From Pseudomonas sp. KU43P (GTDB lineage: Bacteria > Pseudomonadota > Gammaproteobacteria > Pseudomonadales > Pseudomonadaceae), in assembly GCF_033095865.1 (NCBI RefSeq), contig NZ_AP019365.1, positions 2,081,501 through 2,145,500 on the forward strand: DNA of 64,000 bases. The letters run 5' to 3'. Positions 1 through 64,000 of the stretch are shown in pieces. The position numbers were made by a program, and so were the translations under genes. The stretch's first letter is position 1. Each line of letters starts with the position of its first letter. The notes beneath the pieces are model-generated. The model was not told the origin of the DNA. It ran no database searches and worked only from the letters and a program-made list of their open reading frames with translations.

Positions 1-233
1 ATCTGGCTGTAGAAGGTGGCCACACCCTCGACGTCGCTGGCGGGGATGCCCAGCACTTCGCCGATGGCGTAGATGGCGCCGTCCGGCACCCAGCCACGTT
101 CCTTCTGGACGATCTTCAGGGCTTCGATGGACGCCGCGCGCGGGTCCTCGTAGTGATGCATCTCGTGCTCGATGGCCGAGCGCTCGGTTTCGCTCAGGGC
201 GAAACGGTCAGTCTGGATAAGCGTGCTGTTCAT
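1..233 (-). CDS. nuoE: NADH-quinone oxidoreductase subunit E, N-terminal part
   Basis: The gene is cut by the window start; only the first 77 codons are visible, beginning MNSTLIQTDRFALSETERSA and continuing through an EALKIVQKERGWVPDGAI stretch and GVATFYSQ, which are typical of the 24-kDa thioredoxin-like [2Fe-2S] subunit of complex I. The cluster-binding cysteines lie beyond the edge. It follows nuoCD with only 2 bases between stop and start, so it is translated from the same nuo operon mRNA. It works in the peripheral (NADH-oxidising) arm. Confidence 0.93.
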   Translation of the reverse strand, partial: MNSTLIQTDRFALSETERSAIEHEMHHYEDPRAASIEALKIVQKERGWVPDGAIYAIGEVLGIPASDVEGVATFYSQ

Positions 234-235
234 GC

Positions 236-2035
<1,800 letters not shown>

Positions 2036-2096
2036 TCAACGTTAAGAATGAAGCCAGGCCGCCGGCTCCTTCGGGAGCGGGCGGCAGGTCGCTGGA

Positions 2097-2774
2097 TCAG
2101 ACTTCGTCGGGGCTGCGCAGGTTGGTCACTGCAATGCGCTGCTCACGACGCAGGTCTTTCTGGGCTGGCATCTCGGCACGGTAAATACCTTGATCACCAA
2201 CAACCCAGGAAAGCGGGCGTCGTTCTTGGCCGATCGACTCCTGCAGCAGCATCAGGCCCTGCAGGAAGGCTTCGGGACGTGGCGGGCAGCCAGGCACATA
2301 GACGTCCACGGGGAGGAACTTGTCGACCCCCTGAACGACCGAGTAGATGTCGTACATGCCACCGGAGTTGGCGCACGACCCCATGGAGATGACCCATTTG
2401 GGTTCGAGCATCTGCTCGTACAGGCGCTGAATGATCGGCGCCATTTTGACGAAGCAGGTACCGGCGATGACCATGAAGTCGGCCTGACGCGGCGATGCCC
2501 GGATGACCTCGGCGCCGAAGCGGGCGATGTCGTGGGGCGCCGTGAAGGCCGTGGTCATTTCCACGTAGCAGCAGGACAGGCCGAAGTTGTACGGCCAGAG
2601 GGAGTTCTTGCGACCCCAGTTGACCGCGCCACGCAGCACATCTTCAAGTTTGCCCATGAAGATGTTCTTGTGGACCTGGTCCTCTAGCAGTTGATCGGTG
2701 ACGGTTTCCCGTTCACCGACCGGGTACTGCTCGTTGGGCGCATCCGGATCGATTCTGGTGAGATTGTATTGCAT
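2097..2774 (-). CDS. nuoB: NADH-quinone oxidoreductase subunit B
   Basis: 225 residues. It carries the N2 [4Fe-4S] cluster ligands of the PSST subunit: tandem Cys68-Cys69 (GLSCCYVEM), Cys134 (MGSCANSGG) and Cys163 (VPGCPPRPE). N2 hands electrons to quinone at the interface with NuoD. The start is 9 bases downstream of the nuoA stop, so the two are coupled. No anomaly in length or motifs. Confidence 0.97.
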
Positions 2775-2783
2775 GCCAAAGCC

Positions 2784-3197
2784 TCATTGTTTCAGCTTCG
2801 CTTGCCGCTTGCGACGACCTTCGGGAGCCCAATCAAGTGCCCCGACGCGCCATAGGTAGACAAGACCTGCCAACAGAATTGCTATGAAAACGAGTGCTTC
2901 GACGAATCCGGTCCAGCCGCTTTCGCGGACGGACACAGACCATGCAAAGAGAAAGAGGGCTTCGATATCGAAGATCACGAACAGCATCGCGACCAGATAG
3001 AATTTGGCGGACAGGCGCAGGCGAGCGCTGCCGACGGGCAGCATGCCGGATTCGAAGGGTTCGTTCTTGGCGCGACCCCAAGCCTTGCTACCGAGCAGGC
3101 TGGACAGGCCGAGCATGAAGGCACACAGGCCGACGACACCCAGGAGGAAGATGGCAAAGCCCCAGTTGTGGGCGATGAGTCCTGCCGAATCGGACAT
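2784..3197 (-). CDS. nuoA: NADH-quinone oxidoreductase subunit A
   Basis: 137-residue membrane protein with three predicted helices (about residues 10-32, 65-90 and 98-118) and the conserved [19 protein letters not shown] loop characteristic of NuoA/ND3, the loop next to the quinone site. First gene of the nuo operon, preceded by a 380-base AT-richer non-coding region that must hold the operon promoter. The C terminus is lysine/arginine-rich. Confidence 0.95.
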
Positions 3198-3306
3198 GCT
3201 AGAGATCCTTATACAGAGACCCAGCTCTGCAGTCTGAAATAAGTAGAGCGGCGACGTGGTGTCGCAGGTGCAGTGACCAAATGTCGCAGCTGAATCAATC
3301 GGGCTG

Positions 3307-3335
3307 ATTTTATGGGTAAACCCGGTGCAAGTAAA
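3307..3335 (-). promoter_or_regulatory. Candidate sigma-70 promoter for the nuo operon
   Basis: On the minus strand a TTTACT -35-like element (3335-3330) is followed after 17 bases by TAAAAT (3312-3307), about 110 bases before the nuoA start codon. The match is 4/6 and 5/6 to consensus with ideal spacing. This is pattern reading only; other AT-rich candidates exist nearby. Confidence 0.35.
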
Positions 3336-3467
3336 ATTTCTGTCGCAAATTTATTCGTAGCATTAAGAATAAAAATCCCTCCTAACTGGCTGAAAGCCTT
3401 GAAATTCGGGCATTGCACACGGTTTTGTTAATTATGTTTCTTGCCCGGTGTAACGAAAGGCTAACTT

Positions 3468-3486
3468 GGTAATGATAATTAATATC
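3468..3486. promoter_or_regulatory. Candidate Fur box upstream of nuoA
   Basis: The 19 bases GGTAATGATAATTAATATC match the classical Fur consensus GATAATGATAATCATTATC at 16 of 19 positions. The site lies in the gap between the YhhN stop (3578) and nuoA, about 270 bases upstream of nuoA. No small RNA or coding gene is evident beside it, so the target could be the nuo operon (rich in Fe-S clusters) or an unannotated transcript. Confidence 0.45.
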
Positions 3487-3577
3487 GTTTGAGCTGATCC
3501 CTGAAACTTTGTCTTGGCTGGATATTGCAAGTTCAATTGCCGGTACCCCCTACTTGCAAATGCGAAAGACTCTTGTT

Positions 3578-4240
3578 CTAGCAGTTTCCGGCGCCACCTG
3601 CACCGCTCTGGGTCAATACTTTGTCCGGTAAGCCGTGACGGGCTGACGAGGCAATTGCCCATTGACCCAGCCAATAGGCGAGGATGATCAGGTAGGGCGC
3701 GGCAGCGAATGGGCTGACGAAACGGTCGATGCCGATCAGGCTGTCGGAGAAGACGAAGAGGCAGGCACCCAGCGCGGCAAGGCCGCCGCAGGCCAGTGCG
3801 CGCCAGAGCATGGCGCTGATCGCCAGTGCGTAAACTGCCACGGGTATCAACAGCGGACCGAGACCGTGGCTGGCCAGTACGCCGAGCAGGCTGATGCCGG
3901 TGATGGCGCTCAATAGCAGGGCTGGTAGCGCTGCTCGCCGGGTTTGGCTGTAGTAGGCGCGCAGGTAGGCGAGGTGCGCGCAGAGGAAGGCGGCCAGGCC
4001 GAACACGAAGAGGTCGGCAGGGATGGCCAGCAAGATGTCGCCGAGCACCGAGAAGCCCAGGCCGATCGTGATCCAGCGGCGGTAGGGGGTGGCGGGTGCG
4101 GCGAGCATCCAGGCGATCAGGGCCAGGACCGGAACGGGCTTGAGCAGAAGACCCAGCAGGGTGTTGCCGGTGGCCAGTGCATATATATAGAAGGCGGCGG
4201 CTGCAGCGGCGACGATGAGCAGGTGGCTTGGACGGGGCAT
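3578..4240 (-). CDS. YhhN/TMEM86-family integral membrane protein (lysoplasmalogenase-like)
   Basis: About 220 residues and almost entirely hydrophobic, with roughly eight membrane segments and small conserved turns such as GFSVLGDILLAIP and FVFSDSLIGIDRF, which carry the paired acidic residues of the YhhN/TMEM86 family. Animal members hydrolyse lysoplasmalogen; the bacterial role is not settled. I start at the ATG at 4240 (MPRPSHLL), which has an AAGG element just upstream, rather than at the longer in-frame start at 4273. It is transcribed alone, with a REP pair upstream. Confidence 0.75.
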   Translation of the reverse strand: MPRPSHLLIVAAAAAAFYIYALATGNTLLGLLLKPVPVLALIAWMLAAPATPYRRWITIGLGFSVLGDILLAIPADLFVFGLAAFLCAHLAYLRAYYSQTRRAALPALLLSAITGISLLGVLASHGLGPLLIPVAVYALAISAMLWRALACGGLAALGACLFVFSDSLIGIDRFVSPFAAAPYLIILAYWLGQWAIASSARHGLPDKVLTQSGAGGAGNC

Positions 4241-4298
4241 GGGCGGACCTTGCTGCTGGGCTGCCCCAAGCATAGCTCGGATCCTGGGTTCTGCCGTG

Positions 4299-4382
4299 GC
4301 CCTATCGCCGGCAAGCCGGCTCCCACACCGAACGCATCAGCGCTAAAGATCCCTGTGGGAGCCGGCTTGCCGGCGATAGGGC
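4299..4382. repeat. REP pair (inverted)
   Basis: Two facing copies of the REP core GCCGGCAAGCCGGCTCCCAC separated by about 30 bases, able to form a long hairpin. It lies between the YhhN gene and the aceA terminator. The right-hand copy is part of the tandem duplication described for 4321-4532. Confidence 0.9.
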
Positions 4383-4532
4383 CGGCGCAGGCAAAAAAGG
4401 CCCGGAATCCTCGCGAATTCCATGCCTCCCACACCGAACGCATCGACGCTGAAGATCCCTGTGGGAGCCGGCTTGCCGGCGATAGGGCCGGCGCAGGCAA
4501 AAAAAGGCCCGGAATCCTCGCGAATCCCGGGC
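4321..4532. repeat. Tandem duplication of about 106 bases (REP half plus terminator region)
   Basis: The segment beginning TCCCACACCGAACGCATC at 4321 recurs at about 4427 with few changes, including the REP core, a GGCCGGCGCAGGC stretch, the A-run and AAGGCCCGGAATCCTCGCGAAT. The second copy ends in the complete aceA terminator. This is a local REP-associated duplication. Confidence 0.8.
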
Positions 4533-4535
4533 CTG
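4498..4535 (-). terminator. Rho-independent terminator of aceA
   Basis: Read on the minus strand, just after the aceA stop at 4556, GGCCCGGGATT and AATCCGGGCC-type arms form a GC-rich hairpin followed by a run of eight T. Position and T-tract fit a strong intrinsic terminator. Confidence 0.85.
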
Positions 4536-4555
4536 CTTTCAGCCATCCACGGTTA

Positions 4556-5881
<1,326 letters not shown>

Positions 5882-6373
5882 GGAAATAAACCTCGTCGCA
5901 TCGATCTTGGGGTAATTGTGCTGATGCTCACGAAGCGAATCAGGGGGCTGGCGGCTGTCCTGTCCGGGGGAGTGCGGCGGCGAACGCGAAGGCTCGAAGG
6001 GGAAGGAGGTGCAGGCCGGGCGAAGGTGTGCGCCTGCAGGTCGGCTCGTGGTTGCCTTGCTGCGGTGCTACGCGATTGCCAGTACTGCGGTGATGCGCTT
6101 CCGTCCCTCGGGACAACTTCTTCGTTGCAGTCGCAATCCCGTCGAACCGCCTTGTGGGCCGTATAGACACGAGGGGACTCCCGGGGTGTTGGGAGTGCGC
6201 CTCGAAGGCCCTTGCCAGGGCCCCTGATTAGCGGGAGCGAGGCCATCATGCCTTCGACAAAAAGTGCCTGTCAAATGATTTGTAGTGCTTTTTTTCGCTT
6301 ACTACATCTTTTGTCTAATGCGACTTGCTGGTCAGTTTCAAGGCCTTTGGTCGAGGCCTTGATTTGCCTGGGA
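5882..6373. other. Non-coding region upstream of aceA
   Basis: About 490 bases without a credible gene. On the minus strand there is a TTGACA at 6274-6269 followed 18 bases later by CATGAT (6250-6245), a weak sigma-70 candidate that would give aceA a long 5' leader. An AAGGCCCTTGCCAGGGCCC hairpin lies near 6208-6226. Convergence with the secretin-like gene is not an issue because both are on the minus strand. Confidence 0.4.
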
Positions 6374-7108
6374 TCAGTCGAGAAGGTCGACTTTGACACG
6401 CAAAGTCATGTTTTCACCCCGCTGGGTGCTGTAAGTGCGGCTTGACAGGTTGCGGTCCGCTTGAGACTGCTGGTTGTAGCCTGCCAGGGTAATCCATTCG
6501 CCCAGCCTTCCGGTGACGGTCGTGTCGGTGCTCTGTACTTTCACTACATCGGCACGTTCCTGGCTCATTCGGTCATTATTGGTGCTTATTTGCAGACGAA
6601 CCGTGTCGCCACTCAGGCTTGGCGTGACGTAGAAACCCTGGGTCACGTTGCGGTATTCGGTGTCGCTCTGGATACGCCCATAGCCGTCGGTGCTGGTGCT
6701 TGTGATCGGGATACTCTGGCCGACCTGGATCAGCGCCGGCTGGCCTTCACTGGCCTGAATCTGCTGCAGTCCGCCTTCGCGATTGCTGGTGCCGTAACGG
6801 ATGACGCGCCCATTGCCACGGTCGTCCTGGAAGTTGCTGTCGTTGTTGTCGACGCTGATCAGCAGGCGCTTCGGGGCGGTGTCCAGTTGCTGCATCAGGG
6901 CGCGCAGGTCGTCGATGCGCTCGGGGCTGGCGTTGACGATCAGCTTGTTCTCGAAGGCGCTGACACTGCCATCCCTGCCGATGAAGGACTGGGCAGCGGG
7001 CAACAGTTCGGCGCTGCTGCGGTGCTGCAACGGCAGCACCTCGGTGGCGGCTTGGGCAGTCAGGCTCGCAGCCAGCAGCAGCGAGGCGAAAAGAGGGCGT
7101 AGCGGCAT
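6374..7108 (-). CDS. Periplasmic protein with secretin N-type domain
   Basis: 244 residues with an N-terminal signal peptide (MPLRPLFASLLLAASLTAQA). Residues about 22-90 resemble a secretin N1 repeat (VLPLQHRSSAELLPAAQSFI ... NKLIVNASPERIDDLRALMQQLD), followed by a beta-rich tail with ALIQVGQSIPI. The pore-forming secretin core is absent, so this is not a channel by itself. A GGAG sits 9 bases before the ATG at 7108; an ATG at 7114 is an alternative. No secretion genes adjoin it, and the function is unknown. Confidence 0.7.
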   Translation of the reverse strand: MPLRPLFASLLLAASLTAQAATEVLPLQHRSSAELLPAAQSFIGRDGSVSAFENKLIVNASPERIDDLRALMQQLDTAPKRLLISVDNNDSNFQDDRGNGRVIRYGTSNREGGLQQIQASEGQPALIQVGQSIPITSTSTDGYGRIQSDTEYRNVTQGFYVTPSLSGDTVRLQISTNNDRMSQERADVVKVQSTDTTVTGRLGEWITLAGYNQQSQADRNLSSRTYSTQRGENMTLRVKVDLLD

Positions 7109-7273
7109 GTCCATGATCTCCGCAGGTTGAATCAACATGATGGCAAATTTGTCGGCGGTTTGTCGGGCGGGATGAGGGGCAGGGTTTCGCGGTGGCCGTT
7201 GTTCGACAAAATCCGTAACATCCCGCTTCTTCGTTTTTCGTACTGTCCGCACGGACTGCACCACAGGAATGCC

Positions 7274-8716
7274 ATGAAACCCGCCCGCCTTCGCGCCGAC
7301 ATGCTCGCCGGCCTGACCACGTCTTTCGCCCTGGTGCCCGAGTGCATCGCCTTTGCCCTGGTAGCCCACCTCAACCCGCTGATGGGCCTGTATGGCGCCT
7401 TCATCATCTGTACCCTGACGGCCCTGTTCGGCGGCCGCCCGGGCATGATCTCCGGTGCTGCGGGCTCCATGGCGGTGGTGATCGTCGCCCTGGTGGTGCA
7501 GCACGGCGCCCAGTACCTGCTGGCCACGGTGCTGCTGGGCGGGGTGGTGATGATCCTGTTCGGCGTTCTGCGCCTTGGCAAGCTGGTGCGTCTGGTGCCA
7601 TATCCGGTGATGCTCGGCTTCGTCAATGGCCTGGCGATCGTCATCGCCCTGGCCCAGTTGGAGCACTTCAAGCAAGGCGAGCAATGGCTCAGCGGCGCGC
7701 CGCTGTACCTGATGATCGGCCTGGTGGCGCTGACCATGCTGGTGGTCTACCTGCTGCCCAAGCTCACCCGGGCCGTGCCACCCGCATTGGTGGCGATCCT
7801 TGGCGTCGGTGTGCTGGTGTATCTGCTCGGCCTGCCTACCCGCACCCTCGGCGATATGGCGCACATTGCCGGCGGCCTGCCGGCGCTTGCCCTGCCGGAC
7901 GTTCCCTGGAACCTGGAGACCCTGAAAATCATCGCCCCATACGCGGTGTTGATGGCCATGGTAGGGCTGCTGGAAACCCTGTTGACCCTCAACCTCACCG
8001 ACGAGATCACCGAAAGCCGCGGCTATCCGGACCGCGAGTGCGTGGCCCTGGGCGCGGCCAACATGGTGTCGGGCCTGTGCGGCGGTATGGGTGGCTGCGC
8101 GATGATCGGGCAGACCGTGATCAACCTCAGCTCCAATGGCCGTGGCCGGCTGTCTGGGGTGGTCGCCGGGGTGATGATCCTGCTGTTCGTGCTGTTCCTG
8201 TCGCCGCTGATCGAGCGCATTCCGCTGGCGGCGCTGGTGGGTGTGATGTTCGTGGTCGCCCAGCAGACCTTCGCCTGGGCATCCTTGCGGGTGCTGCACA
8301 AGGTGCCGGTGAGCGATGTGCTGGCAATCATCGCGGTGACCGTGGTCACGGTGTTCACCGACCTGGCCACGGCAGTGCTGTTCGGCATCGTCATCGCCAC
8401 GATCAATTTTGCCTGGCAGCATGCGCGCGAGCTGTATGCCGAAAGCCATGAGGATGCTGAAGGGAGCAAGCACTACCAGGTGCACGGCACGCTGTTCTTC
8501 GCCTCCACCACGGCGTTTCTCAATCAGTTCGATGCGGCGGGCGACCCGGCCAGGGTGACCCTGGACTGCAAGCACCTGAGCTTCGTCGACTATTCGGCGA
8601 TTGCGGCGTTGAAGGCCTTGCGCGAGCGCTATGCCAAGGCGGGCAAGCACCTGCGGGTGGTGCACCTGTCGGAGCGTTGCAAGAAGCTGCTGAAGCGGGC
8701 TGGCGAACAGCACTGA
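7274..8716 (+). CDS. SulP-family anion transporter with STAS domain
   Basis: 480 residues. The membrane domain begins at once (RADMLAGLTTSFALVPECIA, a SulP first-helix signature with the usual P-E) and runs to about residue 395 with about 12-14 segments. A C-terminal STAS domain follows (about 400-480; TLDCKHLSFVDYSAIAALKAL). SulP proteins move sulfate, bicarbonate or dicarboxylates; the substrate cannot be read from the sequence. The start at 7274 has AGGA six bases upstream; the longer frame from 7127 overlaps the neighbouring promoter and lacks family similarity. Confidence 0.88.
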   Translation: MKPARLRADMLAGLTTSFALVPECIAFALVAHLNPLMGLYGAFIICTLTALFGGRPGMISGAAGSMAVVIVALVVQHGAQYLLATVLLGGVVMILFGVLRLGKLVRLVPYPVMLGFVNGLAIVIALAQLEHFKQGEQWLSGAPLYLMIGLVALTMLVVYLLPKLTRAVPPALVAILGVGVLVYLLGLPTRTLGDMAHIAGGLPALALPDVPWNLETLKIIAPYAVLMAMVGLLETLLTLNLTDEITESRGYPDRECVALGAANMVSGLCGGMGGCAMIGQTVINLSSNGRGRLSGVVAGVMILLFVLFLSPLIERIPLAALVGVMFVVAQQTFAWASLRVLHKVPVSDVLAIIAVTVVTVFTDLATAVLFGIVIATINFAWQHARELYAESHEDAEGSKHYQVHGTLFFASTTAFLNQFDAAGDPARVTLDCKHLSFVDYSAIAALKALRERYAKAGKHLRVVHLSERCKKLLKRAGEQH

Positions 8717-8730
8717 GTCGGTGGTGAGGC

Positions 8731-8776
8731 CATCGCCGGCAAGCCGGCTCCCACAGGGAGCCGGCTTGCCGGCGAT
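8731..8776. repeat. REP pair (tight inverted)
   Basis: Two facing REP cores (CATCGCCGGCAAGCCGGCTC ... CCGGCTTGCCGGCGAT) separated by only a few bases, forming a long hairpin between the convergent SulP gene and fusA2. It may serve as a shared transcription barrier. Confidence 0.9.
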
Positions 8777-8798
8777 CGAGAGCGAAGCCCTCGCTCGA

Positions 8799-10910
8799 TC
8801 ACTCCCCGCGGCTTTTCTTGACGATGCCATCGGCAATGCTTGCCGGCGCCTCGGCATAGCGGGTGAACTCCATGGTGTAGCTGGCCCGGCCCTGGGTCAT
8901 CGAGCGCATGGAGGTGGCATAGCCGAACATCTCTCCCAGCGGCACTTCGGCGCGGATCACCTTGCCGGCCGGGGTTTCGTCACCATCCTGGATCATCCCG
9001 CGGCGCCGGCTCAGGTCGCCCATGATGTCGCCCTGATACTCCTCGGGCGTCACCACCTCAACCTTCATCACCGGCTCCAGCAGCACCGCACCGCCTTTCT
9101 GTGACAGCTGCTTGGTGGCCATTGAGGCAGCGATCTTGTAGGCCATCTCGTTGGAGTCGACGTCGTGGTAGGAGCCGTCGAACACCGCCGCTTTCAGGTT
9201 GATCAGCGGGTAGCCGGCGAGCACGCCGTTCTTCATCTGCTCCTCGATGCCTTTCTGGATCGCCGGAATGTATTCACGCGGCACCACACCGCCGACGATT
9301 TCATTGATGAACTCCAAGCCTTCCTTGCCTTCATCGCCCGGTGCGAAGCGGATCCAGCAATGGCCGTATTGGCCGCGCCCGCCGGACTGGCGAACGAAGC
9401 GGCCTTCGATCTCGCAGGTGTTGCGGATCTTCTCGCGGTAGGCCACCTGCGGCTTGCCGATGTTGGCCTCGACGTTGAACTCGCGGCGCATGCGGTCGAC
9501 GATGATGTCCAGGTGCAGCTCGCCCATGCCGGAGATGATGGTCTGGCCAGTTTCCTCGTCGGTACGCACGCGGAACGACGGGTCTTCCTGGGCCAGCTTG
9601 CCCAGGGCGATACCCATCTTTTCCTGGTCGGCCTTGGTCTTGGGCTCTACCGCCACGGAGATCACCGGGTCGGGGAAGTCCATGCGCTCGAGGATGATCG
9701 GCTTGTCGATGTCGCACAGAGTGTCGCCGGTGGTCACATCCTTCATGCCGATCAGCGCGGCGATGTCGCCGGCGCACACGTCCTTGATTTCGGCGCGCTG
9801 GTTGGCGTGCATCTGCACCATGCGGCCGATGCGTTCCTTCTTGCCCTTGACCGAGTTGAGCACGGCGTTGCCGGAGCTGAGCACGCCGGAATAGACACGG
9901 GCAAAGGTGAGGGTGCCGACGAACGGGTCGGTGGCGATCTTGAACGCCAGGGCCGAGAACGGTTCCTTGTCGTCGGCGTGGCGCTCCAGGTGCTTTTCTT
10001 CATCGTCCGGGTCGGTGCCCCTGATCGCCGGGATTTCCGACGGCGCGGGCAGGTAGTCGATAACGGCATCGAGCATCAGCGGCACACCCTTGTTCTTGAA
10101 CGACGAGCCGAGAATGGTCGGCACGATTTCGTTGGCGATGGTGCGCTGGCGCAGTGCGGCCTTGATCTCGTCGATGCTCAGTTCCTCGCCGTCGAGAAAC
10201 TTCATGGTCAGTTCGTCATTGGCCTCGGCCGCCGCCTCGAGCATGTGCGCACGCCATTCGTCGGCCAGCGCCTGGAGTTCGGCGGGGATTTCTTCTTCGC
10301 GGTAGCTGGTGCCCTGGTCGGCATCGTTCCAGTAGATGGCCTTCATCTTCACCAGGTCGATCTGGCCGATGAAGTTCTCTTCGCTGCCGATGGCCAACTG
10401 GATCGGCACCGGGTGGTGCCCCAGGCGTTTGTCGATCTGCTTGACCACGCGCAGGAAATCGGCGCCCTGGCGGTCCATCTTGTTGATATAGGCCAGGCGC
10501 GGCACGTGGTATTTGTTGGCCTGGCGCCAGACAGTCTCGGACTGCGGCTCGACCCCGTCGGCGCCACTGAACACCACCACCGCGCCATCGAGCACGCGCA
10601 GAGAGCGCTCCACCTCGATGGTGAAGTCGACGTGGCCGGGGGTGTCGATGATGTTGAAGCGGTACTTGTCGGCGAACTGCTTGGTCGAGCCTTGCCAGAA
10701 GGCCGTGGTCGCCGCCGAGGTGATGGTGATGCCGCGCTCCTGCTCCTGGGCCATCCAGTCCATGGTCGCGGCGCCGTCGTGCACCTCGCCCATCTTGTGG
10801 TTGACCCCGGTGTAGAACAGGATGCGCTCGGTGGTCGTGGTCTTGCCAGCATCCACGTGGGCGACGATGCCGATATTGCGGTACAGCTCGATGGGCGTTG
10901 TACGGGCCAT
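8799..10910 (-). CDS. fusA: Elongation factor G (second copy type)
   Basis: 703 residues with all translocase GTPase motifs: [10 protein letters not shown] (G1), DTPGHVDF (G3) and [10 protein letters not shown] (G4), then domains II-V ending in the conserved [15 protein letters not shown] region. It catalyses ribosomal translocation or ribosome recycling. It is not in a str operon (no rpsL, rpsG or tuf nearby), so it is probably the paralogous fusA2 of pseudomonads. A 10-bp hairpin lies in its leader. Confidence 0.93.
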
Positions 10911-10931
10911 GACGGACTACCTGCGGCGATG

Positions 10932-10965
10932 CGGATTCTCCCACGGTAGCAGAGCGGGAGAATCC
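10932..10965. promoter_or_regulatory. Perfect 10-bp hairpin in the fusA2 leader
   Basis: GGATTCTCCC (10932-10941) and GGGAGAATCC (10956-10965) pair perfectly around a 14-base loop, 22 bases upstream of the fusA2 start. There is no T-tract on the fusA2 side, so it may be an operator or RNA structure rather than a terminator. Confidence 0.5.
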
Positions 10966-10983
10966 TGCTTTACCGCCGGGCCG

Positions 10984-11409
10984 TCAGTCGGCCTGGGCTT
11001 GCAGCAGCCAATGGCCTTCCACGTCACGGGCCAGGCCGCTGGCCGTCAGCAGGGCCAGCAGGCGCTCGTGCAGGGCGGCGTCGGTGAAGGTCTTGAGCGT
11101 GGCCAGGTCGAGGGTGCCGGCCAGGGTCAGCTCGGCCTTGGTGTACGACAGCCAGGCTTTTTTCAGTGCTTGTGCCACATCGCTGCCAGCGGTGCTGGCG
11201 AAGCGGCGGTGCCAGCTGCGGCCTTCGAAGGTGAAGGTGTGCAGGTGGCTGTAGGTGCTTTCGTCAGCGCCCTCAACGCAGCGGTGGCAGCGGCATGGGC
11301 CTTCGCCGAAGGCAGTGCGCAGGTAGCTGTTGAAGTCCACGACGGGCTTGAGGGTCAGGCGTTTGTCGACCTCGAACAGGTCGGCGATCAGGGGTTCTTC
11401 GGCGCTCAC
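10984..11409 (-). CDS. Conserved hypothetical protein
   Basis: 141 residues from a GTG start at 11409 (VSAEEPLIADLFEVDKR), chosen because GAGG lies 7 bases upstream and because the longer in-frame extension to 11595 merely translates REP sequence. It has a pair of cysteines in GPCRCHRCVEG and ends HWLLQAQAD. No signal peptide or membrane segment. I do not recognise a family; the Cys-x-Cys-x2-Cys cluster could bind metal. Confidence 0.6.
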   Translation of the reverse strand: MSAEEPLIADLFEVDKRLTLKPVVDFNSYLRTAFGEGPCRCHRCVEGADESTYSHLHTFTFEGRSWHRRFASTAGSDVAQALKKAWLSYTKAELTLAGTLDLATLKTFTDAALHERLLALLTASGLARDVEGHWLLQAQAD

Positions 11410-11505
11410 TCGGTGTCCTCGTGTGGTGTGGCGTGCATCGGCGGGCACCCTACCAGATCGGGGCGGGGGAGGCCATGTGGTTGTGGCCGGGCAGGCCCGG
11501 CCTGA

Positions 11506-11579
11506 GCGCCGGCAAGCCGGCTCCCACAGGGATCGCCATTGTTGACCCGACCGGTGTGGGAGCCGGCTTGCCGGCGATA
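11506..11579. repeat. REP pair (inverted)
   Basis: Two facing REP cores separated by about 30 bases between the divergent genes at 11409 and 11659. Confidence 0.9.
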
Positions 11580-11658
11580 AGGATGGTAGAGACAACCAGG
11601 CACGGCTGCCGTACTCTACGCGCCCCCAAGCCTACATCCGACACCGAGGTAACCCCGC

Positions 11659-11961
11659 TTGAGCAACAAGTACCCGTACACCGCCACCGTGACCATCAGC
11701 GCCGAAGACCGTGGCGGCGATACCGAGGCCTCCGAGAACCCCAGCATGCGTGTCGGCCTCGAAGCGGTGACCGAAACCCTGAAAAAGGTGCATTTCGTCG
11801 GTACGCTCGCAGCGCCCGAGAAACCCGCTACGCACATCTGCGTGACCCTGGAGAACGGCCTGACCTACTACGGCCCGATCGTCAACGGCCACGCCGAACT
11901 CGAAGGCGGTTGGATCGCCTTCGAATCCGACATGCTCACCCCCGAAGAACTGGGCCTGTAA
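11659..11961 (+). CDS. Small conserved hypothetical protein
   Basis: 100 residues, acidic and soluble, beginning at a TTG codon preceded by GAGG nine bases upstream. The sequence SNKYPYTATVTISAEDRGGD ... ENGLTYYGPIVNGHAELEGG suggests a small beta-rich domain. Convergent with the aminotransferase, three bases apart at the stops. No function can be assigned. Confidence 0.6.
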   Translation: MSNKYPYTATVTISAEDRGGDTEASENPSMRVGLEAVTETLKKVHFVGTLAAPEKPATHICVTLENGLTYYGPIVNGHAELEGGWIAFESDMLTPEELGL

Positions 11962-11964
11962 GCC

Positions 11965-13209
11965 TCAGCCCAGCGCCGCCAGGCACTGCTCGAGGATATC
12001 CAGGCCTTCCTCGAGCACCTCGGCCTCGATGGTCAGTGGCGCCAGTAGGCGGATGATGTGCCGCGCCTTGCCACTGGGCATCAACAGCAACCCCTTGGCC
12101 CGCGCCGCGTCCATTACCTTGGTCAGTTGCGCCGGAGCTGGGCTGCCGTCGGCATTGACGAACTCGATCCCGCGCATGGCGCCAATTCCGGTCAACCGGC
12201 CGATGAACGGGTAGGTGCCTTGCCAGCGTGTCACGCGGCGGACGATCGCCTGCTCCTGACGCTCGCCCCAGGTGGCGAGATTCTCATCGCTCATCTGCGC
12301 AAGGCTCGCCAGGGCGGCCGCGCAGGCGATCGGGTTGCCCGAGTAGGTGCCCCCCAGCCCGCCTTTGGGCAGGGCCGACATCAGTTCCTGGCGCCCGACC
12401 ACCGCCCCCAGTGGCATGCCGCCGGCGATGCTCTTTGCCACCAGCAGCAGATCAGGCTCGATCCCAAGCCGCGGGAAGGCGAAGCGCTGGCTGGTGCGGC
12501 CGAAGCCTGACTGGATCTCGTCGATGATGATCAGTATCCCGTGCTCGTCGCAGAAGCGGCGCAGGGCTTGGGCGAACGCCGGGTCGAGGGCGAGGAAGCC
12601 GCCTTCGCCCTGCACCGGTTCGAAAATGAATGCTGCCACGTCCTCCACGGCCAGTTCGACGTTGAACAGCCGCTCCAGGGCCTTGAGCGCCTGCTCGCAG
12701 GTCACGCCGGTGTCGGCGCTGGGGTAGGGCAGGTGGTAGACCGGGCCGGGCAGTTCACCCACCCGTTGCTTGTAGGGGGCGACCTTGCCGTTGAGGTTCA
12801 GGGTGGCCAGGGTGCGGCCATGGAACCCGCCGTCGAAAGCGATGATGGCGCGCTTGCCGGTGGCGGCGCGGGCAACTTTCAGGGCGTTTTCCGCCGCTTC
12901 CGCGCCACTGTTGGTGAGCATGCCGGCCAACGGGTAGCTGACCGGGACGAATTCGCGCAGGCGCTCCATCAGCGCCAGGTACGGGCCATGGGGGGCTGCG
13001 TTGAAGGCGTAGTGGGTCAGGCGCGTGGCTTGAGTTTGAATGGCCTCGACCACGGCCGGGTTGCAATGGCCCAGGTTGAGCACGCCGATACCGCCGACGA
13101 AGTCGATGTAACGTTTGCCGTTGGTGTCCCAGACTTCGGCATTGCGGCCATGGGAAAGTGTGATCGGATGAACGATGGCAATGGATTGGCTGATACTTTC
13201 CTGGTTCAT
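11965..13209 (-). CDS. Class III PLP aminotransferase (4-aminobutyrate aminotransferase type)
   Basis: 414 residues from the ATG at 13207-13209 (MNQESISQSIAIVHPITLSHG). Fold-type I omega-aminotransferase features are present: GAEAAENALKVAR phosphate loop, FDGGFHGRT, IIDEIQSGFGRT with the PLP-ring Asp, and the Schiff-base lysine in LLVAKSIAGGMPLGA. It probably converts GABA or a related omega-amino acid with 2-oxoglutarate to the semialdehyde. Next to a LysR regulator and a GabP-like permease, consistent with an omega-amino-acid use unit. Confidence 0.85.
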   Translation of the reverse strand: MNQESISQSIAIVHPITLSHGRNAEVWDTNGKRYIDFVGGIGVLNLGHCNPAVVEAIQTQATRLTHYAFNAAPHGPYLALMERLREFVPVSYPLAGMLTNSGAEAAENALKVARAATGKRAIIAFDGGFHGRTLATLNLNGKVAPYKQRVGELPGPVYHLPYPSADTGVTCEQALKALERLFNVELAVEDVAAFIFEPVQGEGGFLALDPAFAQALRRFCDEHGILIIIDEIQSGFGRTSQRFAFPRLGIEPDLLLVAKSIAGGMPLGAVVGRQELMSALPKGGLGGTYSGNPIACAAALASLAQMSDENLATWGERQEQAIVRRVTRWQGTYPFIGRLTGIGAMRGIEFVNADGSPAPAQLTKVMDAARAKGLLLMPSGKARHIIRLLAPLTIEAEVLEEGLDILEQCLAALG

Positions 13210-13369
13210 GGGGCACGCAGACCTTGTTCGAGTTTTTAATATCGAAGCGCGCCCGGGCATTATTCCGCAAACGAATTATTTGATTGCGATCATTCCATGG
13301 ATTCGTGATCTTCCTGCGCGGGCTTGTATGAATCCGCTCTTGCAAGTGCGGGGGCCAGAACGGCCGCCT

Positions 13370-14266
13370 TCAATCCCCCTCAGCCACTCGCTCCCGAATC
13401 CACTGCACGAAGGCCCTGACCTTCGGCACCTCCGCCGCATGCTCGGCATGGGCGATGAAGTGCCGCCCATTGCTTGCCACCGGGTGATCCCAGGCCACCA
13501 CCAGCTTGCCTTCGCTCAGCTCCTCGGCCACCAGGTAGCGCGGGATCAGGGCAATACCGCAACCGGCAATGGCCGCGCGAATGCACAGGTAGAACGTGTC
13601 GAAGCGCGGCCCGTGGTAACTGTTCTGGCTATGCAGGCCCAGGCCGAGAAACCACTCGTGCCAGGCCTCCGGGCGCGACGCGCACTGCAGCAGGCGGTGC
13701 TCGGTCAGTGCCTGGGCACTGTCGAAACGGTGGCTGGCGCGCAGTTGCGGCGCACACACCGGCACCACTTCCTCGCTGAACAGCTCGATGCAGGTCGCCC
13801 CCGGCCAGGTGCCCTGGCCGAAGAAAAAGGCGATGTCGGCCTTGGCCTGCACCAGATCGAACGGTTCCAGTTCGTTGCGGATGTCCAGGTGGATACGCGG
13901 GTGGCGATCGCCAAAGCCCTTGAGCCTGGGCACCAGCCAGCGCGCGCCGAAGGTCGGCTGGGTGGCGATGCGCAGCACTTCGGTCTCGTCGCCGTAGCTG
14001 AGGATGTAGCGGCTGGACATGTCGATCTGGGTAAGGATCTTGTTCACTTCAGTCAGGTACAGGGCGCCTGCGGGAGTCAGGTGCAGGCGCCGTCGAATGC
14101 GCTGGAACAGGGAATGGGCAAGCATCTCCTCCAGTTGCGCAACCTGCTTGCTCACGGCGCTCTGGGTCAGGTGCAACTCCTGCGCCGCGCGGGTGAAGCT
14201 GAGGTGGCGGGCGGCGGCTTCGAAGCACTGCAAGGCGGTGGTGGAGGGCATCAGGCGTTTGGACAT
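13370..14266 (-). CDS. LysR-family transcriptional regulator (GcvA type)
   Basis: 298 residues: winged helix-turn-helix at about 7-66 (ALQCFEAAARHLSFTRAAQE, SAVSKQVAQLEE) and a periplasmic-binding-like effector domain from about 90. Its N terminus resembles the GcvA/AmpR subgroup. Encoded between the aminotransferase (same strand) and the divergent permease, it probably controls one or both. The 254-base divergent gap to the permease would hold its operator; I could not define the site. Confidence 0.85.
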   Translation of the reverse strand: MSKRLMPSTTALQCFEAAARHLSFTRAAQELHLTQSAVSKQVAQLEEMLAHSLFQRIRRRLHLTPAGALYLTEVNKILTQIDMSSRYILSYGDETEVLRIATQPTFGARWLVPRLKGFGDRHPRIHLDIRNELEPFDLVQAKADIAFFFGQGTWPGATCIELFSEEVVPVCAPQLRASHRFDSAQALTEHRLLQCASRPEAWHEWFLGLGLHSQNSYHGPRFDTFYLCIRAAIAGCGIALIPRYLVAEELSEGKLVVAWDHPVASNGRHFIAHAEHAAEVPKVRAFVQWIRERVAEGD

Positions 14267-14520
14267 GGCAAGGGTTTACCGAGCAAAAAAGGAAGGAGTT
14301 CATTCCTGAATGGAATCATGTGCTTCGAAAAGGTCGTTTGTTGACCCGCGCCTATAGATTAATACTGACCTCGATCAACGATTACAACCGGTGATGCAAA
14401 GAGGAGGCAAGTGCGCGACCGGCAACTTCAGAACAAGAAAAAAGAGCAAGACACCTACAAGAATTCTGCTCCAACTTTTTCAGCCGTCCGTGTGGCGGCC
14501 GACCCATTCGAGGGTTCTCC

Positions 14521-15903
14521 ATGGCTTCGCTAGACAACAACAAACAGCGTTCCTTGCAGCACGGCCTGACGTCGCGTCAGGTGTCCATGATTTCCATTGC
14601 CGGCATCATCGGTGCCGGCCTGTTCATTGGCTCGTCCAACGCCATCGCGACCGCCGGCCCGGCCATTCTCATCTCCTACGCCATGACCGGCCTGCTGGTG
14701 CTGCTGGTGATGCGCATGCTCGGCGAAATGGCCATCGCCAACCCCAACAGCGGCTCGTTCTCCACCTATGCCAGCGAAGCCATCGGCCCCTGGGCGGGCT
14801 TTACCATCGGCTGGCTGTACTGGTGGTTCTGGGTACTGATCATTCCGGTCGAGGCCATCGCCGGCGCGGATATCCTGCACGCCTACTTCCCTGGCGTGCC
14901 GTCCTGGCTGTTCGCCTTCCTGATCATGTTCCTGCTGTCGGGCACCAACCTGGTCAGCGTGAAGAACTTCGGTGCATTCGAGTACTGGTTCGCCCTGGTC
15001 AAGGTAGTGGCCATCATCGCCTTCATCGTGGTCTGCAGCCTGGCGGTGTTCGGCGTCTGGCCGCTGGCCGAGGTGTCCGGCGTGAGCCGCCTGTGGGACA
15101 ACGGCGGGTTCATGCCCAACGGCTTCGGCACCGTGCTCGGTGGCGTGCTGATCACTATCTTCTCGTTCTTCGGCGCCGAGATCGTGACCATCGCCGCCGA
15201 TGAAACCGCCAACCCGAAAGACAAGATCCGCCGCGCCACTAACCTGGTGGTGTACCGCATCGCGATCTTCTACCTGGCGTCGATCTTCCTGGTGGTGTCG
15301 CTGGTGGCCTGGAACGACCCGGGGCTCAAAGCGGTGGGCTCGTTCCAGCGTGTGCTGGAAGTGCTCAACGTGCCGGGTGCCAAGCTGCTGGTCGACCTGG
15401 TGGTGCTGGTGGCGGTGACCAGTTGCATGAACTCCGGCCTCTATACCGCTTCGCGGATGCTGTATTCACTGGGTGCGCGTGGCCAGGCGCTGAGCATGAC
15501 CAAACGGATTTCCGGCGCAGGTGTACCGACCGTGGCCGTGCTCCTGTCGACCCTGGCAGGCTTCGTCGGTTGCTTCGTCAACTATGTCTTCCCCGGCAAG
15601 GTGTTCGGCTTCCTGCTGTCCACCACCGGCGCGATCGCCTTGCTGGTGTACCTGGTCATCGCCGTGTCGCAACTGCGCATGCGTGCCCGCGCCGACCGCG
15701 AAGGGCGGCCGCTGGAGCTCAAGATGTGGCTGTTCCCGTGGCTGACCTGGCTGGTGATCGGCACCATCGTGATGGTGTTGGGCTACATGCTGTTCAGCGA
15801 TGCCTACCGTTACGAAACATTGATGACGGCCGGGGTAACGCTGTTCATCCTTCTGGTTGCGCTGACCCAGAAGGGTGGCAAGGTGGTTGCGCAGACGGCT
15901 TGA
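14521..15903 (+). CDS. gabP: GABA permease-type amino-acid transporter
   Basis: 460 residues with twelve predicted membrane helices of the APC amino-acid transporter family. The first-helix motif IAGIIGAGLFIGSSNAI and the MLGEMAIANPNSGSFSTYAS loop are highly typical of GabP. Takes up GABA or related amino acids by proton symport. Divergent from the LysR gene, with the aminotransferase beyond it, so uptake and transamination are co-located. Followed by a hairpin at 15917-15939. Confidence 0.82.
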   Translation: MASLDNNKQRSLQHGLTSRQVSMISIAGIIGAGLFIGSSNAIATAGPAILISYAMTGLLVLLVMRMLGEMAIANPNSGSFSTYASEAIGPWAGFTIGWLYWWFWVLIIPVEAIAGADILHAYFPGVPSWLFAFLIMFLLSGTNLVSVKNFGAFEYWFALVKVVAIIAFIVVCSLAVFGVWPLAEVSGVSRLWDNGGFMPNGFGTVLGGVLITIFSFFGAEIVTIAADETANPKDKIRRATNLVVYRIAIFYLASIFLVVSLVAWNDPGLKAVGSFQRVLEVLNVPGAKLLVDLVVLVAVTSCMNSGLYTASRMLYSLGARGQALSMTKRISGAGVPTVAVLLSTLAGFVGCFVNYVFPGKVFGFLLSTTGAIALLVYLVIAVSQLRMRARADREGRPLELKMWLFPWLTWLVIGTIVMVLGYMLFSDAYRYETLMTAGVTLFILLVALTQKGGKVVAQTA

Positions 15904-15916
15904 GCTTTCTGATCTA

Positions 15917-15939
15917 ATGGGGGTGTTGCGCGCCCCCAT
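15917..15939 (+). terminator. Hairpin after gabP, possible terminator
   Basis: ATGGGGG and CCCCCAT pair around a 9-base loop 14 bases after the gabP stop. No strong T-run follows, so termination efficiency is uncertain. Confidence 0.4.
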
Positions 15940-15960
15940 TCCAACAAGCACAGGAAGCGT

Positions 15961-16458
15961 ATGAACGAACACACACTTTCCCTCCAGGCCCTGGCCGCCC
16001 CCGAGGGCACCTGCTACGGCTGCGGTTGCTCCCACCCCAGCGGCCTGCATCTGCAAAGCCACTGGGACAGCGACGGTATCCACCTGCTGTGCCGGCACAA
16101 CCCCGACAGCACGTTCATCGGCTGGCCCGGCCTGGTCTACGGCGGCCTGCTGGCGATGCTGGTCGACTGCCACTCCAACTGGACGGCCATGGCCTACCAC
16201 TACCGCGCCGAGGGCCGCGAGCCCGGCACCCTGCCGCGTATCGATTGCGTCACCGGCAGCCTGGGCCTGAACTACCTCAAGCCCACGCCCATGGGCGTCG
16301 AGTTGCTGCTCAAGGCGCGCGTGGAAGGTGAAGTGGGGCGCAAGACCCGCGTGCTGTGCGAGGTCTGGGCCGGCGATGTGCTGACTGTCAGCGCCGACTC
16401 GGTATTCGTCCGGGTGGATACCGAAAAGCTTAAGCTCAAGGCCCATGGTCAAGCCTGA
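15961..16458 (+). CDS. PaaI-type hotdog thioesterase family protein
   Basis: 165 residues. A short N-terminal segment with CYGCGCSHPSGLHL (three closely spaced Cys) is followed by a hotdog fold with WPGLVYGGLLAMLVDCHSNW, where GG and Asp occupy the usual PaaI active-site helix. Such proteins hydrolyse acyl-CoA thioesters; the cysteine-rich N terminus is found in a subset of this family. Stand-alone gene. Confidence 0.75.
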   Translation: MNEHTLSLQALAAPEGTCYGCGCSHPSGLHLQSHWDSDGIHLLCRHNPDSTFIGWPGLVYGGLLAMLVDCHSNWTAMAYHYRAEGREPGTLPRIDCVTGSLGLNYLKPTPMGVELLLKARVEGEVGRKTRVLCEVWAGDVLTVSADSVFVRVDTEKLKLKAHGQA

Positions 16459-16736
16459 CCGCATGCTCTGAAGCGCACTATTGTTGAATAATCCTGAGTG
16501 TTTCAGGGTACAAATCCTATATGGATAGCTCTTCTCTCCGACTAGTCTGGCGGCGTTTTCACTACAAGAAGCCCAGGATGTTCACTGTTCCCCGCAAATC
16601 CGTACCTCTCCCGGCCTGCTGACGCGGCCGGGGCTCTCACGAACGTCCTGGGTCAATCCACCCTCTGCAATGACACTCCGGCCACGGCGGTAGCTGTGTG
16701 CCCGGCTTGTCGCAGGCGCATACAAGGAGATCCTTC

Positions 16737-17132
16737 ATGCGTGCCAGATTCACTAGCAAAGCCCTGTCTACCACCGGGTTGTTGTTGCTGCTCGGCGGTT
16801 GCGCCGGCGCCGTCGTGCCCAGCGAACAGATCGAGCTGACCCGCAGCGCGGTCAACCGTGCCGTGTCTGCCGATGCCACCCAGTACGCACCGGTCGAGAT
16901 GCGCGCCGCCCAGGACAAACTCGCCGCCATGGACCGCGCACTTGGCCAGCAAGACCTGAAACAGGTGCGCGCCCTGGCCGAGCTGGCCGAGGCGGATGCG
17001 CGCCTTGCCGAACGCAAGGCGCTGGCCGCCAAGAACCAGGAACAGCTGGAGATCGCCCGCAAGGGGATCGAAGTGCTCAGGCAGGAAATGCTCGATGCAC
17101 CGGACAGCAACCCTGCCAACACTGCTCAATAA
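16737..17132 (+). CDS. DUF4398 lipoprotein
   Basis: 131 residues with a lipoprotein signal (STTGLLLLLGGCAG, lipobox cysteine at about residue 22), then an Ala/Leu/Lys/Glu-rich helical region (ADATQYAPVEMRAAQDKLAAMD) typical of DUF4398. It starts at the ATG at 16737. The next gene, 11 bases downstream, encodes an OmpA-like protein that begins with a similar region, and the two commonly travel together. Probably an envelope-stress or cell-wall-linked structural protein. Confidence 0.8.
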   Translation: MRARFTSKALSTTGLLLLLGGCAGAVVPSEQIELTRSAVNRAVSADATQYAPVEMRAAQDKLAAMDRALGQQDLKQVRALAELAEADARLAERKALAAKNQEQLEIARKGIEVLRQEMLDAPDSNPANTAQ

Positions 17133-17143
17133 AGGCACCGAAC

Positions 17144-17917
17144 ATGTCCAAACGCTATCTGCATTCCACTGTTGCCGTGGTCGGCCTGCTGTTGGCCGGC
17201 TGCAGCACGACGCCGGAAAACGCCACGCTGCTCGAAGCGCGTGAATCGTATTCGCTGCTGCAAAGCAAGCCACAATCCGCTCGCATCGCTGCCCTGGAAA
17301 CCCAGGAGGCCTACGTCGCCCTGGGCAAGGCTGAAGTCGCCTCGCTGAAGGATCGCCGCTCGGCCGAGGTCGAACAATTGGCCTACCTGGCCCAGCGCAA
17401 GATCGAAACCGCCGAGCAAACCATCGTGCTACGCCAGGCGGAAAAAGACCTGCAGGGCATCGAGGCGCAGCGTACCCAGGCCCGCCTGGACGTGCGTACC
17501 GCCCAGCTCAAGGCCCTGCAGTCGCTCAAGGCCAAGCAGACCGAGCGCGGCATGGTGGTGACCTTCGGTGATGTCCTGTTCGACACCGGGCGCGCCGAGC
17601 TGCGCAGTGCGAACCATCGGAATATCCAGCAACTGGCTGGCTACCTGCAGGCCAACCCGGAACGTAGGGTGCTGGTGGAAGGATTCACCGACTCGACCGG
17701 CAGCGATGCCTTGAACCAGCAGCTGTCCGAGCGCCGCGCCGCTTCGGTGGCCAACGCCCTGCGTCGCCAGGGTGTCGCCGCCGAGCGCATCACCAGCGCG
17801 GGTTACGGCAAGGAGTACCCGGTGGCGAGCAATGACGATGCGCAATCGCGTCAGCTCAACCGCCGGGTCGAGGTGATCATTTCGCAAGGTGCCGAGACGG
17901 TGGCGCCACGCTTCTGA
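17144..17917 (+). CDS. OmpA-family peptidoglycan-binding lipoprotein
   Basis: 257 residues from the ATG at 17144. Lipoprotein signal VVGLLLAGCSTTPE, a helical DUF4398-like region to about 130, then a C-terminal OmpA-like domain (GDVLFDTGRAELRSANHRNI; LVEGFTDSTGSDALNQQLSE; RRVEVII) that binds diaminopimelate in peptidoglycan. Co-transcribed with the preceding DUF4398 lipoprotein. Followed by a good terminator. Confidence 0.88.
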   Translation: MSKRYLHSTVAVVGLLLAGCSTTPENATLLEARESYSLLQSKPQSARIAALETQEAYVALGKAEVASLKDRRSAEVEQLAYLAQRKIETAEQTIVLRQAEKDLQGIEAQRTQARLDVRTAQLKALQSLKAKQTERGMVVTFGDVLFDTGRAELRSANHRNIQQLAGYLQANPERRVLVEGFTDSTGSDALNQQLSERRAASVANALRRQGVAAERITSAGYGKEYPVASNDDAQSRQLNRRVEVIISQGAETVAPRF

Positions 17918-17925
17918 CCCTGGCC

Positions 17926-17950
17926 AAGGCGCGGCGCCCAGCCGCGCCTT
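17926..17950 (+). terminator. Rho-independent terminator after the OmpA-family gene
   Basis: AAGGCGCGGC and GCCGCGCCTT form a perfect 10-bp stem around a 5-base loop, followed by CGGTCGTTTT. Confidence 0.75.
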
Positions 17951-18026
17951 CGGTCGTTTTCATCGAGGTGGTCAAACCCCGCTGTTGTCCCTAAAGTGGT
18001 CACTTCCACTCTTCCAGGGACCGAGC

Positions 18027-18722
18027 ATGACCGATCTCAGCGCATTCCCCATCACCCGCAAATGGCCCGCGCAGCACCCCGAGCGCCTGCAGCTGTATTC
18101 GTTGCCCACGCCCAATGGCGTGAAGGTGTCGATCATGCTGGAGGAGATCGGCCTGGCCTATGAGCCGCACAAGGTCAGCTTCGACAGCGACGACCAGATG
18201 AGCCCGGAATTCATCTCCCTCAGCGCCAACAACAAGATCCCGGCGATTCTCGACCCCAACGGGCCGGGCGGCCAACCGCTGCCGCTGTTCGAGTCGGGGG
18301 CGATCCTGCAGTACCTGGCCGAAAAGAGCGGGAAACTGCTGAGCCAGGACCCCGCCACCCGTTACCAGACTATTCAGTGGCTGATGTTCCAGATGGGCGG
18401 CATCGGGCCGATGTTCGGCCAGGTCGGCTTCTTCCACTTCTTTGCCGGCAAGGAATACGAAGACAAGCGCCCCCGTGACCGTTACGTCAACGAATCGAAG
18501 CGCCTGCTGGGTGTGCTGGATCGGCATTTGAAGGGCAGGGAGTGGATGGTCGACGAGTACAGCATTGCCGACATCGCCATCTTCCCCTGGGTGCGCAACC
18601 TGGTGGAGCGTTACAACGCGCGGGATTTGGTGGGGTTCGATGCGTTCCAGGAAGTGCAGCGCGTACTGGCCAATTTCCTCGAGCGGCCAGCGGTGCAGCG
18701 TGGCCTGAAAATTCCGGGTTGA
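18027..18722 (+). CDS. Glutathione S-transferase (YfcG/YghU, nu class)
   Basis: 231 residues: N-terminal thioredoxin-like domain (LQLYSLPTPNGVKVSIMLEE, with the TPNG segment of nu-class GSTs, and FESGAILQYLAEKSG for the glutathione site) and a helical C-terminal domain (YSIADIAIFPWV N-capping motif). These enzymes act as glutathione-dependent disulfide reductases. The start has AGGGA upstream. Convergent with the Pit gene across a REP pair. Confidence 0.85.
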   Translation: MTDLSAFPITRKWPAQHPERLQLYSLPTPNGVKVSIMLEEIGLAYEPHKVSFDSDDQMSPEFISLSANNKIPAILDPNGPGGQPLPLFESGAILQYLAEKSGKLLSQDPATRYQTIQWLMFQMGGIGPMFGQVGFFHFFAGKEYEDKRPRDRYVNESKRLLGVLDRHLKGREWMVDEYSIADIAIFPWVRNLVERYNARDLVGFDAFQEVQRVLANFLERPAVQRGLKIPG

Positions 18723-18731
18723 AGGCAGGTC

Positions 18732-18800
18732 TGGCCCTATCGCCGGCAAGCCGGCTCCCACGCGATCGGTGTGGGAGCCGGCTTGCCGGCGATAGGGCCA
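18732..18800. repeat. REP pair (inverted)
   Basis: Facing REP cores separated by about 15 bases between the convergent GST and Pit genes. Confidence 0.9.
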
Positions 18801-18811
18801 GCCCCGTCAGC

Positions 18812-20428
18812 TCAAAAAATCTGGTTGAGCAGCCAGTACAGGCTCCCCGCCAACAGCATCGCCGCCGGCAAGGTCAGCACCCAGGCCATCAGCAGGTTGA
18901 TCAGCGTGCGCTTCTGAATCCCCGAACCATTGGCAACCATGGTCCCGGCCACGCCGGAACTCAGCACATGGGTGGTCGATACCGGTAACCCGAACATGTC
19001 CGCCGCGCCGATGGTGCACATCGCCACCACTTCGGCCGAAGCGCCCTGGGCATAGCTCAGGTGGGTTTTGCCGATCTTCTCGCCCACCGTCACCACGATG
19101 CGCCGCCAGCCAACCATGGTGCCCAGCCCCAGGGCGATGGCCACGGCCACCTTGACCCACAACGGGATGTAGCGGGTGGCGTCGTCCAGTTGAGTCTTGA
19201 ACAGTTGCAGGTGGCTGCGGGTATCGGCATCGAAGGTCACCAGCTGGTTCTTCTCCATCAGGCGGATCGCTTCGCTGGTCAGGTACATGTCGTTGCGCAC
19301 GTTGGCCATGGCTTCGGCCGGCACGCGCTTGAGCGAGCCATAGCCTTTGACTTCTTCGCCGATCATGCCGGTCAGCGAGGCGAGGGCAGGTACCAGTTGC
19401 GGGGCGGCCTTGGGCTCGGAGATGAAGGCGGTCAGCACCAGGCGCGGGTCACCGGGCAACGGGGTTGGGTCGGTGCGCACCAAGGCTTGTCGGGTGACCT
19501 CGGCGACGGCGGAAAACTGCAGCGCCTGCTCGCTGGGCATGGTCTTGTTCAGTGCGTAGGCCATCGGCAGGGTACCGACCAGGATCAGCATGATCAGGCC
19601 CATGCCTTTTTGCCCATCGTTGGAGCCGTGGGCGAACGACACCCCGGTGCAGGTCAGGATCAGTACGCCCCGTATCCACCACGGTGGCGGCGTGCGGCCT
19701 TCAGGCGCCTGGTACAACGCCTTGCGCTTGAGCAGTGCCCGCAGGGAAAGCAGCAGCAGGGCCGCGCAGGCAAAGCCGATCAGCGGCGAGAACAGCAGGG
19801 CATAGCCGACCTTGCTGGCCTGGCTCCAGTCCACCCCGCTGGTGCCGTCACGCCCGTGCATCAGGGCGTTGGCCACGCCCACGCCGATGATCGAGCCGAT
19901 CAGCGTATGCGAAGAGGACGCCGGCAAGCCCAGCCACCAGGTGCCGAGGTTCCAGATGATTGCGGCCAGCAGCAAGGCGAAGACCATGGCAAACCCTGCC
20001 GTGGAGCCCACCTTCAGGATCAACTCCACCGGCAGCAGGGCAATGATGCCGAACGCTACCGCGCCGCTGGAAAGCAGCACGCCAAGGAAGTTGCACAGCC
20101 CTGACCAGACCACCGCCACCGGCGCCGGCAACGAGTGGGTATAAATCACCGTGGCCACTGCATTGGCGGTATCGTGGAAGCCATTGACGAATTCGAAGCC
20201 CAGGGCGATCAACAGCGCCAGGCCCAGCAGCAGAAACGGCGTGACCGTGGTGATCACGGTGCCGCTGGCACTGACGTCTTGCTTGAGGCTCCAGGCGGTG
20301 TAGGCGATGCCGGCCATGAGCAGGCCGAAGAACAGAAATAAGGTGGCGCGCCCGGGTTTGTGCGAGAGCTGCGGGCGGGAATCGCGGTGGGCCAGTTGCG
20401 GCTGGCTGGCCAATGACGGGGTTGCCAT
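18812..20428 (-). CDS. pit: Low-affinity inorganic phosphate transporter, Pit family
   Basis: 538 residues with two copies of the PiT signature: GFEFVNGFHDTANAVATVIY near the N terminus and AADMFGLPVSTTHVLSSGVA / SFAHGSNDGQKGMG further on. A large cytoplasmic loop lies between the two halves, as in bacterial Pit. It imports metal-phosphate with protons. Stand-alone gene. Confidence 0.92.
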   Translation of the reverse strand: MATPSLASQPQLAHRDSRPQLSHKPGRATLFLFFGLLMAGIAYTAWSLKQDVSASGTVITTVTPFLLLGLALLIALGFEFVNGFHDTANAVATVIYTHSLPAPVAVVWSGLCNFLGVLLSSGAVAFGIIALLPVELILKVGSTAGFAMVFALLLAAIIWNLGTWWLGLPASSSHTLIGSIIGVGVANALMHGRDGTSGVDWSQASKVGYALLFSPLIGFACAALLLLSLRALLKRKALYQAPEGRTPPPWWIRGVLILTCTGVSFAHGSNDGQKGMGLIMLILVGTLPMAYALNKTMPSEQALQFSAVAEVTRQALVRTDPTPLPGDPRLVLTAFISEPKAAPQLVPALASLTGMIGEEVKGYGSLKRVPAEAMANVRNDMYLTSEAIRLMEKNQLVTFDADTRSHLQLFKTQLDDATRYIPLWVKVAVAIALGLGTMVGWRRIVVTVGEKIGKTHLSYAQGASAEVVAMCTIGAADMFGLPVSTTHVLSSGVAGTMVANGSGIQKRTLINLLMAWVLTLPAAMLLAGSLYWLLNQIF

Positions 20429-20556
20429 GGTGGCTCCGAGTGGCTTCAGGCGAAGATGCCGAAGGCTGTCAGCATAGGAACAAATCCTTACCGGGACGTG
20501 ACCTCGGTCAATGAATTACCTAGGCTCAAGACGAGTGGTAAAGGCAGGAGAACCCC

Positions 20557-20943
20557 ATGATTCGCTGCAAGCGCGTCTATGACGCGGTCGACCAAGGCGA
20601 TGGCCAGCGTGTGCTGGTCGACCGCCTGTGGCCGCGCAACAAACGCAAGGACGCGTTGCAGGGTGCGTGGTTGCGCGAGGTGGCGCCGTCGGCGCAATTG
20701 CGCAAGGCGTTTCACCTGGGTGAGGTGGACTTCAGCGGTTTCACCCAGCGCTATCGGCAGGAGTTGGCGGCGCACCCCGAGCATTGGTACCCGCTGCTGG
20801 ACCTGATGGCCAAGGGTGACCTGACCCTGCTGTATGCCGGCAAGGATACCGAGCACAACAATGCCCAGGTGCTGGCCGCGTGGCTCGAAGAGGAATGGGA
20901 GCGGCGGGGGCCGGGCAGTTCGCCGGTGTGTTATGCCCCTTGA
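20557..20943 (+). CDS. DUF488 family protein
   Basis: 128 residues, with the conserved start IRCKRVYDAVDQGDGQRVLV and DRLWPRNKRKDAL of the DUF488/YeaO family and the LLYAGKDTEHNNA motif near the C terminus. Function is not established; members are small cytosolic proteins. Its end overlaps the start of the acetyltransferase gene by 11 bases, implying translational coupling. Confidence 0.82.
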   Translation: MIRCKRVYDAVDQGDGQRVLVDRLWPRNKRKDALQGAWLREVAPSAQLRKAFHLGEVDFSGFTQRYRQELAAHPEHWYPLLDLMAKGDLTLLYAGKDTEHNNAQVLAAWLEEEWERRGPGSSPVCYAP

Positions 20944-21364
20944 ACTCAAACCCGCCAGCGAGCGGGATTGCACCTTTGCCCGGGGCCTTACGCGCCGGGC
21001 GATGCTGCCTTATTACCGCGAGTTCGATCTGCTGTGGATCGAGGAGGCGTTCGACCAGGCGTGGAGCTGGCGCGAGCAGTGGCTGATCGTTGACGGAGAG
21101 AGCGTGCTGGGCTTTTGCAGCCTCAGTCAGGATCGCCAGGCGCTGTTCATCCGGGAGCTGCACCTGGTGCCGGAGCAGCGTGGGCGCGGGGTGGGCAGTT
21201 GGGTGCTGGAGCAACTGGCGTGTTGGGCTGGGCAGCGGCGCTTGCCTTTGCTGAGGTTGATGGTGTTCAAGAGCAACCCGGCGCGGCGTCTGTACCTGCG
21301 CCATGGGTTTGTCGAGATGGGGGAGGATGACTGTTTCGTGCGCATGCAGCGGCGAATCATCTGA
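20933..21364 (+). CDS. GNAT family N-acetyltransferase
   Basis: 143 residues from the ATG at 20933. The acetyl-CoA loop V-P-E-Q-R-G-R-G-V-G-S (about residues 84-94) and the following helix are typical of GNAT motif A, and NPARRLYLRHGF is motif B. Substrate unknown. Coupled to the DUF488 gene upstream. The longer in-frame extension to 20834 lies within the DUF488 gene and is unlikely. Confidence 0.85.
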   Translation: MPLELKPASERDCTFARGLTRRAMLPYYREFDLLWIEEAFDQAWSWREQWLIVDGESVLGFCSLSQDRQALFIRELHLVPEQRGRGVGSWVLEQLACWAGQRRLPLLRLMVFKSNPARRLYLRHGFVEMGEDDCFVRMQRRII

Positions 21365-21370
21365 TCTGTT

Positions 21371-21458
21371 CGGCCCCATCGCCGGCAAGCCGGCTCCCAC
21401 AAGGGATTGCAGCGTCGACACGACCGGTGTGGGAGCCGGCTTGCCGGCGATAGGGCCA
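21371..21458. repeat. REP pair (inverted)
   Basis: Facing REP cores separated by about 40 bases between the GNAT gene and the 3' end of the alginate-type operon, where the two transcription units converge. Confidence 0.9.
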
Positions 21459-21481
21459 GAACAATCACCGCAAGAGGTGTC

Positions 21482-22936
21482 TCACTGCTGCTGCACCCGC
21501 ACCGTCCCACCCTGGCCCACAGTCGCTTCCAGCAACTGCCCCTGCAACGGCAACAGATCACCGATCAACAGGTTCTGCAGCAACGGCTTGCCCTCATAGC
21601 GGTTCGCCCCCAGCACCACATCCCGCACCCCCTCCACCCGCACCAGTGCCTTGCCCACCTGGCCCAGGCGGTTGCCGCTGAGCACCAGCGGCCCCGGCAG
21701 CGGCGTTGAGTTGCGCACGCTCACGGCATATTCCGAGGTATTGCCGATGCGGTTGTCGAGCAACGCCACGGCGCCCACCTCGCTGGCATCCACCGCGCTG
21801 CCCTGGCTGCTGGCCAGCAGGTTGTCGTCGATCACCAGTGGTGCCGCCACGCTTGGCGCCAGGTTGCGCAATTGAATGCCATTGCCGCGGCTGTCGCCAA
21901 TACGGTTACTTGCCAGCAACACCGCCCCCTGCTGTTCGCTGACCTCGATGGCCGCCTTGGCTGCACCAAGGATCAGGTTGCCTTCCACCCACGCACGGGT
22001 CTGCCCGCGCAGGCGCACGCCGCTGTTGTTGTCGATGCCGCGCAGCTGGTTGCCCTGCAGCTTGAGCTGGCTGTCGCGCACGTCGATGGCGTACTGCTGC
22101 GACTGCTCGAACTGGCTGGTGCTGATGGTCGCCTGGCTGTGCTGCAACTCTACTGCGCTGGACATCTCGCTGAAGTGGCTGTCACGGATGATCACCGTGG
22201 CCAGGCGTGTGCCTGCCGCCTGCTGGGCGCTCAGGGCGGTGGTCAGGCCGCGCGAGAGGTTGGCGTTGTAACCCAGGCGCTTGAGGGTCGAGCCGAGCAC
22301 TTGGGTATGGCTGCCGGCCCAGGCCACCACGAACGGCCGCCAGGCGCGTTCGGTGGCGCTGGGCTGGTCGCCGGCCATGCTTTCCAGGTTCGACTGGTTG
22401 AGCCCCAGCCAGCCCTGATTGATCAGCGCCGTGCCGGAATAGCTCGACAGGTACAGGCTGGTGCCTTCGATCAGCAAACCGGCATCGGCACCGATCAGCA
22501 ACGGATAGCTGAGCAGGTAGCCGTCCTTGTAGCGCTTGAGGATGCGCGGGTCGTCGAGCGCATCGTGCAGTTGCGCCAGGGTGATGCTGCCGCCACGCAG
22601 CTGTACCACTTGCGGGTGGTGCGCCTGGTAACCGGCAATGGCACGGAACAGGCCGTTGTTGACGAAGGGCTCGAACGGCCAGCTACCGGCCTGGGCCGAG
22701 AACATCGGTTGCAAGCTGACGCTGGCGCGGCCTGCCGGGCGCGGGCGTTCGCCTTGCTGGAAGGCTACTGCCTGGCGCACCTGCTGGCGCAACTGGTCGA
22801 CCTTGAGCTGGCGCTGGTCCTGGGGCAGTGCGGTAACCGATGCGTTGACCGGCAGCGTCTGGCTGGCGGCATGGGCGGTGCCGGCCAGGCACAGGGCGGC
22901 CAGGCAGGTAACGGAAAAGCGGGCGAGGGCGGCCAT
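21482..22936 (-). CDS. algG: AlgG-like beta-helix protein, catalytic motif altered (pseudo-epimerase)
   Basis: 484 residues: Sec signal peptide to about residue 23 and a long right-handed parallel beta-helix (repeats such as ATISTSQFEQ, QGNQLRGI, LSGNRLGQV). Its place in the operon and the alignable YAIDVRDSQ stretch identify it as an AlgG relative. AlgG converts mannuronate to guluronate in the periplasm and needs the YGIDPHD motif; here residues 285-288 read DVRD, so the catalytic His and Pro are replaced by Arg and Val. Shorter than P. aeruginosa AlgG (543). Probably a structural or protective subunit rather than an epimerase. Last gene of the operon. Confidence 0.78.
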   Translation of the reverse strand: MAALARFSVTCLAALCLAGTAHAASQTLPVNASVTALPQDQRQLKVDQLRQQVRQAVAFQQGERPRPAGRASVSLQPMFSAQAGSWPFEPFVNNGLFRAIAGYQAHHPQVVQLRGGSITLAQLHDALDDPRILKRYKDGYLLSYPLLIGADAGLLIEGTSLYLSSYSGTALINQGWLGLNQSNLESMAGDQPSATERAWRPFVVAWAGSHTQVLGSTLKRLGYNANLSRGLTTALSAQQAAGTRLATVIIRDSHFSEMSSAVELQHSQATISTSQFEQSQQYAIDVRDSQLKLQGNQLRGIDNNSGVRLRGQTRAWVEGNLILGAAKAAIEVSEQQGAVLLASNRIGDSRGNGIQLRNLAPSVAAPLVIDDNLLASSQGSAVDASEVGAVALLDNRIGNTSEYAVSVRNSTPLPGPLVLSGNRLGQVGKALVRVEGVRDVVLGANRYEGKPLLQNLLIGDLLPLQGQLLEATVGQGGTVRVQQQ

Positions 22937-22939
22937 GGG

Positions 22940-24058
22940 TCAGCTCCTTGATCCGGGCAGGGGCGAATAGAAGGGTTTGAGCGGGCCACCGAGCTGGCTG
23001 TAGTTGTCCACCTCGCCGTCTTCGCTGTCGTACAGCTGGCGCGCCAGAGCATGGTGCGGGTTGCGCTGCAGGAACGGGATCAGCCAGGCCAGCTTGTAGG
23101 GCGCCACCTCCGTCTGTGACTGGCCCTTGAGTTCGGGCAGCTCATCCGGGGCGAGCACGCTGCGGGCGGCGAAGTTGGCCAGCAGGTCGAGGGTGTGCTG
23201 GTCGTCGGCGCTCCACGGCAGGCCGTTGGCCCGCGCCGATTCGGCCAGCAGCACCAGCGGCACCAGGGCGTACTGGCTGTAGGTGGCGGCCAGCTTGCTG
23301 CGGGCCACCTCCAGCGGCAGGTAGGCATAACTGCCGTCGCTGCTGCGCACGGCCTGGGCGAGGCCCCGGCGCAGGTTGCCGTCTGCCCACTGGATGAAGT
23401 CGTCGCGGCCCACCAGCATGCCCGCGGCGGCCACGGCCCAGGCGGCCCAATAGTCGTGGTTGTTGAAGTAAACACCGCTGGCCGTGCGGCGCGGGTCGTA
23501 TTCGGCGATCACCCGTTCACCCAGGCGGGTGAACCAGGTTTTTTGCGCGGGGCTCAGTTGCAGCTTGCCGTCGCTGGCGGCCTGGGTCAGCAGCACGCTG
23601 CCGGCCATGGCCGCCAGCGCCCATTTGCGCGCGGCCATGCCGGTGCCGCTGGCGTCGGGGTTGAGCAGGGCGCCGGCTTCGGCCCAGCGCTGCAGCCACT
23701 GGTCCTGGCAGGCCAGGGCCATGTTGGCTTCCTGGGGTTTGCTGGCGCGCTGGAAGTGCTTGCTGGCGTAGATCAGGCCGCCGACGAACTGCTTGACCTG
23801 CTTGCCGATGCGTTCGCTGTCGGCGTCAGGGCTGCTGCGCAGGGTCGACTTGCTGGCGTCGCGCTGGTCGTACTTGCTTTGCAGGTGCAGGGCGCCGGTA
23901 TAGGGCGCGGGGGGCTCCCGGGTGCAGGACAGGGTGCGGTAGTCGGCGATCATCGCCGACTGTGGCGTGCTGTGGGGGGGCCAGATGGATTGGGCGGCGT
24001 GGGCTTGGGGGGCCAGCAGGGCGATAGCCAGCCAAAGCGGGGCCGCTTTGCGGCCCAT
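22940..24058 (-). CDS. algL: Alginate lyase-like protein (PL5)
   Basis: 372 residues from the ATG at 24056-24058, followed by signal peptide APLWLAIALLAPQAHA. Catalytic residues of family 5 polysaccharide lyases are present: SKYDQRD (Lys), NNHDYW (Asn200-His201), and Arg253 with Tyr260 seven residues later. In alginate producers AlgL clears polymer trapped in the periplasm. A longer reading frame to 24145 exists only because the REP upstream is open; its first 29 codons translate REP sequence. The stop is 3 bases before algG. Confidence 0.85.
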   Translation of the reverse strand: MGRKAAPLWLAIALLAPQAHAAQSIWPPHSTPQSAMIADYRTLSCTREPPAPYTGALHLQSKYDQRDASKSTLRSSPDADSERIGKQVKQFVGGLIYASKHFQRASKPQEANMALACQDQWLQRWAEAGALLNPDASGTGMAARKWALAAMAGSVLLTQAASDGKLQLSPAQKTWFTRLGERVIAEYDPRRTASGVYFNNHDYWAAWAVAAAGMLVGRDDFIQWADGNLRRGLAQAVRSSDGSYAYLPLEVARSKLAATYSQYALVPLVLLAESARANGLPWSADDQHTLDLLANFAARSVLAPDELPELKGQSQTEVAPYKLAWLIPFLQRNPHHALARQLYDSEDGEVDNYSQLGGPLKPFYSPLPGSRS

Positions 24059-24134
24059 CGCTGGCAAGCCAGCTCCCACACTCATCGCGTGGGCGCTGGA
24101 GATCCCTGTGGGAGCCGGCTTGCCGGCGATGGGG
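24053..24134. repeat. REP pair within the alginate-type operon
   Basis: Facing REP cores (left one slightly diverged, GCTGGCAAGCCAGCTCCCAC) fill the whole gap between the algX stop and the algL start. An intra-operon REP can stabilise the upstream message or reduce downstream expression. Confidence 0.88.
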
Positions 24135-24135
24135 G

Positions 24136-25536
24136 TCACAGACACAGTCGAGTCTCCACATCGGTAGCCGCAGCCCCCGCCTTGGTCGGCTCCATGAACA
24201 CCGACAACAAGTTGGCCCCTGCAAACGCTGGGTCCTTGCTCAGCTCCAGGTAGTACTGCCCCCCGGTCACCGCCGCCTCACGGCGGAACCACACCTTGTC
24301 CCGCGCCCCGTTGTCGTAATAAACGATGATGTAGAAGTCCTTGACGTTCTTGTCACTCAGGCGAATGTCGAGAAACCCCTTCGAACCGCTCAGCGACTGC
24401 CGCCCACTGCCGGCATTGCTCAACAGCTCGATCCGCTCGCCCACCTTCAGCGCCGGGCGTTGCAGTTTCGACCCCAGCACTTCCCTGGACGCCGAACACC
24501 CCCCCTGCACCGCAGGCACCAGTTGGCGGTACATCAGCGGCGAGTCGAGCCGGTAGTTGGCCGGCAGCTCCCAGACGATCAGCTTGGGCGGTGCCTTGGG
24601 TTTGTAGTCGCTCGACAGCAGGTACTCCAGCAACGAGCCATCCTCGCCAACCCCCGGCAACGCATAGTTGAGGATGTCCACCCCAAGGTACTGCTTCAGG
24701 TAGCCATCGAAGTTGAACTGCTTGCTCTCGTCCTCACGGGCCGCTGCGTTACTGTCGCCGACCAAGATCACCTCGGGGTCGGGCGCTTCGTCGAACAGCG
24801 CATCGGCGCCAGCGGCCTCGGGGATGGTCTGATAGCCGCGCACGTACTGGAAACCATAGTTGTTGCCACAGATGTAGCTCAGCGCCAGGTTCAGCGTACC
24901 GTCCTTGGGCACCATCACCCCGGGTTCGGTGCGGTAGGCCTTCCTGGCCAACCCGGCGTAGAACGGTTGCCGGCGGATTTCATCGGCCATCAGCCTGGCG
25001 GTGGCCTCGGCACCGTGGGGCGTCCAGTGGTGGTCGCGGCGGAAGAAGTACTCGTCCTTGGGCGGCTGCTGCACCAGTTGCATCATCGGCGCCACCACCG
25101 CGCCACCCTGGCGAAGCTGCCCCAGGTAGGCGCCCAGGTTGCTGCTGGCGCGGGCGTAGTCGAAGCCGTGCAGTTGGCCGGGCAGCAGCTTGTCACGGTG
25201 CATCAGCCCGCGGGTCGGCTGGATCGCCATGGCCACATGGATGCCCTGGCGCTCGAAGGCCTGCATCAGGCGGGCGAACTCCGGGCGCATGGGGGCAGGG
25301 ATGCCAAAGTCGTTGGTCAGGTCGACCATCGAGCGGAACAGCCAGCGGTCCTTGCCGGGCACGATCTCGCGCATCAGCTTCATGCGCCCTTCGCCATAGC
25401 GTTGCGGGTCGCTCAGCGCCGGGCAGACCATGCATTGCAGGTTTTCACAGCCGGCCTTGCCCGCCGGGGCGGCCTGCCCGGACAGGCTCAGCAACGTCAT
25501 GGCCAGGCCGAGGGCGGAGGTTAGAAGCGTCTTCAT
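24136..25536 (-). CDS. algX: Alginate O-acetyltransferase AlgX-like
   Basis: 466 residues with signal peptide (MKTLLTSALGLAMTLLSLSGQAAPA). An SGNH-like acetyltransferase domain carries the Asp-His pair in RRDHHWTPHG (Asp168, His170) and the nucleophile in ILVGDSNAA (Ser262), spaced as in P. aeruginosa AlgX (174/176/269 as recalled). A C-terminal beta-sandwich carbohydrate-binding module follows from about residue 345. It transfers acetyl groups to the polymer in the periplasm. Here it follows algF rather than algG, unlike the classical operon. Confidence 0.88.
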   Translation of the reverse strand: MKTLLTSALGLAMTLLSLSGQAAPAGKAGCENLQCMVCPALSDPQRYGEGRMKLMREIVPGKDRWLFRSMVDLTNDFGIPAPMRPEFARLMQAFERQGIHVAMAIQPTRGLMHRDKLLPGQLHGFDYARASSNLGAYLGQLRQGGAVVAPMMQLVQQPPKDEYFFRRDHHWTPHGAEATARLMADEIRRQPFYAGLARKAYRTEPGVMVPKDGTLNLALSYICGNNYGFQYVRGYQTIPEAAGADALFDEAPDPEVILVGDSNAAAREDESKQFNFDGYLKQYLGVDILNYALPGVGEDGSLLEYLLSSDYKPKAPPKLIVWELPANYRLDSPLMYRQLVPAVQGGCSASREVLGSKLQRPALKVGERIELLSNAGSGRQSLSGSKGFLDIRLSDKNVKDFYIIVYYDNGARDKVWFRREAAVTGGQYYLELSKDPAFAGANLLSVFMEPTKAGAAATDVETRLCL

Positions 25537-25564
25537 GTGCCATTCATCCTTGCAGCGTGGGGCG

Positions 25565-26194
25565 TCACTCGGTGGGGTCGATGCTGTTGGCCAGGGTCAT
25601 GCTGCGGTTGCCCGGCAGCAGCACATAGCTGTAGGAGCGGCCCTTCTTGAGGAACTGCTCGTCGAAGCTGGCGACCTTGGTGTCCTGGGCGTAGGCGGCG
25701 AAGTCGATCTTGATCTCGTTGACCATGCGCGTGCCGGTCTGGCCGTTGCCCAGCGGTGCGACCACTTCGTGCTTGCCATCGGAAGTCTTCAACGCAGTCT
25801 GGGTCGGGGTCAGGTTGTAGAAGGCGATCTGGGCCTTTTTCGGCTCGTTGACATACTTGTCGCTGATCAGGGTCAGTTGCTTGCCATCGAAGATCACGGT
25901 GCTGGCGGCATTGGCCTTGAGCTGCGGCTCGATGGCCTTGCTGCCCACGGCGATCTTGTGCGGGCCGGCGGGGGTGAAGCGGTAGCCGCTGATCTGGCCG
26001 GCAGCGACCCGCTGCGGGTTGACCTTGCCGCTGAGGGTCACGTCGATGTTGCTGTCGGACAGGTTCAGCACGCGCACGAAGGCCGAGTCGGCCGGGGCCA
26101 CGGCGTCGTACAGGTCGGCGTTGCCCTCGGCGGCCAGGGTGGCGTGGCTGGCGGTGGCCAGGGCGATGGCAGCGAACAGGTGGGTCAGTTTCAT
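25565..26194 (-). CDS. algF: Alginate O-acetylation protein AlgF-like
   Basis: 209 residues from the ATG at 26194 (MKLTHLFAAIALATASHA), preferred because GGAG lies 6 bases upstream; an in-frame ATG at 26206 has no ribosome site. Periplasmic, mostly beta, with GNADLYDAVAPADSAFVRVL and SYSYVLLPGNRSMTLANSID typical of AlgF. Needed for O-acetylation with AlgI/AlgJ; its exact step is not settled in the family. Located between algJ and algX. Confidence 0.86.
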   Translation of the reverse strand: MKLTHLFAAIALATASHATLAAEGNADLYDAVAPADSAFVRVLNLSDSNIDVTLSGKVNPQRVAAGQISGYRFTPAGPHKIAVGSKAIEPQLKANAASTVIFDGKQLTLISDKYVNEPKKAQIAFYNLTPTQTALKTSDGKHEVVAPLGNGQTGTRMVNEIKIDFAAYAQDTKVASFDEQFLKKGRSYSYVLLPGNRSMTLANSIDPTE

Positions 26195-26212
26195 CAGGTT
26201 CTCCATGATTCG

Positions 26213-27307
26213 TCAGAAATGTTGGGGTGTGGCGCTGTGGCTGAGTGAACCGGGCCGGTGGGCGAGCAGGGTGCGCAGGGGGAATTCCCAGACCACGGTG
26301 TCGATCTGCGCGTTGGCCAACTGGTCGCTGGCCAGGAACTGGTTCATCGCCTCGAAGGGGCCACGGGCTTCCACGGCGATGCTCAACAGGTCACGGTTGA
26401 GCGCCTCCTTGAGAAAGCCGACGAAATTCCAGTCGTCGATCTTGCTGTAGCTGGTGCCTACCAGCAGCAGGCTCTGCTCCTGCTCGGCGAACAGGTCGTC
26501 GGCCTTCTGCTCGGCCTTGAGGGTTTCGTACAGGGCGATCGGGTTGGGGCCGTATTGCGGTGCCAGGCGGGCGTGGTCGAACTGGAGGTAGTTCATCAGG
26601 TCGCCCTTGACGCTCTTCTCGCCGGCCTTGTGCGACACGTACACCTGATCACCGAGCAACTGCGGGCGCTGGCGCGCCAGCTCGTAGGCCGACAGCCGCG
26701 CGCCTTCCGGGCTCCAGTGGGTGTCGGACTTGAGGAACAGTTGTGGGCCGTTGAGGTTGGCGAGGAAGGCAGAACGCAGCGGTACCACGTCCAGCTGGCG
26801 GCTCTGCAGCTCACCGACAAAGCGGTCGTAGAGGCTGCTCACCCGTGGGTCGAAGGCCTGTTGGGCATGGGCCGCGTACACGTCCAGCTTCATCGGCAAC
26901 GGCAGGATCACCAGCTGCTTGCCATGCTCGGCCAGTTGCGCCTGCACCTTGGTAATCTGCGCGAGCTGGCTGGCCAGGTTGGCGTCCAGGTCGTAGGGCA
27001 CGCGGTACTCCTGGTTGGTGTAGAGCCAACCCTCCTTGCCCAGCACCACGCCCTTGGTGCCTTCGCCGAACAGGTGGAACTGGGCATCGGCCCACAGCTC
27101 CACCGAAGGGTCACGCAGGAAGAAACGCTTGTCGTAGGCCTGTTCGAACTTGCGCAGCAGTTTGCCGTCGACGAACAGGTTCCAGGTGTCGGTCGAGGTG
27201 CGGGCGAAGCTCACCACCGGCGGCAGCGAGTAGATGAACATCGCCCCCAGCACCAGGGCGAAGATCAGGCCGTTGGCCTTGCTGGCCGTGTTCATTACTG
27301 GGTACAT
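26213..27307 (-). CDS. algJ: Alginate O-acetyltransferase AlgJ-like
   Basis: 364 residues. An N-terminal signal anchor (about 13-33) precedes a periplasmic SGNH-like domain with FLKSDTHWSPEG (Asp195, His197) and LLVGTSYSK (Ser286), the AlgJ catalytic triad. Works with AlgI to carry acetyl groups to AlgX and the polymer. AGGAG sits 6 bases before the ATG at 27307. It follows algI by 9 bases. Confidence 0.9.
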   Translation of the reverse strand: MYPVMNTASKANGLIFALVLGAMFIYSLPPVVSFARTSTDTWNLFVDGKLLRKFEQAYDKRFFLRDPSVELWADAQFHLFGEGTKGVVLGKEGWLYTNQEYRVPYDLDANLASQLAQITKVQAQLAEHGKQLVILPLPMKLDVYAAHAQQAFDPRVSSLYDRFVGELQSRQLDVVPLRSAFLANLNGPQLFLKSDTHWSPEGARLSAYELARQRPQLLGDQVYVSHKAGEKSVKGDLMNYLQFDHARLAPQYGPNPIALYETLKAEQKADDLFAEQEQSLLLVGTSYSKIDDWNFVGFLKEALNRDLLSIAVEARGPFEAMNQFLASDQLANAQIDTVVWEFPLRTLLAHRPGSLSHSATPQHF

Positions 27308-27316
27308 GGCCGTCTC

Positions 27317-28744
27317 CTAGAACTGGAAATACAGGAAGGGCGAGAAGGAATTGGCCGCCAGGCTGCTCAGCGCCAACAAAAAGCCACCCCACAGCAGCAC
27401 GCTGTTCAGCGCGCCGACATGGCGCATGAAATAGCCTTGCTTGTTGCCCGCGTAGAAGCGCACGTTGTTGATCCCGGCCAGCACCAGCCAGGCCAGTGCC
27501 ACCAGGGCGAAGGCCATGGCCATCTTCGAGGCGCCGAGCACGTACAGCTGCAGCGAGCCGAAGCCGTTGAAGCCGAACAGTGCTTGGTAGATGTCGAGGC
27601 TGTGGCGCAGGTCCATGGTGAAGAACAGCGGCATGCTCAGCACGATCAGCACGGCGGTGCGCAGGTTGCGGCCCAAGTGGTAGGGCGTGGTGACCTTGGT
27701 CGCCAGGCCGAACTTGCGCTCGATGACCATGCCGATACCGAAGAACAGCCCCCAGCAGATGAAGGCGAAGCTTGCCCCGTGCCAAAGGCCCGACAGCAGC
27801 ATGGTCCAGACCAGCGCCGGCAGCGCCCCGGCCACGCGCTTGCGCACCAGCGGCATGTACACGTAGTCACGCAGAAAATGCGCCAGCGTCATGTGCCAGC
27901 GCGCCCAGAACTCGGTGATGCTCTGGGACACATACGGCTGGTTGAAGTTTTCCGGGAAGCGGAAGCCCATCATCAATGCAAGGCCCAGGGCCATGTGGCT
28001 GTAGCCGGCGAAGTCGAAATACAGCTGCAGGGTGGAAATCACCAGGCCGAACCAGGCGTCGCTGAACTGCAACGCGCCCTCGCTGACGAACAGCACGTTG
28101 ATCGGCGCCAGGCGGTCGGCAATCAGCACCTTCATGATGAAGCCGAGCATGAAGCGGCATACGCCCAGCGAGAACAGCTCCAGGGAATGGTTGCGTTCAC
28201 GCAGCTGCGGGGCCAGCTGGCTGTAGCGCAGGATCGGCCCGGCCACCAGGTGCGGGAACAACGCCACGAAGGCGGCGAAGTCGATGAAGCTGCGAGTGGG
28301 CGTGGCGTCCTTGCGGTAGATGTCGACGATGTAGCTCAGGGCATGGAACACGTAGAACGAAATGCCCAGCGGCAGGAAGATGTTCTCCAGCGTCCAGGTG
28401 TTGATGCCCAGCGGCGCCAGCAGCAGGGCCAGCACTTCGGCGCCGAAGTTGGCGTACTTGAAGTAGCCCAGGGTCGACAGGTTGCCGGCCACGCCGATCC
28501 ACAGCAGGCGCAAGGCCCAGCGCTTGTCGCCGGCATCCAGGCGGGCTTTTATGCGCAGGCCGAAGGCGTAGTTCCAGTAGGTGATGCCGACGAACAGCAG
28601 CAGGAAGTCCGGCCGCCACCAGGCGTAGAAGATGTAGCTGGCGGCGACGATCACCGTCGAGCGCCACTGCGGCCTGGCCAGGAAGTACACGGCCAGGAAC
28701 AGCGGCAGGTAGAGGAACAGGAACACGTTGGAGGCGAAGATCAT
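27317..28744 (-). CDS. algI: Alginate O-acetyltransferase AlgI (MBOAT)
   Basis: 475-residue polytopic membrane protein of the MBOAT family. The active-site histidine is in SGLWHGASF (His322, the same number as in P. aeruginosa AlgI as recalled), and WARWHMTLAHFLRDYVYMPL is also typical. Moves acetyl groups from a cytoplasmic donor across the inner membrane. In this operon it directly follows algE, with the start at 28744 and the algE stop at 28759, whereas the classical order has G-X-L between them. Confidence 0.93.
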   Translation of the reverse strand: MIFASNVFLFLYLPLFLAVYFLARPQWRSTVIVAASYIFYAWWRPDFLLLFVGITYWNYAFGLRIKARLDAGDKRWALRLLWIGVAGNLSTLGYFKYANFGAEVLALLLAPLGINTWTLENIFLPLGISFYVFHALSYIVDIYRKDATPTRSFIDFAAFVALFPHLVAGPILRYSQLAPQLRERNHSLELFSLGVCRFMLGFIMKVLIADRLAPINVLFVSEGALQFSDAWFGLVISTLQLYFDFAGYSHMALGLALMMGFRFPENFNQPYVSQSITEFWARWHMTLAHFLRDYVYMPLVRKRVAGALPALVWTMLLSGLWHGASFAFICWGLFFGIGMVIERKFGLATKVTTPYHLGRNLRTAVLIVLSMPLFFTMDLRHSLDIYQALFGFNGFGSLQLYVLGASKMAMAFALVALAWLVLAGINNVRFYAGNKQGYFMRHVGALNSVLLWGGFLLALSSLAANSFSPFLYFQF

Positions 28745-28758
28745 GGCGGGGCCCGTCC

Positions 28759-30213
28759 TTAGTAACTGATCACCACGCCAACGCTCAGCTGGTAGTCGTC
28801 GCCGGTTGCCAATGCGCTGCCGGCATTGAGGTAACTGGCGCTGACCAGCGCGTTGACGTCCAGGTGCTTGCCGTCGATGGCCACCGGAAACATCTTCCAG
28901 TAGTAGTTGAGGTCGAGCATCTGCCCGACGTTGCGGCCATTGCCGTTGCTGCCCTGGGCGATGGCGCGGTTGCGTTCGGCGCGCTGGTCGCCGTTCATGC
29001 GGATCGGCAGGGTGCCGTCGGCGTCGCGCAGGTTCAGTTGGGTGACCCGCAGGTCCAGCGCGCTGCGCGGGGTGGGGCGGGTTTCCACGGCCAGGCCGTA
29101 GTAGCTCAGGTTGCGCAGGTCGAGGGCGACGAACGCGCTGGTCAGGCGGGTGCTGTAGGAGCCGCTGCGGGTGATGCGGTCGGACTGGATGGCGTTCAGC
29201 CGAAAGCCATCGTTCTCGTCGCCGGGCTTGTCGGTCAGGCCGCCGCGCAGGGCCAGGCGTGGCGTCCACGGCAGGCTGTCGAAACGCTTGCCGACTTCGC
29301 CCAGGGCTGCCCAGCCTTTGCTGCTGTGGCCGGTGGTGGTCTGGCCGTTGCCGTCGGTGTTGTCCATCTTGCCGTCCAGCGCCGCCAGTTCCAGGTGGTA
29401 ATCGCTGAGTACCGGGTAGGCCAGGTTGTCGCCCTTGAAGAACAGCCCGTAGCGCATGCCCTTGAAGTCGTAGCGGTCGTCGGCGTCGTGGCCGCTGTGG
29501 TCGTTCTCGTGCATCAGGCGCACGCCGACCTGGTTGTTCGGGCTCCAGCGGTAGGCGTACTGGCCCATCAGGTAGGTGGTGCGCTCCTCGCTGTCGGCCA
29601 GGCGATTGACGTCGGTGTTGTAGTTGTGGAATTTCTGGCCGACGGCGAAGAACGCCTCGGAGAAGGTGTCCTGGTAGTTGAAACGCACCGATTCCAGGCT
29701 GTCGTCCCACCAGATGCCGTAGTCGTCGTAAAAGCGCTGGCGGCCCAGGGATGCCGAGAAGCGCGGGTCGTCGCCGATCAGGTTGCGCTTGACGTACAGC
29801 TCGCGCAGTTCGGCGTACCAGCCTTCTGGCTGTTCGCGTTCATTGGCGTTGCTGGCTTCGTTGGTCAGGTTGCTCGACTGGCTGGAGTCGTAGTTCAGCC
29901 ACAGGCGGCCGTAGACCATCCATTTGGCCCAGCGCTTTTCCGGCGAGTACCAGGCGAACGATGGCTCATAGCGCAGGCTGTAGAACGATTCGCGGTCGCT
30001 GCCGACCTGGGAGTCCTCGGGGCCGTAGCCGGTCTGCACCGTGAGCTTGTTGAAGAACTCCGAAGTGATGACCGGCTCGCTGCCATCGGCCGCGGCGACG
30101 CGCACTGGCGCGTTGCTGTCGGCTTCGGGGCCGGTGATTTCTTCCGCCGCCAGGGCCGCTGGCAAGGGGGCCAGGGCCAGCAGGGCGCCGAACAGGGGGT
30201 GATGCGCTTTCAC
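28759..30213 (-). CDS. algE: Outer-membrane alginate export porin AlgE-like
   Basis: 484 residues with signal peptide (ALAPLPAALA) and an 18-stranded-type beta-barrel rich in aromatic strand ends and Arg/Asp (KWMVYGRLWLNYDSS; RYDFKGMRYGLFFKGD; RDADGTLPIRMNGDQRAERN). Ends in YQLSVGVVISY with a C-terminal aromatic suited to BAM assembly. Passes the polymer through the outer membrane with AlgK. Overlaps the algK stop by 4 bases. Confidence 0.9.
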   Translation of the reverse strand: MKAHHPLFGALLALAPLPAALAAEEITGPEADSNAPVRVAAADGSEPVITSEFFNKLTVQTGYGPEDSQVGSDRESFYSLRYEPSFAWYSPEKRWAKWMVYGRLWLNYDSSQSSNLTNEASNANEREQPEGWYAELRELYVKRNLIGDDPRFSASLGRQRFYDDYGIWWDDSLESVRFNYQDTFSEAFFAVGQKFHNYNTDVNRLADSEERTTYLMGQYAYRWSPNNQVGVRLMHENDHSGHDADDRYDFKGMRYGLFFKGDNLAYPVLSDYHLELAALDGKMDNTDGNGQTTTGHSSKGWAALGEVGKRFDSLPWTPRLALRGGLTDKPGDENDGFRLNAIQSDRITRSGSYSTRLTSAFVALDLRNLSYYGLAVETRPTPRSALDLRVTQLNLRDADGTLPIRMNGDQRAERNRAIAQGSNGNGRNVGQMLDLNYYWKMFPVAIDGKHLDVNALVSASYLNAGSALATGDDYQLSVGVVISY

Positions 30214-31661
30214 AGGGTGGCCTCCTTGAACAGTCCGTTGCGAGCAGCGAGGGCGCGCTCGATGTCATCCTTTGGCAAGGTCTTTTCCAGCCGCTTGAGC
30301 AGGCTGCGTGCACTGCGTTCGCCCAGGTCCAGGGCAACGCGGGCGTAGGCGTAGGCCTTGACCGGGTCATGGCACAGAGCTCGGCCATAGGCGTGCAACG
30401 TGGCCATGCGGTACCAGGCGGCGGTGTTGCCCTTGTCGGCTTCGGCCTGAAACAGGGCCAGGGCCTTTTCCTGGTCGGGCTGGTCTTCGACGCCCTTGCT
30501 GTAGTACTCGGCCTGCAGCAGGCCGGCACCGGGGTAGCCGCTGGCACGCAGTTCCTCGATCAAGCTGCGGGCCTTGTCCGGGTTCAGGGTCAGCCAGTTG
30601 TTGACCATGTAGAACTGCGCCTGCAGGGCCTTGGCCCGGGTCGGCTCGCGCTCGCGCACCTGGTCGATCAGCGCCTGGGTTTCCTCGGCGTTGTGCTCGG
30701 TGGGGTTGGAGATCATGTAGTTGGCCTTGGACACCATGGCCGGCACGAAGCCGCGGGCCACGGCCACGTCGCGCCAGCGTTGCACCCGTGCGCTGGCCAG
30801 GTTCAGGGCATCGTCCTGGGCCTTGTCGCGGGCCAGTTGCTCGGGGCTGGGCGGCAGCTTTTCGAGCGTGCTGGTGGCCGCCTGGCGCTCGTAGCGGTCG
30901 GCGTCCAGCTCGGCGCGCTGCACACTGGTGATGCTGTCGAGCAAGGCCGCGATGCGATGGACGATCTCCACCGGCAACTGCTCGCGCTGCGCTTCGAGCT
31001 GGTCGGCGAAGGCTGGGAACAGCGCATCCTGGCGCTCGCCGAGGAAGGCGTAGTAGCGGTCGATGGCGCGTACATCCACTTGCACGGCCTGGCGGTACCA
31101 GTGCTCGGCGCCGGCGCGGTCGCCCTGGCGCTCGGCCAGCACCGCGTGGTACAGCTCGGGGCGGCAGCCGAGCAGGCAGGCGCGCTGGTACAACTCCAGC
31201 AGTTGTGCAGCCTGAGTGACCTCGACCAGCTCTGGATAGGCCAGGAATACCTCGAGGGTGGTGCTGGTATTGCGTGGGTCGAGGTTGGCCGGGTAGCGCG
31301 TCAGCGCCTGCGCCACCCAAGGCCGCTGCGCTTCACGCAGGCTGGGCGTGCGGTCGATCAGGCGCGCCAGCGAGGCCAGCGCCGGTACCAGGCCGTGGCC
31401 GTCGGCAAAGGCCTTGCGATACAGCGCCACCACCTCCGTGCGGCTGGCGTCGTCGCGCCCGGCCAGCACATCGCCCAGCAGCAGGGTGCTGGCCAGGTCG
31501 CCACGGGCCGCCAGCTCGCGCAGGTCGCGGGTGACCTCGGCGGAAGGGTCTTTGTACAGCGCGTAGCGGATCTGTTCCAGGCTCTGCCCGGCAGTGGCCG
31601 CGCTGGCGCAGGCCAGGGCGATGCTTGCCAGCAGCAGGCGGGAGGGCATGTTCACGCTCAT
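30210..31661 (-). CDS. algK: TPR/Sel1-repeat scaffold AlgK-like
   Basis: 483 residues with Sel1/TPR-like helical repeats (for example LASTLLLGDVLAGRDDASRT, GAGLLQAEYYSKGVEDQPDQ, AAWYRMATLHAYGRA). In alginate systems AlgK is a lipoprotein that places AlgE in the outer membrane. Here the signal SRLLLASIALACASAATAG has a cysteine but its preceding residues (A-L-A-C) fit the lipobox poorly, so it may be a soluble periplasmic form. Start from the ATG at 31661; the alternative MPSRLL at 31649 changes little. Confidence 0.83.
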   Translation of the reverse strand: MSVNMPSRLLLASIALACASAATAGQSLEQIRYALYKDPSAEVTRDLRELAARGDLASTLLLGDVLAGRDDASRTEVVALYRKAFADGHGLVPALASLARLIDRTPSLREAQRPWVAQALTRYPANLDPRNTSTTLEVFLAYPELVEVTQAAQLLELYQRACLLGCRPELYHAVLAERQGDRAGAEHWYRQAVQVDVRAIDRYYAFLGERQDALFPAFADQLEAQREQLPVEIVHRIAALLDSITSVQRAELDADRYERQAATSTLEKLPPSPEQLARDKAQDDALNLASARVQRWRDVAVARGFVPAMVSKANYMISNPTEHNAEETQALIDQVREREPTRAKALQAQFYMVNNWLTLNPDKARSLIEELRASGYPGAGLLQAEYYSKGVEDQPDQEKALALFQAEADKGNTAAWYRMATLHAYGRALCHDPVKAYAYARVALDLGERSARSLLKRLEKTLPKDDIERALAARNGLFKEATL

Positions 31662-31679
31662 GGGTCAGTCCTCGGCCAG

Positions 31680-32843
31680 TCAGCGCGCAGCGCCGAATGG
31701 CAGGCCCAGGTACAGGTCGACCGCCACTGCTTGCTGGTAGGCGTCGGCCGGCAGCGGGGTGTCCGGCTGGATGGTCAGTGCCAGGTTGCGGTTGGTTTCA
31801 TCGACACGGGCATCGACCACCTTGCCGCTGAAGTGCCCATCGAGGCCGAACACCTGCATGTCCACCGATTTCACCCGGCCGACATCGGCGAGCTTGTCGA
31901 ATGGCACATTGGCGCGTACGAACAGGCCCTGGTCCTTGGGCAGCAGGTGCATCAGCGGCGCTTGCTTGTAGCCGTAGCCGTCCAGCCGCTGAGCCGGGTA
32001 GTAGACCTGGCAGTCGCAGGGGCTGTTGATCACCGTTTCGATGGTGGCGCGGCCGAGCAGGGCTTGCAGGTCACCGGGCGCAAGGTCGGCCACGGCTTTC
32101 ATGTCGGCCGGGCTGGTGAAGCTGGTGGCCAGTTGCGTGGAGATGTTCGCCAACGGCTGGCCGGCCTTCACTTCGCTGGCATCGGCGGGCAGCAGGTACT
32201 TCACGTAGCCGTTGTCGGGCATGCTGATGACCTGGGCATTGGCCGCCACCTGCGCCTGCACCGCGGGAATGCGGAAGAACAGCAGGTAGCCTTTGTAGCC
32301 GACGAAGGCCAGGGCCGCGACACCGGCGGCGGTGTACAGCAGGGTGCCGGTCAGCGCCTTGAGCCGCGCCCCCGGGGTGCGTGCGCTGGCGTACTTCTGC
32401 TTGCGTTCCTTGATGTAGTTCTCGCGCTGCATGACGTTGAACAGGCCGTTGATGTCGGCGATTTCGCCCGACATGTAGGCGCTGATCAGGTAGCGCAGGA
32501 TGTCGCGTTTCTGCGCATCCAGTTCGACGAACTGCGCACCCACTTCGCTGCCGCGCTGGGAGACGATGCGCACCTTGCTGTCGATGCTCAGGTCGACCTG
32601 ATTCAGGCGCAGGCGGATCGAGGCGTCGTACAGCGCGCCAACGGTCAGCGGCGCCTCGTGGCGCAGGCCCAGGCCACCGAGCGAGATGTCCTGCAAGGCC
32701 GTTTCGAACGGCGCCTGCCCGGCGCTGCTCAGGCGCACGCGGGCGTTCATCCGGGTGCGCACGTACTGGCGCTCGTCGATGGCCTCGTGGACGATGTTGG
32801 CCGCAGTCTTGCCCGGGGCCACGGGAATGTTCGTGCTACTCAT
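31680..32843 (-). CDS. alg44: Alginate co-polymerase Alg44, PilZ c-di-GMP receptor
   Basis: 387 residues. The cytoplasmic PilZ domain has RQYVR (Arg25, Arg29) and QDISLGG (Asp52, Ser54), the c-di-GMP contact residues seen in P. aeruginosa Alg44 (offset +8). One membrane helix (about 148-168) leads to a periplasmic membrane-fusion-like domain. It switches on polymerisation by Alg8 when c-di-GMP is bound. Lies directly after alg8, as usual. Confidence 0.92.
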   Translation of the reverse strand: MSSTNIPVAPGKTAANIVHEAIDERQYVRTRMNARVRLSSAGQAPFETALQDISLGGLGLRHEAPLTVGALYDASIRLRLNQVDLSIDSKVRIVSQRGSEVGAQFVELDAQKRDILRYLISAYMSGEIADINGLFNVMQRENYIKERKQKYASARTPGARLKALTGTLLYTAAGVAALAFVGYKGYLLFFRIPAVQAQVAANAQVISMPDNGYVKYLLPADASEVKAGQPLANISTQLATSFTSPADMKAVADLAPGDLQALLGRATIETVINSPCDCQVYYPAQRLDGYGYKQAPLMHLLPKDQGLFVRANVPFDKLADVGRVKSVDMQVFGLDGHFSGKVVDARVDETNRNLALTIQPDTPLPADAYQQAVAVDLYLGLPFGAAR

Positions 32844-32859
32844 GTGCAGGCGCCTTTCC

Positions 32860-34389
32860 TTAACGTTGCGTGAGTTCCAAGAGAACGGTGATGACCCCGA
32901 AGAAGATGGCGATCGAGGAGCACAGCATCGCCTTCGAGGACCAGCGGTTGAGGGTGGCGTCGAAGTCGACGCTACCGGTGGCCAGGGTGGTCTTCTGCCG
33001 CGTCCAGCTTTGCTGGTCCATGTGGAACATCGCGTAGACCTTCATCAGCGAACCGACGATCTGGTTGTAATAGAGAACGAAGGGGTACATCGGGCTGACC
33101 GGGTGGCCGGCGAAGACGAACAGCACGGTCACCAGGCTGCGCGAGATGAGTACCCAGAACAGGTACACCAGCAGGTACTGGATGCCGAACACCAGGCCGG
33201 CCACCACCGAGGCGGTCAGGCCCATCAGGCAGGTCCACATCGACACCCGTTGGTCGAGCAGCACATACAGGGTGAACAGCCCCAGCCGCGCGCGGCCGAG
33301 CAGGGCGGTGGCGCGGAAGTTCTGGCGCAGCGAGTTGCCGTACCAGCGGAACATCAGCTGGCGCGTGGCCACCCAGAAGCTGTCGCTGGGCGGGTGCTCG
33401 ACGGTCAGGGTGTGGCTGTCGGGCACGTAGAAGGTGTCCCAGCCGGCGCGCATCAGGCTCAGCCAGCTCGACTTGTCGTCGCCGGTGAGGAACTGGAAAC
33501 GGCCCAGGCGCCAGTGCTCGAGGAAGTCGGCCTCGACGTCACGGATGAACGCCGGGTCGATCATCACCGAGGCACGAAAGAACGACAGCCGCCCGGTCAG
33601 GGTCAGCACCCGGTGCGACAGCGCCATCGAGCACATGTTGATGTGCCGCTGGACGAAGCGCATCGAGTGCCACTGGCGCATCCAGCGGCTGCCCTCGACT
33701 TCGCAGAACTCGTTGGTGGTGAGGCCACCGACAGCCGGCAGCACGGCGAACAGTTTGACCGCACGCTCGACGCAGCCCGGCAGCATCATGGTGTCGCCAT
33801 CGACCACGCCGACCACCGCGTCATCCAGCGGCATCTGCCGCGACAGCGCACGGAAGGCATGGGCCAGGCCATCGCGCTTGCCGGTGCCACGGGCGCGGAC
33901 GATCACCAGCTTGATGTCGTCGCGGCCCTGGACCTCGTTGCGCATGATGTCCTTGATGAAGGTCTCGTCGCCTTTTTCCACGATCGAGGCGATCACCGTG
34001 CACGGTACCTTCAGCCGCTGCACCTCCTGGAACACCGACTGGTACACCTTGAAGGTGGTGTGGGTGGGGATGCGAAAGCTGGTCACTACCATGAACAGGT
34101 GCGACGGCAAGGCCGCATCGCCCATGCGCTCGACCCGCCGGCGCAGGCGTGGGAACTGCCAGTGCAGGAAGTACATGCCGCGCACGTAGTGGATGATGGC
34201 ATTGCCATACCGCCACATGCCCAGGGTGCCGATGATGAAGATGAACAGGTGGTGGTTCGGGTCCAGATACTGCGGCGCGACCATCTCCGATGCCAGTGCG
34301 ATCAGGCCGGCCAGGCACGCCCAGGCGAAGAAGCTGGCGCCTGCGCGCAAGTAGCCTGGTGCCACGAAGGGCGGTTGCTGTCGATCCAT
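32860..34389 (-). CDS. alg8: Alginate polymerase glycosyltransferase Alg8
   Basis: 509 residues, a GT2 processive synthase. N-terminal helices are followed by the cytoplasmic catalytic domain with VVGVVDGDTMML (DxD-like), TGDDKSSW and QLMFRWYGN (QxxRW), then C-terminal helices. Polymerises GDP-mannuronate and threads the chain through the inner membrane. I use the ATG at 34389 (MDRQQPPFV), which has GAAGG and GGAG upstream, rather than the in-frame ATG at 34422. Confidence 0.93.
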   Translation of the reverse strand: MDRQQPPFVAPGYLRAGASFFAWACLAGLIALASEMVAPQYLDPNHHLFIFIIGTLGMWRYGNAIIHYVRGMYFLHWQFPRLRRRVERMGDAALPSHLFMVVTSFRIPTHTTFKVYQSVFQEVQRLKVPCTVIASIVEKGDETFIKDIMRNEVQGRDDIKLVIVRARGTGKRDGLAHAFRALSRQMPLDDAVVGVVDGDTMMLPGCVERAVKLFAVLPAVGGLTTNEFCEVEGSRWMRQWHSMRFVQRHINMCSMALSHRVLTLTGRLSFFRASVMIDPAFIRDVEADFLEHWRLGRFQFLTGDDKSSWLSLMRAGWDTFYVPDSHTLTVEHPPSDSFWVATRQLMFRWYGNSLRQNFRATALLGRARLGLFTLYVLLDQRVSMWTCLMGLTASVVAGLVFGIQYLLVYLFWVLISRSLVTVLFVFAGHPVSPMYPFVLYYNQIVGSLMKVYAMFHMDQQSWTRQKTTLATGSVDFDATLNRWSSKAMLCSSIAIFFGVITVLLELTQR

Positions 34390-34477
34390 GTAGCCTTCAC
34401 TCCTGTTTGCCGCCGCCCGCACAGCACCCGCACAGGCCGGGGCCTGTGGGGCGTTGTGCAGCAGTGCGGGGTGGCGT

Positions 34478-35785
34478 TTACCAGCAGATGCCCTGGGTAC
34501 GGGCGTCGCTCACGCCCGGCATGAAACCGACCAGGTCGATCACCTGTTTGCCTTTGCCGGCACCCAGTGCTTGGGCAAAGCGCTCGTCGTTGTTGCCCAG
34601 GACGATCACATCGGCGTCATCGATCACCTGTTGCAGGTTGCTGTCGAGCAGCGACGAGACATGGGGGATCTTCGATTCGATGTAGTCGCGGTTGGCCCCG
34701 AACACGCGGGCGTATTCGACGTTGGCATCGAAGATGCGCAGCGCGTAGCCCTTGCCGATCAAGCGTTCGGCCAGCTCCACCAGGGGGCTTTCGCGCAGGT
34801 CGTCGGTGCCGGCCTTGAAGCTCAGGCCCAGCAGCGCGACCTTGCGTTTGTCCTGGCGCTCGATGAGGTCGAAGGCGTTCTGCACCTGGTTGCGGTTGCT
34901 GGCCATGATCGAGGCCAGCAGCGGGTGCTCGACGTCGAGTTGGCTGGCGCGGTAGGTGAGGGCGCGCACGTCCTTGGGCAGGCACGAACCGCCGAAGGCG
35001 AAGCCCGGGCGCAGGTAGTAGCGCGACAAGTTGAGCTTGAAGTCCTGGCAGACCACGTCCATCACGTCGCGGCCGTCCACGCCCGAGGCTTTGGCGATGT
35101 TGCCGATCTCGTTGGCGAAGCTGACCTTGGTGGCATGCCAGACGTTGCAGGTGTACTTGATCATCTCGGCGACTTCGATCGGTTTGCGGATGATCGGTGC
35201 GTCGAGGCCCTGGTACAGCGACTCGAGCAGGTCGCCCGAAGCCTTGTCCAGCTCACCGATCACCGTCATGGCCGGGAAGTCGTAGTCCTGGATAGCGGTG
35301 CTCTCGCGCAGGAATTCCGGGTTCACCGCCACACCGAAGTCGACGCCGGCACGTTTGCCGGAGGTTTCTTCCAGAATCGGGATGACCACGTTCTTCACGG
35401 TCCCGGGCAGCACGGTGCTGCGTACCACCACGGTGTGGCGGCTGCCCTTGTCGCGCAGGGCGGTGCCGATTTCACGGCACACCGCTTCCATGTAGACCAG
35501 GTCGAGGTCGCCATTTTTCTTGCTCGGCGTGCCGACGCACAGCAGCGACAGCTCGGTGGCGAGAATGGCGGCCTGCACGTCGGTGGTGCCGCGCAGGCGG
35601 CCCTGGCGCACGCCATCGAGCAGCAGCTGCTCCAGCCCCGGCTCGACGATGGGCGACTTGCCCTGGTTGATCAACTCGATTTTCGCCGGGGAGATATCCA
35701 CCCCCAGCACATGATGACCGCGGGCCGACAGGCAACCCGCGCAGACCGCGCCGACATAGCCAAGTCCAAAGATACTGATGTTCAT
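34478..35785 (-). CDS. algD: GDP-mannose 6-dehydrogenase
   Basis: 435 residues. N-terminal NAD site FGLGYVGAVCAGCLSARGH; the active-site thiol is Cys268 in GFAFGGSCLPKD; the C-terminal UDP/GDP-binding region has GLSFKAGTDDLRESP. Oxidises GDP-mannose to GDP-mannuronate, the committed precursor step. First gene of the operon. GDP-mannose must come from elsewhere, since algA is absent from this locus. Confidence 0.95.
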   Translation of the reverse strand: MNISIFGLGYVGAVCAGCLSARGHHVLGVDISPAKIELINQGKSPIVEPGLEQLLLDGVRQGRLRGTTDVQAAILATELSLLCVGTPSKKNGDLDLVYMEAVCREIGTALRDKGSRHTVVVRSTVLPGTVKNVVIPILEETSGKRAGVDFGVAVNPEFLRESTAIQDYDFPAMTVIGELDKASGDLLESLYQGLDAPIIRKPIEVAEMIKYTCNVWHATKVSFANEIGNIAKASGVDGRDVMDVVCQDFKLNLSRYYLRPGFAFGGSCLPKDVRALTYRASQLDVEHPLLASIMASNRNQVQNAFDLIERQDKRKVALLGLSFKAGTDDLRESPLVELAERLIGKGYALRIFDANVEYARVFGANRDYIESKIPHVSSLLDSNLQQVIDDADVIVLGNNDERFAQALGAGKGKQVIDLVGFMPGVSDARTQGICW

Positions 35786-36322
35786 AGATCCCTCTCCCCA
35801 GGCGCGGCGAAGCCGGCCGAGATTGCACAGTTCACGTAGGTTTCGAATGGCAGACGCGCAGAAGTAAGCCGCGCTCAGAAGTGGCGTTACAGGCTGTTTC
35901 TTAGTGGTCTTTTTACAGACTAAATGCGTTTTTATTTTTATTGCAAGCGTAGATCTTTGCTTATTTTGAAATAACTTTGATTGTGCGTGTGAAAGTTAAA
36001 AAACTGTTTAAAATCAATAATTTAAAGTTGCTGTTAGTTGGGCGTCAAAAAACTGCTTTGTCGCGTTGTGTCGGCTAAATGGCGCCAGATCGATGGCGTT
36101 CAGCGTGGCTTAGCACTCGTCGCAGGACTTTTTGCAATCGCCTAAGTTGATATTTTTCATAATTAACAAGCGCTTCGTGTGGCTTATTCCAGTTTCACTG
36201 GTGGCCTAATACTGGCTTGCGACGGATGCCGACCAGGGGCATAGTGACCGCACAGTCTGCATCTGCGCACAGGATGGTGAGCAGGCCCCAATGACGGCAA
36301 AAAGGAAGAAGGAGAGCGTCAT
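35786..36322. other. Regulatory region upstream of algD
   Basis: About 540 AT-rich bases between the divergent algD operon and the Cro/C1-type regulator. I looked for an AlgU-type promoter (GAACTT-N16/17-TCTGA) in the algD direction and for a sigma-54 element and found neither convincingly. An 18-base purine-rich ribosome site precedes the regulator gene. No coding sequence recognised. Confidence 0.6.
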
Positions 36323-36712
36323 ATGAACGGACTCGGTCCGCGACTGAGGGAAGAGCGCGAGCGGTTGGGCATGACCCAGCGGGTGTTTGGGGATATCGGT
36401 GGTGTCGAGCCCAATGCCCAGGGTAAATACGAAAGCGGCGAGCGCACGCCACGGGTCGACTACCTGGCGGCGCTGGCGGCCAAGGGGGTGGATGCCCTCT
36501 ATGTGCTCAGCGGTGTGCGCACACCCGCGCCACTGCAGAGCCTGAGTGTGGATGAAAGCGGTTTGCTGGGTGCGTTCCGGCGCCTGTCGGCTGCAGACCA
36601 GGCCGCGTTGTGGCATTTGCTCGGGCGCCTGGTGGGCGAGGGGCGCAGTGGCCATGGCACGTGGCCTCGGCATCATGAGCGCCAGTCAGGTGTGACAGAA
36701 GTTTTACGCTAG
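36323..36712 (+). CDS. Cro/C1-type XRE transcriptional regulator
   Basis: 129 residues. N-terminal helix-turn-helix (about 6-62: RLREERERLGMTQRVFGDIG, then a second helix NAQGKYESGERTPRVDYLAA). The C-terminal part is short with no known effector domain. GAAGGAGAGCG lies just upstream of the ATG. Divergent from algD and 63 bases upstream of gacA, same strand. Relatives sit beside gacA in other pseudomonads, so it is not necessarily an alginate regulator. Confidence 0.82.
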   Translation: MNGLGPRLREERERLGMTQRVFGDIGGVEPNAQGKYESGERTPRVDYLAALAAKGVDALYVLSGVRTPAPLQSLSVDESGLLGAFRRLSAADQAALWHLLGRLVGEGRSGHGTWPRHHERQSGVTEVLR

Positions 36713-36775
36713 GTCCGCTTTGAAAAATTTTGTTAAGGTGGCGGGATCCAATCGCCCTGTTGACGAGGTGTCTGC

Positions 36776-37414
36776 TTGATAAGGGTCCTAGTGGTCGACG
36801 ATCACGATCTGGTGCGAACCGGTATTACACGCATGCTCGCCGACATCGATGGCCTGCAGGTGGTGGGTGAGGCGGATTCGGGTGAGTCGGCGCTGAAGCA
36901 GGCCCGAGAGCTCAAGCCGGACGTCGTGCTGATGGACGTGAAGATGCCTGGGATCGGCGGCCTGGAAGCCACCCGCAAGCTGTTGCGCAGCCACCCGGAC
37001 ACCAAAGTGGTGGCCGTCACCGTGTGCGAAGAAGACCCGTTCCCCACCCGCCTGATGCAGGCCGGGGCTGCTGGCTACCTGACCAAGGGCGCAGGCCTGG
37101 ACGAGATGGTCCAGGCCATTCGCCTGGCGTTCGCCGGGCAACGCTACATCAGCCCGCAGATCGCCCAGCAGATGGCGCTCAAGTCGTTCCAGCCGCAAGG
37201 CTCGCCGTTCGATGCGTTGTCGGAGCGGGAAATCCAGATCGCCTTGATGATCGTCGGCTGTCAGAAAGTGCAGATCATCTCCGACAAGTTGTGTCTGTCG
37301 CCCAAGACCGTCAATACTTACCGTTATCGGATCTTCGAAAAACTCTCGGTCACCAGCGACGTCGAACTGACCTTGCTGGCCGTTCGCCACGGTATGGTCG
37401 ACGCAAGCCTGTAA
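36776..37414 (+). CDS. gacA: GacA/UvrY response regulator
   Basis: 212 residues from a TTG start (GAGG 7 bases upstream). Receiver domain with DD (9-10 region, VVDDHDLV), phospho-acceptor Asp in PDVVLMDVKMPG (about residue 54) and Lys in YLTKGAG; the C-terminal NarL/LuxR-type HTH follows (SEREIQIALMIVGCQKVQII). Partner of GacS, activating rsm small-RNA transcription. Followed by uvrC after 6 bases, the conserved gacA-uvrC arrangement. Confidence 0.95.
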   Translation: MIRVLVVDDHDLVRTGITRMLADIDGLQVVGEADSGESALKQARELKPDVVLMDVKMPGIGGLEATRKLLRSHPDTKVVAVTVCEEDPFPTRLMQAGAAGYLTKGAGLDEMVQAIRLAFAGQRYISPQIAQQMALKSFQPQGSPFDALSEREIQIALMIVGCQKVQIISDKLCLSPKTVNTYRYRIFEKLSVTSDVELTLLAVRHGMVDASL

Positions 37415-37420
37415 ACCCTC

Positions 37421-39244
<1,824 letters not shown>

Positions 39245-39277
39245 AATGCCGGGCTCAACCCGCAGCCAGTCGTACCG

Positions 39278-39838
39278 ATGAATATTCCAAACCTGCTCAC
39301 CGTTCTACGCGTCCTGCTCATCCCGATCTTCATCCTGCTGTTCTATGTGCCCTATCACTGGAGCTACATGGCCGCCAGCACGGTGTTCGCCATCGCTGCC
39401 GCCACCGACTGGTTGGACGGCTACCTGGCGCGCCGCCTGCAGCAGAGCACGCCATTCGGCGCCTTCCTCGACCCGGTGGCCGACAAGCTGATGGTAGCCG
39501 TGGCCCTGGTCTTGCTGGTGCAGGTGCACGCCAACTTCTGGCTGACCCTGCCGGCTGCGGTGATCATTGGCCGCGAGATCGTGGTATCGGCCCTGCGCGA
39601 GTGGATGGCTGAGCTGGGAGCCCGGGCGCATGTGGCCGTGTCCAACCTGGGCAAGTGGAAGACCGCCGCACAGATGCTGGCGCTGGTGATCCTGCTGGCC
39701 AACCCACCGATCGTGAGCTTCTGGGTGGTGCTGGGTTATGGCCTGTTGCTGGTGGCTGCAGCGCTGACCCTGTGGTCGATGGTGCATTACCTGGTAGCCG
39801 CCTGGCCGCACCTGCGCGAAGGTTCGGAGCAGAAATAA
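39278..39838 (+). CDS. pgsA: CDP-diacylglycerol-glycerol-3-phosphate 3-phosphatidyltransferase
   Basis: 186 residues, integral membrane CDP-alcohol phosphatidyltransferase. The active-site motif DGxxAR...GxxxDxxxD is present as [19 protein letters not shown] followed by AFLDPVADK. Makes phosphatidylglycerophosphate. Follows uvrC by 33 bases. Confidence 0.96.
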
Positions 39839-39858
39839 AACTTTTTTGAATCAAGGGG

Positions 39859-39886
39859 TTGACGCCATTTTAGATATCGGTAGAAT
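39859..39886 (+). promoter_or_regulatory. Sigma-70 promoter of tRNA-Gly
   Basis: TTGACG (39859-39864), a 16-base spacer and TAGAAT (39881-39886), 15 bases before the mature tRNA start. Followed by a GC-rich discriminator (GGCGCCC) as expected for a stringently controlled stable-RNA promoter. Confidence 0.7.
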
Positions 39887-39901
39887 GGCGCCCATCACGA
39901 C

Positions 39902-39977
<76 letters not shown>

Positions 39978-40011
39978 AATTTGATCCTCAGTGCGTCGCT
40001 GGGATCACAAA

Positions 40012-40038
40012 GAAGAGGCCTTAGGGCCTCTTTTTTTG
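40012..40038 (+). terminator. Rho-independent terminator after tRNA-Gly
   Basis: AGAGGCC and GGCCTCT arms around a short TTAG loop, followed by seven T, 35 bases after the tRNA. Confidence 0.85.
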
Positions 40039-40296
40039 TGCCTGGGATTTGGCAATCAGCTTGCTTGGCTTCGTAGCCCTTCAGCAAGCCGCCATTTACA
40101 GTGTTTGCGCGAGGGGCCACCTCGCCTCGACAGAATGCATGACCTCATGCAGCAATGGTTGGGCACAGCTGATGTCAGTCTGAGAGAAAGCGGGCATAGC
40201 AATTTTTTGAAAAATGCCCAACTTCCTTAGCCTGCATAATTAAGTTTGATGACTATCATCAACATGCAATATAGATAGGTGCATTACTGGCCTGCT

Positions 40297-40476
40297 CTAG
40301 CGAAACTCTTCCTCTATAACGTAAAACTCTGTTTTTTTTGCTCCGCAATCTGGGCATAACCAGTCTTCTGGCAGGTCAGCAAAAGCTGAAGAAGCGAATT
40401 CCTCTTGACCAATACGCTCAAAAGTCTCGTCGTAGCAATACCAGCATTTTCGACAAAAATACTTTGCTTCAGCCAT
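40297..40476 (-). CDS. Rubredoxin (short gene)
   Basis: 59 residues, MAEAKYFCRKCWYCYDETFE ... LPEDWLCPDCGAKKTEF. Two iron-binding pairs, Cys8/Cys11 and Cys41/Cys44, and the LPEDWxCPDCGxxK block identify a one-iron rubredoxin, an electron carrier. GAGGAG lies about 8 bases before the ATG, and the start overlaps the end of the LysR gene by 8 bases, so it belongs to the operon. A third cysteine (Cys14) is unusual. I infer that it may feed electrons to the di-iron oxidase encoded upstream. Confidence 0.87.
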   Translation of the reverse strand: MAEAKYFCRKCWYCYDETFERIGQEEFASSAFADLPEDWLCPDCGAKKTEFYVIEEEFR

Positions 40477-41455
40477 TTCGATACTCCTCTTTACTGCCAG
40501 CCCCAGCTACTATTTTGGTCTGCCATTCGTTACTAAGCACTATGAGTTCACCCAAAAGAAACTCAACTATAATTTTTACTTTTTTGGGGACAAACCGTCC
40601 AGGTTGATAAACAACCCAGGCAGCTCCCTGAGATGCCCCTTTAAAGATCCACCCTGGCAGTAAACGACATAATCTTCTACTCTCTATTGCTTCAGCCGCC
40701 ATGCAAATTGGCATACAAGAGATACCTAGTCCGGATAGCGTAGCAGTGAGCGTTGCCTCGGGACACTCTGACAAATACCGACCAGCGACTGATACATCAC
40801 ACTCTTCGTTACCCGATATAAATTTCCAGCACTGCCTGTCAGGGTTTCCTATGAAAGGAATACAGCTGTGTCCAATAAGCTCAGACGGATGATTAGGCGC
40901 ATCATGCAGCTTCAAGTAACCATCCGTAGCACACACTACAAAATCTACATCAAAGAGCTTTCTAGCCACCATCCCCAGTGGTGGTCTATCAGTGATGACA
41001 ATGCCAACATCTATAGCATCCGCAATGAAGTCAAACTTCTCACCGCATATTAGGTGAACGTTAACACCACTGTGTGCAACTAAAAATCTCGGCATCAGCT
41101 TGCTGCATAAAGCATACAGGGACTTCGGTACGGCCAGCCTTATCAAACCTTGAGGAGACTCCAAGAACCGTTCTTTTACCTTGAACATATTTGCAGATGA
41201 ATCGAGCACTGATTTGCAGTGTGCGTAAATCTCCTCACCTTCTGCATTGATTTTCAAGTGTCGAGTGCTGCGTTCAAGCAGTCTCAAAGAAAGTGCACTC
41301 TCAAGCTTCGTTACTTGCTTGCTAATGGCTGAGGCAGTTACTCCTAATTTAACTGAGGCCTCAACAAAGCTGCCGGTTTCAACAACTACGGCGAAGGCAG
41401 CCATGCACGGTAATATATCAATATGACTCTTTGGAAGGTAGCCTTTAGGTTCCAT
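40469..41455 (-). CDS. LysR-family transcriptional regulator of the halogenase operon
   Basis: 328 residues, with an N-terminal winged HTH (about 16-75: FAVVVETGSFVEASVKLGVT, SAISKQVTKLE) and a substrate-binding-like effector domain from about 105. Resembles the CrgA/DmlR-type LysR subgroup. Same strand as and downstream of the biosynthetic genes, unusual for LysR proteins, which are mostly divergent. Probably controls this operon in response to a product or precursor. AT-rich codon use like its neighbours. Confidence 0.85.
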   Translation of the reverse strand: MEPKGYLPKSHIDILPCMAAFAVVVETGSFVEASVKLGVTASAISKQVTKLESALSLRLLERSTRHLKINAEGEEIYAHCKSVLDSSANMFKVKERFLESPQGLIRLAVPKSLYALCSKLMPRFLVAHSGVNVHLICGEKFDFIADAIDVGIVITDRPPLGMVARKLFDVDFVVCATDGYLKLHDAPNHPSELIGHSCIPFIGNPDRQCWKFISGNEECDVSVAGRYLSECPEATLTATLSGLGISCMPICMAAEAIESRRLCRLLPGWIFKGASQGAAWVVYQPGRFVPKKVKIIVEFLLGELIVLSNEWQTKIVAGAGSKEEYRNG

Positions 41456-41521
41456 TTATCGACCACTCATATTTTTTATTAAAAACATACATCAAGTCAA
41501 GGGCGTGAAGCTCCTGAGGAA

Positions 41522-42388
41522 TCAGGCAACAATGTGAAGCATTACTGCGCCACACAAAACTAATGTGATTCCAAGCAGTTGAATTAGAGATAAGCGCTCT
41601 TTTATGAAGATAAAACCTAGAACAGCAGCCACACCTCCAGATAGCGTGCTGATAATGGTGACAATCGCGATAGATCCATGGATAGCTCCATACGAAAACG
41701 CTGTGAATCCTCCTAAGTTAAAAAGACCGGCCCCACCTAAGGAAATGTATGATCTTACACCCAGAGAATTTTTCGCATGCTGCTTAAGCATGAATGGAAA
41801 AAGGAAAATAACTCCCACTAGATAAGTTGTCCAAAGCATGTTAACTGGCCCTATCGCCGGAAGCGTATATTCTCCCTGAATCCAAAAACTCAATCCATAT
41901 AATATGGCAGCTACAAGAGCAAAGGAAATGGCTTTGCTCTCGCCGAAGCAAACCGGACGGCTTTTGGATTTATGGCCTGCTCCGACAAGTATTACGCCCA
42001 ATACACATCCTGCAAGACCCAGAAATTGAAGTGTTGACAATAACTCTCCGCTCATCCATGCAAGTAATGCGGTAACAACTCCATACAAGGTGATCAAAGG
42101 AGCAACAATTGCGGTTTTTCCGTATTTAAAGGCTTTGGTCAGCGCGATAGCTCCTGTTAACGTTAATAATGAGGCGGCTAAACTAATTAGCATTACAGCT
42201 AAGCTAGCTATCCGAATAAATTCAAAACCCTCTTGGGACATCCAAACGAAGGCACTCAAGAGCACTAAGCCTAGAAACTGCCCTAGAAAGACAGACCTGC
42301 TCACACCAAAACGCCTTGCGTTTACGCTTACTAAATAGTCAGTAATACCCCAAAATACCGCTGCTACCAGCCCCATCGTTACGTCCAT
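41522..42388 (-). CDS. EamA/DMT-family transporter
   Basis: 288 residues with ten predicted helices in two EamA repeats (first from MGLVAAVFWGITDYLVSVNA, second from SFALVAAILYGLSFWIQ). Drug/metabolite transporters of this type often export amino acids or small metabolites. In this operon it is the best candidate exporter of the product. Confidence 0.82.
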   Translation of the reverse strand: MDVTMGLVAAVFWGITDYLVSVNARRFGVSRSVFLGQFLGLVLLSAFVWMSQEGFEFIRIASLAVMLISLAASLLTLTGAIALTKAFKYGKTAIVAPLITLYGVVTALLAWMSGELLSTLQFLGLAGCVLGVILVGAGHKSKSRPVCFGESKAISFALVAAILYGLSFWIQGEYTLPAIGPVNMLWTTYLVGVIFLFPFMLKQHAKNSLGVRSYISLGGAGLFNLGGFTAFSYGAIHGSIAIVTIISTLSGGVAAVLGFIFIKERLSLIQLLGITLVLCGAVMLHIVA

Positions 42389-42440
42389 TCTTATTTTCCT
42401 TCCCTACAGTAGTTTCAAGAACGAGACGACAGCCACTCGT

Positions 42441-43652
42441 CTAGAGGCGATCAAAAGACAACTTTCGTTCGAAGAATCTATTTGAGATGGAAATAAAAGG
42501 CGCTGTCAATATTGTGGAGAAGAACGTCACGAGCATTAGAACATTATAGGAATTTTCCGACAGTAGCCCTGCCTGATATCCTACAGCGATAACAATCAGT
42601 TCAGCTGCACCTTTTGTACTCATCAGAATACCAAGCTCAATTGATGCGCGCTGGCCTAAGCCTATGATCCGGCCAGCAAAGTAAGAGCTCAAAGCCTTGC
42701 TGATAACTGCCCCACTTAGGAAGATCAGCACCCACAACCAAACTTTCAATTCCGCAAGCCCGTTAAGTGAGAATTGAAGGCCAACATTAACAAAAAATAG
42801 GGAGATCAGAAGTTGACCAATACCACCTATCCATCTATCCCAAACATTTTTTGCACCCTCCATCTCAACGGCTACACAAGCAGCCAAAACTATGCCTATT
42901 GAAAAATGGAAGCCAAGGATATCTGTCGTCACTGCCGAAACAATAAAGAATACAAATAAACCTACGCCACTCGATTTGCTAGTAGGCTTGGCTTTTAGTT
43001 TGCGCAAGAAGGGCTTGATTAATAACAGCATGGTTGCAGTGTACGCGGCAAGCAGCATCACATTAGCAAGATTACCTACCTCATCATGCCGAACCACAAT
43101 CAATAGAAAAGCTAATGCCAGCCAAGCAAATATATCCGTGTATACAGCTGCTGTAACAGCTAGTCGTCCACATCTGGCTTGAAGCCCATTCGATTCTTTC
43201 ACTATTGCCATAAGAACGGGGAGGGCTGTCACCGAAAAAGCAATCCCGCAGAAGACTATATATCCTGCTAAATTGGAAATAGGACCAATATCAAATCTTG
43301 AGTAAAATGCCAGAACCCCTCCAGCAATAAACGACACTGCTATTCCTGCGCCTGAGAACAACATGATGTATGTCTCGCTGATCTCAAGTTTATTTTTTAA
43401 GCTTATTTCCCACGCGGCCTCAACCAGTATAAAAACTAAGCCAAATTCACCAAGCATTTTTAACAGCGTTAGCGCGTTAGCGGGGATGACGCTCCAAAAG
43501 AAAGGATAATAGAAACCAAGAACCGTCCCTCCTAATACAACGCCGGCGCATACATCTCCTAAAACCGTAGGCTGACCAAGTTTGCCCAGTACTGTTCTAC
43601 ATGCGACGCAGGCAATTAGTATCATCAGCGCCAATGCAATAAACTCTTTCAT
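42441..43652 (-). CDS. CPA2-type sodium/proton (Kef-like) antiporter
   Basis: 403 residues with about 12-13 membrane helices. The CPA2 features are GDVCAGVVLGGTVLGFYYP near the N terminus and GIAFSVTALPVLMAIVKE in the middle helix. No C-terminal RCK/TrkA-N domain, so it is the membrane part only. Its presence in a small-molecule operon is unusual; it could balance ions or pH or export a charged product. Confidence 0.8.
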   Translation of the reverse strand: MKEFIALALMILIACVACRTVLGKLGQPTVLGDVCAGVVLGGTVLGFYYPFFWSVIPANALTLLKMLGEFGLVFILVEAAWEISLKNKLEISETYIMLFSGAGIAVSFIAGGVLAFYSRFDIGPISNLAGYIVFCGIAFSVTALPVLMAIVKESNGLQARCGRLAVTAAVYTDIFAWLALAFLLIVVRHDEVGNLANVMLLAAYTATMLLLIKPFLRKLKAKPTSKSSGVGLFVFFIVSAVTTDILGFHFSIGIVLAACVAVEMEGAKNVWDRWIGGIGQLLISLFFVNVGLQFSLNGLAELKVWLWVLIFLSGAVISKALSSYFAGRIIGLGQRASIELGILMSTKGAAELIVIAVGYQAGLLSENSYNVLMLVTFFSTILTAPFISISNRFFERKLSFDRL

Positions 43653-43690
43653 TGCAGCACCTTAATTTTTGCAGGGATGAACGCTTGAGG

Positions 43691-44923
43691 CTACATGTTC
43701 AAGCGAAGAAGCTGATGCACTAACTCGGCGTGCTCCGCTAATAGTTCTCGGTTCTCGTGTACTAGATAAACCATGCCCCATGAAGAAAGGAAGTCTCGTG
43801 TCACCTCTACACGCTGCCCTGTCGATACAAATAGGTTCATAGAATTGAAAGAGCTTAGTTGGCTAACAAGCTCCACTCCTGAAATGCTCTTAACCTCACC
43901 CGGTGCTGTGCTAATCAGACAGCATATGCAGAAGTGTTTATTAAATCTTGGTGTTGCAGTATGTTGAAATTTTTTGCCCAAGTAGATATCGAGATTAAAG
44001 TCGTAGCAATTGAAGCCAGAACAGAGCTCAATCATTCTCGGTACATCGGCACCTGGTAAACGACCATTCTGCTCGATAATCAAGACACCTTTCGGGCCTA
44101 TTTTTAATTCTATATCGTTGATTCCATAATCTAATTCAATCGCTTCATTTACATCGCAAGCATAAGAAAAAGCAAGTTGAGCATTGTCTCCCGATAGCGG
44201 TAGCGACATGATATTCTTGTAAATGCTTAGGTTGCCCGAGCATTCAATCTTCTCGTATTTCGCAAAACATAAAAATATCTTATTTTCGTTCTTTCCAAGA
44301 TTGGCTGTTACAACAAAATACTCTATGCCCTCAATATACTCTTCAGCTAGCGCAACTACTTCTCCATCTACATGAAAATCATGATTGCCCTCTATGTTAG
44401 ATATGGCAAGGCTCAGCTCAGCGAGATTCTTACATACTTTCACATTTTTGCTGCCGGTTCCTTGGCTAGGTTTAACTACGAGAGGAAAATTAAAGTTCTG
44501 ATCTTGACTGCGCTCAATAGATTTCAGGCTAACCTCAATCGAATGAGTCGCAGGAACGTTCTTGTATTCAAGTGTTTTCTTTAACTCTAGTTTGCACATT
44601 CGCGATTTTAGGCTGATTACTGGGTTTCCCACCAATCCATAATGATAATTCAACATGTCTGAAAGCCCCAATCCGAGGTCAGAACCCGGAATTACCGCGC
44701 ATATTTCGTATTCTGCTAGGCGGCATACAGCTAGTTCAAAACTTCCTGCATATACCACTACTTCGAACCCACTCAGATCCTGCAGACGGCGAAGCCCCTC
44801 CGATAGTTTGGCAACACTTATGAGTGCAACACCAATTAGACCTTTGCTTCGAATCTCACTACCGTAGTGGCGAGCAGAGCTGACAGGATCAACTATGACG
44901 ATCGCAGATCGACGCCCATTCAT
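43691..44923 (-). CDS. ATP-grasp amino-acid ligase (BesA-like role)
   Basis: 410 residues, ATP-grasp fold of the L-amino-acid ligase/carboxylate-amine ligase group. The nucleotide-binding lysine and glycine loop are in VVKPSQGTGSKNV (Lys151), and the Mg/ATP residues are Glu272 (INDIELKI) and Glu284, Asn286, Arg288 in IIEQNGRLPGADVPR. It joins a carboxylate to an amine through an acyl-phosphate. In the bes pathway the analogous BesA makes a gamma-glutamyl dipeptide; whether this ligase uses glutamate is not readable. Its start overlaps the preceding stop by 4 bases (ATGA). Confidence 0.83.
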   Translation of the reverse strand: MNGRRSAIVIVDPVSSARHYGSEIRSKGLIGVALISVAKLSEGLRRLQDLSGFEVVVYAGSFELAVCRLAEYEICAVIPGSDLGLGLSDMLNYHYGLVGNPVISLKSRMCKLELKKTLEYKNVPATHSIEVSLKSIERSQDQNFNFPLVVKPSQGTGSKNVKVCKNLAELSLAISNIEGNHDFHVDGEVVALAEEYIEGIEYFVVTANLGKNENKIFLCFAKYEKIECSGNLSIYKNIMSLPLSGDNAQLAFSYACDVNEAIELDYGINDIELKIGPKGVLIIEQNGRLPGADVPRMIELCSGFNCYDFNLDIYLGKKFQHTATPRFNKHFCICCLISTAPGEVKSISGVELVSQLSSFNSMNLFVSTGQRVEVTRDFLSSWGMVYLVHENRELLAEHAELVHQLLRLNM

Positions 44924-45795
44924 TGAATACTCCTCATCATCTGATACATATGCTCGTAATATCTAATTGCAACGTTATATCGAATGGCAACTCCCAGAGA
45001 TAACTCTCGCAAAACATCTGGACCGCAATCTGCATAGTGCGGCAAGACTCGCTCCAACCAAGCACAGCTATGCCGTGTATCGATTTTGATATGCGTTTTG
45101 TGATAAGCAATAACCTCTGTTGGCAACTTTAAGCGTTCGAGCGCTTCAGTGGTTGCACGAAATCGGACTGGTGCAGATCCCTCTACAAGTCCCATTGCGC
45201 CAATCAACCTCACGTTATATTCTCTTCTTATCGCCCACATAAGCAGAACATTGCCGTTCATAAGGCATTCCAGTGTGGGGTATTTTACAGATATTCCAGC
45301 TCCGTCCAGCACCTTGCGCATATGTGCTGATGACTGCTTGAACATTGAGGTATGAACGGCAGTGAAATCGCCATTTCCCATTTCATCCCAGTAGTTTTCT
45401 CCAGCCACCATTTTTTGTTTTACTGGCATCCCTATTTGGACCATTGCCATTAAATCATCAAATGAACCATCAACGAGCTCTTCCATGCAGATGTAGTATG
45501 CCATCTGCTCAACGGTCGCTTCTTGCCTAACATACTCAATGAACAGTTGAATATCGATATTAAGCTTGTTTTCTTTTGCGATATACCAACTGACAAACTC
45601 TTCTTTATTAGTGGGTAGTTCATCTGTATTTACGTTATGCTCCTCGAACGTAAGCCAGTTGTCTTCCAGGCGATGGATTTCATTTTTTATATTTTGAAGC
45701 ACCCCCCTCATGGCAACCAGGCTCTCTGGTGATCCAAGTACTTTTCTATAATAACTTGCAAGCTTCTCTTGCTCTTCATAAATCAAGGAATTCAT
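44920..45795 (-). CDS. Haem-oxygenase-like di-iron oxidase (BesC-like)
   Basis: 291 residues from the ATG at 45795, which has AGAGG 8 bases upstream (an upstream ATG at 45834 lies in the DUF3291 gene). All-helical. Six of seven expected iron ligands can be placed with the spacing I recall for SznF: Glu138, His148, Glu205, His235, Asp239, His242 (the THIKIDTRH stretch gives H-x3-D-x2-H); the first is probably Glu105 or Glu106. Family members cleave or N-oxygenate amino acids with O2. Beside a halogenase and ligase it best fits BesC, which splits 4-chlorolysine to 4-chloroallylglycine. Confidence 0.83.
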   Translation of the reverse strand: MNSLIYEEQEKLASYYRKVLGSPESLVAMRGVLQNIKNEIHRLEDNWLTFEEHNVNTDELPTNKEEFVSWYIAKENKLNIDIQLFIEYVRQEATVEQMAYYICMEELVDGSFDDLMAMVQIGMPVKQKMVAGENYWDEMGNGDFTAVHTSMFKQSSAHMRKVLDGAGISVKYPTLECLMNGNVLLMWAIRREYNVRLIGAMGLVEGSAPVRFRATTEALERLKLPTEVIAYHKTHIKIDTRHSCAWLERVLPHYADCGPDVLRELSLGVAIRYNVAIRYYEHMYQMMRSIQ

Positions 45796-45806
45796 ATCGA
45801 CGCCTC

Positions 45807-46253
45807 TCAATACAACGCTGTTGGGAAATCGCAAGATTTGAGATTAAATGCCTGGTATGAAGGGCCATTTTCATACAGCCATATCAAGCGCCTATGTGCC
45901 TCTTCGAGAGTTGGGATATGCCCCGAATCGACCCACCATAAAACAATCCGTGGATGCTCAATTGGCTGAAACCAGTTGTGTCTACTGAGGATCATTTCGG
46001 CATGTGGGGTTTTATAAAGAAAGTTTTTCAGCGACCACACATCTTTCCACAGCGAGAGCGTATAGAGATAGCCTTCGCCCCATAACGTATCTAACTTGTC
46101 TTGATCTTCATTTACTTCGCGCCATATGAATCCGCGTGAGCTTTCCGCTAACTTGTTTATGTAATCAACGTTGTTGTAAAATTCATCCATTTTACGATCA
46201 TCGCGTGGGAATTTAGGCTTTACCAGGTCAAACTGCGCCAATATTTTAGTCAT
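45807..46253 (-). CDS. DUF3291 family protein
   Basis: 148 residues. The whole length matches the DUF3291 pattern: AQFDLVKP start, SRGFIWREV, LSLWKDVWSLKNFLYKTPHA, a WWVDSGHIPTLEEAHRR block and AFNLKSCDFP end. The fold should be a dimeric alpha/beta barrel as in antibiotic-biosynthesis monooxygenases; the enzymatic role is unknown. Overlaps the VOC gene end by 4 bases, so it is firmly part of the operon. Confidence 0.85.
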   Translation of the reverse strand: MTKILAQFDLVKPKFPRDDRKMDEFYNNVDYINKLAESSRGFIWREVNEDQDKLDTLWGEGYLYTLSLWKDVWSLKNFLYKTPHAEMILSRHNWFQPIEHPRIVLWWVDSGHIPTLEEAHRRLIWLYENGPSYQAFNLKSCDFPTALY

Positions 46254-46708
46254 AGGTACTCCCAGCTTTGAATTTCGATAATGTTTCTCTCTGGGTCCCG
46301 AACATATAAAAAATTGCAGGTGCCCACTTCTTCCACGAAAACTTCAGAGAGCCTACCTAGCAGCGCACCGCCCCAGCGGATTACATCCACACATACGCTT
46401 TCTAGATTTTTTACTTCAAAAGCCAAATGGGTTAGACCTTGTGTGTTGGCCTGTTTTTCTGCCGCTTGAATGCTCTTTTTATATTGAAAGATTTCCAGCG
46501 TTGGGCCACAACTCCCATAACCCGGTAGCCGTAAATGAATGCCCTCGATCTCTGGTGAGCACACTCCGGTCCCCGCTGCAATTGAATCTCCAGAGAGTTT
46601 TCTCGGCGAACCGACTGGGACACACCCAAAGACACAAATATAGAAATTTGATAAATTGCGCCAGTCGCACGATATTAAGTTTGCGTGCGCGTATTTAATA
46701 TTGTTCAT
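46250..46708 (-). CDS. VOC (glyoxalase-fold) metalloenzyme
   Basis: 152 residues from the ATG at 46706-46708 (AGGG upstream; a TTG at 46741 inside the halogenase gene is less likely). Two beta-alpha-beta3 modules with four metal-ligand positions His8, Glu72, His94 and Glu145 (IKYAHANL, LEIFQY, LTHLAFEV, NIIEIQSW), the classic VOC 2-His-2-Glu set. VOC enzymes catalyse isomerisation, epimerisation, ring-cleaving dioxygenation or antibiotic inactivation. Here it could be a tailoring or self-protection enzyme; the sequence does not decide. Confidence 0.83.
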   Translation of the reverse strand: MNNIKYAHANLISCDWRNLSNFYICVFGCVPVGSPRKLSGDSIAAGTGVCSPEIEGIHLRLPGYGSCGPTLEIFQYKKSIQAAEKQANTQGLTHLAFEVKNLESVCVDVIRWGGALLGRLSEVFVEEVGTCNFLYVRDPERNIIEIQSWEYL

Positions 46709-46724
46709 AGGGTAGCCCTGATAC

Positions 46725-47471
46725 TTAGTCCCGAAAAACAAAGGTCTCGTGTTCTACGAAGCGATCCTTGTCTCTAGCTCGCTCCCATGTGGTGTTTAGA
46801 ATAATTCGATTAACGTCATGGGTTAGTGGCTTGACACGATGTAATGTCGTATCGGCTTTCAGTAAATATATATCTCCAGAAGAATGGAAGTATGAGTCAA
46901 TTTTGTTTTCCACCAAAAGTTCTTCCACTCGCGGGTTTTTCTTATTCCACCTGGTGTGTGGGACACACTCCAATAGCCCCCCGCAGTCAATAGCGGGGGC
47001 TTCTACTACCCAGATAATTGTGTAAGGGTAGTCCCCCCAGTGCCATCCATGTGTATCCCCTGACTTATGCTGACAGTTAATAATGTAGTTGTCCCATTTC
47101 CATGGTGTGGGGATTACGTCCTCTTTAACAATGTTTGCTATCAGGCTGGACAGGTACTTTGACTCATAAGCCAAGGAAATAAATTTTCCATTTTGCTCAA
47201 TGGATTCCTGAGGCACATTACTTAAACGCCTAGGAGTATTGCCGGTTGACTCAATGACAAAATCTCGACGTTTCGAGTGGTTCGCTAGGAGAAACCTTAC
47301 ATCCTCGGCAATTAAAGCATTTACTGCCGGATCAACAAGATCATTGATCTTCAGGTAGCCATTTCTTTCAAAGCGGTGTTGCTCCCAAAAGAAATCTCTT
47401 TCTGAAAACGGATCAGAGTTCAGTAATTCAGAAAGCTGTGAGGATATATGTTCCAGGGTATTCTCAGGCAT
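46725..47471 (-). CDS. BesD-type radical amino-acid halogenase (Fe(II)/2-oxoglutarate)
   Basis: 248 residues. Iron-site region THGWHWGDYPY: His144 is followed by Gly146 where hydroxylases have Asp, leaving a halide site; the second His is His211 in DTTLHRVKP, 67 residues later, the same spacing as His137/His204 of BesD as recalled. Further BesD substrate-pocket positions keep Arg81, His141, Asp147, Asn226 and Thr228; the BesD Glu120 is Asp127 here and Trp239 is Phe246. It probably chlorinates a free basic amino acid such as lysine or ornithine. First gene of the operon. Confidence 0.85.
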   Translation of the reverse strand: MPENTLEHISSQLSELLNSDPFSERDFFWEQHRFERNGYLKINDLVDPAVNALIAEDVRFLLANHSKRRDFVIESTGNTPRRLSNVPQESIEQNGKFISLAYESKYLSSLIANIVKEDVIPTPWKWDNYIINCQHKSGDTHGWHWGDYPYTIIWVVEAPAIDCGGLLECVPHTRWNKKNPRVEELLVENKIDSYFHSSGDIYLLKADTTLHRVKPLTHDVNRIILNTTWERARDKDRFVEHETFVFRD

Positions 47472-48357
47472 GTTGGCTTACCTCATTTGAATGGCGGATA
47501 CCATGAAACTGATCCTACAAGTGAGTTATCACCAAATAAAGTATCCGGCTGGCAGTTTATAAATTCCTAAAGCGGCCGAATGAAATTGCCGAACGTGCTT
47601 AGCTAAGGCGATATGTAAAATCATGTTTCCCTTGTACGTCGTAGGGTTATCAGGTCTCACATATGGAAGTGCGCTTGGGGGTAGTGGCGGCCAATTTGTA
47701 AGCGATGTGACGTGTACCGAAAATAATGAGAGGAGGTGCTTGGGTTGTATTTTTAGGCACTAGCAATTGGAGGGATAATCAAAATGGAGTCAGATTGAGC
47801 TTAAGCTTGATAAGCTCCAACTCATCGGATCGTTTATACATGAGGTAGGGCATAGCTGAGGTCACTGGTTCGGCCGCCAGATGAGAGGGCGCGCAACGTT
47901 GTGAGAGTGTGCGGGTTCTGGTTGTCAGACTAACGCGGCTGTGGAGCAGAGCGTTATCGGCAGGCTTGACAGCCCTCTTTATCCCAAGTGCCGGACGAGA
48001 CTCGGGTTGCGCGTACTGCGCTTTCGTCGATCATCCAATCTGACTTAAATGTGCTCGACCATCTGATCGAAAGTCCCTGATTCCTCCAGTCCCGGAACCG
48101 TTGCTAAATCGCTGACCATGGGCCGAAGCGCTCCGGCATATATGGCCAAGCAGCGCGTGAGCAGAGTACACAGAACATGCCATCGAGGATTAGGGGGCGC
48201 ACAGGCGCAGCCGTCCTTGATCATGAGTTCGATGAGGGGAATAGGAGGCCACTCCCCAAGCCTCGCCCGAGTCTTCATAACGCTTTGTCATCATAGAATA
48301 CTTCTCCGTCGACAGCGGGGGCTCTACAGAATCTAGGCGCTCAAAGACTGCCGATAG
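47472..48357. other. Region upstream of the halogenase operon
   Basis: About 890 bases without a recognisable gene; it should contain the operon promoter, which I could not fix. A 77-codon open frame at 48045-48278 (minus) has no family resemblance. GC content rises toward the IS element, suggesting a different origin for its right half. Confidence 0.5.
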
Positions 48358-48426
48358 TGAACTGGCCTAATGATTTTGGACACCTTCTTAGGGCGCTATG
48401 ATGGCGCCCAATTGGAGGCAAAATCA

Positions 48427-48729
48427 GTGCGAAAGTCATACTCGAAAGAACAGAAAGTCCGGGCTGCCGAGATGGTGCTGGACGGTGGCCAGTCAGTCCC
48501 CGAAGTCTGCGAAATGCTTGAGATTGGGCCTACAGCCCTGCGGCGTTGGGTCGAACAGGTGCGCAAGGAGCGGGAGGGCCAGGTGCCAGCTGGAGCCAAG
48601 GCCATTACCCCGGATCAACATCGAATCCAAGAGCTTGAGGCACTGGTTCGGCAGAAAGATCGAGATATCGAAATCCTAAAAAAGGCCAGTGCTCTCCTGC
48701 TTCGGGACTCCAAAGATCGTTCTCGCTGA
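48427..48729 (+). CDS. IS3-family OrfA
   Basis: 100 residues from a GTG at 48427 preceded by GGAGG. HTH region SVPEVCEMLEIGPTALRRWV and a C-terminal leucine-zipper-like coil (RIQELEALVRQKDRDIEILK). An upstream ATG at 48370 lies inside the inverted repeat and is less likely. Confidence 0.9.
   Translation: MRKSYSKEQKVRAAEMVLDGGQSVPEVCEMLEIGPTALRRWVEQVRKEREGQVPAGAKAITPDQHRIQELEALVRQKDRDIEILKKASALLLRDSKDRSR
48678..48684 (+). promoter_or_regulatory. Programmed -1 frameshift site
   Basis: A-AAA-AAG heptamer in the orfA frame (codons CTA-AAA-AAG); slipping by -1 joins orfA to the orfB frame to give the OrfAB transposase. Confidence 0.85.
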
Positions 48730-49571
48730 TCAACGAACTGAGTGAGCAATATGGTGTTGTCGAATGCTGTCGCGTGCTTGGGGTCAAGCGCAGCAGTTTC
48801 TATGCGTGGCGCCAGCGCCAAGCCCGAAAAAATCCTGAACGGGATCAGTTACGCTCGGCTGTGGAAGGCCACTTCAAAGCCTCTCGCGATTCGGCCGGGT
48901 CGCGGACGCTAACCCAGGAGTTACGACGCGACGGCCATAAGATTGGGCGTTACAAAGTACGTGCGCTGATGCGTGAAGCTAACCTTAAGTGCAGGCAGCG
49001 TAGGCCGCACCGGTACCGCTCATCAGGCGTGGAAGCATTGATTGCTGAGAATCAGCTGAAGCGAAATTTCAAAGTTTCGACGATCAACGAGGTTTGGTGT
49101 GGAGACGTGACGTACATCCAGGTTGGCAAGCGCTGGCTGTACTTGGCCGCTGTGATCGACCTTTATGCGCGCCGTGTAGTCGGCTGGGCATTTTCGATGA
49201 TTGCGGACGCCAGGCTGGCCTGTAACGCACTGCACATGGCGGCCGAGTCCCGTGGCAAACCGACAGGCGTGATGTTTCATTCCGACCAGGGATGTCAGTA
49301 CACCAGCCACAAATTCAGGGCTGCACTTGAAGAGTACAGCCTGAACCAGAGCATGAGTCATCGCGGACAGTGCTGGGACAACGCCGCCATGGAGCGTTTC
49401 TTCGGGGCCCTGAAATCAGAGTGGATCCCTGCTAAGGGCTATGAAACCGAAGAGCAAGCTCGGGCGGACATCCAGGCTTACTTGGTGCGCTACAACCTGA
49501 AGCGCCTCCACAGCTACAACGGTTACGAAACCCCGGTAGCCATGGAGAAAAAGCTGAAGGCAGCGGCATAA
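48729..49571 (+). CDS. IS3-family OrfB transposase (DDE)
   Basis: Open from the frameshift region; the first internal ATG is at 48774. HTH_21 region (LNYERDQLRSAVEGHF-like RDQLRSAVEGHFKASRDSAG) and the rve integrase core with Asp in VWCGDVTYIQ, Asp in MFHSDQGCQYTS and Glu in DNAAMERFFGALKSE. Normally expressed as an OrfAB fusion. Appears complete. Confidence 0.92.
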   Translation: MNELSEQYGVVECCRVLGVKRSSFYAWRQRQARKNPERDQLRSAVEGHFKASRDSAGSRTLTQELRRDGHKIGRYKVRALMREANLKCRQRRPHRYRSSGVEALIAENQLKRNFKVSTINEVWCGDVTYIQVGKRWLYLAAVIDLYARRVVGWAFSMIADARLACNALHMAAESRGKPTGVMFHSDQGCQYTSHKFRAALEEYSLNQSMSHRGQCWDNAAMERFFGALKSEWIPAKGYETEEQARADIQAYLVRYNLKRLHSYNGYETPVAMEKKLKAAA

Positions 49572-49608
49572 AACCTAAACCGGTGTCCAAAATTAGTTGA
49601 CCAGTTCA

Positions 49609-49824
49609 TAGGGGCTCCTCAGAACCCAGGCGTTAGGTGCAAAACTCGAATCTGGACCATCCCAGTGATGCCAAACTATTTCAGCAGTGTATTCACCAGT
49701 TGCGCCTGCGCCGTCTCATCTAGGTTGGAACAGACTGCACATCTGCTGGAGTGGAGCTAAGGGCAAGCCGTCGGGTCGCGAATGATCATTGCACAGACGT
49801 AGTAAAAGAAGCTGTACCGTTCGC
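49609..49824. other. Short non-coding stretch right of the IS element
   Basis: About 215 bases with no gene; it marks the return from the accessory block to GC-rich sequence. No repeat of the tRNA-Gly 3' end (potential att site) is visible here. Confidence 0.5.
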
Positions 49825-49867
49825 GTGTGAACACAAAGCCCCGGTTCACGGGGCTTTGTGTTCACAC
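49825..49867. terminator. Long bidirectional terminator hairpin
   Basis: A 19-bp perfect stem (GTGTGAACACAAAGCCCCG and its complement) around a 5-base loop, 22 bases after the DUF1329 stop. AAAGCCCCG...CGGGGCTTT gives a T-rich end on both strands. Confidence 0.85.
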
Positions 49868-49888
49868 GGGGGGGGCGGGGCTTCGCAC

Positions 49889-51271
49889 TCAACGAGTACC
49901 CAATTTGCGCAAGTTCCCGGGCGTGAACTCTTCAGGCCCGAAGTTGCTGGCATTGAGCAGTGCCGGTTTCTGATGATCGAGCAGCCGGTCGACCATGTAG
50001 GCGCCGGCAATCAGGTCATGGTAGATGGCCAGGCGCGCGTGGAAGCGCTGGATGTCGTAGGCATAGATCGAGGTCTGCATGTTGGTGCGCCACAGTTGGC
50101 CGCGGCCATCGTAGTTGTCGGCCAGGGTGGCGGCCCAGCTGTCTTCGTCGATGTAGAAGGTGCGCTTGGCATAGATGTGGCGTGCGCTGGGCTTGAGCGT
50201 GGCCTGCAGAATCCAGGTGCGGTGCTTCTCGTAACGCATCAGGTCCGGGTTGATGTGGCCGGCGGCGTTGATGATGTCCGACTGTTTGACGTCCGGTTCA
50301 TCGATTTTGTAGTTGTTGTAGGGGATGTAGATTTCTTTCTTGCCGACGATGGTCCAGTCATAGCGGTCGGTCGCACCGTTGAACAAGCGGTCTTCGTCAT
50401 ACACACGGAAGCCACCGGCGCCGGTTGGCGAGTCGTAGCCCACGGTCGGCGCCCGGCGCACGCGACGCTGGCCGGGGGTGTACTGCCAGGCCTGGCGGGG
50501 TTGCGCGGCTGAGTCGGTGAATTCGTGGCCGACAATGATCTCGCCTTTCTTGCGCACCGGCTCCAGCGTGGTGAGCAGGAAGTTGGTGAAGATGCCGTTG
50601 GTGGTCTGGGCGTTCTGCTTGGGGTCGGACCACAGTGAGTAGATCTTGTAGTTGACCTTTTCCAGCACCCGGTTGTTGTCGGCATAGACGACCACCTGGT
50701 TGTAGTTGGCTTCCTCGGTGACTGCCCGTGCTTGCATGTTGTGGTTGAGGATCAGCTCGTTGCCGTTCTTCGGGATCGGGAACGGCGAGGCGCCGAAGGC
50801 TTCCAGTGCATCATTGCCGTCGGCGCTGAGCTTGGCGCTCTGGGCGTTGCGCAAGATTGCCGCTTCGGTGTCCTTGTCGGCACGGAAATCCCGGTGGCTG
50901 GGGTAGACCGGCATCTTGAAGGTGGCGGGGTAGCGCTTGAACAGCGCCTTCTGGCCCTCGGAAAGGTTTTCGGCGTACTGGTCCATGTTCTGCGCGGTGA
51001 TGACGAACAACGGCTTTTCGTTGGCGTAGGGGTCCGGGTAGGGGCTGCCGGGGCCGTCGAATTTCACCTGTGGCGGGGCGCCGCGCCACTTGCCGGTCCA
51101 CTCCGGGATGCTGCCATCGGCGTTGCCGGCGCGCTCGGCGCCGATCGGGGTCAGGGCCTTGCCCAATTGCGCGGCATCGCTGCCATTGGCGCTGGCCTGC
51201 AGGGCCACGCTGCTGCTCAGCAGGGTGGCGGTAAGCGTGGCGCGCAGCCAGGTGTGCTTGAAGTCATGCAT
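49889..51271 (-). CDS. DUF1329 outer-membrane-associated protein
   Basis: About 460 residues from the ATG at 51271 (GAGG upstream; an ATG at 51286 is an alternative). Signal peptide (TATLLSSSVALQASA) then a LolB/LolA-like beta-domain protein of family DUF1329 (KALTPIGAERAGNADGSIPE; PSARHIYAKRTFYIDEDSWA). Such proteins pair with DUF1302 proteins in clusters for hydrophobic, often steroid-like, substrates and are thought to help move lipids or sterols in the envelope. Downstream of the DUF1302 gene by 23 bases. Confidence 0.88.
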   Translation of the reverse strand: MHDFKHTWLRATLTATLLSSSVALQASANGSDAAQLGKALTPIGAERAGNADGSIPEWTGKWRGAPPQVKFDGPGSPYPDPYANEKPLFVITAQNMDQYAENLSEGQKALFKRYPATFKMPVYPSHRDFRADKDTEAAILRNAQSAKLSADGNDALEAFGASPFPIPKNGNELILNHNMQARAVTEEANYNQVVVYADNNRVLEKVNYKIYSLWSDPKQNAQTTNGIFTNFLLTTLEPVRKKGEIIVGHEFTDSAAQPRQAWQYTPGQRRVRRAPTVGYDSPTGAGGFRVYDEDRLFNGATDRYDWTIVGKKEIYIPYNNYKIDEPDVKQSDIINAAGHINPDLMRYEKHRTWILQATLKPSARHIYAKRTFYIDEDSWAATLADNYDGRGQLWRTNMQTSIYAYDIQRFHARLAIYHDLIAGAYMVDRLLDHQKPALLNASNFGPEEFTPGNLRKLGTR

Positions 51272-51294
51272 GTCGTTGATCCTCATTCAGGGCT

Positions 51295-52872
51295 TCAGAA
51301 CCGGTATTTGAAGTTGAGTGCGACGTTGTCGCGGTCGGCCCAGGGCGAGTTGTTGGCGTTGCCCAGGAAGGCGCTGTAGAGCGCTTCGACGGTGAAGTTG
51401 CCGAGGTAGCGCCAGGTCGTGCCGATGCTGGCGCGATCGTCGCCCTGGCCATAGTTGATCGAGCCGGTGAGGGCGCTGTCGTGCTGGGCGGCGGTGCTGA
51501 AGTTGATCGGCACCGACATGTCCCAGCCGCTGAAGACGTCGTTGTAGTCGAAGTTGACCTGCACCGTGTAACCCCAGGCATCGCGGTCGCCCACCAGGCT
51601 GTCGGTGCCGCCCAGGGTCAGGCCCGGGGCCAGGGTCAGCGGGTCGGATTTGTCGTTGTGCAGCACGGTGTTGTAGACCAGCTCCCCGGTCAGGGTGGTG
51701 TTGTCGGAGAAGGCATTCGGCCCGAACACGTGGATGGCCGAGAGCTGTGCCTGCAAGGTCTCGGCGCGCACCGCGCTGGAGAAGCCGTTGTCGACCATCA
51801 CCGGCTGGCCGTCCCGGTAGCTGACTTCGCCGGCCAGGCTGGTATCGCCGAGCACGGTGGCGAAGCTGGCGCCATACAGGTCGATGTTGTCGAAGTAGCG
51901 GGCACGGTAGAAGCCCAGGTCGCTCTGGAAGTCCAGGGTCGGGGTCTTGTCGTGGTAGCGCACGTAGTACAGGCCGAATTCGGTGTTGTTCAGCGAGGCG
52001 GCGCTGTAGCGCAAGGCCACGCCGTACTGGCCGCTGTCGCTGGGCTCGTCGTCCTTCAGGCGCCTGACGAAGCCGGTGGCGTCGCTGTAGCCGCCCCGGT
52101 CGATGTAGTCGGTGGTGGAGAAGTAGCTGCCGACCCCGAACATCTGAGTCTTCTCCCACTTGTACTGGTAGTAGGCTTCCACATCCAGGTCGTCGGTCAG
52201 GCTGAACTGGCCGAACACCTGGCCGACCGGCAGCAGCACTTCCTTCACTTCGACGCCCGGGGTGGTCGCCTTGGTCGCGTCCACCGGGCTTTGTGCGCCC
52301 GAGACACCCGGATAGAACAGGCTTTCACCCCAGCTCACCACCTGGTCGCCCACGCGCAGGTTGAGGTTGTGCCCGGCCATGTCCCAGGTGCCGTAGGCAT
52401 AGGCATCGAGCATGCGCAGGTCATCGCGGTGCTGGTCGACGGTGTCCTTGGGGAAACGGTTCGGTTTGCTGCACACGCCACTGGCAAAGCAGTTGGAGGT
52501 GCCGGTGTCGTTGTCGTTGCTCTGATCGTAGGCCCGGTCGTAGAAGCCCGAGGCCCGCATGAACACGCCGTAGTTGTCCTGCCAGCGCAGGTTGGCCTCG
52601 GTGAGGAAGCCCACGCGGTCGGTGATCAGGCTGCCCCGGTCGAATGCATTGTCGCCGTCGTTGCCATCGGCATTGGCCACCAGCTTGTGGTCGCGTTTCT
52701 CGGTACGCCAGGCAAGGCTGTAGCTCAACGTGGTGTCCCAGTCGATGCTGAGGTCATCGTTGGGCTGGAAGGTCAGGGCGCTGGCCGGCTGGCTGAGGCT
52801 CCCGGCCAGCAGCAGCAGGGGCAGGCTTACGTACGTGTTGAGCGGTGGCTGGGCGATTGTTGTTCTTATCAT
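51295..52872 (-). CDS. DUF1302 outer-membrane beta-barrel protein
   Basis: 525 residues with signal peptide (LLLLAGSLSQPASA) and a large beta-barrel (DTTLSYSLAWRTEKRDHKL; CTGTC-like SNCFASGVC; C-terminal NVALNFKYRF). DUF1302 proteins are channels or receptors for hydrophobic substrates. Forms an operon with DUF1329 and diverges from the FAD gene at 53102 over a gap with two copies of a shared palindrome. Confidence 0.87.
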   Translation of the reverse strand: MIRTTIAQPPLNTYVSLPLLLLAGSLSQPASALTFQPNDDLSIDWDTTLSYSLAWRTEKRDHKLVANADGNDGDNAFDRGSLITDRVGFLTEANLRWQDNYGVFMRASGFYDRAYDQSNDNDTGTSNCFASGVCSKPNRFPKDTVDQHRDDLRMLDAYAYGTWDMAGHNLNLRVGDQVVSWGESLFYPGVSGAQSPVDATKATTPGVEVKEVLLPVGQVFGQFSLTDDLDVEAYYQYKWEKTQMFGVGSYFSTTDYIDRGGYSDATGFVRRLKDDEPSDSGQYGVALRYSAASLNNTEFGLYYVRYHDKTPTLDFQSDLGFYRARYFDNIDLYGASFATVLGDTSLAGEVSYRDGQPVMVDNGFSSAVRAETLQAQLSAIHVFGPNAFSDNTTLTGELVYNTVLHNDKSDPLTLAPGLTLGGTDSLVGDRDAWGYTVQVNFDYNDVFSGWDMSVPINFSTAAQHDSALTGSINYGQGDDRASIGTTWRYLGNFTVEALYSAFLGNANNSPWADRDNVALNFKYRF

Positions 52873-52960
52873 TGTCGTCCTCGTGCGCGGGCATGCCTGC
52901 CCGTCCGACGTTTTGGGTAGGTGGTGCAGGCACGACTATGGGATGGGGCCTTGGCAGCAA

Positions 52961-52979
52961 CATCGTCCAAGTGGACTAC
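52961..52979. promoter_or_regulatory. Operator-like palindrome, copy 1
   Basis: CATCGTCCAAGTGGACTAC in the divergent gap between DUF1302 and the FAD gene; the half-sites GTCC and GGAC face each other. Near copies occur at 53000, 57381, 61506 and in diverged form at 61540 and 62867. Confidence 0.65.
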
Positions 52980-52999
52980 GCGCGCGGTGCATCGACGCG

Positions 53000-53018
53000 G
53001 TAGTCCCATCGGACGATG
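53000..53018. promoter_or_regulatory. Operator-like palindrome, copy 2
   Basis: GTAGTCCCATCGGACGATG, the reverse complement of copy 1 with few changes, centred 39 bases away, so the two form a large inverted arrangement. Confidence 0.65.
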
Positions 53019-53101
53019 CCGGGGCGCTTCGTGCGTTGGACAATCCCTGGCCGATGGCCCCGCGCGGGCCGTGCTGCGGTCTGCCCGACGGAGGTACGCG
53101 G

Positions 53102-53911
53102 ATGATCAGGTGGGATGAATGCTGCGACGTGCTGGTGGTCGGGGCGGGCGCTGGCGGCATGACCGCCGCGCTGCGTGCCCATGACCTGGGCCTCGATACC
53201 CTGCTGATCGAGAAGCGCGATCAGTACGGCGGTACCTCGGTGGCTTCTGGCGGTAGTGTGCGGATCCCCGACCTGGGCCGCGCCATGCTCGAGTACCTTG
53301 AGCGCGACACGCGCGTACGCTTCGTCGCCATGGAGCCCAAACCCTTCGAAGGCGCAGCCCTGGGCGAGGAATTGCTGCGCATGCGCGAGCCATCGCCCGG
53401 CACGCTGCTGATGGGGCGCGTGGCCATGACCCTGACCGAAACGCAGGTGCTTGTTCACCGCAGCAAGGGCTGGCTGGGCCTGGCGGCAACCGTGCTGTGG
53501 CGCTACTGGCGTGACCGTGAGGGCCGCAGGTTGTCGCGGCGCGACCGTTATCTCACCCAGGGCAGCGCCCTGGTCGGCGCCTTGCGTTGCTCGCTGCTCG
53601 ACCGCGGCCTGCCGCTGTGGCTGAACTGCCCGCTCGACCAACTGCTGATGGTCGGCCATCGCCTCGGCGGTGCCCGCGTGCGGCGCGACGGGCAATGGCT
53701 GAACATCAAGGCCCGCCATGGGGTGATCATCGCCTCGGGAAGTGGCGAGCGTAGCCTGGCGATGCGCCCCGGCACCCAGGGCCTGTACGCCATCGGCCCG
53801 GGTACCGGTCTCGGGCCCGCCATGGCCTTCGGCTTCCTGGCCGCCAACCAGATTCGCGGCAAAAGCCAGCAACGCCAGGGTGAGTTCACCCTGGCCCTGA
53901 CCGGGAGATAG
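53102..53911 (+). CDS. Internally shortened FAD-dependent oxidoreductase (KstD/fumarate reductase type)
   Basis: 269 residues with an intact N-terminal dinucleotide fold (DVLVVGAGAGGMTAALRAHD), the SVASGGSVRIPD substrate-loop start and the C-terminal GLYAIGPGTGLGPAMAFGFL FAD segment. Full-length relatives are about 550 residues; blocks are missing after SGGSVRIPD, after the VRFVAMEPK segment and before GLYAIG. The frame is open, so these are in-frame losses. Probably a non-functional or remodelled dehydrogenase. GGAGG ribosome site; 4 bases before the SDR gene. Confidence 0.7.
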   Translation: MIRWDECCDVLVVGAGAGGMTAALRAHDLGLDTLLIEKRDQYGGTSVASGGSVRIPDLGRAMLEYLERDTRVRFVAMEPKPFEGAALGEELLRMREPSPGTLLMGRVAMTLTETQVLVHRSKGWLGLAATVLWRYWRDREGRRLSRRDRYLTQGSALVGALRCSLLDRGLPLWLNCPLDQLLMVGHRLGGARVRRDGQWLNIKARHGVIIASGSGERSLAMRPGTQGLYAIGPGTGLGPAMAFGFLAANQIRGKSQQRQGEFTLALTGR

Positions 53912-53915
53912 AAGC

Positions 53916-54794
53916 ATGCACACAGACAGGCGACAGGTGGCGTTGGTGACCGGCGCCAGCCGAGGCGTGGGGCGGGGGATTGCCCTGGCCCTGGGGGAGA
54001 AGGGCATGACCGTGTACGTCACCGGCCGGGTGCCGGGGCAGGGCGGTGCGACCCTTTACGGCCATGCGCTGGAGGGCGACCTGCAGGGCGTGGCCGCGGC
54101 CATCGACGCCGCTGGTGGGCGCGGCATCGCGGTGGCGTGCGACCATGGTGACGATGAGCAGGTGCGAGCGCTGTTCGAACGCATCGACCGGGACTGCGGG
54201 CGGCTGGATCTGCTGGTCAACAACGTTGCCCATGTTCATGACCAGTTGATCGAGCCGGAGCCCTTCTGGGAGAAACCGCTGTCGCTGGTGCGCATCCTCG
54301 ATGTCGGCCTGCGCTCGGCCTATGTCGCCAGTTACCACGCGGCCCCTCTGCTGCTGCGCAGCGGCCAGGCGCTGGTGTGCTTCATTTCGTCGTTTGGCGC
54401 GGGATGCTACATGCACGGGCCGGCCTATGGCGCGCAGAAGGCCGGGTGCGACAAGCTGGCGGCGGACATGGCCGTGGATTTCGAAGGGCGCGGGGTGGCC
54501 GCCGTGTCACTGTGGCTGGGGCCGCAGTTGACCGAGCGTACGCGCATAGCCGGGGAGGAGCATGGCGAGCAGTATCGGGCGTTCCTGGAAAATGCCGAGA
54601 CGCCCGGGTTCAATGGCCGGTTGATCCATGCCTTGCTCAATGATCCGCAGTTGGCGGATTACAGCGGGCAGACGCTGATCAGTGCCGAGGTTGCACCGCG
54701 CTATGGCATTGCCGAGGCTGACGGGCGCCAGCCGCCTTCGCACCGGGCGATGCTGGGTGAGCCGCGCCGGCAGCATCCGGCTCGGGTGATCTAG
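53916..54794 (+). CDS. SDR-family oxidoreductase (DHRS1-like)
   Basis: 292 residues. NAD(P) site VTGASRGVGRGIA; catalytic Tyr-Lys in YGAQKAGCDK, with Ser in CFISSFGAG. It resembles the DHRS1-type SDR subgroup, with an extended C terminus (RYGIAEADGRQPP). Would oxidise or reduce a hydroxy/keto group of the pathway substrate. Directly follows the shortened FAD gene. Confidence 0.85.
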   Translation: MHTDRRQVALVTGASRGVGRGIALALGEKGMTVYVTGRVPGQGGATLYGHALEGDLQGVAAAIDAAGGRGIAVACDHGDDEQVRALFERIDRDCGRLDLLVNNVAHVHDQLIEPEPFWEKPLSLVRILDVGLRSAYVASYHAAPLLLRSGQALVCFISSFGAGCYMHGPAYGAQKAGCDKLAADMAVDFEGRGVAAVSLWLGPQLTERTRIAGEEHGEQYRAFLENAETPGFNGRLIHALLNDPQLADYSGQTLISAEVAPRYGIAEADGRQPPSHRAMLGEPRRQHPARVI

Positions 54795-54807
54795 GGCTGC
54801 TGTGCAG

Positions 54808-54897
54808 CCCATCGCCGGCAAGCCGGCTCCTACAGGTATCGCGCAGTTCCTGAAAGCGGCGCTGTACTTGTGGGAGCCGGCTTGCCGGCGATGGGTC
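54808..54897. repeat. REP pair (inverted)
   Basis: Facing REP cores (left one has CTCCTACAGG) separated by about 45 bases between the convergent SDR and acyl-CoA synthetase genes. Confidence 0.9.
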
Positions 54898-54911
54898 GCG
54901 TAGCGGCCCCC

Positions 54912-56495
54912 TCAAGCAGGCACCGCCACCCAACTGCGCAACACCTGCTTGGCCACTTTCCCCGTGGCATTGAGCGGCATGTTGTCCAGCACCTGGACCC
55001 GCCGCGGCACCTTGTAGTTGGCCATCTGCTCCCGGCACCAGGCCAGCACCGCAGCCTCATCGAGCCGCTGCCCCGCCACCGGCAGCAGAAACGCCATGGC
55101 TACCTCACCAAGGCGTTCATCGGCAATCCCGATCACCGCCGCCTGGGCCACGCCCGGGTAGCGCACCAGGGCCTGCTCGATCTCCGCCGGGTACACATTG
55201 AACCCGCCGGTGATGAACATATCCTTCAGTCGATCGGTGATGCGCAAGTAGCCCTCTTCATCGAGCACGCCCACATCCCCGGTATGCAGCCAGCCTTGCT
55301 CATCGATCGCTTCGGCCGTGGCATGGGGGTCGTCCAGGTAACCTCGCATCAGGTTATAGCCCCGCACCAGAACCTCGCCCGGCGTGTTGGCCGCTACCGG
55401 CCGCCCCTGCGGGTCGACGCAGCGCACTTCCACATCAGGCATCGCGCGCCCGCAAGTGGTGGCAACCCGTTCGGCGCTGTCGCCGGTGCGGCAGATCGTG
55501 ACGAAACCGCAGGCCTCGGTCAGGCCGTAAGCCGTGACGATGGTGGCAAAACCCAACTCGCTGCCCATGCGCCGGATCATCTCCACCGGGATCGACGCTG
55601 CCCCGGTCACGGCCACGCGCAAGCTGCCCAAGTCGTACTCACCACGCTGCGGATGGGCCAGCAGCGACTGGTACAGGGTCGGTGGCCCAGGCAGCACGTT
55701 GATGCGTTCCTGCTCGATGCATTCGAGCAGCGCCCGGGTGTCGAACACCTGCTGTGGCAGCAGCGTGCAGCCACGCATCAAGGCCGCCAGCCAACCCGCC
55801 TTGTAGCCGAACGAGTGGAAGAACGGGTTGACGATCAGGTAACGGTCACCCACCTGCAGGCCGACGATCTCGCTCCAGTCACGCACCACCCGCAGGTTCT
55901 GGCCATGGCCAGTCATCACACCCTTGGGCTTGCCCGAGGTGCCGGAGGTGAACAGCAGGTCCGACAAGGTCTCGCCGTTCACCTGCTGCTCGCGTTCGGT
56001 CAGCCGCGCCTCATCGACCTGGTCGGCCAAAGCGAGGAAATCGCCCCAGGCCAGGCCGCCGGCAACCTCGCCCTGAGGGCGCAGGTGGATCACCTGGCGC
56101 AGTGCAGGCAATGCTTGCCCGGCCAGCTGGGCAGGGTAGTCGGTGTCGAGGAACTGGCTGATGCAGAACAGCACGCAGGTGTCGCTGTCACGCAGGACCT
56201 GCGCCGCTTCGGCGCCTTTCATGCGGGTGTTGAGCGGCACCAGGGTGGCGCCGACGCTGTGCAGGGCACCGGCGGCGACGATCCACTCCCACAGGTTGGG
56301 CGCCCACACCGCCACCCGCGCCGCGACCGGCACGTCCAGTGCCAGCAGGGCGCGTGCCGCCAGCCGGCGTAGTTGGTCCAGGCGCTGGTAGCTGATGGGT
56401 TGCCCGGCCTCTTCGATGGCCGGGCGCTCGCCGTAGGCCGCGGCGGCCAGGGCGAAGAGTTGCGGGAGGGTCTGAGCGTTTTCCACGGGCGGCAT
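54912..56495 (-). CDS. Acyl-CoA synthetase (AMP-binding, FadD3-like)
   Basis: 527 residues, ANL superfamily. Phosphate loop LLFTSGTSGKPKGVM, hinge/adenylate motif WLHTGDVGVLDEEGYLRITD and RLKDMFITGGFNVYPAEIEQ, and catalytic lysine in LNATGKVAKQV near the C terminus. Activates a carboxylic acid as its CoA thioester. In this cluster probably a ring-cleavage or side-chain product. Last gene of a minus-strand run, 68 bases after the SDR. Confidence 0.9.
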   Translation of the reverse strand: MPPVENAQTLPQLFALAAAAYGERPAIEEAGQPISYQRLDQLRRLAARALLALDVPVAARVAVWAPNLWEWIVAAGALHSVGATLVPLNTRMKGAEAAQVLRDSDTCVLFCISQFLDTDYPAQLAGQALPALRQVIHLRPQGEVAGGLAWGDFLALADQVDEARLTEREQQVNGETLSDLLFTSGTSGKPKGVMTGHGQNLRVVRDWSEIVGLQVGDRYLIVNPFFHSFGYKAGWLAALMRGCTLLPQQVFDTRALLECIEQERINVLPGPPTLYQSLLAHPQRGEYDLGSLRVAVTGAASIPVEMIRRMGSELGFATIVTAYGLTEACGFVTICRTGDSAERVATTCGRAMPDVEVRCVDPQGRPVAANTPGEVLVRGYNLMRGYLDDPHATAEAIDEQGWLHTGDVGVLDEEGYLRITDRLKDMFITGGFNVYPAEIEQALVRYPGVAQAAVIGIADERLGEVAMAFLLPVAGQRLDEAAVLAWCREQMANYKVPRRVQVLDNMPLNATGKVAKQVLRSWVAVPA

Positions 56496-56563
56496 GGGGC
56501 CTCCTCAGGCAGAGGATCGATAAGCCAAGGGGATGGCCGGGCCCGTGGGCCCGGCCGGATGGG

Positions 56564-57310
56564 TCAGGCGCTGGGCGGGGCGAAGCGGCGGCCGGCGGAG
56601 AAGCCACCGTCCACGGCGATCATCTGCCCGCTGACGAAGGACGCATCGTCCGAGGCCAGGAACAGGGCGACGCTGGCCACTTCTTCCGGTTGCCCCGAGC
56701 GGCTGAGCATGTGCTGCGAGGCGAAGAAGTCATGGAACGCCTGCTGCTCGCGGACCATGCTGGTCATCGGCGTTTCGATCAGGCCCGGGCACAGACCGTT
56801 GACGCGGATGTTGGCGTGGCCGTAGTCGATGGCCATGCTGCGGGTGAGCTGGTTGATACCGCCCTTGGACACGTTGTAGGCCACGTTGCCGTCGCAGCCC
56901 TGCAGGCCGAAGATCGAACCGATGTTGATGATCGAGCCGTTGCGCTGAGCCTGCATCTGCCCCAGCACATGCTTGCTGGTGAGCATGCTGCCGGTCAGGT
57001 TGATGTCCAGCACGCGCTGCCAGTCGGCGGTGTTGGCCGTGGTCACGCTGCCCTGGCTGGCCACGCCGGCGGCGTTGACCAGTACGTCGATACGGCCGAA
57101 GCGCTGGATGACCTCGGTCATCACCTGTTGCACCTGCTCTTCATTGCGCACGTCCAAGGTCATGAACAGGCCAGGGAAATCTTCAGGCGGCTGGCCAACG
57201 TCCAGCCCGACCACCTGGGCGCCCTCGGCGCTGAAACGGCGAACACAGGCCAGGCCGATACCCGACGCAGCGCCTGTTACCACGGCGACCTTGCTTTGCA
57301 AACGAGCCAT
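56564..57310 (-). CDS. SDR-family oxidoreductase
   Basis: 248 residues from the ATG at 57308-57310 (AGAGG 8 bases upstream). Classical SDR: VVTGAASGIGLACV, NAAGVAS, catalytic Tyr-Lys in YNVSKGGINQL, C-terminal SFVSGQMIAVDGG. Has its own upstream region with a copy of the shared palindrome (57381), so it begins a transcription unit with the acyl-CoA synthetase. Confidence 0.9.
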   Translation of the reverse strand: MARLQSKVAVVTGAASGIGLACVRRFSAEGAQVVGLDVGQPPEDFPGLFMTLDVRNEEQVQQVMTEVIQRFGRIDVLVNAAGVASQGSVTTANTADWQRVLDINLTGSMLTSKHVLGQMQAQRNGSIINIGSIFGLQGCDGNVAYNVSKGGINQLTRSMAIDYGHANIRVNGLCPGLIETPMTSMVREQQAFHDFFASQHMLSRSGQPEEVASVALFLASDDASFVSGQMIAVDGGFSAGRRFAPPSA

Positions 57311-57380
57311 ATTCAAACCCTCTGTCTTATTGTTGTGGAGCGTTTCCGCTGGCGAGTCTACCTGTTGCCGAGCCTGTCGG

Positions 57381-57399
57381 GATCGTCCGCAAGGACTAG
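57381..57399. promoter_or_regulatory. Operator-like palindrome, copy 3
   Basis: GATCGTCCGCAAGGACTAG, about 70 bases upstream of the SDR start at 57310. Same half-sites as copies 1 and 4. Confidence 0.65.
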
Positions 57400-57404
57400 T
57401 GGCA

Positions 57405-58496
57405 TCAGGTGGGGAACTTCAGATGCACCCGAGCCCCCTGGGGGTGCCCCTGGCAGGCCAGGGTCCAGCCCGCTTCCAGCTCGGCGCTGCTGAGCACATC
57501 ATTGCGGGTCAGCTGCGCCTGGCCCTCCTGCACGGTACACATGCAGGCCCCGCAGAACCCTTCCTCGCACGAGAACGGCACATCCAGCCCCGCCGCACGG
57601 CAACTTTGCAGCAAGGTGTCGCCAGGGCGCGGCACGATCTGGTGGGTCGCGCCATCGAGCTCCACCACCAGCAGCTCGCACACCGCGCCTTCCACCTCGA
57701 TGGCCGCCTGGGTAACCCCCACGCTGTCCGGGTCCGGTGGTGAAACGAAGCGCTCCACGTGGATGCACTCTCGCGGCTCGCCCAGGGCCAGCAGGGTGCC
57801 CTCCACGGTATCCATGAACGGCCCCGGCCCGCAGATGAAGTAATCCGCGCCGCGCCACTGGCGCACCAGTTGGCGCACCTGCGCAGCCTCCAGGTAGCCC
57901 TGCACCGAGTCCAGCAGGTGCACGATCTGCAATTGCTCCGAGTGTGCCCGGGCGAGCTGGCGCAGTGCGTCGCGGAAGATCACCGACGCTTCGTCGCGGT
58001 TGGCGTACACCAGCAGCACCGGGCGCTGGCCGCTGTGCAGCACGGCCTTGAGCAGGGAGAACACCGGGGTGATCCCCGAGCCGCCGCCGAACAGCACCAG
58101 TGGCCGGCTGTCGTCGGCGGCCTGGTGCGCGTCGATGCAGAAATGCCCGGCCGGTGGCAGCACCTCGAGCCAGTCGCCCACCTGCACGCTCTGGTTCATC
58201 CAGTTCGACACGCGCCCGCCCTCGACGCGCTTGACGGTCACCTTGGGCCTGGCATCGGTCCACGGCGAGCTGGACATCGAGTAGCAGCGGGTAAGCCGCT
58301 GGCCCCCGACGTTCACGCGAAAACCGAGAAATTGCCCAGGCTTGTAGGCAAAGCGTGCACGCAGCGCTTCGGGCACCTCGAACACCAGCGAGCGGGCGTC
58401 GGCAGTTTCATCGATGATCGCGCACACCTGCAGGCGCAGCTCGCCTGCTGTGGCGCTGGCGGTCAGGGTCGGTTCTGCAGCAGCCAGGACGTTCAT
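57405..58496 (-). CDS. PaaE/KshB-type ferredoxin-NAD(P)H reductase
   Basis: 363 residues from the ATG at 58496, one base after the preceding SDR stop. FAD-binding domain (RCYSMSSSP, FGGGSGITPVFSLL), NAD domain, and a C-terminal plant-type [2Fe-2S] ferredoxin with CEEGFCGACMC and a fourth Cys in TLACQGHP. Feeds electrons to a Rieske or other oxygenase. KshB serves 3-ketosteroid 9-alpha-hydroxylase; no oxygenase component is visible in the window. Confidence 0.88.
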   Translation of the reverse strand: MNVLAAAEPTLTASATAGELRLQVCAIIDETADARSLVFEVPEALRARFAYKPGQFLGFRVNVGGQRLTRCYSMSSSPWTDARPKVTVKRVEGGRVSNWMNQSVQVGDWLEVLPPAGHFCIDAHQAADDSRPLVLFGGGSGITPVFSLLKAVLHSGQRPVLLVYANRDEASVIFRDALRQLARAHSEQLQIVHLLDSVQGYLEAAQVRQLVRQWRGADYFICGPGPFMDTVEGTLLALGEPRECIHVERFVSPPDPDSVGVTQAAIEVEGAVCELLVVELDGATHQIVPRPGDTLLQSCRAAGLDVPFSCEEGFCGACMCTVQEGQAQLTRNDVLSSAELEAGWTLACQGHPQGARVHLKFPT

Positions 58497-58497
58497 G

Positions 58498-59253
58498 TCA
58501 GATGCCACTGATCAACTGAGCGTTATCCACCCGCAGCTCGGCGCCATTGACGAAGCGCGACTCGTCGCTGGCCAGGAACAGCACCACATTGGCGATATCA
58601 CGCGGCGCGCACATGCGGTTCATCGGGTCCTGGTCGAGTACCTCCTGGGGGATCGCCTGGCCGCCGGCCAGGGCCTGGGTCATGGGCGTGTTGACGCCGT
58701 CCGGGTGCACGCTGTTGCAGCGGATGCGATAGCCCTGCTGCTTGCAGTGCAGGGCGATGGAGCGGGTCATGGCCGCCACCGCGCCCTTGGAGGCCGAGTA
58801 GGCGCAGAACAGCGGCATGGCGCCCAGCGCCGCCACCGACGACATGTTGATGATCGAGCCGCCGCCGGTTTTCTTCATCGCCTCGATGGCGTACTTGCAG
58901 CCGAGGAAGTAACCCTCGCCGTTGATCTTCTGCACCTTCTGCCACAGCTCAAGGCTGGTGTCCTCGATGGTGCCCATGGCCAGGATCGCGGCATTGTTCA
59001 CCAGCACGTCGAGGCGGCCGAAGTGTTCCAGGGTGGTGGCGATCACCTGCTGCCAATCGCTTTCGCTGGCGATGTCGTGCTTGATGAACAGGGCATTCTC
59101 GCCGATCTGCGCGGCCACTTCGCGGCCGGCCTGGTCGTTGAGGTCGGTGAGTACCACGCGGGCACCCTGGCTGGCCAGCAGCAGGGCATCTTCACGGCCG
59201 ATGCCGCTGGCGGCGCCAGTGACCAGGCAGACCTTTCCTTCTACACGTTGCAT
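58498..59253 (-). CDS. SDR-family oxidoreductase
   Basis: 251 residues. LVTGAASGIGREDALLLASQ, NNAAIL, Ser in IINMSSVAAL and Tyr-Lys in YSASKGAVAAM, C-terminal FVNGAELRVDNAQL. Similar to 3-alpha/20-beta-hydroxysteroid dehydrogenase-type SDRs. Overlaps the stop of the upstream FAD gene by 13 bases. Confidence 0.9.
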   Translation of the reverse strand: MQRVEGKVCLVTGAASGIGREDALLLASQGARVVLTDLNDQAGREVAAQIGENALFIKHDIASESDWQQVIATTLEHFGRLDVLVNNAAILAMGTIEDTSLELWQKVQKINGEGYFLGCKYAIEAMKKTGGGSIINMSSVAALGAMPLFCAYSASKGAVAAMTRSIALHCKQQGYRIRCNSVHPDGVNTPMTQALAGGQAIPQEVLDQDPMNRMCAPRDIANVVLFLASDESRFVNGAELRVDNAQLISGI

Positions 59254-60920
59254 GGGTGTTCTCCTTGGGGGCTAGGGTGGCTGGCATGGCGCTCGGCAAC
59301 ATGGGCCGCAGCGCGTCTGCCAGAAAAGACACAGTCGGCCAGGGACAGGCCGGAGACATACAGGTTGGAGGCCACGCCCACCGCACAACGGCCGGCGGCG
59401 TACAGCCCGGTGATCGGCCTGCCCCGTTCGTCGAGCACCTGGCCGCTCTGCTCGCACACCCGCAGGCCGCCCAAGGTCAGGGTCGGGCAGGGGTAGAGAC
59501 GGCTGTCGTAGGACAGGTCCAGGCAGTACCAGGGGCCTTGGCTCAGGTCGTGGCGCATGGCAGGTGACTTGCCCAGCGGGTCGTCGATTTCGCCGCGGGC
59601 GGCGCGGCCATAGGTGTCGACGCTGTTGCGCAGGGCCGGTGCCGGCAGCTTGCAGCGCTGGGCGAGTTGTTCGAGGCTGTTGCCGCGCCGGCAGTTGAAC
59701 AGCAGGTTGAGCAGCACCGGCAGGCGCTGGAACGACCACACCTTGCCCGGCCCCACCTGCCGCAGCGCCTGGTTGCGCAGGTGGCGGTCAAGGATCAGCA
59801 GGGCACGGCCATCGTGCATTTCGACCATGTCATGGCCAAGGGTGGCGCCATACACTTCCTCGTTGCAGTAGCGCTCGCCGCGGGCATTGACGATCAGCCC
59901 CCGGGCCCAGGCCAGCGGCGGGTTGATGAAGCGCCAGGCGCTGACCTTGTGCATCTGCCCAAGGCTGCCCCCGGCACTGCGGCCCAGTTCGATGCCGCTG
60001 CCGTCGCACCCGCTGCTGCCCAGCGGCAGGCCGGCCAGGTAGCGAGGGGCGAATTGCTGCAAGAGTGTGCGGTTGAACACGAAGCCGCCGCTGCTCAGCA
60101 GCACGCCATGGAGCGCACGTATCAGTATCGGTCGGGCGGATGCCTGTTCGATGCGTTGCAGGCGTGCCCGCAGGCGGGCGGACAATGCCGGGGCGTACAT
60201 GTGCACCGCCGCCGCCCACCGCGAAAGCCGGGCATGCTGGCGGGCTGCGCGGCTGCCCTGCGGCAACTGCCAGGCCTCGACCCCCACCACCTGGTCATCC
60301 CGGTCGATCACCAGGCGACGTACCTGGCATTGAGTGCGCACCGTGACGCCCTGGCGCCGGGCGCTGTCGGCAAGGGCCGCGAACAGGCTGGCGCCAGACA
60401 GGCCATGGCCCTTGGCACGGTGCCCGCGTGGCGCAGGTTCGGCCGTGGCGGCATAGGCCGGCACGGCTTCGTTGCCGGAGTAATAGAGGTAGTAGCGGTC
60501 GCTGGGGTAGGAGGTCTTGTGCGGCGCCATGCTGCCTTCGAACACCACGCCCTGGCGTTCCAGCCAGCTCAGCTGGTCAGCGCTGGCGTCGCAGAAGCTA
60601 CGCAGCGTGGGTTCACTGACAGCATCGCCGACCTCCTGGCGCAGGTAGGCGAACATGGCCGCACGGCTGTCCGGGTAACCGGCCTGCTGCTGTTGCGGCG
60701 TGCCGCCTCCGGCATAGACCACGCCGCCGCTGAGTGCAGTGGCGCCGCCGCCGGCAAACCGTTCCAGAGCCAGCACCGAGAGGCCACGGCTGGCCGCCTC
60801 GATGGCGGCGCTGGCGCCCGCGCCGCCGAAGCCGACCACCACCAGGTCGGCCTGCTGCTGCCATTGCAGCTGCTGCGCCTGGTTCACCCGCAGCGGTGCC
60901 ATCACCGCCCGCGCTGTCAT
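59241..60920 (-). CDS. FAD-dependent dehydrogenase (3-ketosteroid dehydrogenase type)
   Basis: 559 residues from the ATG at 60920 (GAGG 5 bases upstream). N-terminal FAD fold ADLVVVGFGGAGASAAIEAA, the GGGATALSGGVVYAGGG loop, and the C-terminal GLYAAGRCAVGVASNLYVSG motif. Full length, unlike the paralogous fragment at 53102. The family introduces double bonds next to a ketone or reduces enones; the SLADC ending is typical. Co-operonic with flavin reductase and SDR genes. Confidence 0.85.
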   Translation of the reverse strand: MTARAVMAPLRVNQAQQLQWQQQADLVVVGFGGAGASAAIEAASRGLSVLALERFAGGGATALSGGVVYAGGGTPQQQQAGYPDSRAAMFAYLRQEVGDAVSEPTLRSFCDASADQLSWLERQGVVFEGSMAPHKTSYPSDRYYLYYSGNEAVPAYAATAEPAPRGHRAKGHGLSGASLFAALADSARRQGVTVRTQCQVRRLVIDRDDQVVGVEAWQLPQGSRAARQHARLSRWAAAVHMYAPALSARLRARLQRIEQASARPILIRALHGVLLSSGGFVFNRTLLQQFAPRYLAGLPLGSSGCDGSGIELGRSAGGSLGQMHKVSAWRFINPPLAWARGLIVNARGERYCNEEVYGATLGHDMVEMHDGRALLILDRHLRNQALRQVGPGKVWSFQRLPVLLNLLFNCRRGNSLEQLAQRCKLPAPALRNSVDTYGRAARGEIDDPLGKSPAMRHDLSQGPWYCLDLSYDSRLYPCPTLTLGGLRVCEQSGQVLDERGRPITGLYAAGRCAVGVASNLYVSGLSLADCVFSGRRAAAHVAERHASHPSPQGEHPCNV

Positions 60921-60927
60921 GGGCGCC

Positions 60928-61443
60928 TCAGCCGGCACTGGCCGCGAGGGGCACAGGTTTGGCGGTGGTGGTGTAGTGGCCGTCCAGGTACACCAGCGGC
61001 GTGATGGTCGGGGTGGTGTGAATGCGCAGGATGCGGCCGATGAAAATGGTGTGGGTGCCGTAGGCGAACTGGCCGTCCTGGCGGCAGAGGATCGACGACT
61101 GGGCGTCGGCCAGGTAGGGGATGCCTTCGTCGCTGGTCAGCCACTGGCCTTGGCCGAAGCGCGCCTCGCCCTTGATGCTGCCGCTGCACAGGTGGGCCAG
61201 GTGCTGTTGTTCAAGGCCCAGGATGTTCACGCAGAAGCCGGCACCGGCGGCCAGCGCCGCGTGGGGGGAAGCGCTCTGGTTGACGCAGATCAGCAGCGAT
61301 GGCGGTTCGGTGCTCAGCGAGTCGACCGCAGTGGCGGCCATGGCAAAGCGCTGGCTGCCGTCGCTGGTGCTGATGATGGTGACGGACTTGGCCAGGCGGC
61401 GCATGGCCTGGAGCATGTCGGCTTTGAGTGAGTTGTCGTTCAT
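60928..61443 (-). CDS. Flavin reductase (HsaB-like)
   Basis: 171 residues of the FMN-binding split-barrel flavin reductase family (VTIISTSDGSQRFAMAATAV, PPSLLICVNQSASPHAAL, FCVNILGLEQQHLAHL). Supplies reduced FMN/FAD to a two-component monooxygenase, most likely the divergent HsaA-like gene. First gene of the minus-strand unit. Confidence 0.9.
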   Translation of the reverse strand: MNDNSLKADMLQAMRRLAKSVTIISTSDGSQRFAMAATAVDSLSTEPPSLLICVNQSASPHAALAAGAGFCVNILGLEQQHLAHLCSGSIKGEARFGQGQWLTSDEGIPYLADAQSSILCRQDGQFAYGTHTIFIGRILRIHTTPTITPLVYLDGHYTTTAKPVPLAASAG

Positions 61444-61505
61444 CGCACGGCCTCGGTGTTGGCGGTTTCAGTGCGATGAATTCTTGCAACGCTGGCAATG
61501 GCCAA

Positions 61506-61524
61506 CATCGTCCGAGGGGACTAG
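61506..61524. promoter_or_regulatory. Operator-like palindrome, copy 4
   Basis: CATCGTCCGAGGGGACTAG in the divergent gap between the flavin reductase and the HsaA-like gene. Confidence 0.68.
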
Positions 61525-61539
61525 TCGGTGCGCACTGCG

Positions 61540-61558
61540 CATGGTCCGTTTGAGGGAT
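61540..61558. promoter_or_regulatory. Operator-like site, diverged copy 5
   Basis: CATGGTCCGTTTGAGGGAT, about 34 bases from copy 4. Its reverse complement closely matches the site at 62867 (ATCCCnCAAAnGGAC). Confidence 0.5.
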
Positions 61559-61658
61559 GCCGAACCCTATACGCCTTGTTGCAATGCCGGCGGTGGAGGC
61601 TTTAGCGCCTCTCTCGCATGCGCTCCGGCGAACGGGGCGACCAGAGGAGAACAACAAG

Positions 61659-62840
61659 ATGAACAACGACCTCACCCGTCAAACCCTGCGCCAACGAGCG
61701 CGCGAACTGGTGCCGGTGCTGCGCGAGCGTGCCGCCCAGGCCGCCCAGGCAGGCCGCCTGCCGGAAGAAACCATCGCCGACTTCCACGAGGCAGGCTTCT
61801 TTCGCATCCTCCAGCCGGCCCGGTGGCAAGGCCTGGAACTGGAGCCCAAAGACTTCTTCGAAGTGCAGATGATCCTGGCCGAGGGCTGCATGTCGTCGGC
61901 CTGGGTGCTGGGTGTGGTGGCCATCCACAACTGGCAGCTGGCGCTGTTCGACGACCGCGCCGCGCAGGATGTGTGGGGGCAGAGCAGCAGCGTGCTGATC
62001 TCGTCTTCCTATATGCCGGTGGGCAAGGTGGAGCGGGTCGAGGGCGGTTTTCGCCTGAGCGGTCGCTGGGGCTTTTCTTCCGGCAGCCAGCACTGCCAGT
62101 GGGCCTTCCTCGGGGCGCTGGTGCCGCCGGAAACACCGGGTGGCGCGCCGGACTATCGAACCTTCCTGGTGCCGTGCAGCGACTACCAGATACTCGACAA
62201 CTGGAACGTCATGGGGCTGGAAGCCACCGGCTCCCACGACGTGCGGGTCGACAACGCCTTCGTGCCCGAATACCGCACCCATCGGGCAGCCGACGGCTTC
62301 ATGCAGCAGAGCCCCGGCAACCAGGTGAACACCTCGGCGCTGTATCGCCTGCCGTTCGGGCAGATCTTCGTGCGCGCGGTGTCGACCTCGGCCATCGGCG
62401 CCTTGCAGGGGGCGGTGGACCACTTCATCGCCCATAACCGAGCGCGAGTCGCCGTCAACGATGGCCGCAAGGTGCTCCAGGACCCGGCCGCGCAGAGCGC
62501 GTTGGCCAACGCCATGGTCTGTGTCGACGAGTGCCGCACCGTGCTGCTGCGCAACTTCGAGCTGATGCTGGGCAGCGCCCGCGACGGCACCCCGCTGTAC
62601 ATGCAGCTGCGGGTCAAGATGCGCTACGACTCGGCGCGGGTGGTCGACCGCTGCGCCAAGGCGGTCGCCGAGCTGATGTTCAACAGCGGCGCATCGACCA
62701 TCTTCCGCGACCACCCGATCAATCGCGCCTTCCGTGACATCCACACCGGCCGCGCCCATGTGGCCAACAGCCCGGCCAAGTACGCCTGGAACCTGGGGGC
62801 GGTGAGCATGGGCCAGGACAGCACCGACTTCTTCCTCTGA
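61659..62840 (+). CDS. HsaA-like flavin-dependent monooxygenase
   Basis: 393 residues (AGAGGAG before the ATG at 61659), acyl-CoA-dehydrogenase fold used by group D flavin monooxygenases. Typical blocks are LPEETIADFHEAGFFRILQP, the FSSGSQHCQWAFLGA flavin pocket and NQVNTSALYRLPFGQIF. HsaA hydroxylates 3-HSA in steroid ring degradation using FMNH2 from HsaB. The actual phenolic substrate here is unknown. Confidence 0.87.
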   Translation: MNNDLTRQTLRQRARELVPVLRERAAQAAQAGRLPEETIADFHEAGFFRILQPARWQGLELEPKDFFEVQMILAEGCMSSAWVLGVVAIHNWQLALFDDRAAQDVWGQSSSVLISSSYMPVGKVERVEGGFRLSGRWGFSSGSQHCQWAFLGALVPPETPGGAPDYRTFLVPCSDYQILDNWNVMGLEATGSHDVRVDNAFVPEYRTHRAADGFMQQSPGNQVNTSALYRLPFGQIFVRAVSTSAIGALQGAVDHFIAHNRARVAVNDGRKVLQDPAAQSALANAMVCVDECRTVLLRNFELMLGSARDGTPLYMQLRVKMRYDSARVVDRCAKAVAELMFNSGASTIFRDHPINRAFRDIHTGRAHVANSPAKYAWNLGAVSMGQDSTDFFL

Positions 62841-62866
62841 ACGCACCGGGCGCTCACCGCTTTCGG

Positions 62867-62885
62867 CTAGTCCATTTGTGGGATT
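62867..62885. promoter_or_regulatory. Operator-like site, diverged copy 6
   Basis: CTAGTCCATTTGTGGGATT, about 80 bases upstream of the luciferase-like gene. The CTAGTCC half-site is identical to the other copies. Confidence 0.5.
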
Positions 62886-62963
62886 CGAGCGCCCGGGCAA
62901 TGCGTGAGGATGTGATCAAGGCCGGGCTCCCGGCCACGTCTGCAGAACAATAAGGAAAGGCAC

Positions 62964-64000
62964 ATGAAATTCTCGCTGATATACGAAGCCCAGACCATCG
63001 ATGCCAGCCGCGAGGGTGACCGCAAGATCTTCGATGACACCGTCGAGCAGGCGGTGCTGGCCGACCAGCTGGGCTTCGACACCTTCTGGTGCGTGGAGCA
63101 CACCGCGCTGACCAACTACTCGCACATGTCCGCACCCGAAACCATGCTGGCCTTCGTCGCCGGCAAGACCGAGCGCATCGGCATCGGCCATGGCGTGGTC
63201 TGCCTGCCGCCGGCGATGAACCACCCGGTGAAGGTCGCCGAGCGCATCGCCACCCTCGACCTGCTGTCCAAGGGGCGCGTGCATTTCGGCGTGGGCAAGG
63301 GCGGTACCCAGCAGGAGGCCGGCACCTTCGGCTACGACCTGGCGACCCTGCAGCCGCAGATCGACGAGGCCATGTACCTGATCCCGAAAATGTTCGTGCA
63401 GGACGAGATCGAACACCACGGTGACTTCGTCAAGATCCCGAAACGGCCGATCCACCCCAAGCCGTACCAGGACCCGCACCCGCCGATGTACCTGGCCTGC
63501 ACCAACACCGACTCGCTGAAGAACGCCGGTGGGCGTGGCATGGGCGCGCTGGTGCTGGGCTTCGGCGGGCCGGATGAAATCGCCAAGAAGGTCGCGGTGT
63601 ACCACGAGGCCTTCGACAACCGTGACGAACGCAAGCAGGTCGGTTTCCGCCCCAACCGCCACATCGCCGCGCTGTGTCCGGCAATCGTGCTGGAGGACAA
63701 CGAGCAGGCGCGCCACATCGGTATCCGTGGCCAGCGTTACTTCATGGAATCGCTGGGCTACTGGTACGGCGGTGGCGAGCGCCCGGACCCGGAAAAGTGG
63801 AAGGACGACACCTATGTCGACGGCAACGGCCAGGCAGTGATCAAGTCGCGCTTTGCCTCCGAGGAAGTGCGCGTCGACTTCTCCGACCCGACCATGGCGA
63901 TGATGAACCCCAACCACGCCTACGGCACCGTCGAAGACTGCATCGGCTATGTGCAGCGGCTGATCGACGCCGGGGCCGACGAGATCCTGTTCATCTGCCA
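62964..64000 (+). CDS. Luciferase-like (LLM class) flavin-dependent monooxygenase, partial
   Basis: At least 345 residues, cut by the window end. TIM-barrel LLM protein: MKFSLIYEAQTIDASREGDR, DTFWCVEHTALTNYSHMSAP, RVHFGVGKGGTQQE. Uses reduced flavin and O2, for example in Baeyer-Villiger-like ring opening or oxidation. Likely shares the flavin reductase. Preceded by operator-like copy 6. Confidence 0.9.
   Translation, partial: MKFSLIYEAQTIDASREGDRKIFDDTVEQAVLADQLGFDTFWCVEHTALTNYSHMSAPETMLAFVAGKTERIGIGHGVVCLPPAMNHPVKVAERIATLDLLSKGRVHFGVGKGGTQQEAGTFGYDLATLQPQIDEAMYLIPKMFVQDEIEHHGDFVKIPKRPIHPKPYQDPHPPMYLACTNTDSLKNAGGRGMGALVLGFGGPDEIAKKVAVYHEAFDNRDERKQVGFRPNRHIAALCPAIVLEDNEQARHIGIRGQRYFMESLGYWYGGGERPDPEKWKDDTYVDGNGQAVIKSRFASEEVRVDFSDPTMAMMNPNHAYGTVEDCIGYVQRLIDAGADEILFIC

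What the first reader, a model, noticed from the sequence alone, without database searches (positions are those of the whole stretch)
40297..47471. Candidate new chlorinated amino-acid biosynthetic operon related to the bes pathway
One minus-strand operon, with 4-base overlaps at two junctions, combines a BesD-like halogenase, a BesC-like di-iron oxidase and an ATP-grasp amino-acid ligase, i.e. three of the steps known for beta-ethynylserine. It lacks BesB (PLP, alkyne forming) and BesE (2OG hydroxylase). It adds VOC, DUF3291, rubredoxin, EamA exporter, CPA2 antiporter and LysR genes. Known: BesD makes 4-chlorolysine, BesC converts it to 4-chloroallylglycine, BesA ligates glutamate. Inference: the product stays chlorinated and olefinic, or is altered by the VOC/DUF3291 pair, and may be released as a dipeptide. 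I do not know of a described cluster with this exact set.
Basis: partly seen in the sequence, partly recalled or inferred. Interest (0 to 1): 0.95.

Follow-up and report, generated by a model that had tools for sequence, protein, structure and literature searches.

The report
New Pseudomonas chlorinated amino-acid gene cluster
A horizontally acquired eight-gene cassette found in several Pseudomonas species pairs an enzyme that probably chlorinates a free amino acid with an iron oxidase related to nitro-group-forming enzymes, not to the enzyme of the known alkyne pathway it was first compared with, so its product is probably of a different, still unknown kind.

Summary
Halogenase, VOC, DUF3291, HDO, ATP-grasp, CPA2, EamA and LysR recur in 12 distinct Pseudomonas loci, in the same order in 11; a rubredoxin was found beside 5 of 12. 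The cassette is 43.8% GC against 64-66% in the chromosomal flanks.

The halogenase is a BesD-family enzyme with the halogenase HxG site. The oxidase is not BesC-like: it finds no BesC in the PDB at E<=10, though BesC (7twa) is held and a true BesC relative finds it at 1e-63. Its best solved relative is HrmI (7e-33), which turns the lysine side-chain amine into a nitro group. The ATP-grasp enzyme is not BesA-like. So this is not a truncated bes pathway.

I propose that a lysine-type amino acid is chlorinated and N-oxygenated, and that the metal-binding VOC enzyme then expels chloride, giving a nitrocyclopropane (Cl at C4) or nitroalkene (Cl at C5), which is ligated and exported. Cluster and families are shown; N-oxygenation and VOC role are inference. 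It is a new variant of a known kind, possibly already in an unnamed list of HDO/ATP-grasp clusters.

The parts
46725..47471 (-). BesD/HalD-family Fe(II)/2OG amino-acid halogenase, 248 aa; HxG metal site (THGWHWGD), clade-specific Glu->Asp at the BesD E123 position, HalB/HalD-like lid (HET)
   Evidence: PF23169 E 3.4e-84; PDB HalB 2e-69, HalD 2.1e-59, BesD 2e-57; residue table
46250..46708 (-). VOC-superfamily protein, 152 aa from the likely start (longest ORF to 46741); the four metal-ligand positions (H7, E71, H93, E144 of the 151-residue stretch aligned; ligand pattern recalled) invariant; proposed chloride-expelling step
45807..46253 (-). DUF3291 protein, 148 aa, ABM-type alpha+beta-barrel fold predicted for residues 1-112; HDO-associated accessory protein
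44920..45795 (-). Haem-oxygenase-like di-iron oxidase (HDO), 291 aa from the likely start (longest ORF to 45834), HrmI side of the superfamily; predicted 3His/3carboxylate ligands E118, E151, H161, H248, D252, H255 (304-aa ORF numbering); proposed side-chain N-oxygenase
   Evidence: PDB HrmI 9n1a 7e-33, no BesC at E<=10 (control); tree; ligand alignment
43691..44923 (-). ATP-grasp L-amino-acid ligase, 410 aa; proposed dipeptide former
   Evidence: PF13535, PF18603 LAL_C2; PDB L-amino acid ligase 30vh 3.6e-12; NF005543 and dapdiamide synthase DdaF matched below cut-off
42441..43652 (-). CPA2-type Na+/H+ antiporter-like membrane protein, 403 aa (KefB/C-related, only the antiporter domain matched)
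   Evidence: PF00999 3.4e-40; TIGR00932 4.2e-25, below cut-off
41522..42388 (-). EamA-family transporter, 288 aa; proposed exporter
   Evidence: PF00892 1.2e-25
40469..41455 (-). LysR-family regulator, 328 aa
   Evidence: PF00126 and PF03466; present in 12 of 12 loci
40297..40476 (-). Rubredoxin, 59 aa; optional, possible electron donor to the HDO
   Evidence: PF00301 2.6e-11; found adjacent in 5 of 12 loci

Best explanation
A horizontally transferred Pseudomonas cassette makes and exports a small peptide of a modified basic amino acid. (1) The BesD-family halogenase chlorinates a free lysine-like amino acid (about 0.85), at C4, or at C5 as its HalB-like lid suggests. (2) The HDO, related to HrmI/BelK and not to BesC, oxidises the side-chain nitrogen towards nitro (about 0.5), perhaps helped by DUF3291 and, where present, reduced by rubredoxin. 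(3) The VOC metalloenzyme binds the resulting nitronate through its two oxygens and expels chloride: ring closure to a nitrocyclopropyl amino acid if Cl is at C4, elimination to a nitroalkene if at C5 (about 0.3). (4) The ATP-grasp enzyme ligates the product to another amino acid (about 0.65), EamA/CPA2 export it or protect the cell, and LysR regulates. Shown: gene set, families, conservation, active-site residues, HDO placement relative to BesC. Inferred: every reaction, their order and the product.
For: Eight core genes in 12 of 12 distinct loci, same order in 11. Halogenase metal site HxG in 12 of 12. HDO best solved match HrmI 7e-33, with BesC absent at E<=10 although held and found by a true relative. 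D126, D127, R204, R224, H245, R285 invariant (gaps apart) in 12 cassette HDOs and 4 HrmI/BelK-like rows, and F, R, E, M, W, F in BesC; ligand D252 is Glu in BesC. A review states that HrmI/BelK take lysine N6 to nitro, and that charged substrate residues of HrmI are hydrophobic in BesC (passages of PMC13108848). VOC ligand positions invariant in 37 of 37 aligned proteins. Sister clusters L107 and L108 pair a related HDO and DUF3291 with a PF10014 2OG enzyme, the Pfam family of the 2OG gene in the belK/belL/belM-like triad of L070, where the window has halogenase plus VOC.
Against: The window HDO is not inside the HrmI/BelK-like clade (4 rows, 98%) but in a separate 51-row group (99%) that holds no enzyme I know to be characterised, and the tree warns of long branches; 31-34% identity does not fix a reaction. 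The charged residues are largely shared by other rows of that wider group, so they mark the superclade, not the reaction. VOC relatives are many (852 proteins at E<=0.001); the one annotated VOC context that I opened (Sporomusa, L127) shows no halogenase annotated nearby. The Glu->Asp change at the ammonium-contacting E123 in 12 of 12 cassettes leaves the substrate uncertain. L107 also holds desaturase, GNAT, ThiF and semialdehyde dehydrogenase genes, so the 'replaced slot' reading is loose.
Confidence: 0.4

Rival explanations
1. Chlorine is retained: the halogenase makes a chloro-lysine or chloro-ornithine that the HDO N-hydroxylates or nitrates, and the ligase builds a stable chlorinated dipeptide; the VOC is a resistance or binding protein.
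For: Some VOC proteins bind or inactivate antibiotics; FosX, a mitomycin-binding protein and TnmS1 are among the fold matches. No dedicated C-Cl-consuming enzyme is proven.
Against: The four metal-ligand positions are invariant in 37 of 37 aligned VOCs. The VOC gene lies second, among the biosynthetic genes, in 12 of 12 loci. The bes pathway eliminates the installed chlorine (PMC8407142 passage), as does paz (recalled).
Confidence: 0.25
2. The HDO does another oxidation (desaturation, C-N ring closure, multi-step rearrangement) on the chloro-amino acid or on a peptide, so the product has no N-O bond.
For: HDOs with a 3H/3C ligand set include AetD, UndA, HrmI, PolF and MboA, with very different reactions (PMC13108848 passages and section 4). 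MboA acts on a peptide made by ATP-grasp ligases and has a redox partner (PMC13185094 abstract and passages). The window HDO lies outside the HrmI/BelK-like clade.
Against: The only PDB sequence that it matches at E<=0.001 is HrmI; the next HDO-like entry, 9pfw, is at E 0.019.
Confidence: 0.25
3. One reading: a bes-like pathway in which the HDO fragments 4-chlorolysine to 4-chloroallylglycine, which is then ligated.
For: Halogenase 41% identical to BesD; an HDO and an ATP-grasp gene are present.
Against: HDO vs BesC E 0.85, 20.7% over 140 residues; not found against 7twa at E<=10, while L046's HDO finds it at 1e-63; different clade; no BesA match, and BesA has other domains (PGM1_C).
Confidence: 0.04

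Closest known systems
bes pathway (beta-ethynylserine), Streptantibioticus cattleyicolor; locus read here as L065 (record not annotated there; BesC ORF identical to 7twa, BesD to 6nie; BesA, BesB, BesE named from recall and Pfam)
   Same: BesD-family amino-acid halogenase; an HDO, an ATP-grasp ligase and an EamA transporter in one cluster
   Different: HDO is of the HrmI side, not BesC; ATP-grasp not BesA-like; no BesB or BesE; adds VOC, DUF3291, CPA2 and rubredoxin
Belactosin/hormaomycin lysine module BelK-BelL-BelM / HrmI-HrmJ-HrmT (nitrocyclopropylalanine)
   Same: HDO related to HrmI (34% over 226 aa) with the same predicted ligand set; belactosin also uses ATP-grasp ligases (PMC10764440 passage)
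   Different: No PF10014 enzyme and no epimerase gene in the cassette; halogenase and VOC instead; HDO outside the HrmI/BelK-like clade
paz pathway of Pseudomonas (Sosa et al. 2024; title seen in the reference list of PMC13185094, content recalled): C4-chlorolysine, then a PLP enzyme closes a cyclopropane
   Same: BesD-family halogenase in Pseudomonas; chlorine as leaving group is the analogy used here
   Different: No PLP enzyme in the cassette; the loci here that look like paz are L048-L054, of which only L050's neighbours were examined (SHMT-like gene after the halogenase)
HalD-type clusters (L045-L047; HalD as an ornithine halogenase is recalled)
   Same: Halogenase and CPA2 antiporter adjacent in 3 of 3; L046 also has an HDO and EamA
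   Different: L046's HDO is a true BesC relative (46%); no VOC, DUF3291 or ATP-grasp match by tblastn in the three
Mangotoxin mbo cluster (PMC13185094)
   Same: HDO, ATP-grasp ligases and a dedicated redox partner
   Different: No halogenase is named for it in what I read; MboA acts on a peptide

Membership tests
BesD-family amino-acid halogenase | Over Pfam HalD (PF23169) cut-off | tested here: met
   282 bits vs 26
BesD-family amino-acid halogenase | Metal site His-x-Gly...His (Gly instead of the hydroxylase Asp) | tested here: met
   H140, G142, H207 equivalents conserved in 12 of 12 cassette rows; the PDB hydroxylase row has Asp
BesD-family amino-acid halogenase | Chlorination of a free amino acid | not testable with these tools
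   needs assay
L-lysine 4-chlorinase BesD (NF042920 equivalog) | Score over the equivalog cut-off | tested here: not met
   234.1 bits vs 450
L-lysine 4-chlorinase BesD (NF042920 equivalog) | Substrate residues R77, E123, H137, D143, D239, W241 (roles from a PMC13244439 passage) | tested here: not met
   R77, H137, D143 kept; E123->D, D239->T, W241->V in the window
BesC (4-chloroallylglycine synthase) | Sequence membership with BesC | tested here: not met
   no PDB match to 7twa at E<=10, positive control 1.1e-63, separate clade
bes pathway | BesA-, BesB- and BesE-like genes | tested here: not met
   no significant blastp match of the nine proteins to the BesA, BesB or BesE ORFs of L065 (best E 0.24)
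HrmI/BelK lysine N-oxygenase | 3H/3C ligand set with Asp | tested here: met
   E118, E151, H161, H248, D252, H255 by alignment to HrmI and BesC; structure of the window HDO not predicted, ligand positions assigned by me from the alignment
HrmI/BelK lysine N-oxygenase | Inside the HrmI/BelK-like clade | tested here: not met
   HrmI, L070, L069, P0117 form their own 98% clade without the window
HrmI/BelK lysine N-oxygenase | Neighbouring PF10014 2OG cyclopropanase | tested here: not met
   none in the cassette; present in L070, L107, L108
HrmI/BelK lysine N-oxygenase | Oxidation of a side-chain amine to nitro | not testable with these tools
   needs assay
VOC metalloenzyme | Fold and four metal-ligand positions | tested here: met
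   ligand pattern recalled, metal not shown
CmaC-type chloride-displacing cyclopropane former (recalled) | Ring closure with loss of chloride | not tested
   CmaC sequence deliberately not fetched; no assay
DUF3291 / ABM-type alpha+beta barrel | Pfam match and fold | tested here: met

The most novel reading that the evidence does not exclude
Chlorination, side-chain N-oxygenation and a vicinal-oxygen-chelate enzyme together form a new route: chloride is expelled by a metal-chelated nitronate, giving a nitrocyclopropyl or nitroalkenyl amino acid. This would be a second, chlorine-based way to the kind of ring that HrmJ/BelL make by direct C-H activation, and a new reaction for the VOC superfamily on a free amino acid.
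Probability: 0.25. Interest if true: 0.85.

Novelty: new variant of a known kind. Interest (0 to 1): 0.6.

Why it matters
It links two enzyme families that make unusual amino acids (free amino-acid halogenases and HDOs) in a combination that I did not find described in ten library searches (listed under Tried and rejected). It gives a compact eight-gene system, with 12 natural versions, for asking how chlorine and nitrogen oxidation are combined. It also corrects an easy misreading: an HDO beside a BesD-family halogenase is not necessarily BesC. One carrier is the named strain Pseudomonas capeferrum WCS358, so deletion tests are possible.

Tried and rejected
BesC assignment: rejected. Ten literature searches of the open library listed no paper on this gene set that I recognised from titles and abstract starts; one search found 0 papers, one, PMC13185094. 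That paper reports at least 25 unique HDO/ATP-grasp clusters (section 7) in a supplementary figure that I could not see, so the cassette may be listed there. Neugebauer 2019 and Sosa 2024 are not held; a DOI that I recalled for Kissman 2023 is not held either. Their content here is recalled, except that HalB is called an L-lysine 5-chlorinase in a passage of PMC10187165 and that the BesD family is summarised in a passage of PMC8407142. The search for 'pazamine' listed 10 of 15 papers, most of them on tirapazamine. Papers, what I saw: PMC10764440, PMC8407142, PMC10187165, PMC13244439 passages; PMC13108848 passages and section 4; PMC13185094 abstract, passages, sections 5 and 7; all others search listings only.

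A residue search in PMC13244439 with the numbering that I recalled found nothing; the paper's own numbering came. VOC and DUF3291 contexts on plasmids gave little, except L126. The fold search gave only a superfamily for DUF3291. Repeats of the tRNA-Gly sequence of 14 bases or more inside the window: none, so no attachment site was found. Promoter-like (9, shuffles 14.8) and terminator-like (6, shuffles 7.6) sites were not above expectation. Additional flanking genes: no ORF family shared by more than 5 of the 12 loci. HDO relatives outside the genus: 6 of 369 genomes of the class at E<=1e-10, own genome included, the other five at 25-34% identity; contexts of three were fetched and only compared with the window proteins. 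An earlier count said 'same order' for all loci; the swap in L044/L063 was seen later.
Full report
WHAT IS THERE. The window lies in a single-contig genome of 5.87 Mb, a Pseudomonas judging by the named relatives. Minus-strand ORFs at 40297-47471 encode, in order of transcription, a BesD/HalD-family halogenase, a VOC-type protein, a DUF3291 protein, a haem-oxygenase-like di-iron oxidase (HDO), an ATP-grasp ligase, a CPA2-type antiporter, an EamA transporter, a LysR regulator and a rubredoxin. Junctions are tight: 4-base overlaps at VOC/DUF3291 and HDO/ATP-grasp, gaps of 38, 52 and 66 bases further on. The cassette has 43.8% GC against 64.1% (37421-39838) and 65.9% (49600-60000) in the flanks, and lies between a tRNA-Gly (39902-39977) and a transposase gene pair (48370-49571): most likely a horizontally acquired island.

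CONSERVATION. PF23169 matches at E<=0.001 in 89 of 398 sampled genomes of the genus, own included; in 66 of these 89 the best match is under 75 bits. Of the 23 genomes with stronger matches I left out the window's own and two with a broken or partial copy, and took regions around the other 20. The one genome-contig scan gave 7 loci (7 of 43 pattern-matching stretches encode a relative). By tblastn with the nine window proteins, all eight core genes are present in 7 of the 20 regions and 7 of the 7 scanned loci. In the genus sample the cassette is in 8 of 398 genomes, own included. Identities to the window are 61-80% for the halogenase and 22-44% for CPA2. Rubredoxin was found adjacent in 5 of 12 (window, L039, L040, L042, L058). 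For four of the other seven (G167, G182, G207, G330) a family search of the genome placed rubredoxins elsewhere; for three (L059, L061, L062) only tblastn was used. In P. capeferrum WCS358 (L058) the cassette lies beside the same uvrC-pgsA-tRNA-Gly but in the opposite orientation.

HALOGENASE. The best solved relatives are HalB (2e-69), HalD (2.1e-59) and BesD (2e-57). The Gly that makes a halogenase (HWG; the hydroxylase row has HWD) is present in 12 of 12 cassettes. A simulation paper assigns BesD residues: ammonium to D239, D143, E123; carboxylate to R77, H137, W241 (passage of PMC13244439). In the cassettes R77, H137 and D143 are kept in 12 of 12, and E123 is Asp in 12 of 12. The 15 other rows of BesD, HalB, HalD, lysine-halogenase, lysine-hydroxylase, L045-L047 and L048-L054 all have Glu; three divergent rows, L055-L057, have Gly. 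D239 is Thr in 12 of 12, as in HalB; W241 is Val (11) or Ile (1). The lid therefore resembles HalB, named an L-lysine 5-chlorinase (PMC10187165 passage), more than BesD. The score is far below the BesD equivalog cut-off (234 vs 450 bits). So a free basic amino acid is the likely substrate, and the site is open between C4 and C5.

HDO. The window HDO finds HrmI (9n1a) at 7e-33 and no BesC at E<=10, whereas the HDO beside a HalD-type halogenase in L046 finds BesC (7twa) at 1.1e-63. Against BesC read from the S. cattleyicolor plasmid (L065; identical to 7twa) the window HDO scores E 0.85. A tree of 59 rows (the window, 8 references, 10 cassette loci, 40 of the 120 listed homologues; one cassette, L040, and the three duplicate loci were left out, and one fused homologue was cut to its last 310 residues) separates BesC and L046 from all others (100% SH-aLRT). 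The cassette HDOs fall in a 20-row set (96%) within a 51-row group (99%); HrmI and three BelK-like proteins form their own 98% clade outside it; long branches are flagged and it is a quick search. Twelve cassette HDOs and four HrmI/BelK-like rows share 34 positions (gaps not counted) that are not invariant in the BesC pair, among them D126, D127, R204, R224, H245, R285 and ligand D252. A 2026 review says that HrmI/BelK oxidise the lysine side-chain amine to nitro, HrmI by way of N6-hydroxylysine, and that charged substrate residues of HrmI are hydrophobic in BesC (PMC13108848 passages); whether the residues above are those is not stated in what I read. N-oxygenation is thus the nearest precedent, not a proof.

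VOC. The four ligand positions are invariant in 37 of 37 aligned proteins: the window and 36 chosen from the 120 listed of 852. The model matches glyoxalase-family structures. Nitronates present two oxygens to a metal; that a VOC enzyme could use this to expel chloride is my inference.

MODEL AND RIVALS. The favoured model and its rivals are in their sections. Cluster and families are shown; the halogenase reaction is likely; N-oxygenation is about even; the VOC step and product are speculative. Pazamine (recalled) is precedent for chlorine as a leaving group in Pseudomonas lysine chemistry. CPA2 and halogenase genes are also adjacent in three non-cassette loci (L045-L047).

NOVELTY. Enzyme families are known; the combination did not come up in ten searches, listed under Tried and rejected. 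PMC13185094 reports at least 25 HDO/ATP-grasp clusters without naming them in the text I read, so priority is uncertain.

Noticed in passing
window 39902-40300 and L058 7903-10001: The same uvrC-pgsA-tRNA-Gly site carries the cassette in opposite orientation in the window and in P. capeferrum WCS358 (UvrC 96% identical), as if acquired or inverted independently at one hot spot.
   Followed up: partly
L045, L046, L047: CPA2 antiporter next to a HalD-type halogenase in all three; L046 also has a true BesC relative (46%) and EamA. A possible ornithine-based bes-like cluster; L045 and L047 were not examined for the HDO.
   Followed up: partly
L048-L054 (L050 9163-11929): BesD-like halogenase loci with, in L050, an SHMT-like PLP gene and a LysE exporter; looks like the paz pathway (recalled). 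Only L050's neighbours were run through Pfam.
   Followed up: partly
L107 6677-13780 and L108 8026-14986: HDO cluster without halogenase: DUF3291, semialdehyde dehydrogenase, ThiF, GNAT, PF10014 2OG enzyme, HDO, desaturase, LysR (all families run for L107; two genes for L108). Not searched for in the literature.
   Followed up: partly
L070 8758-13470: Streptomyces plasmid with a belK/belL/belM-like HDO-2OG-dapF triad followed by a molybdopterin-dependent oxidoreductase.
   Followed up: partly
L055, L056, L057: A divergent halogenase-family group with Gly instead of Glu at the BesD E123 position and no clear lid match; substrate presumably different.
   Followed up: no
L001 1168-2541 (own genome): A second, larger PF14518 protein in the same genome (open frame 477 aa), followed by an ORF that looks like a methyltransferase by eye; its relation to the cassette HDO was not tested.
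   Followed up: no
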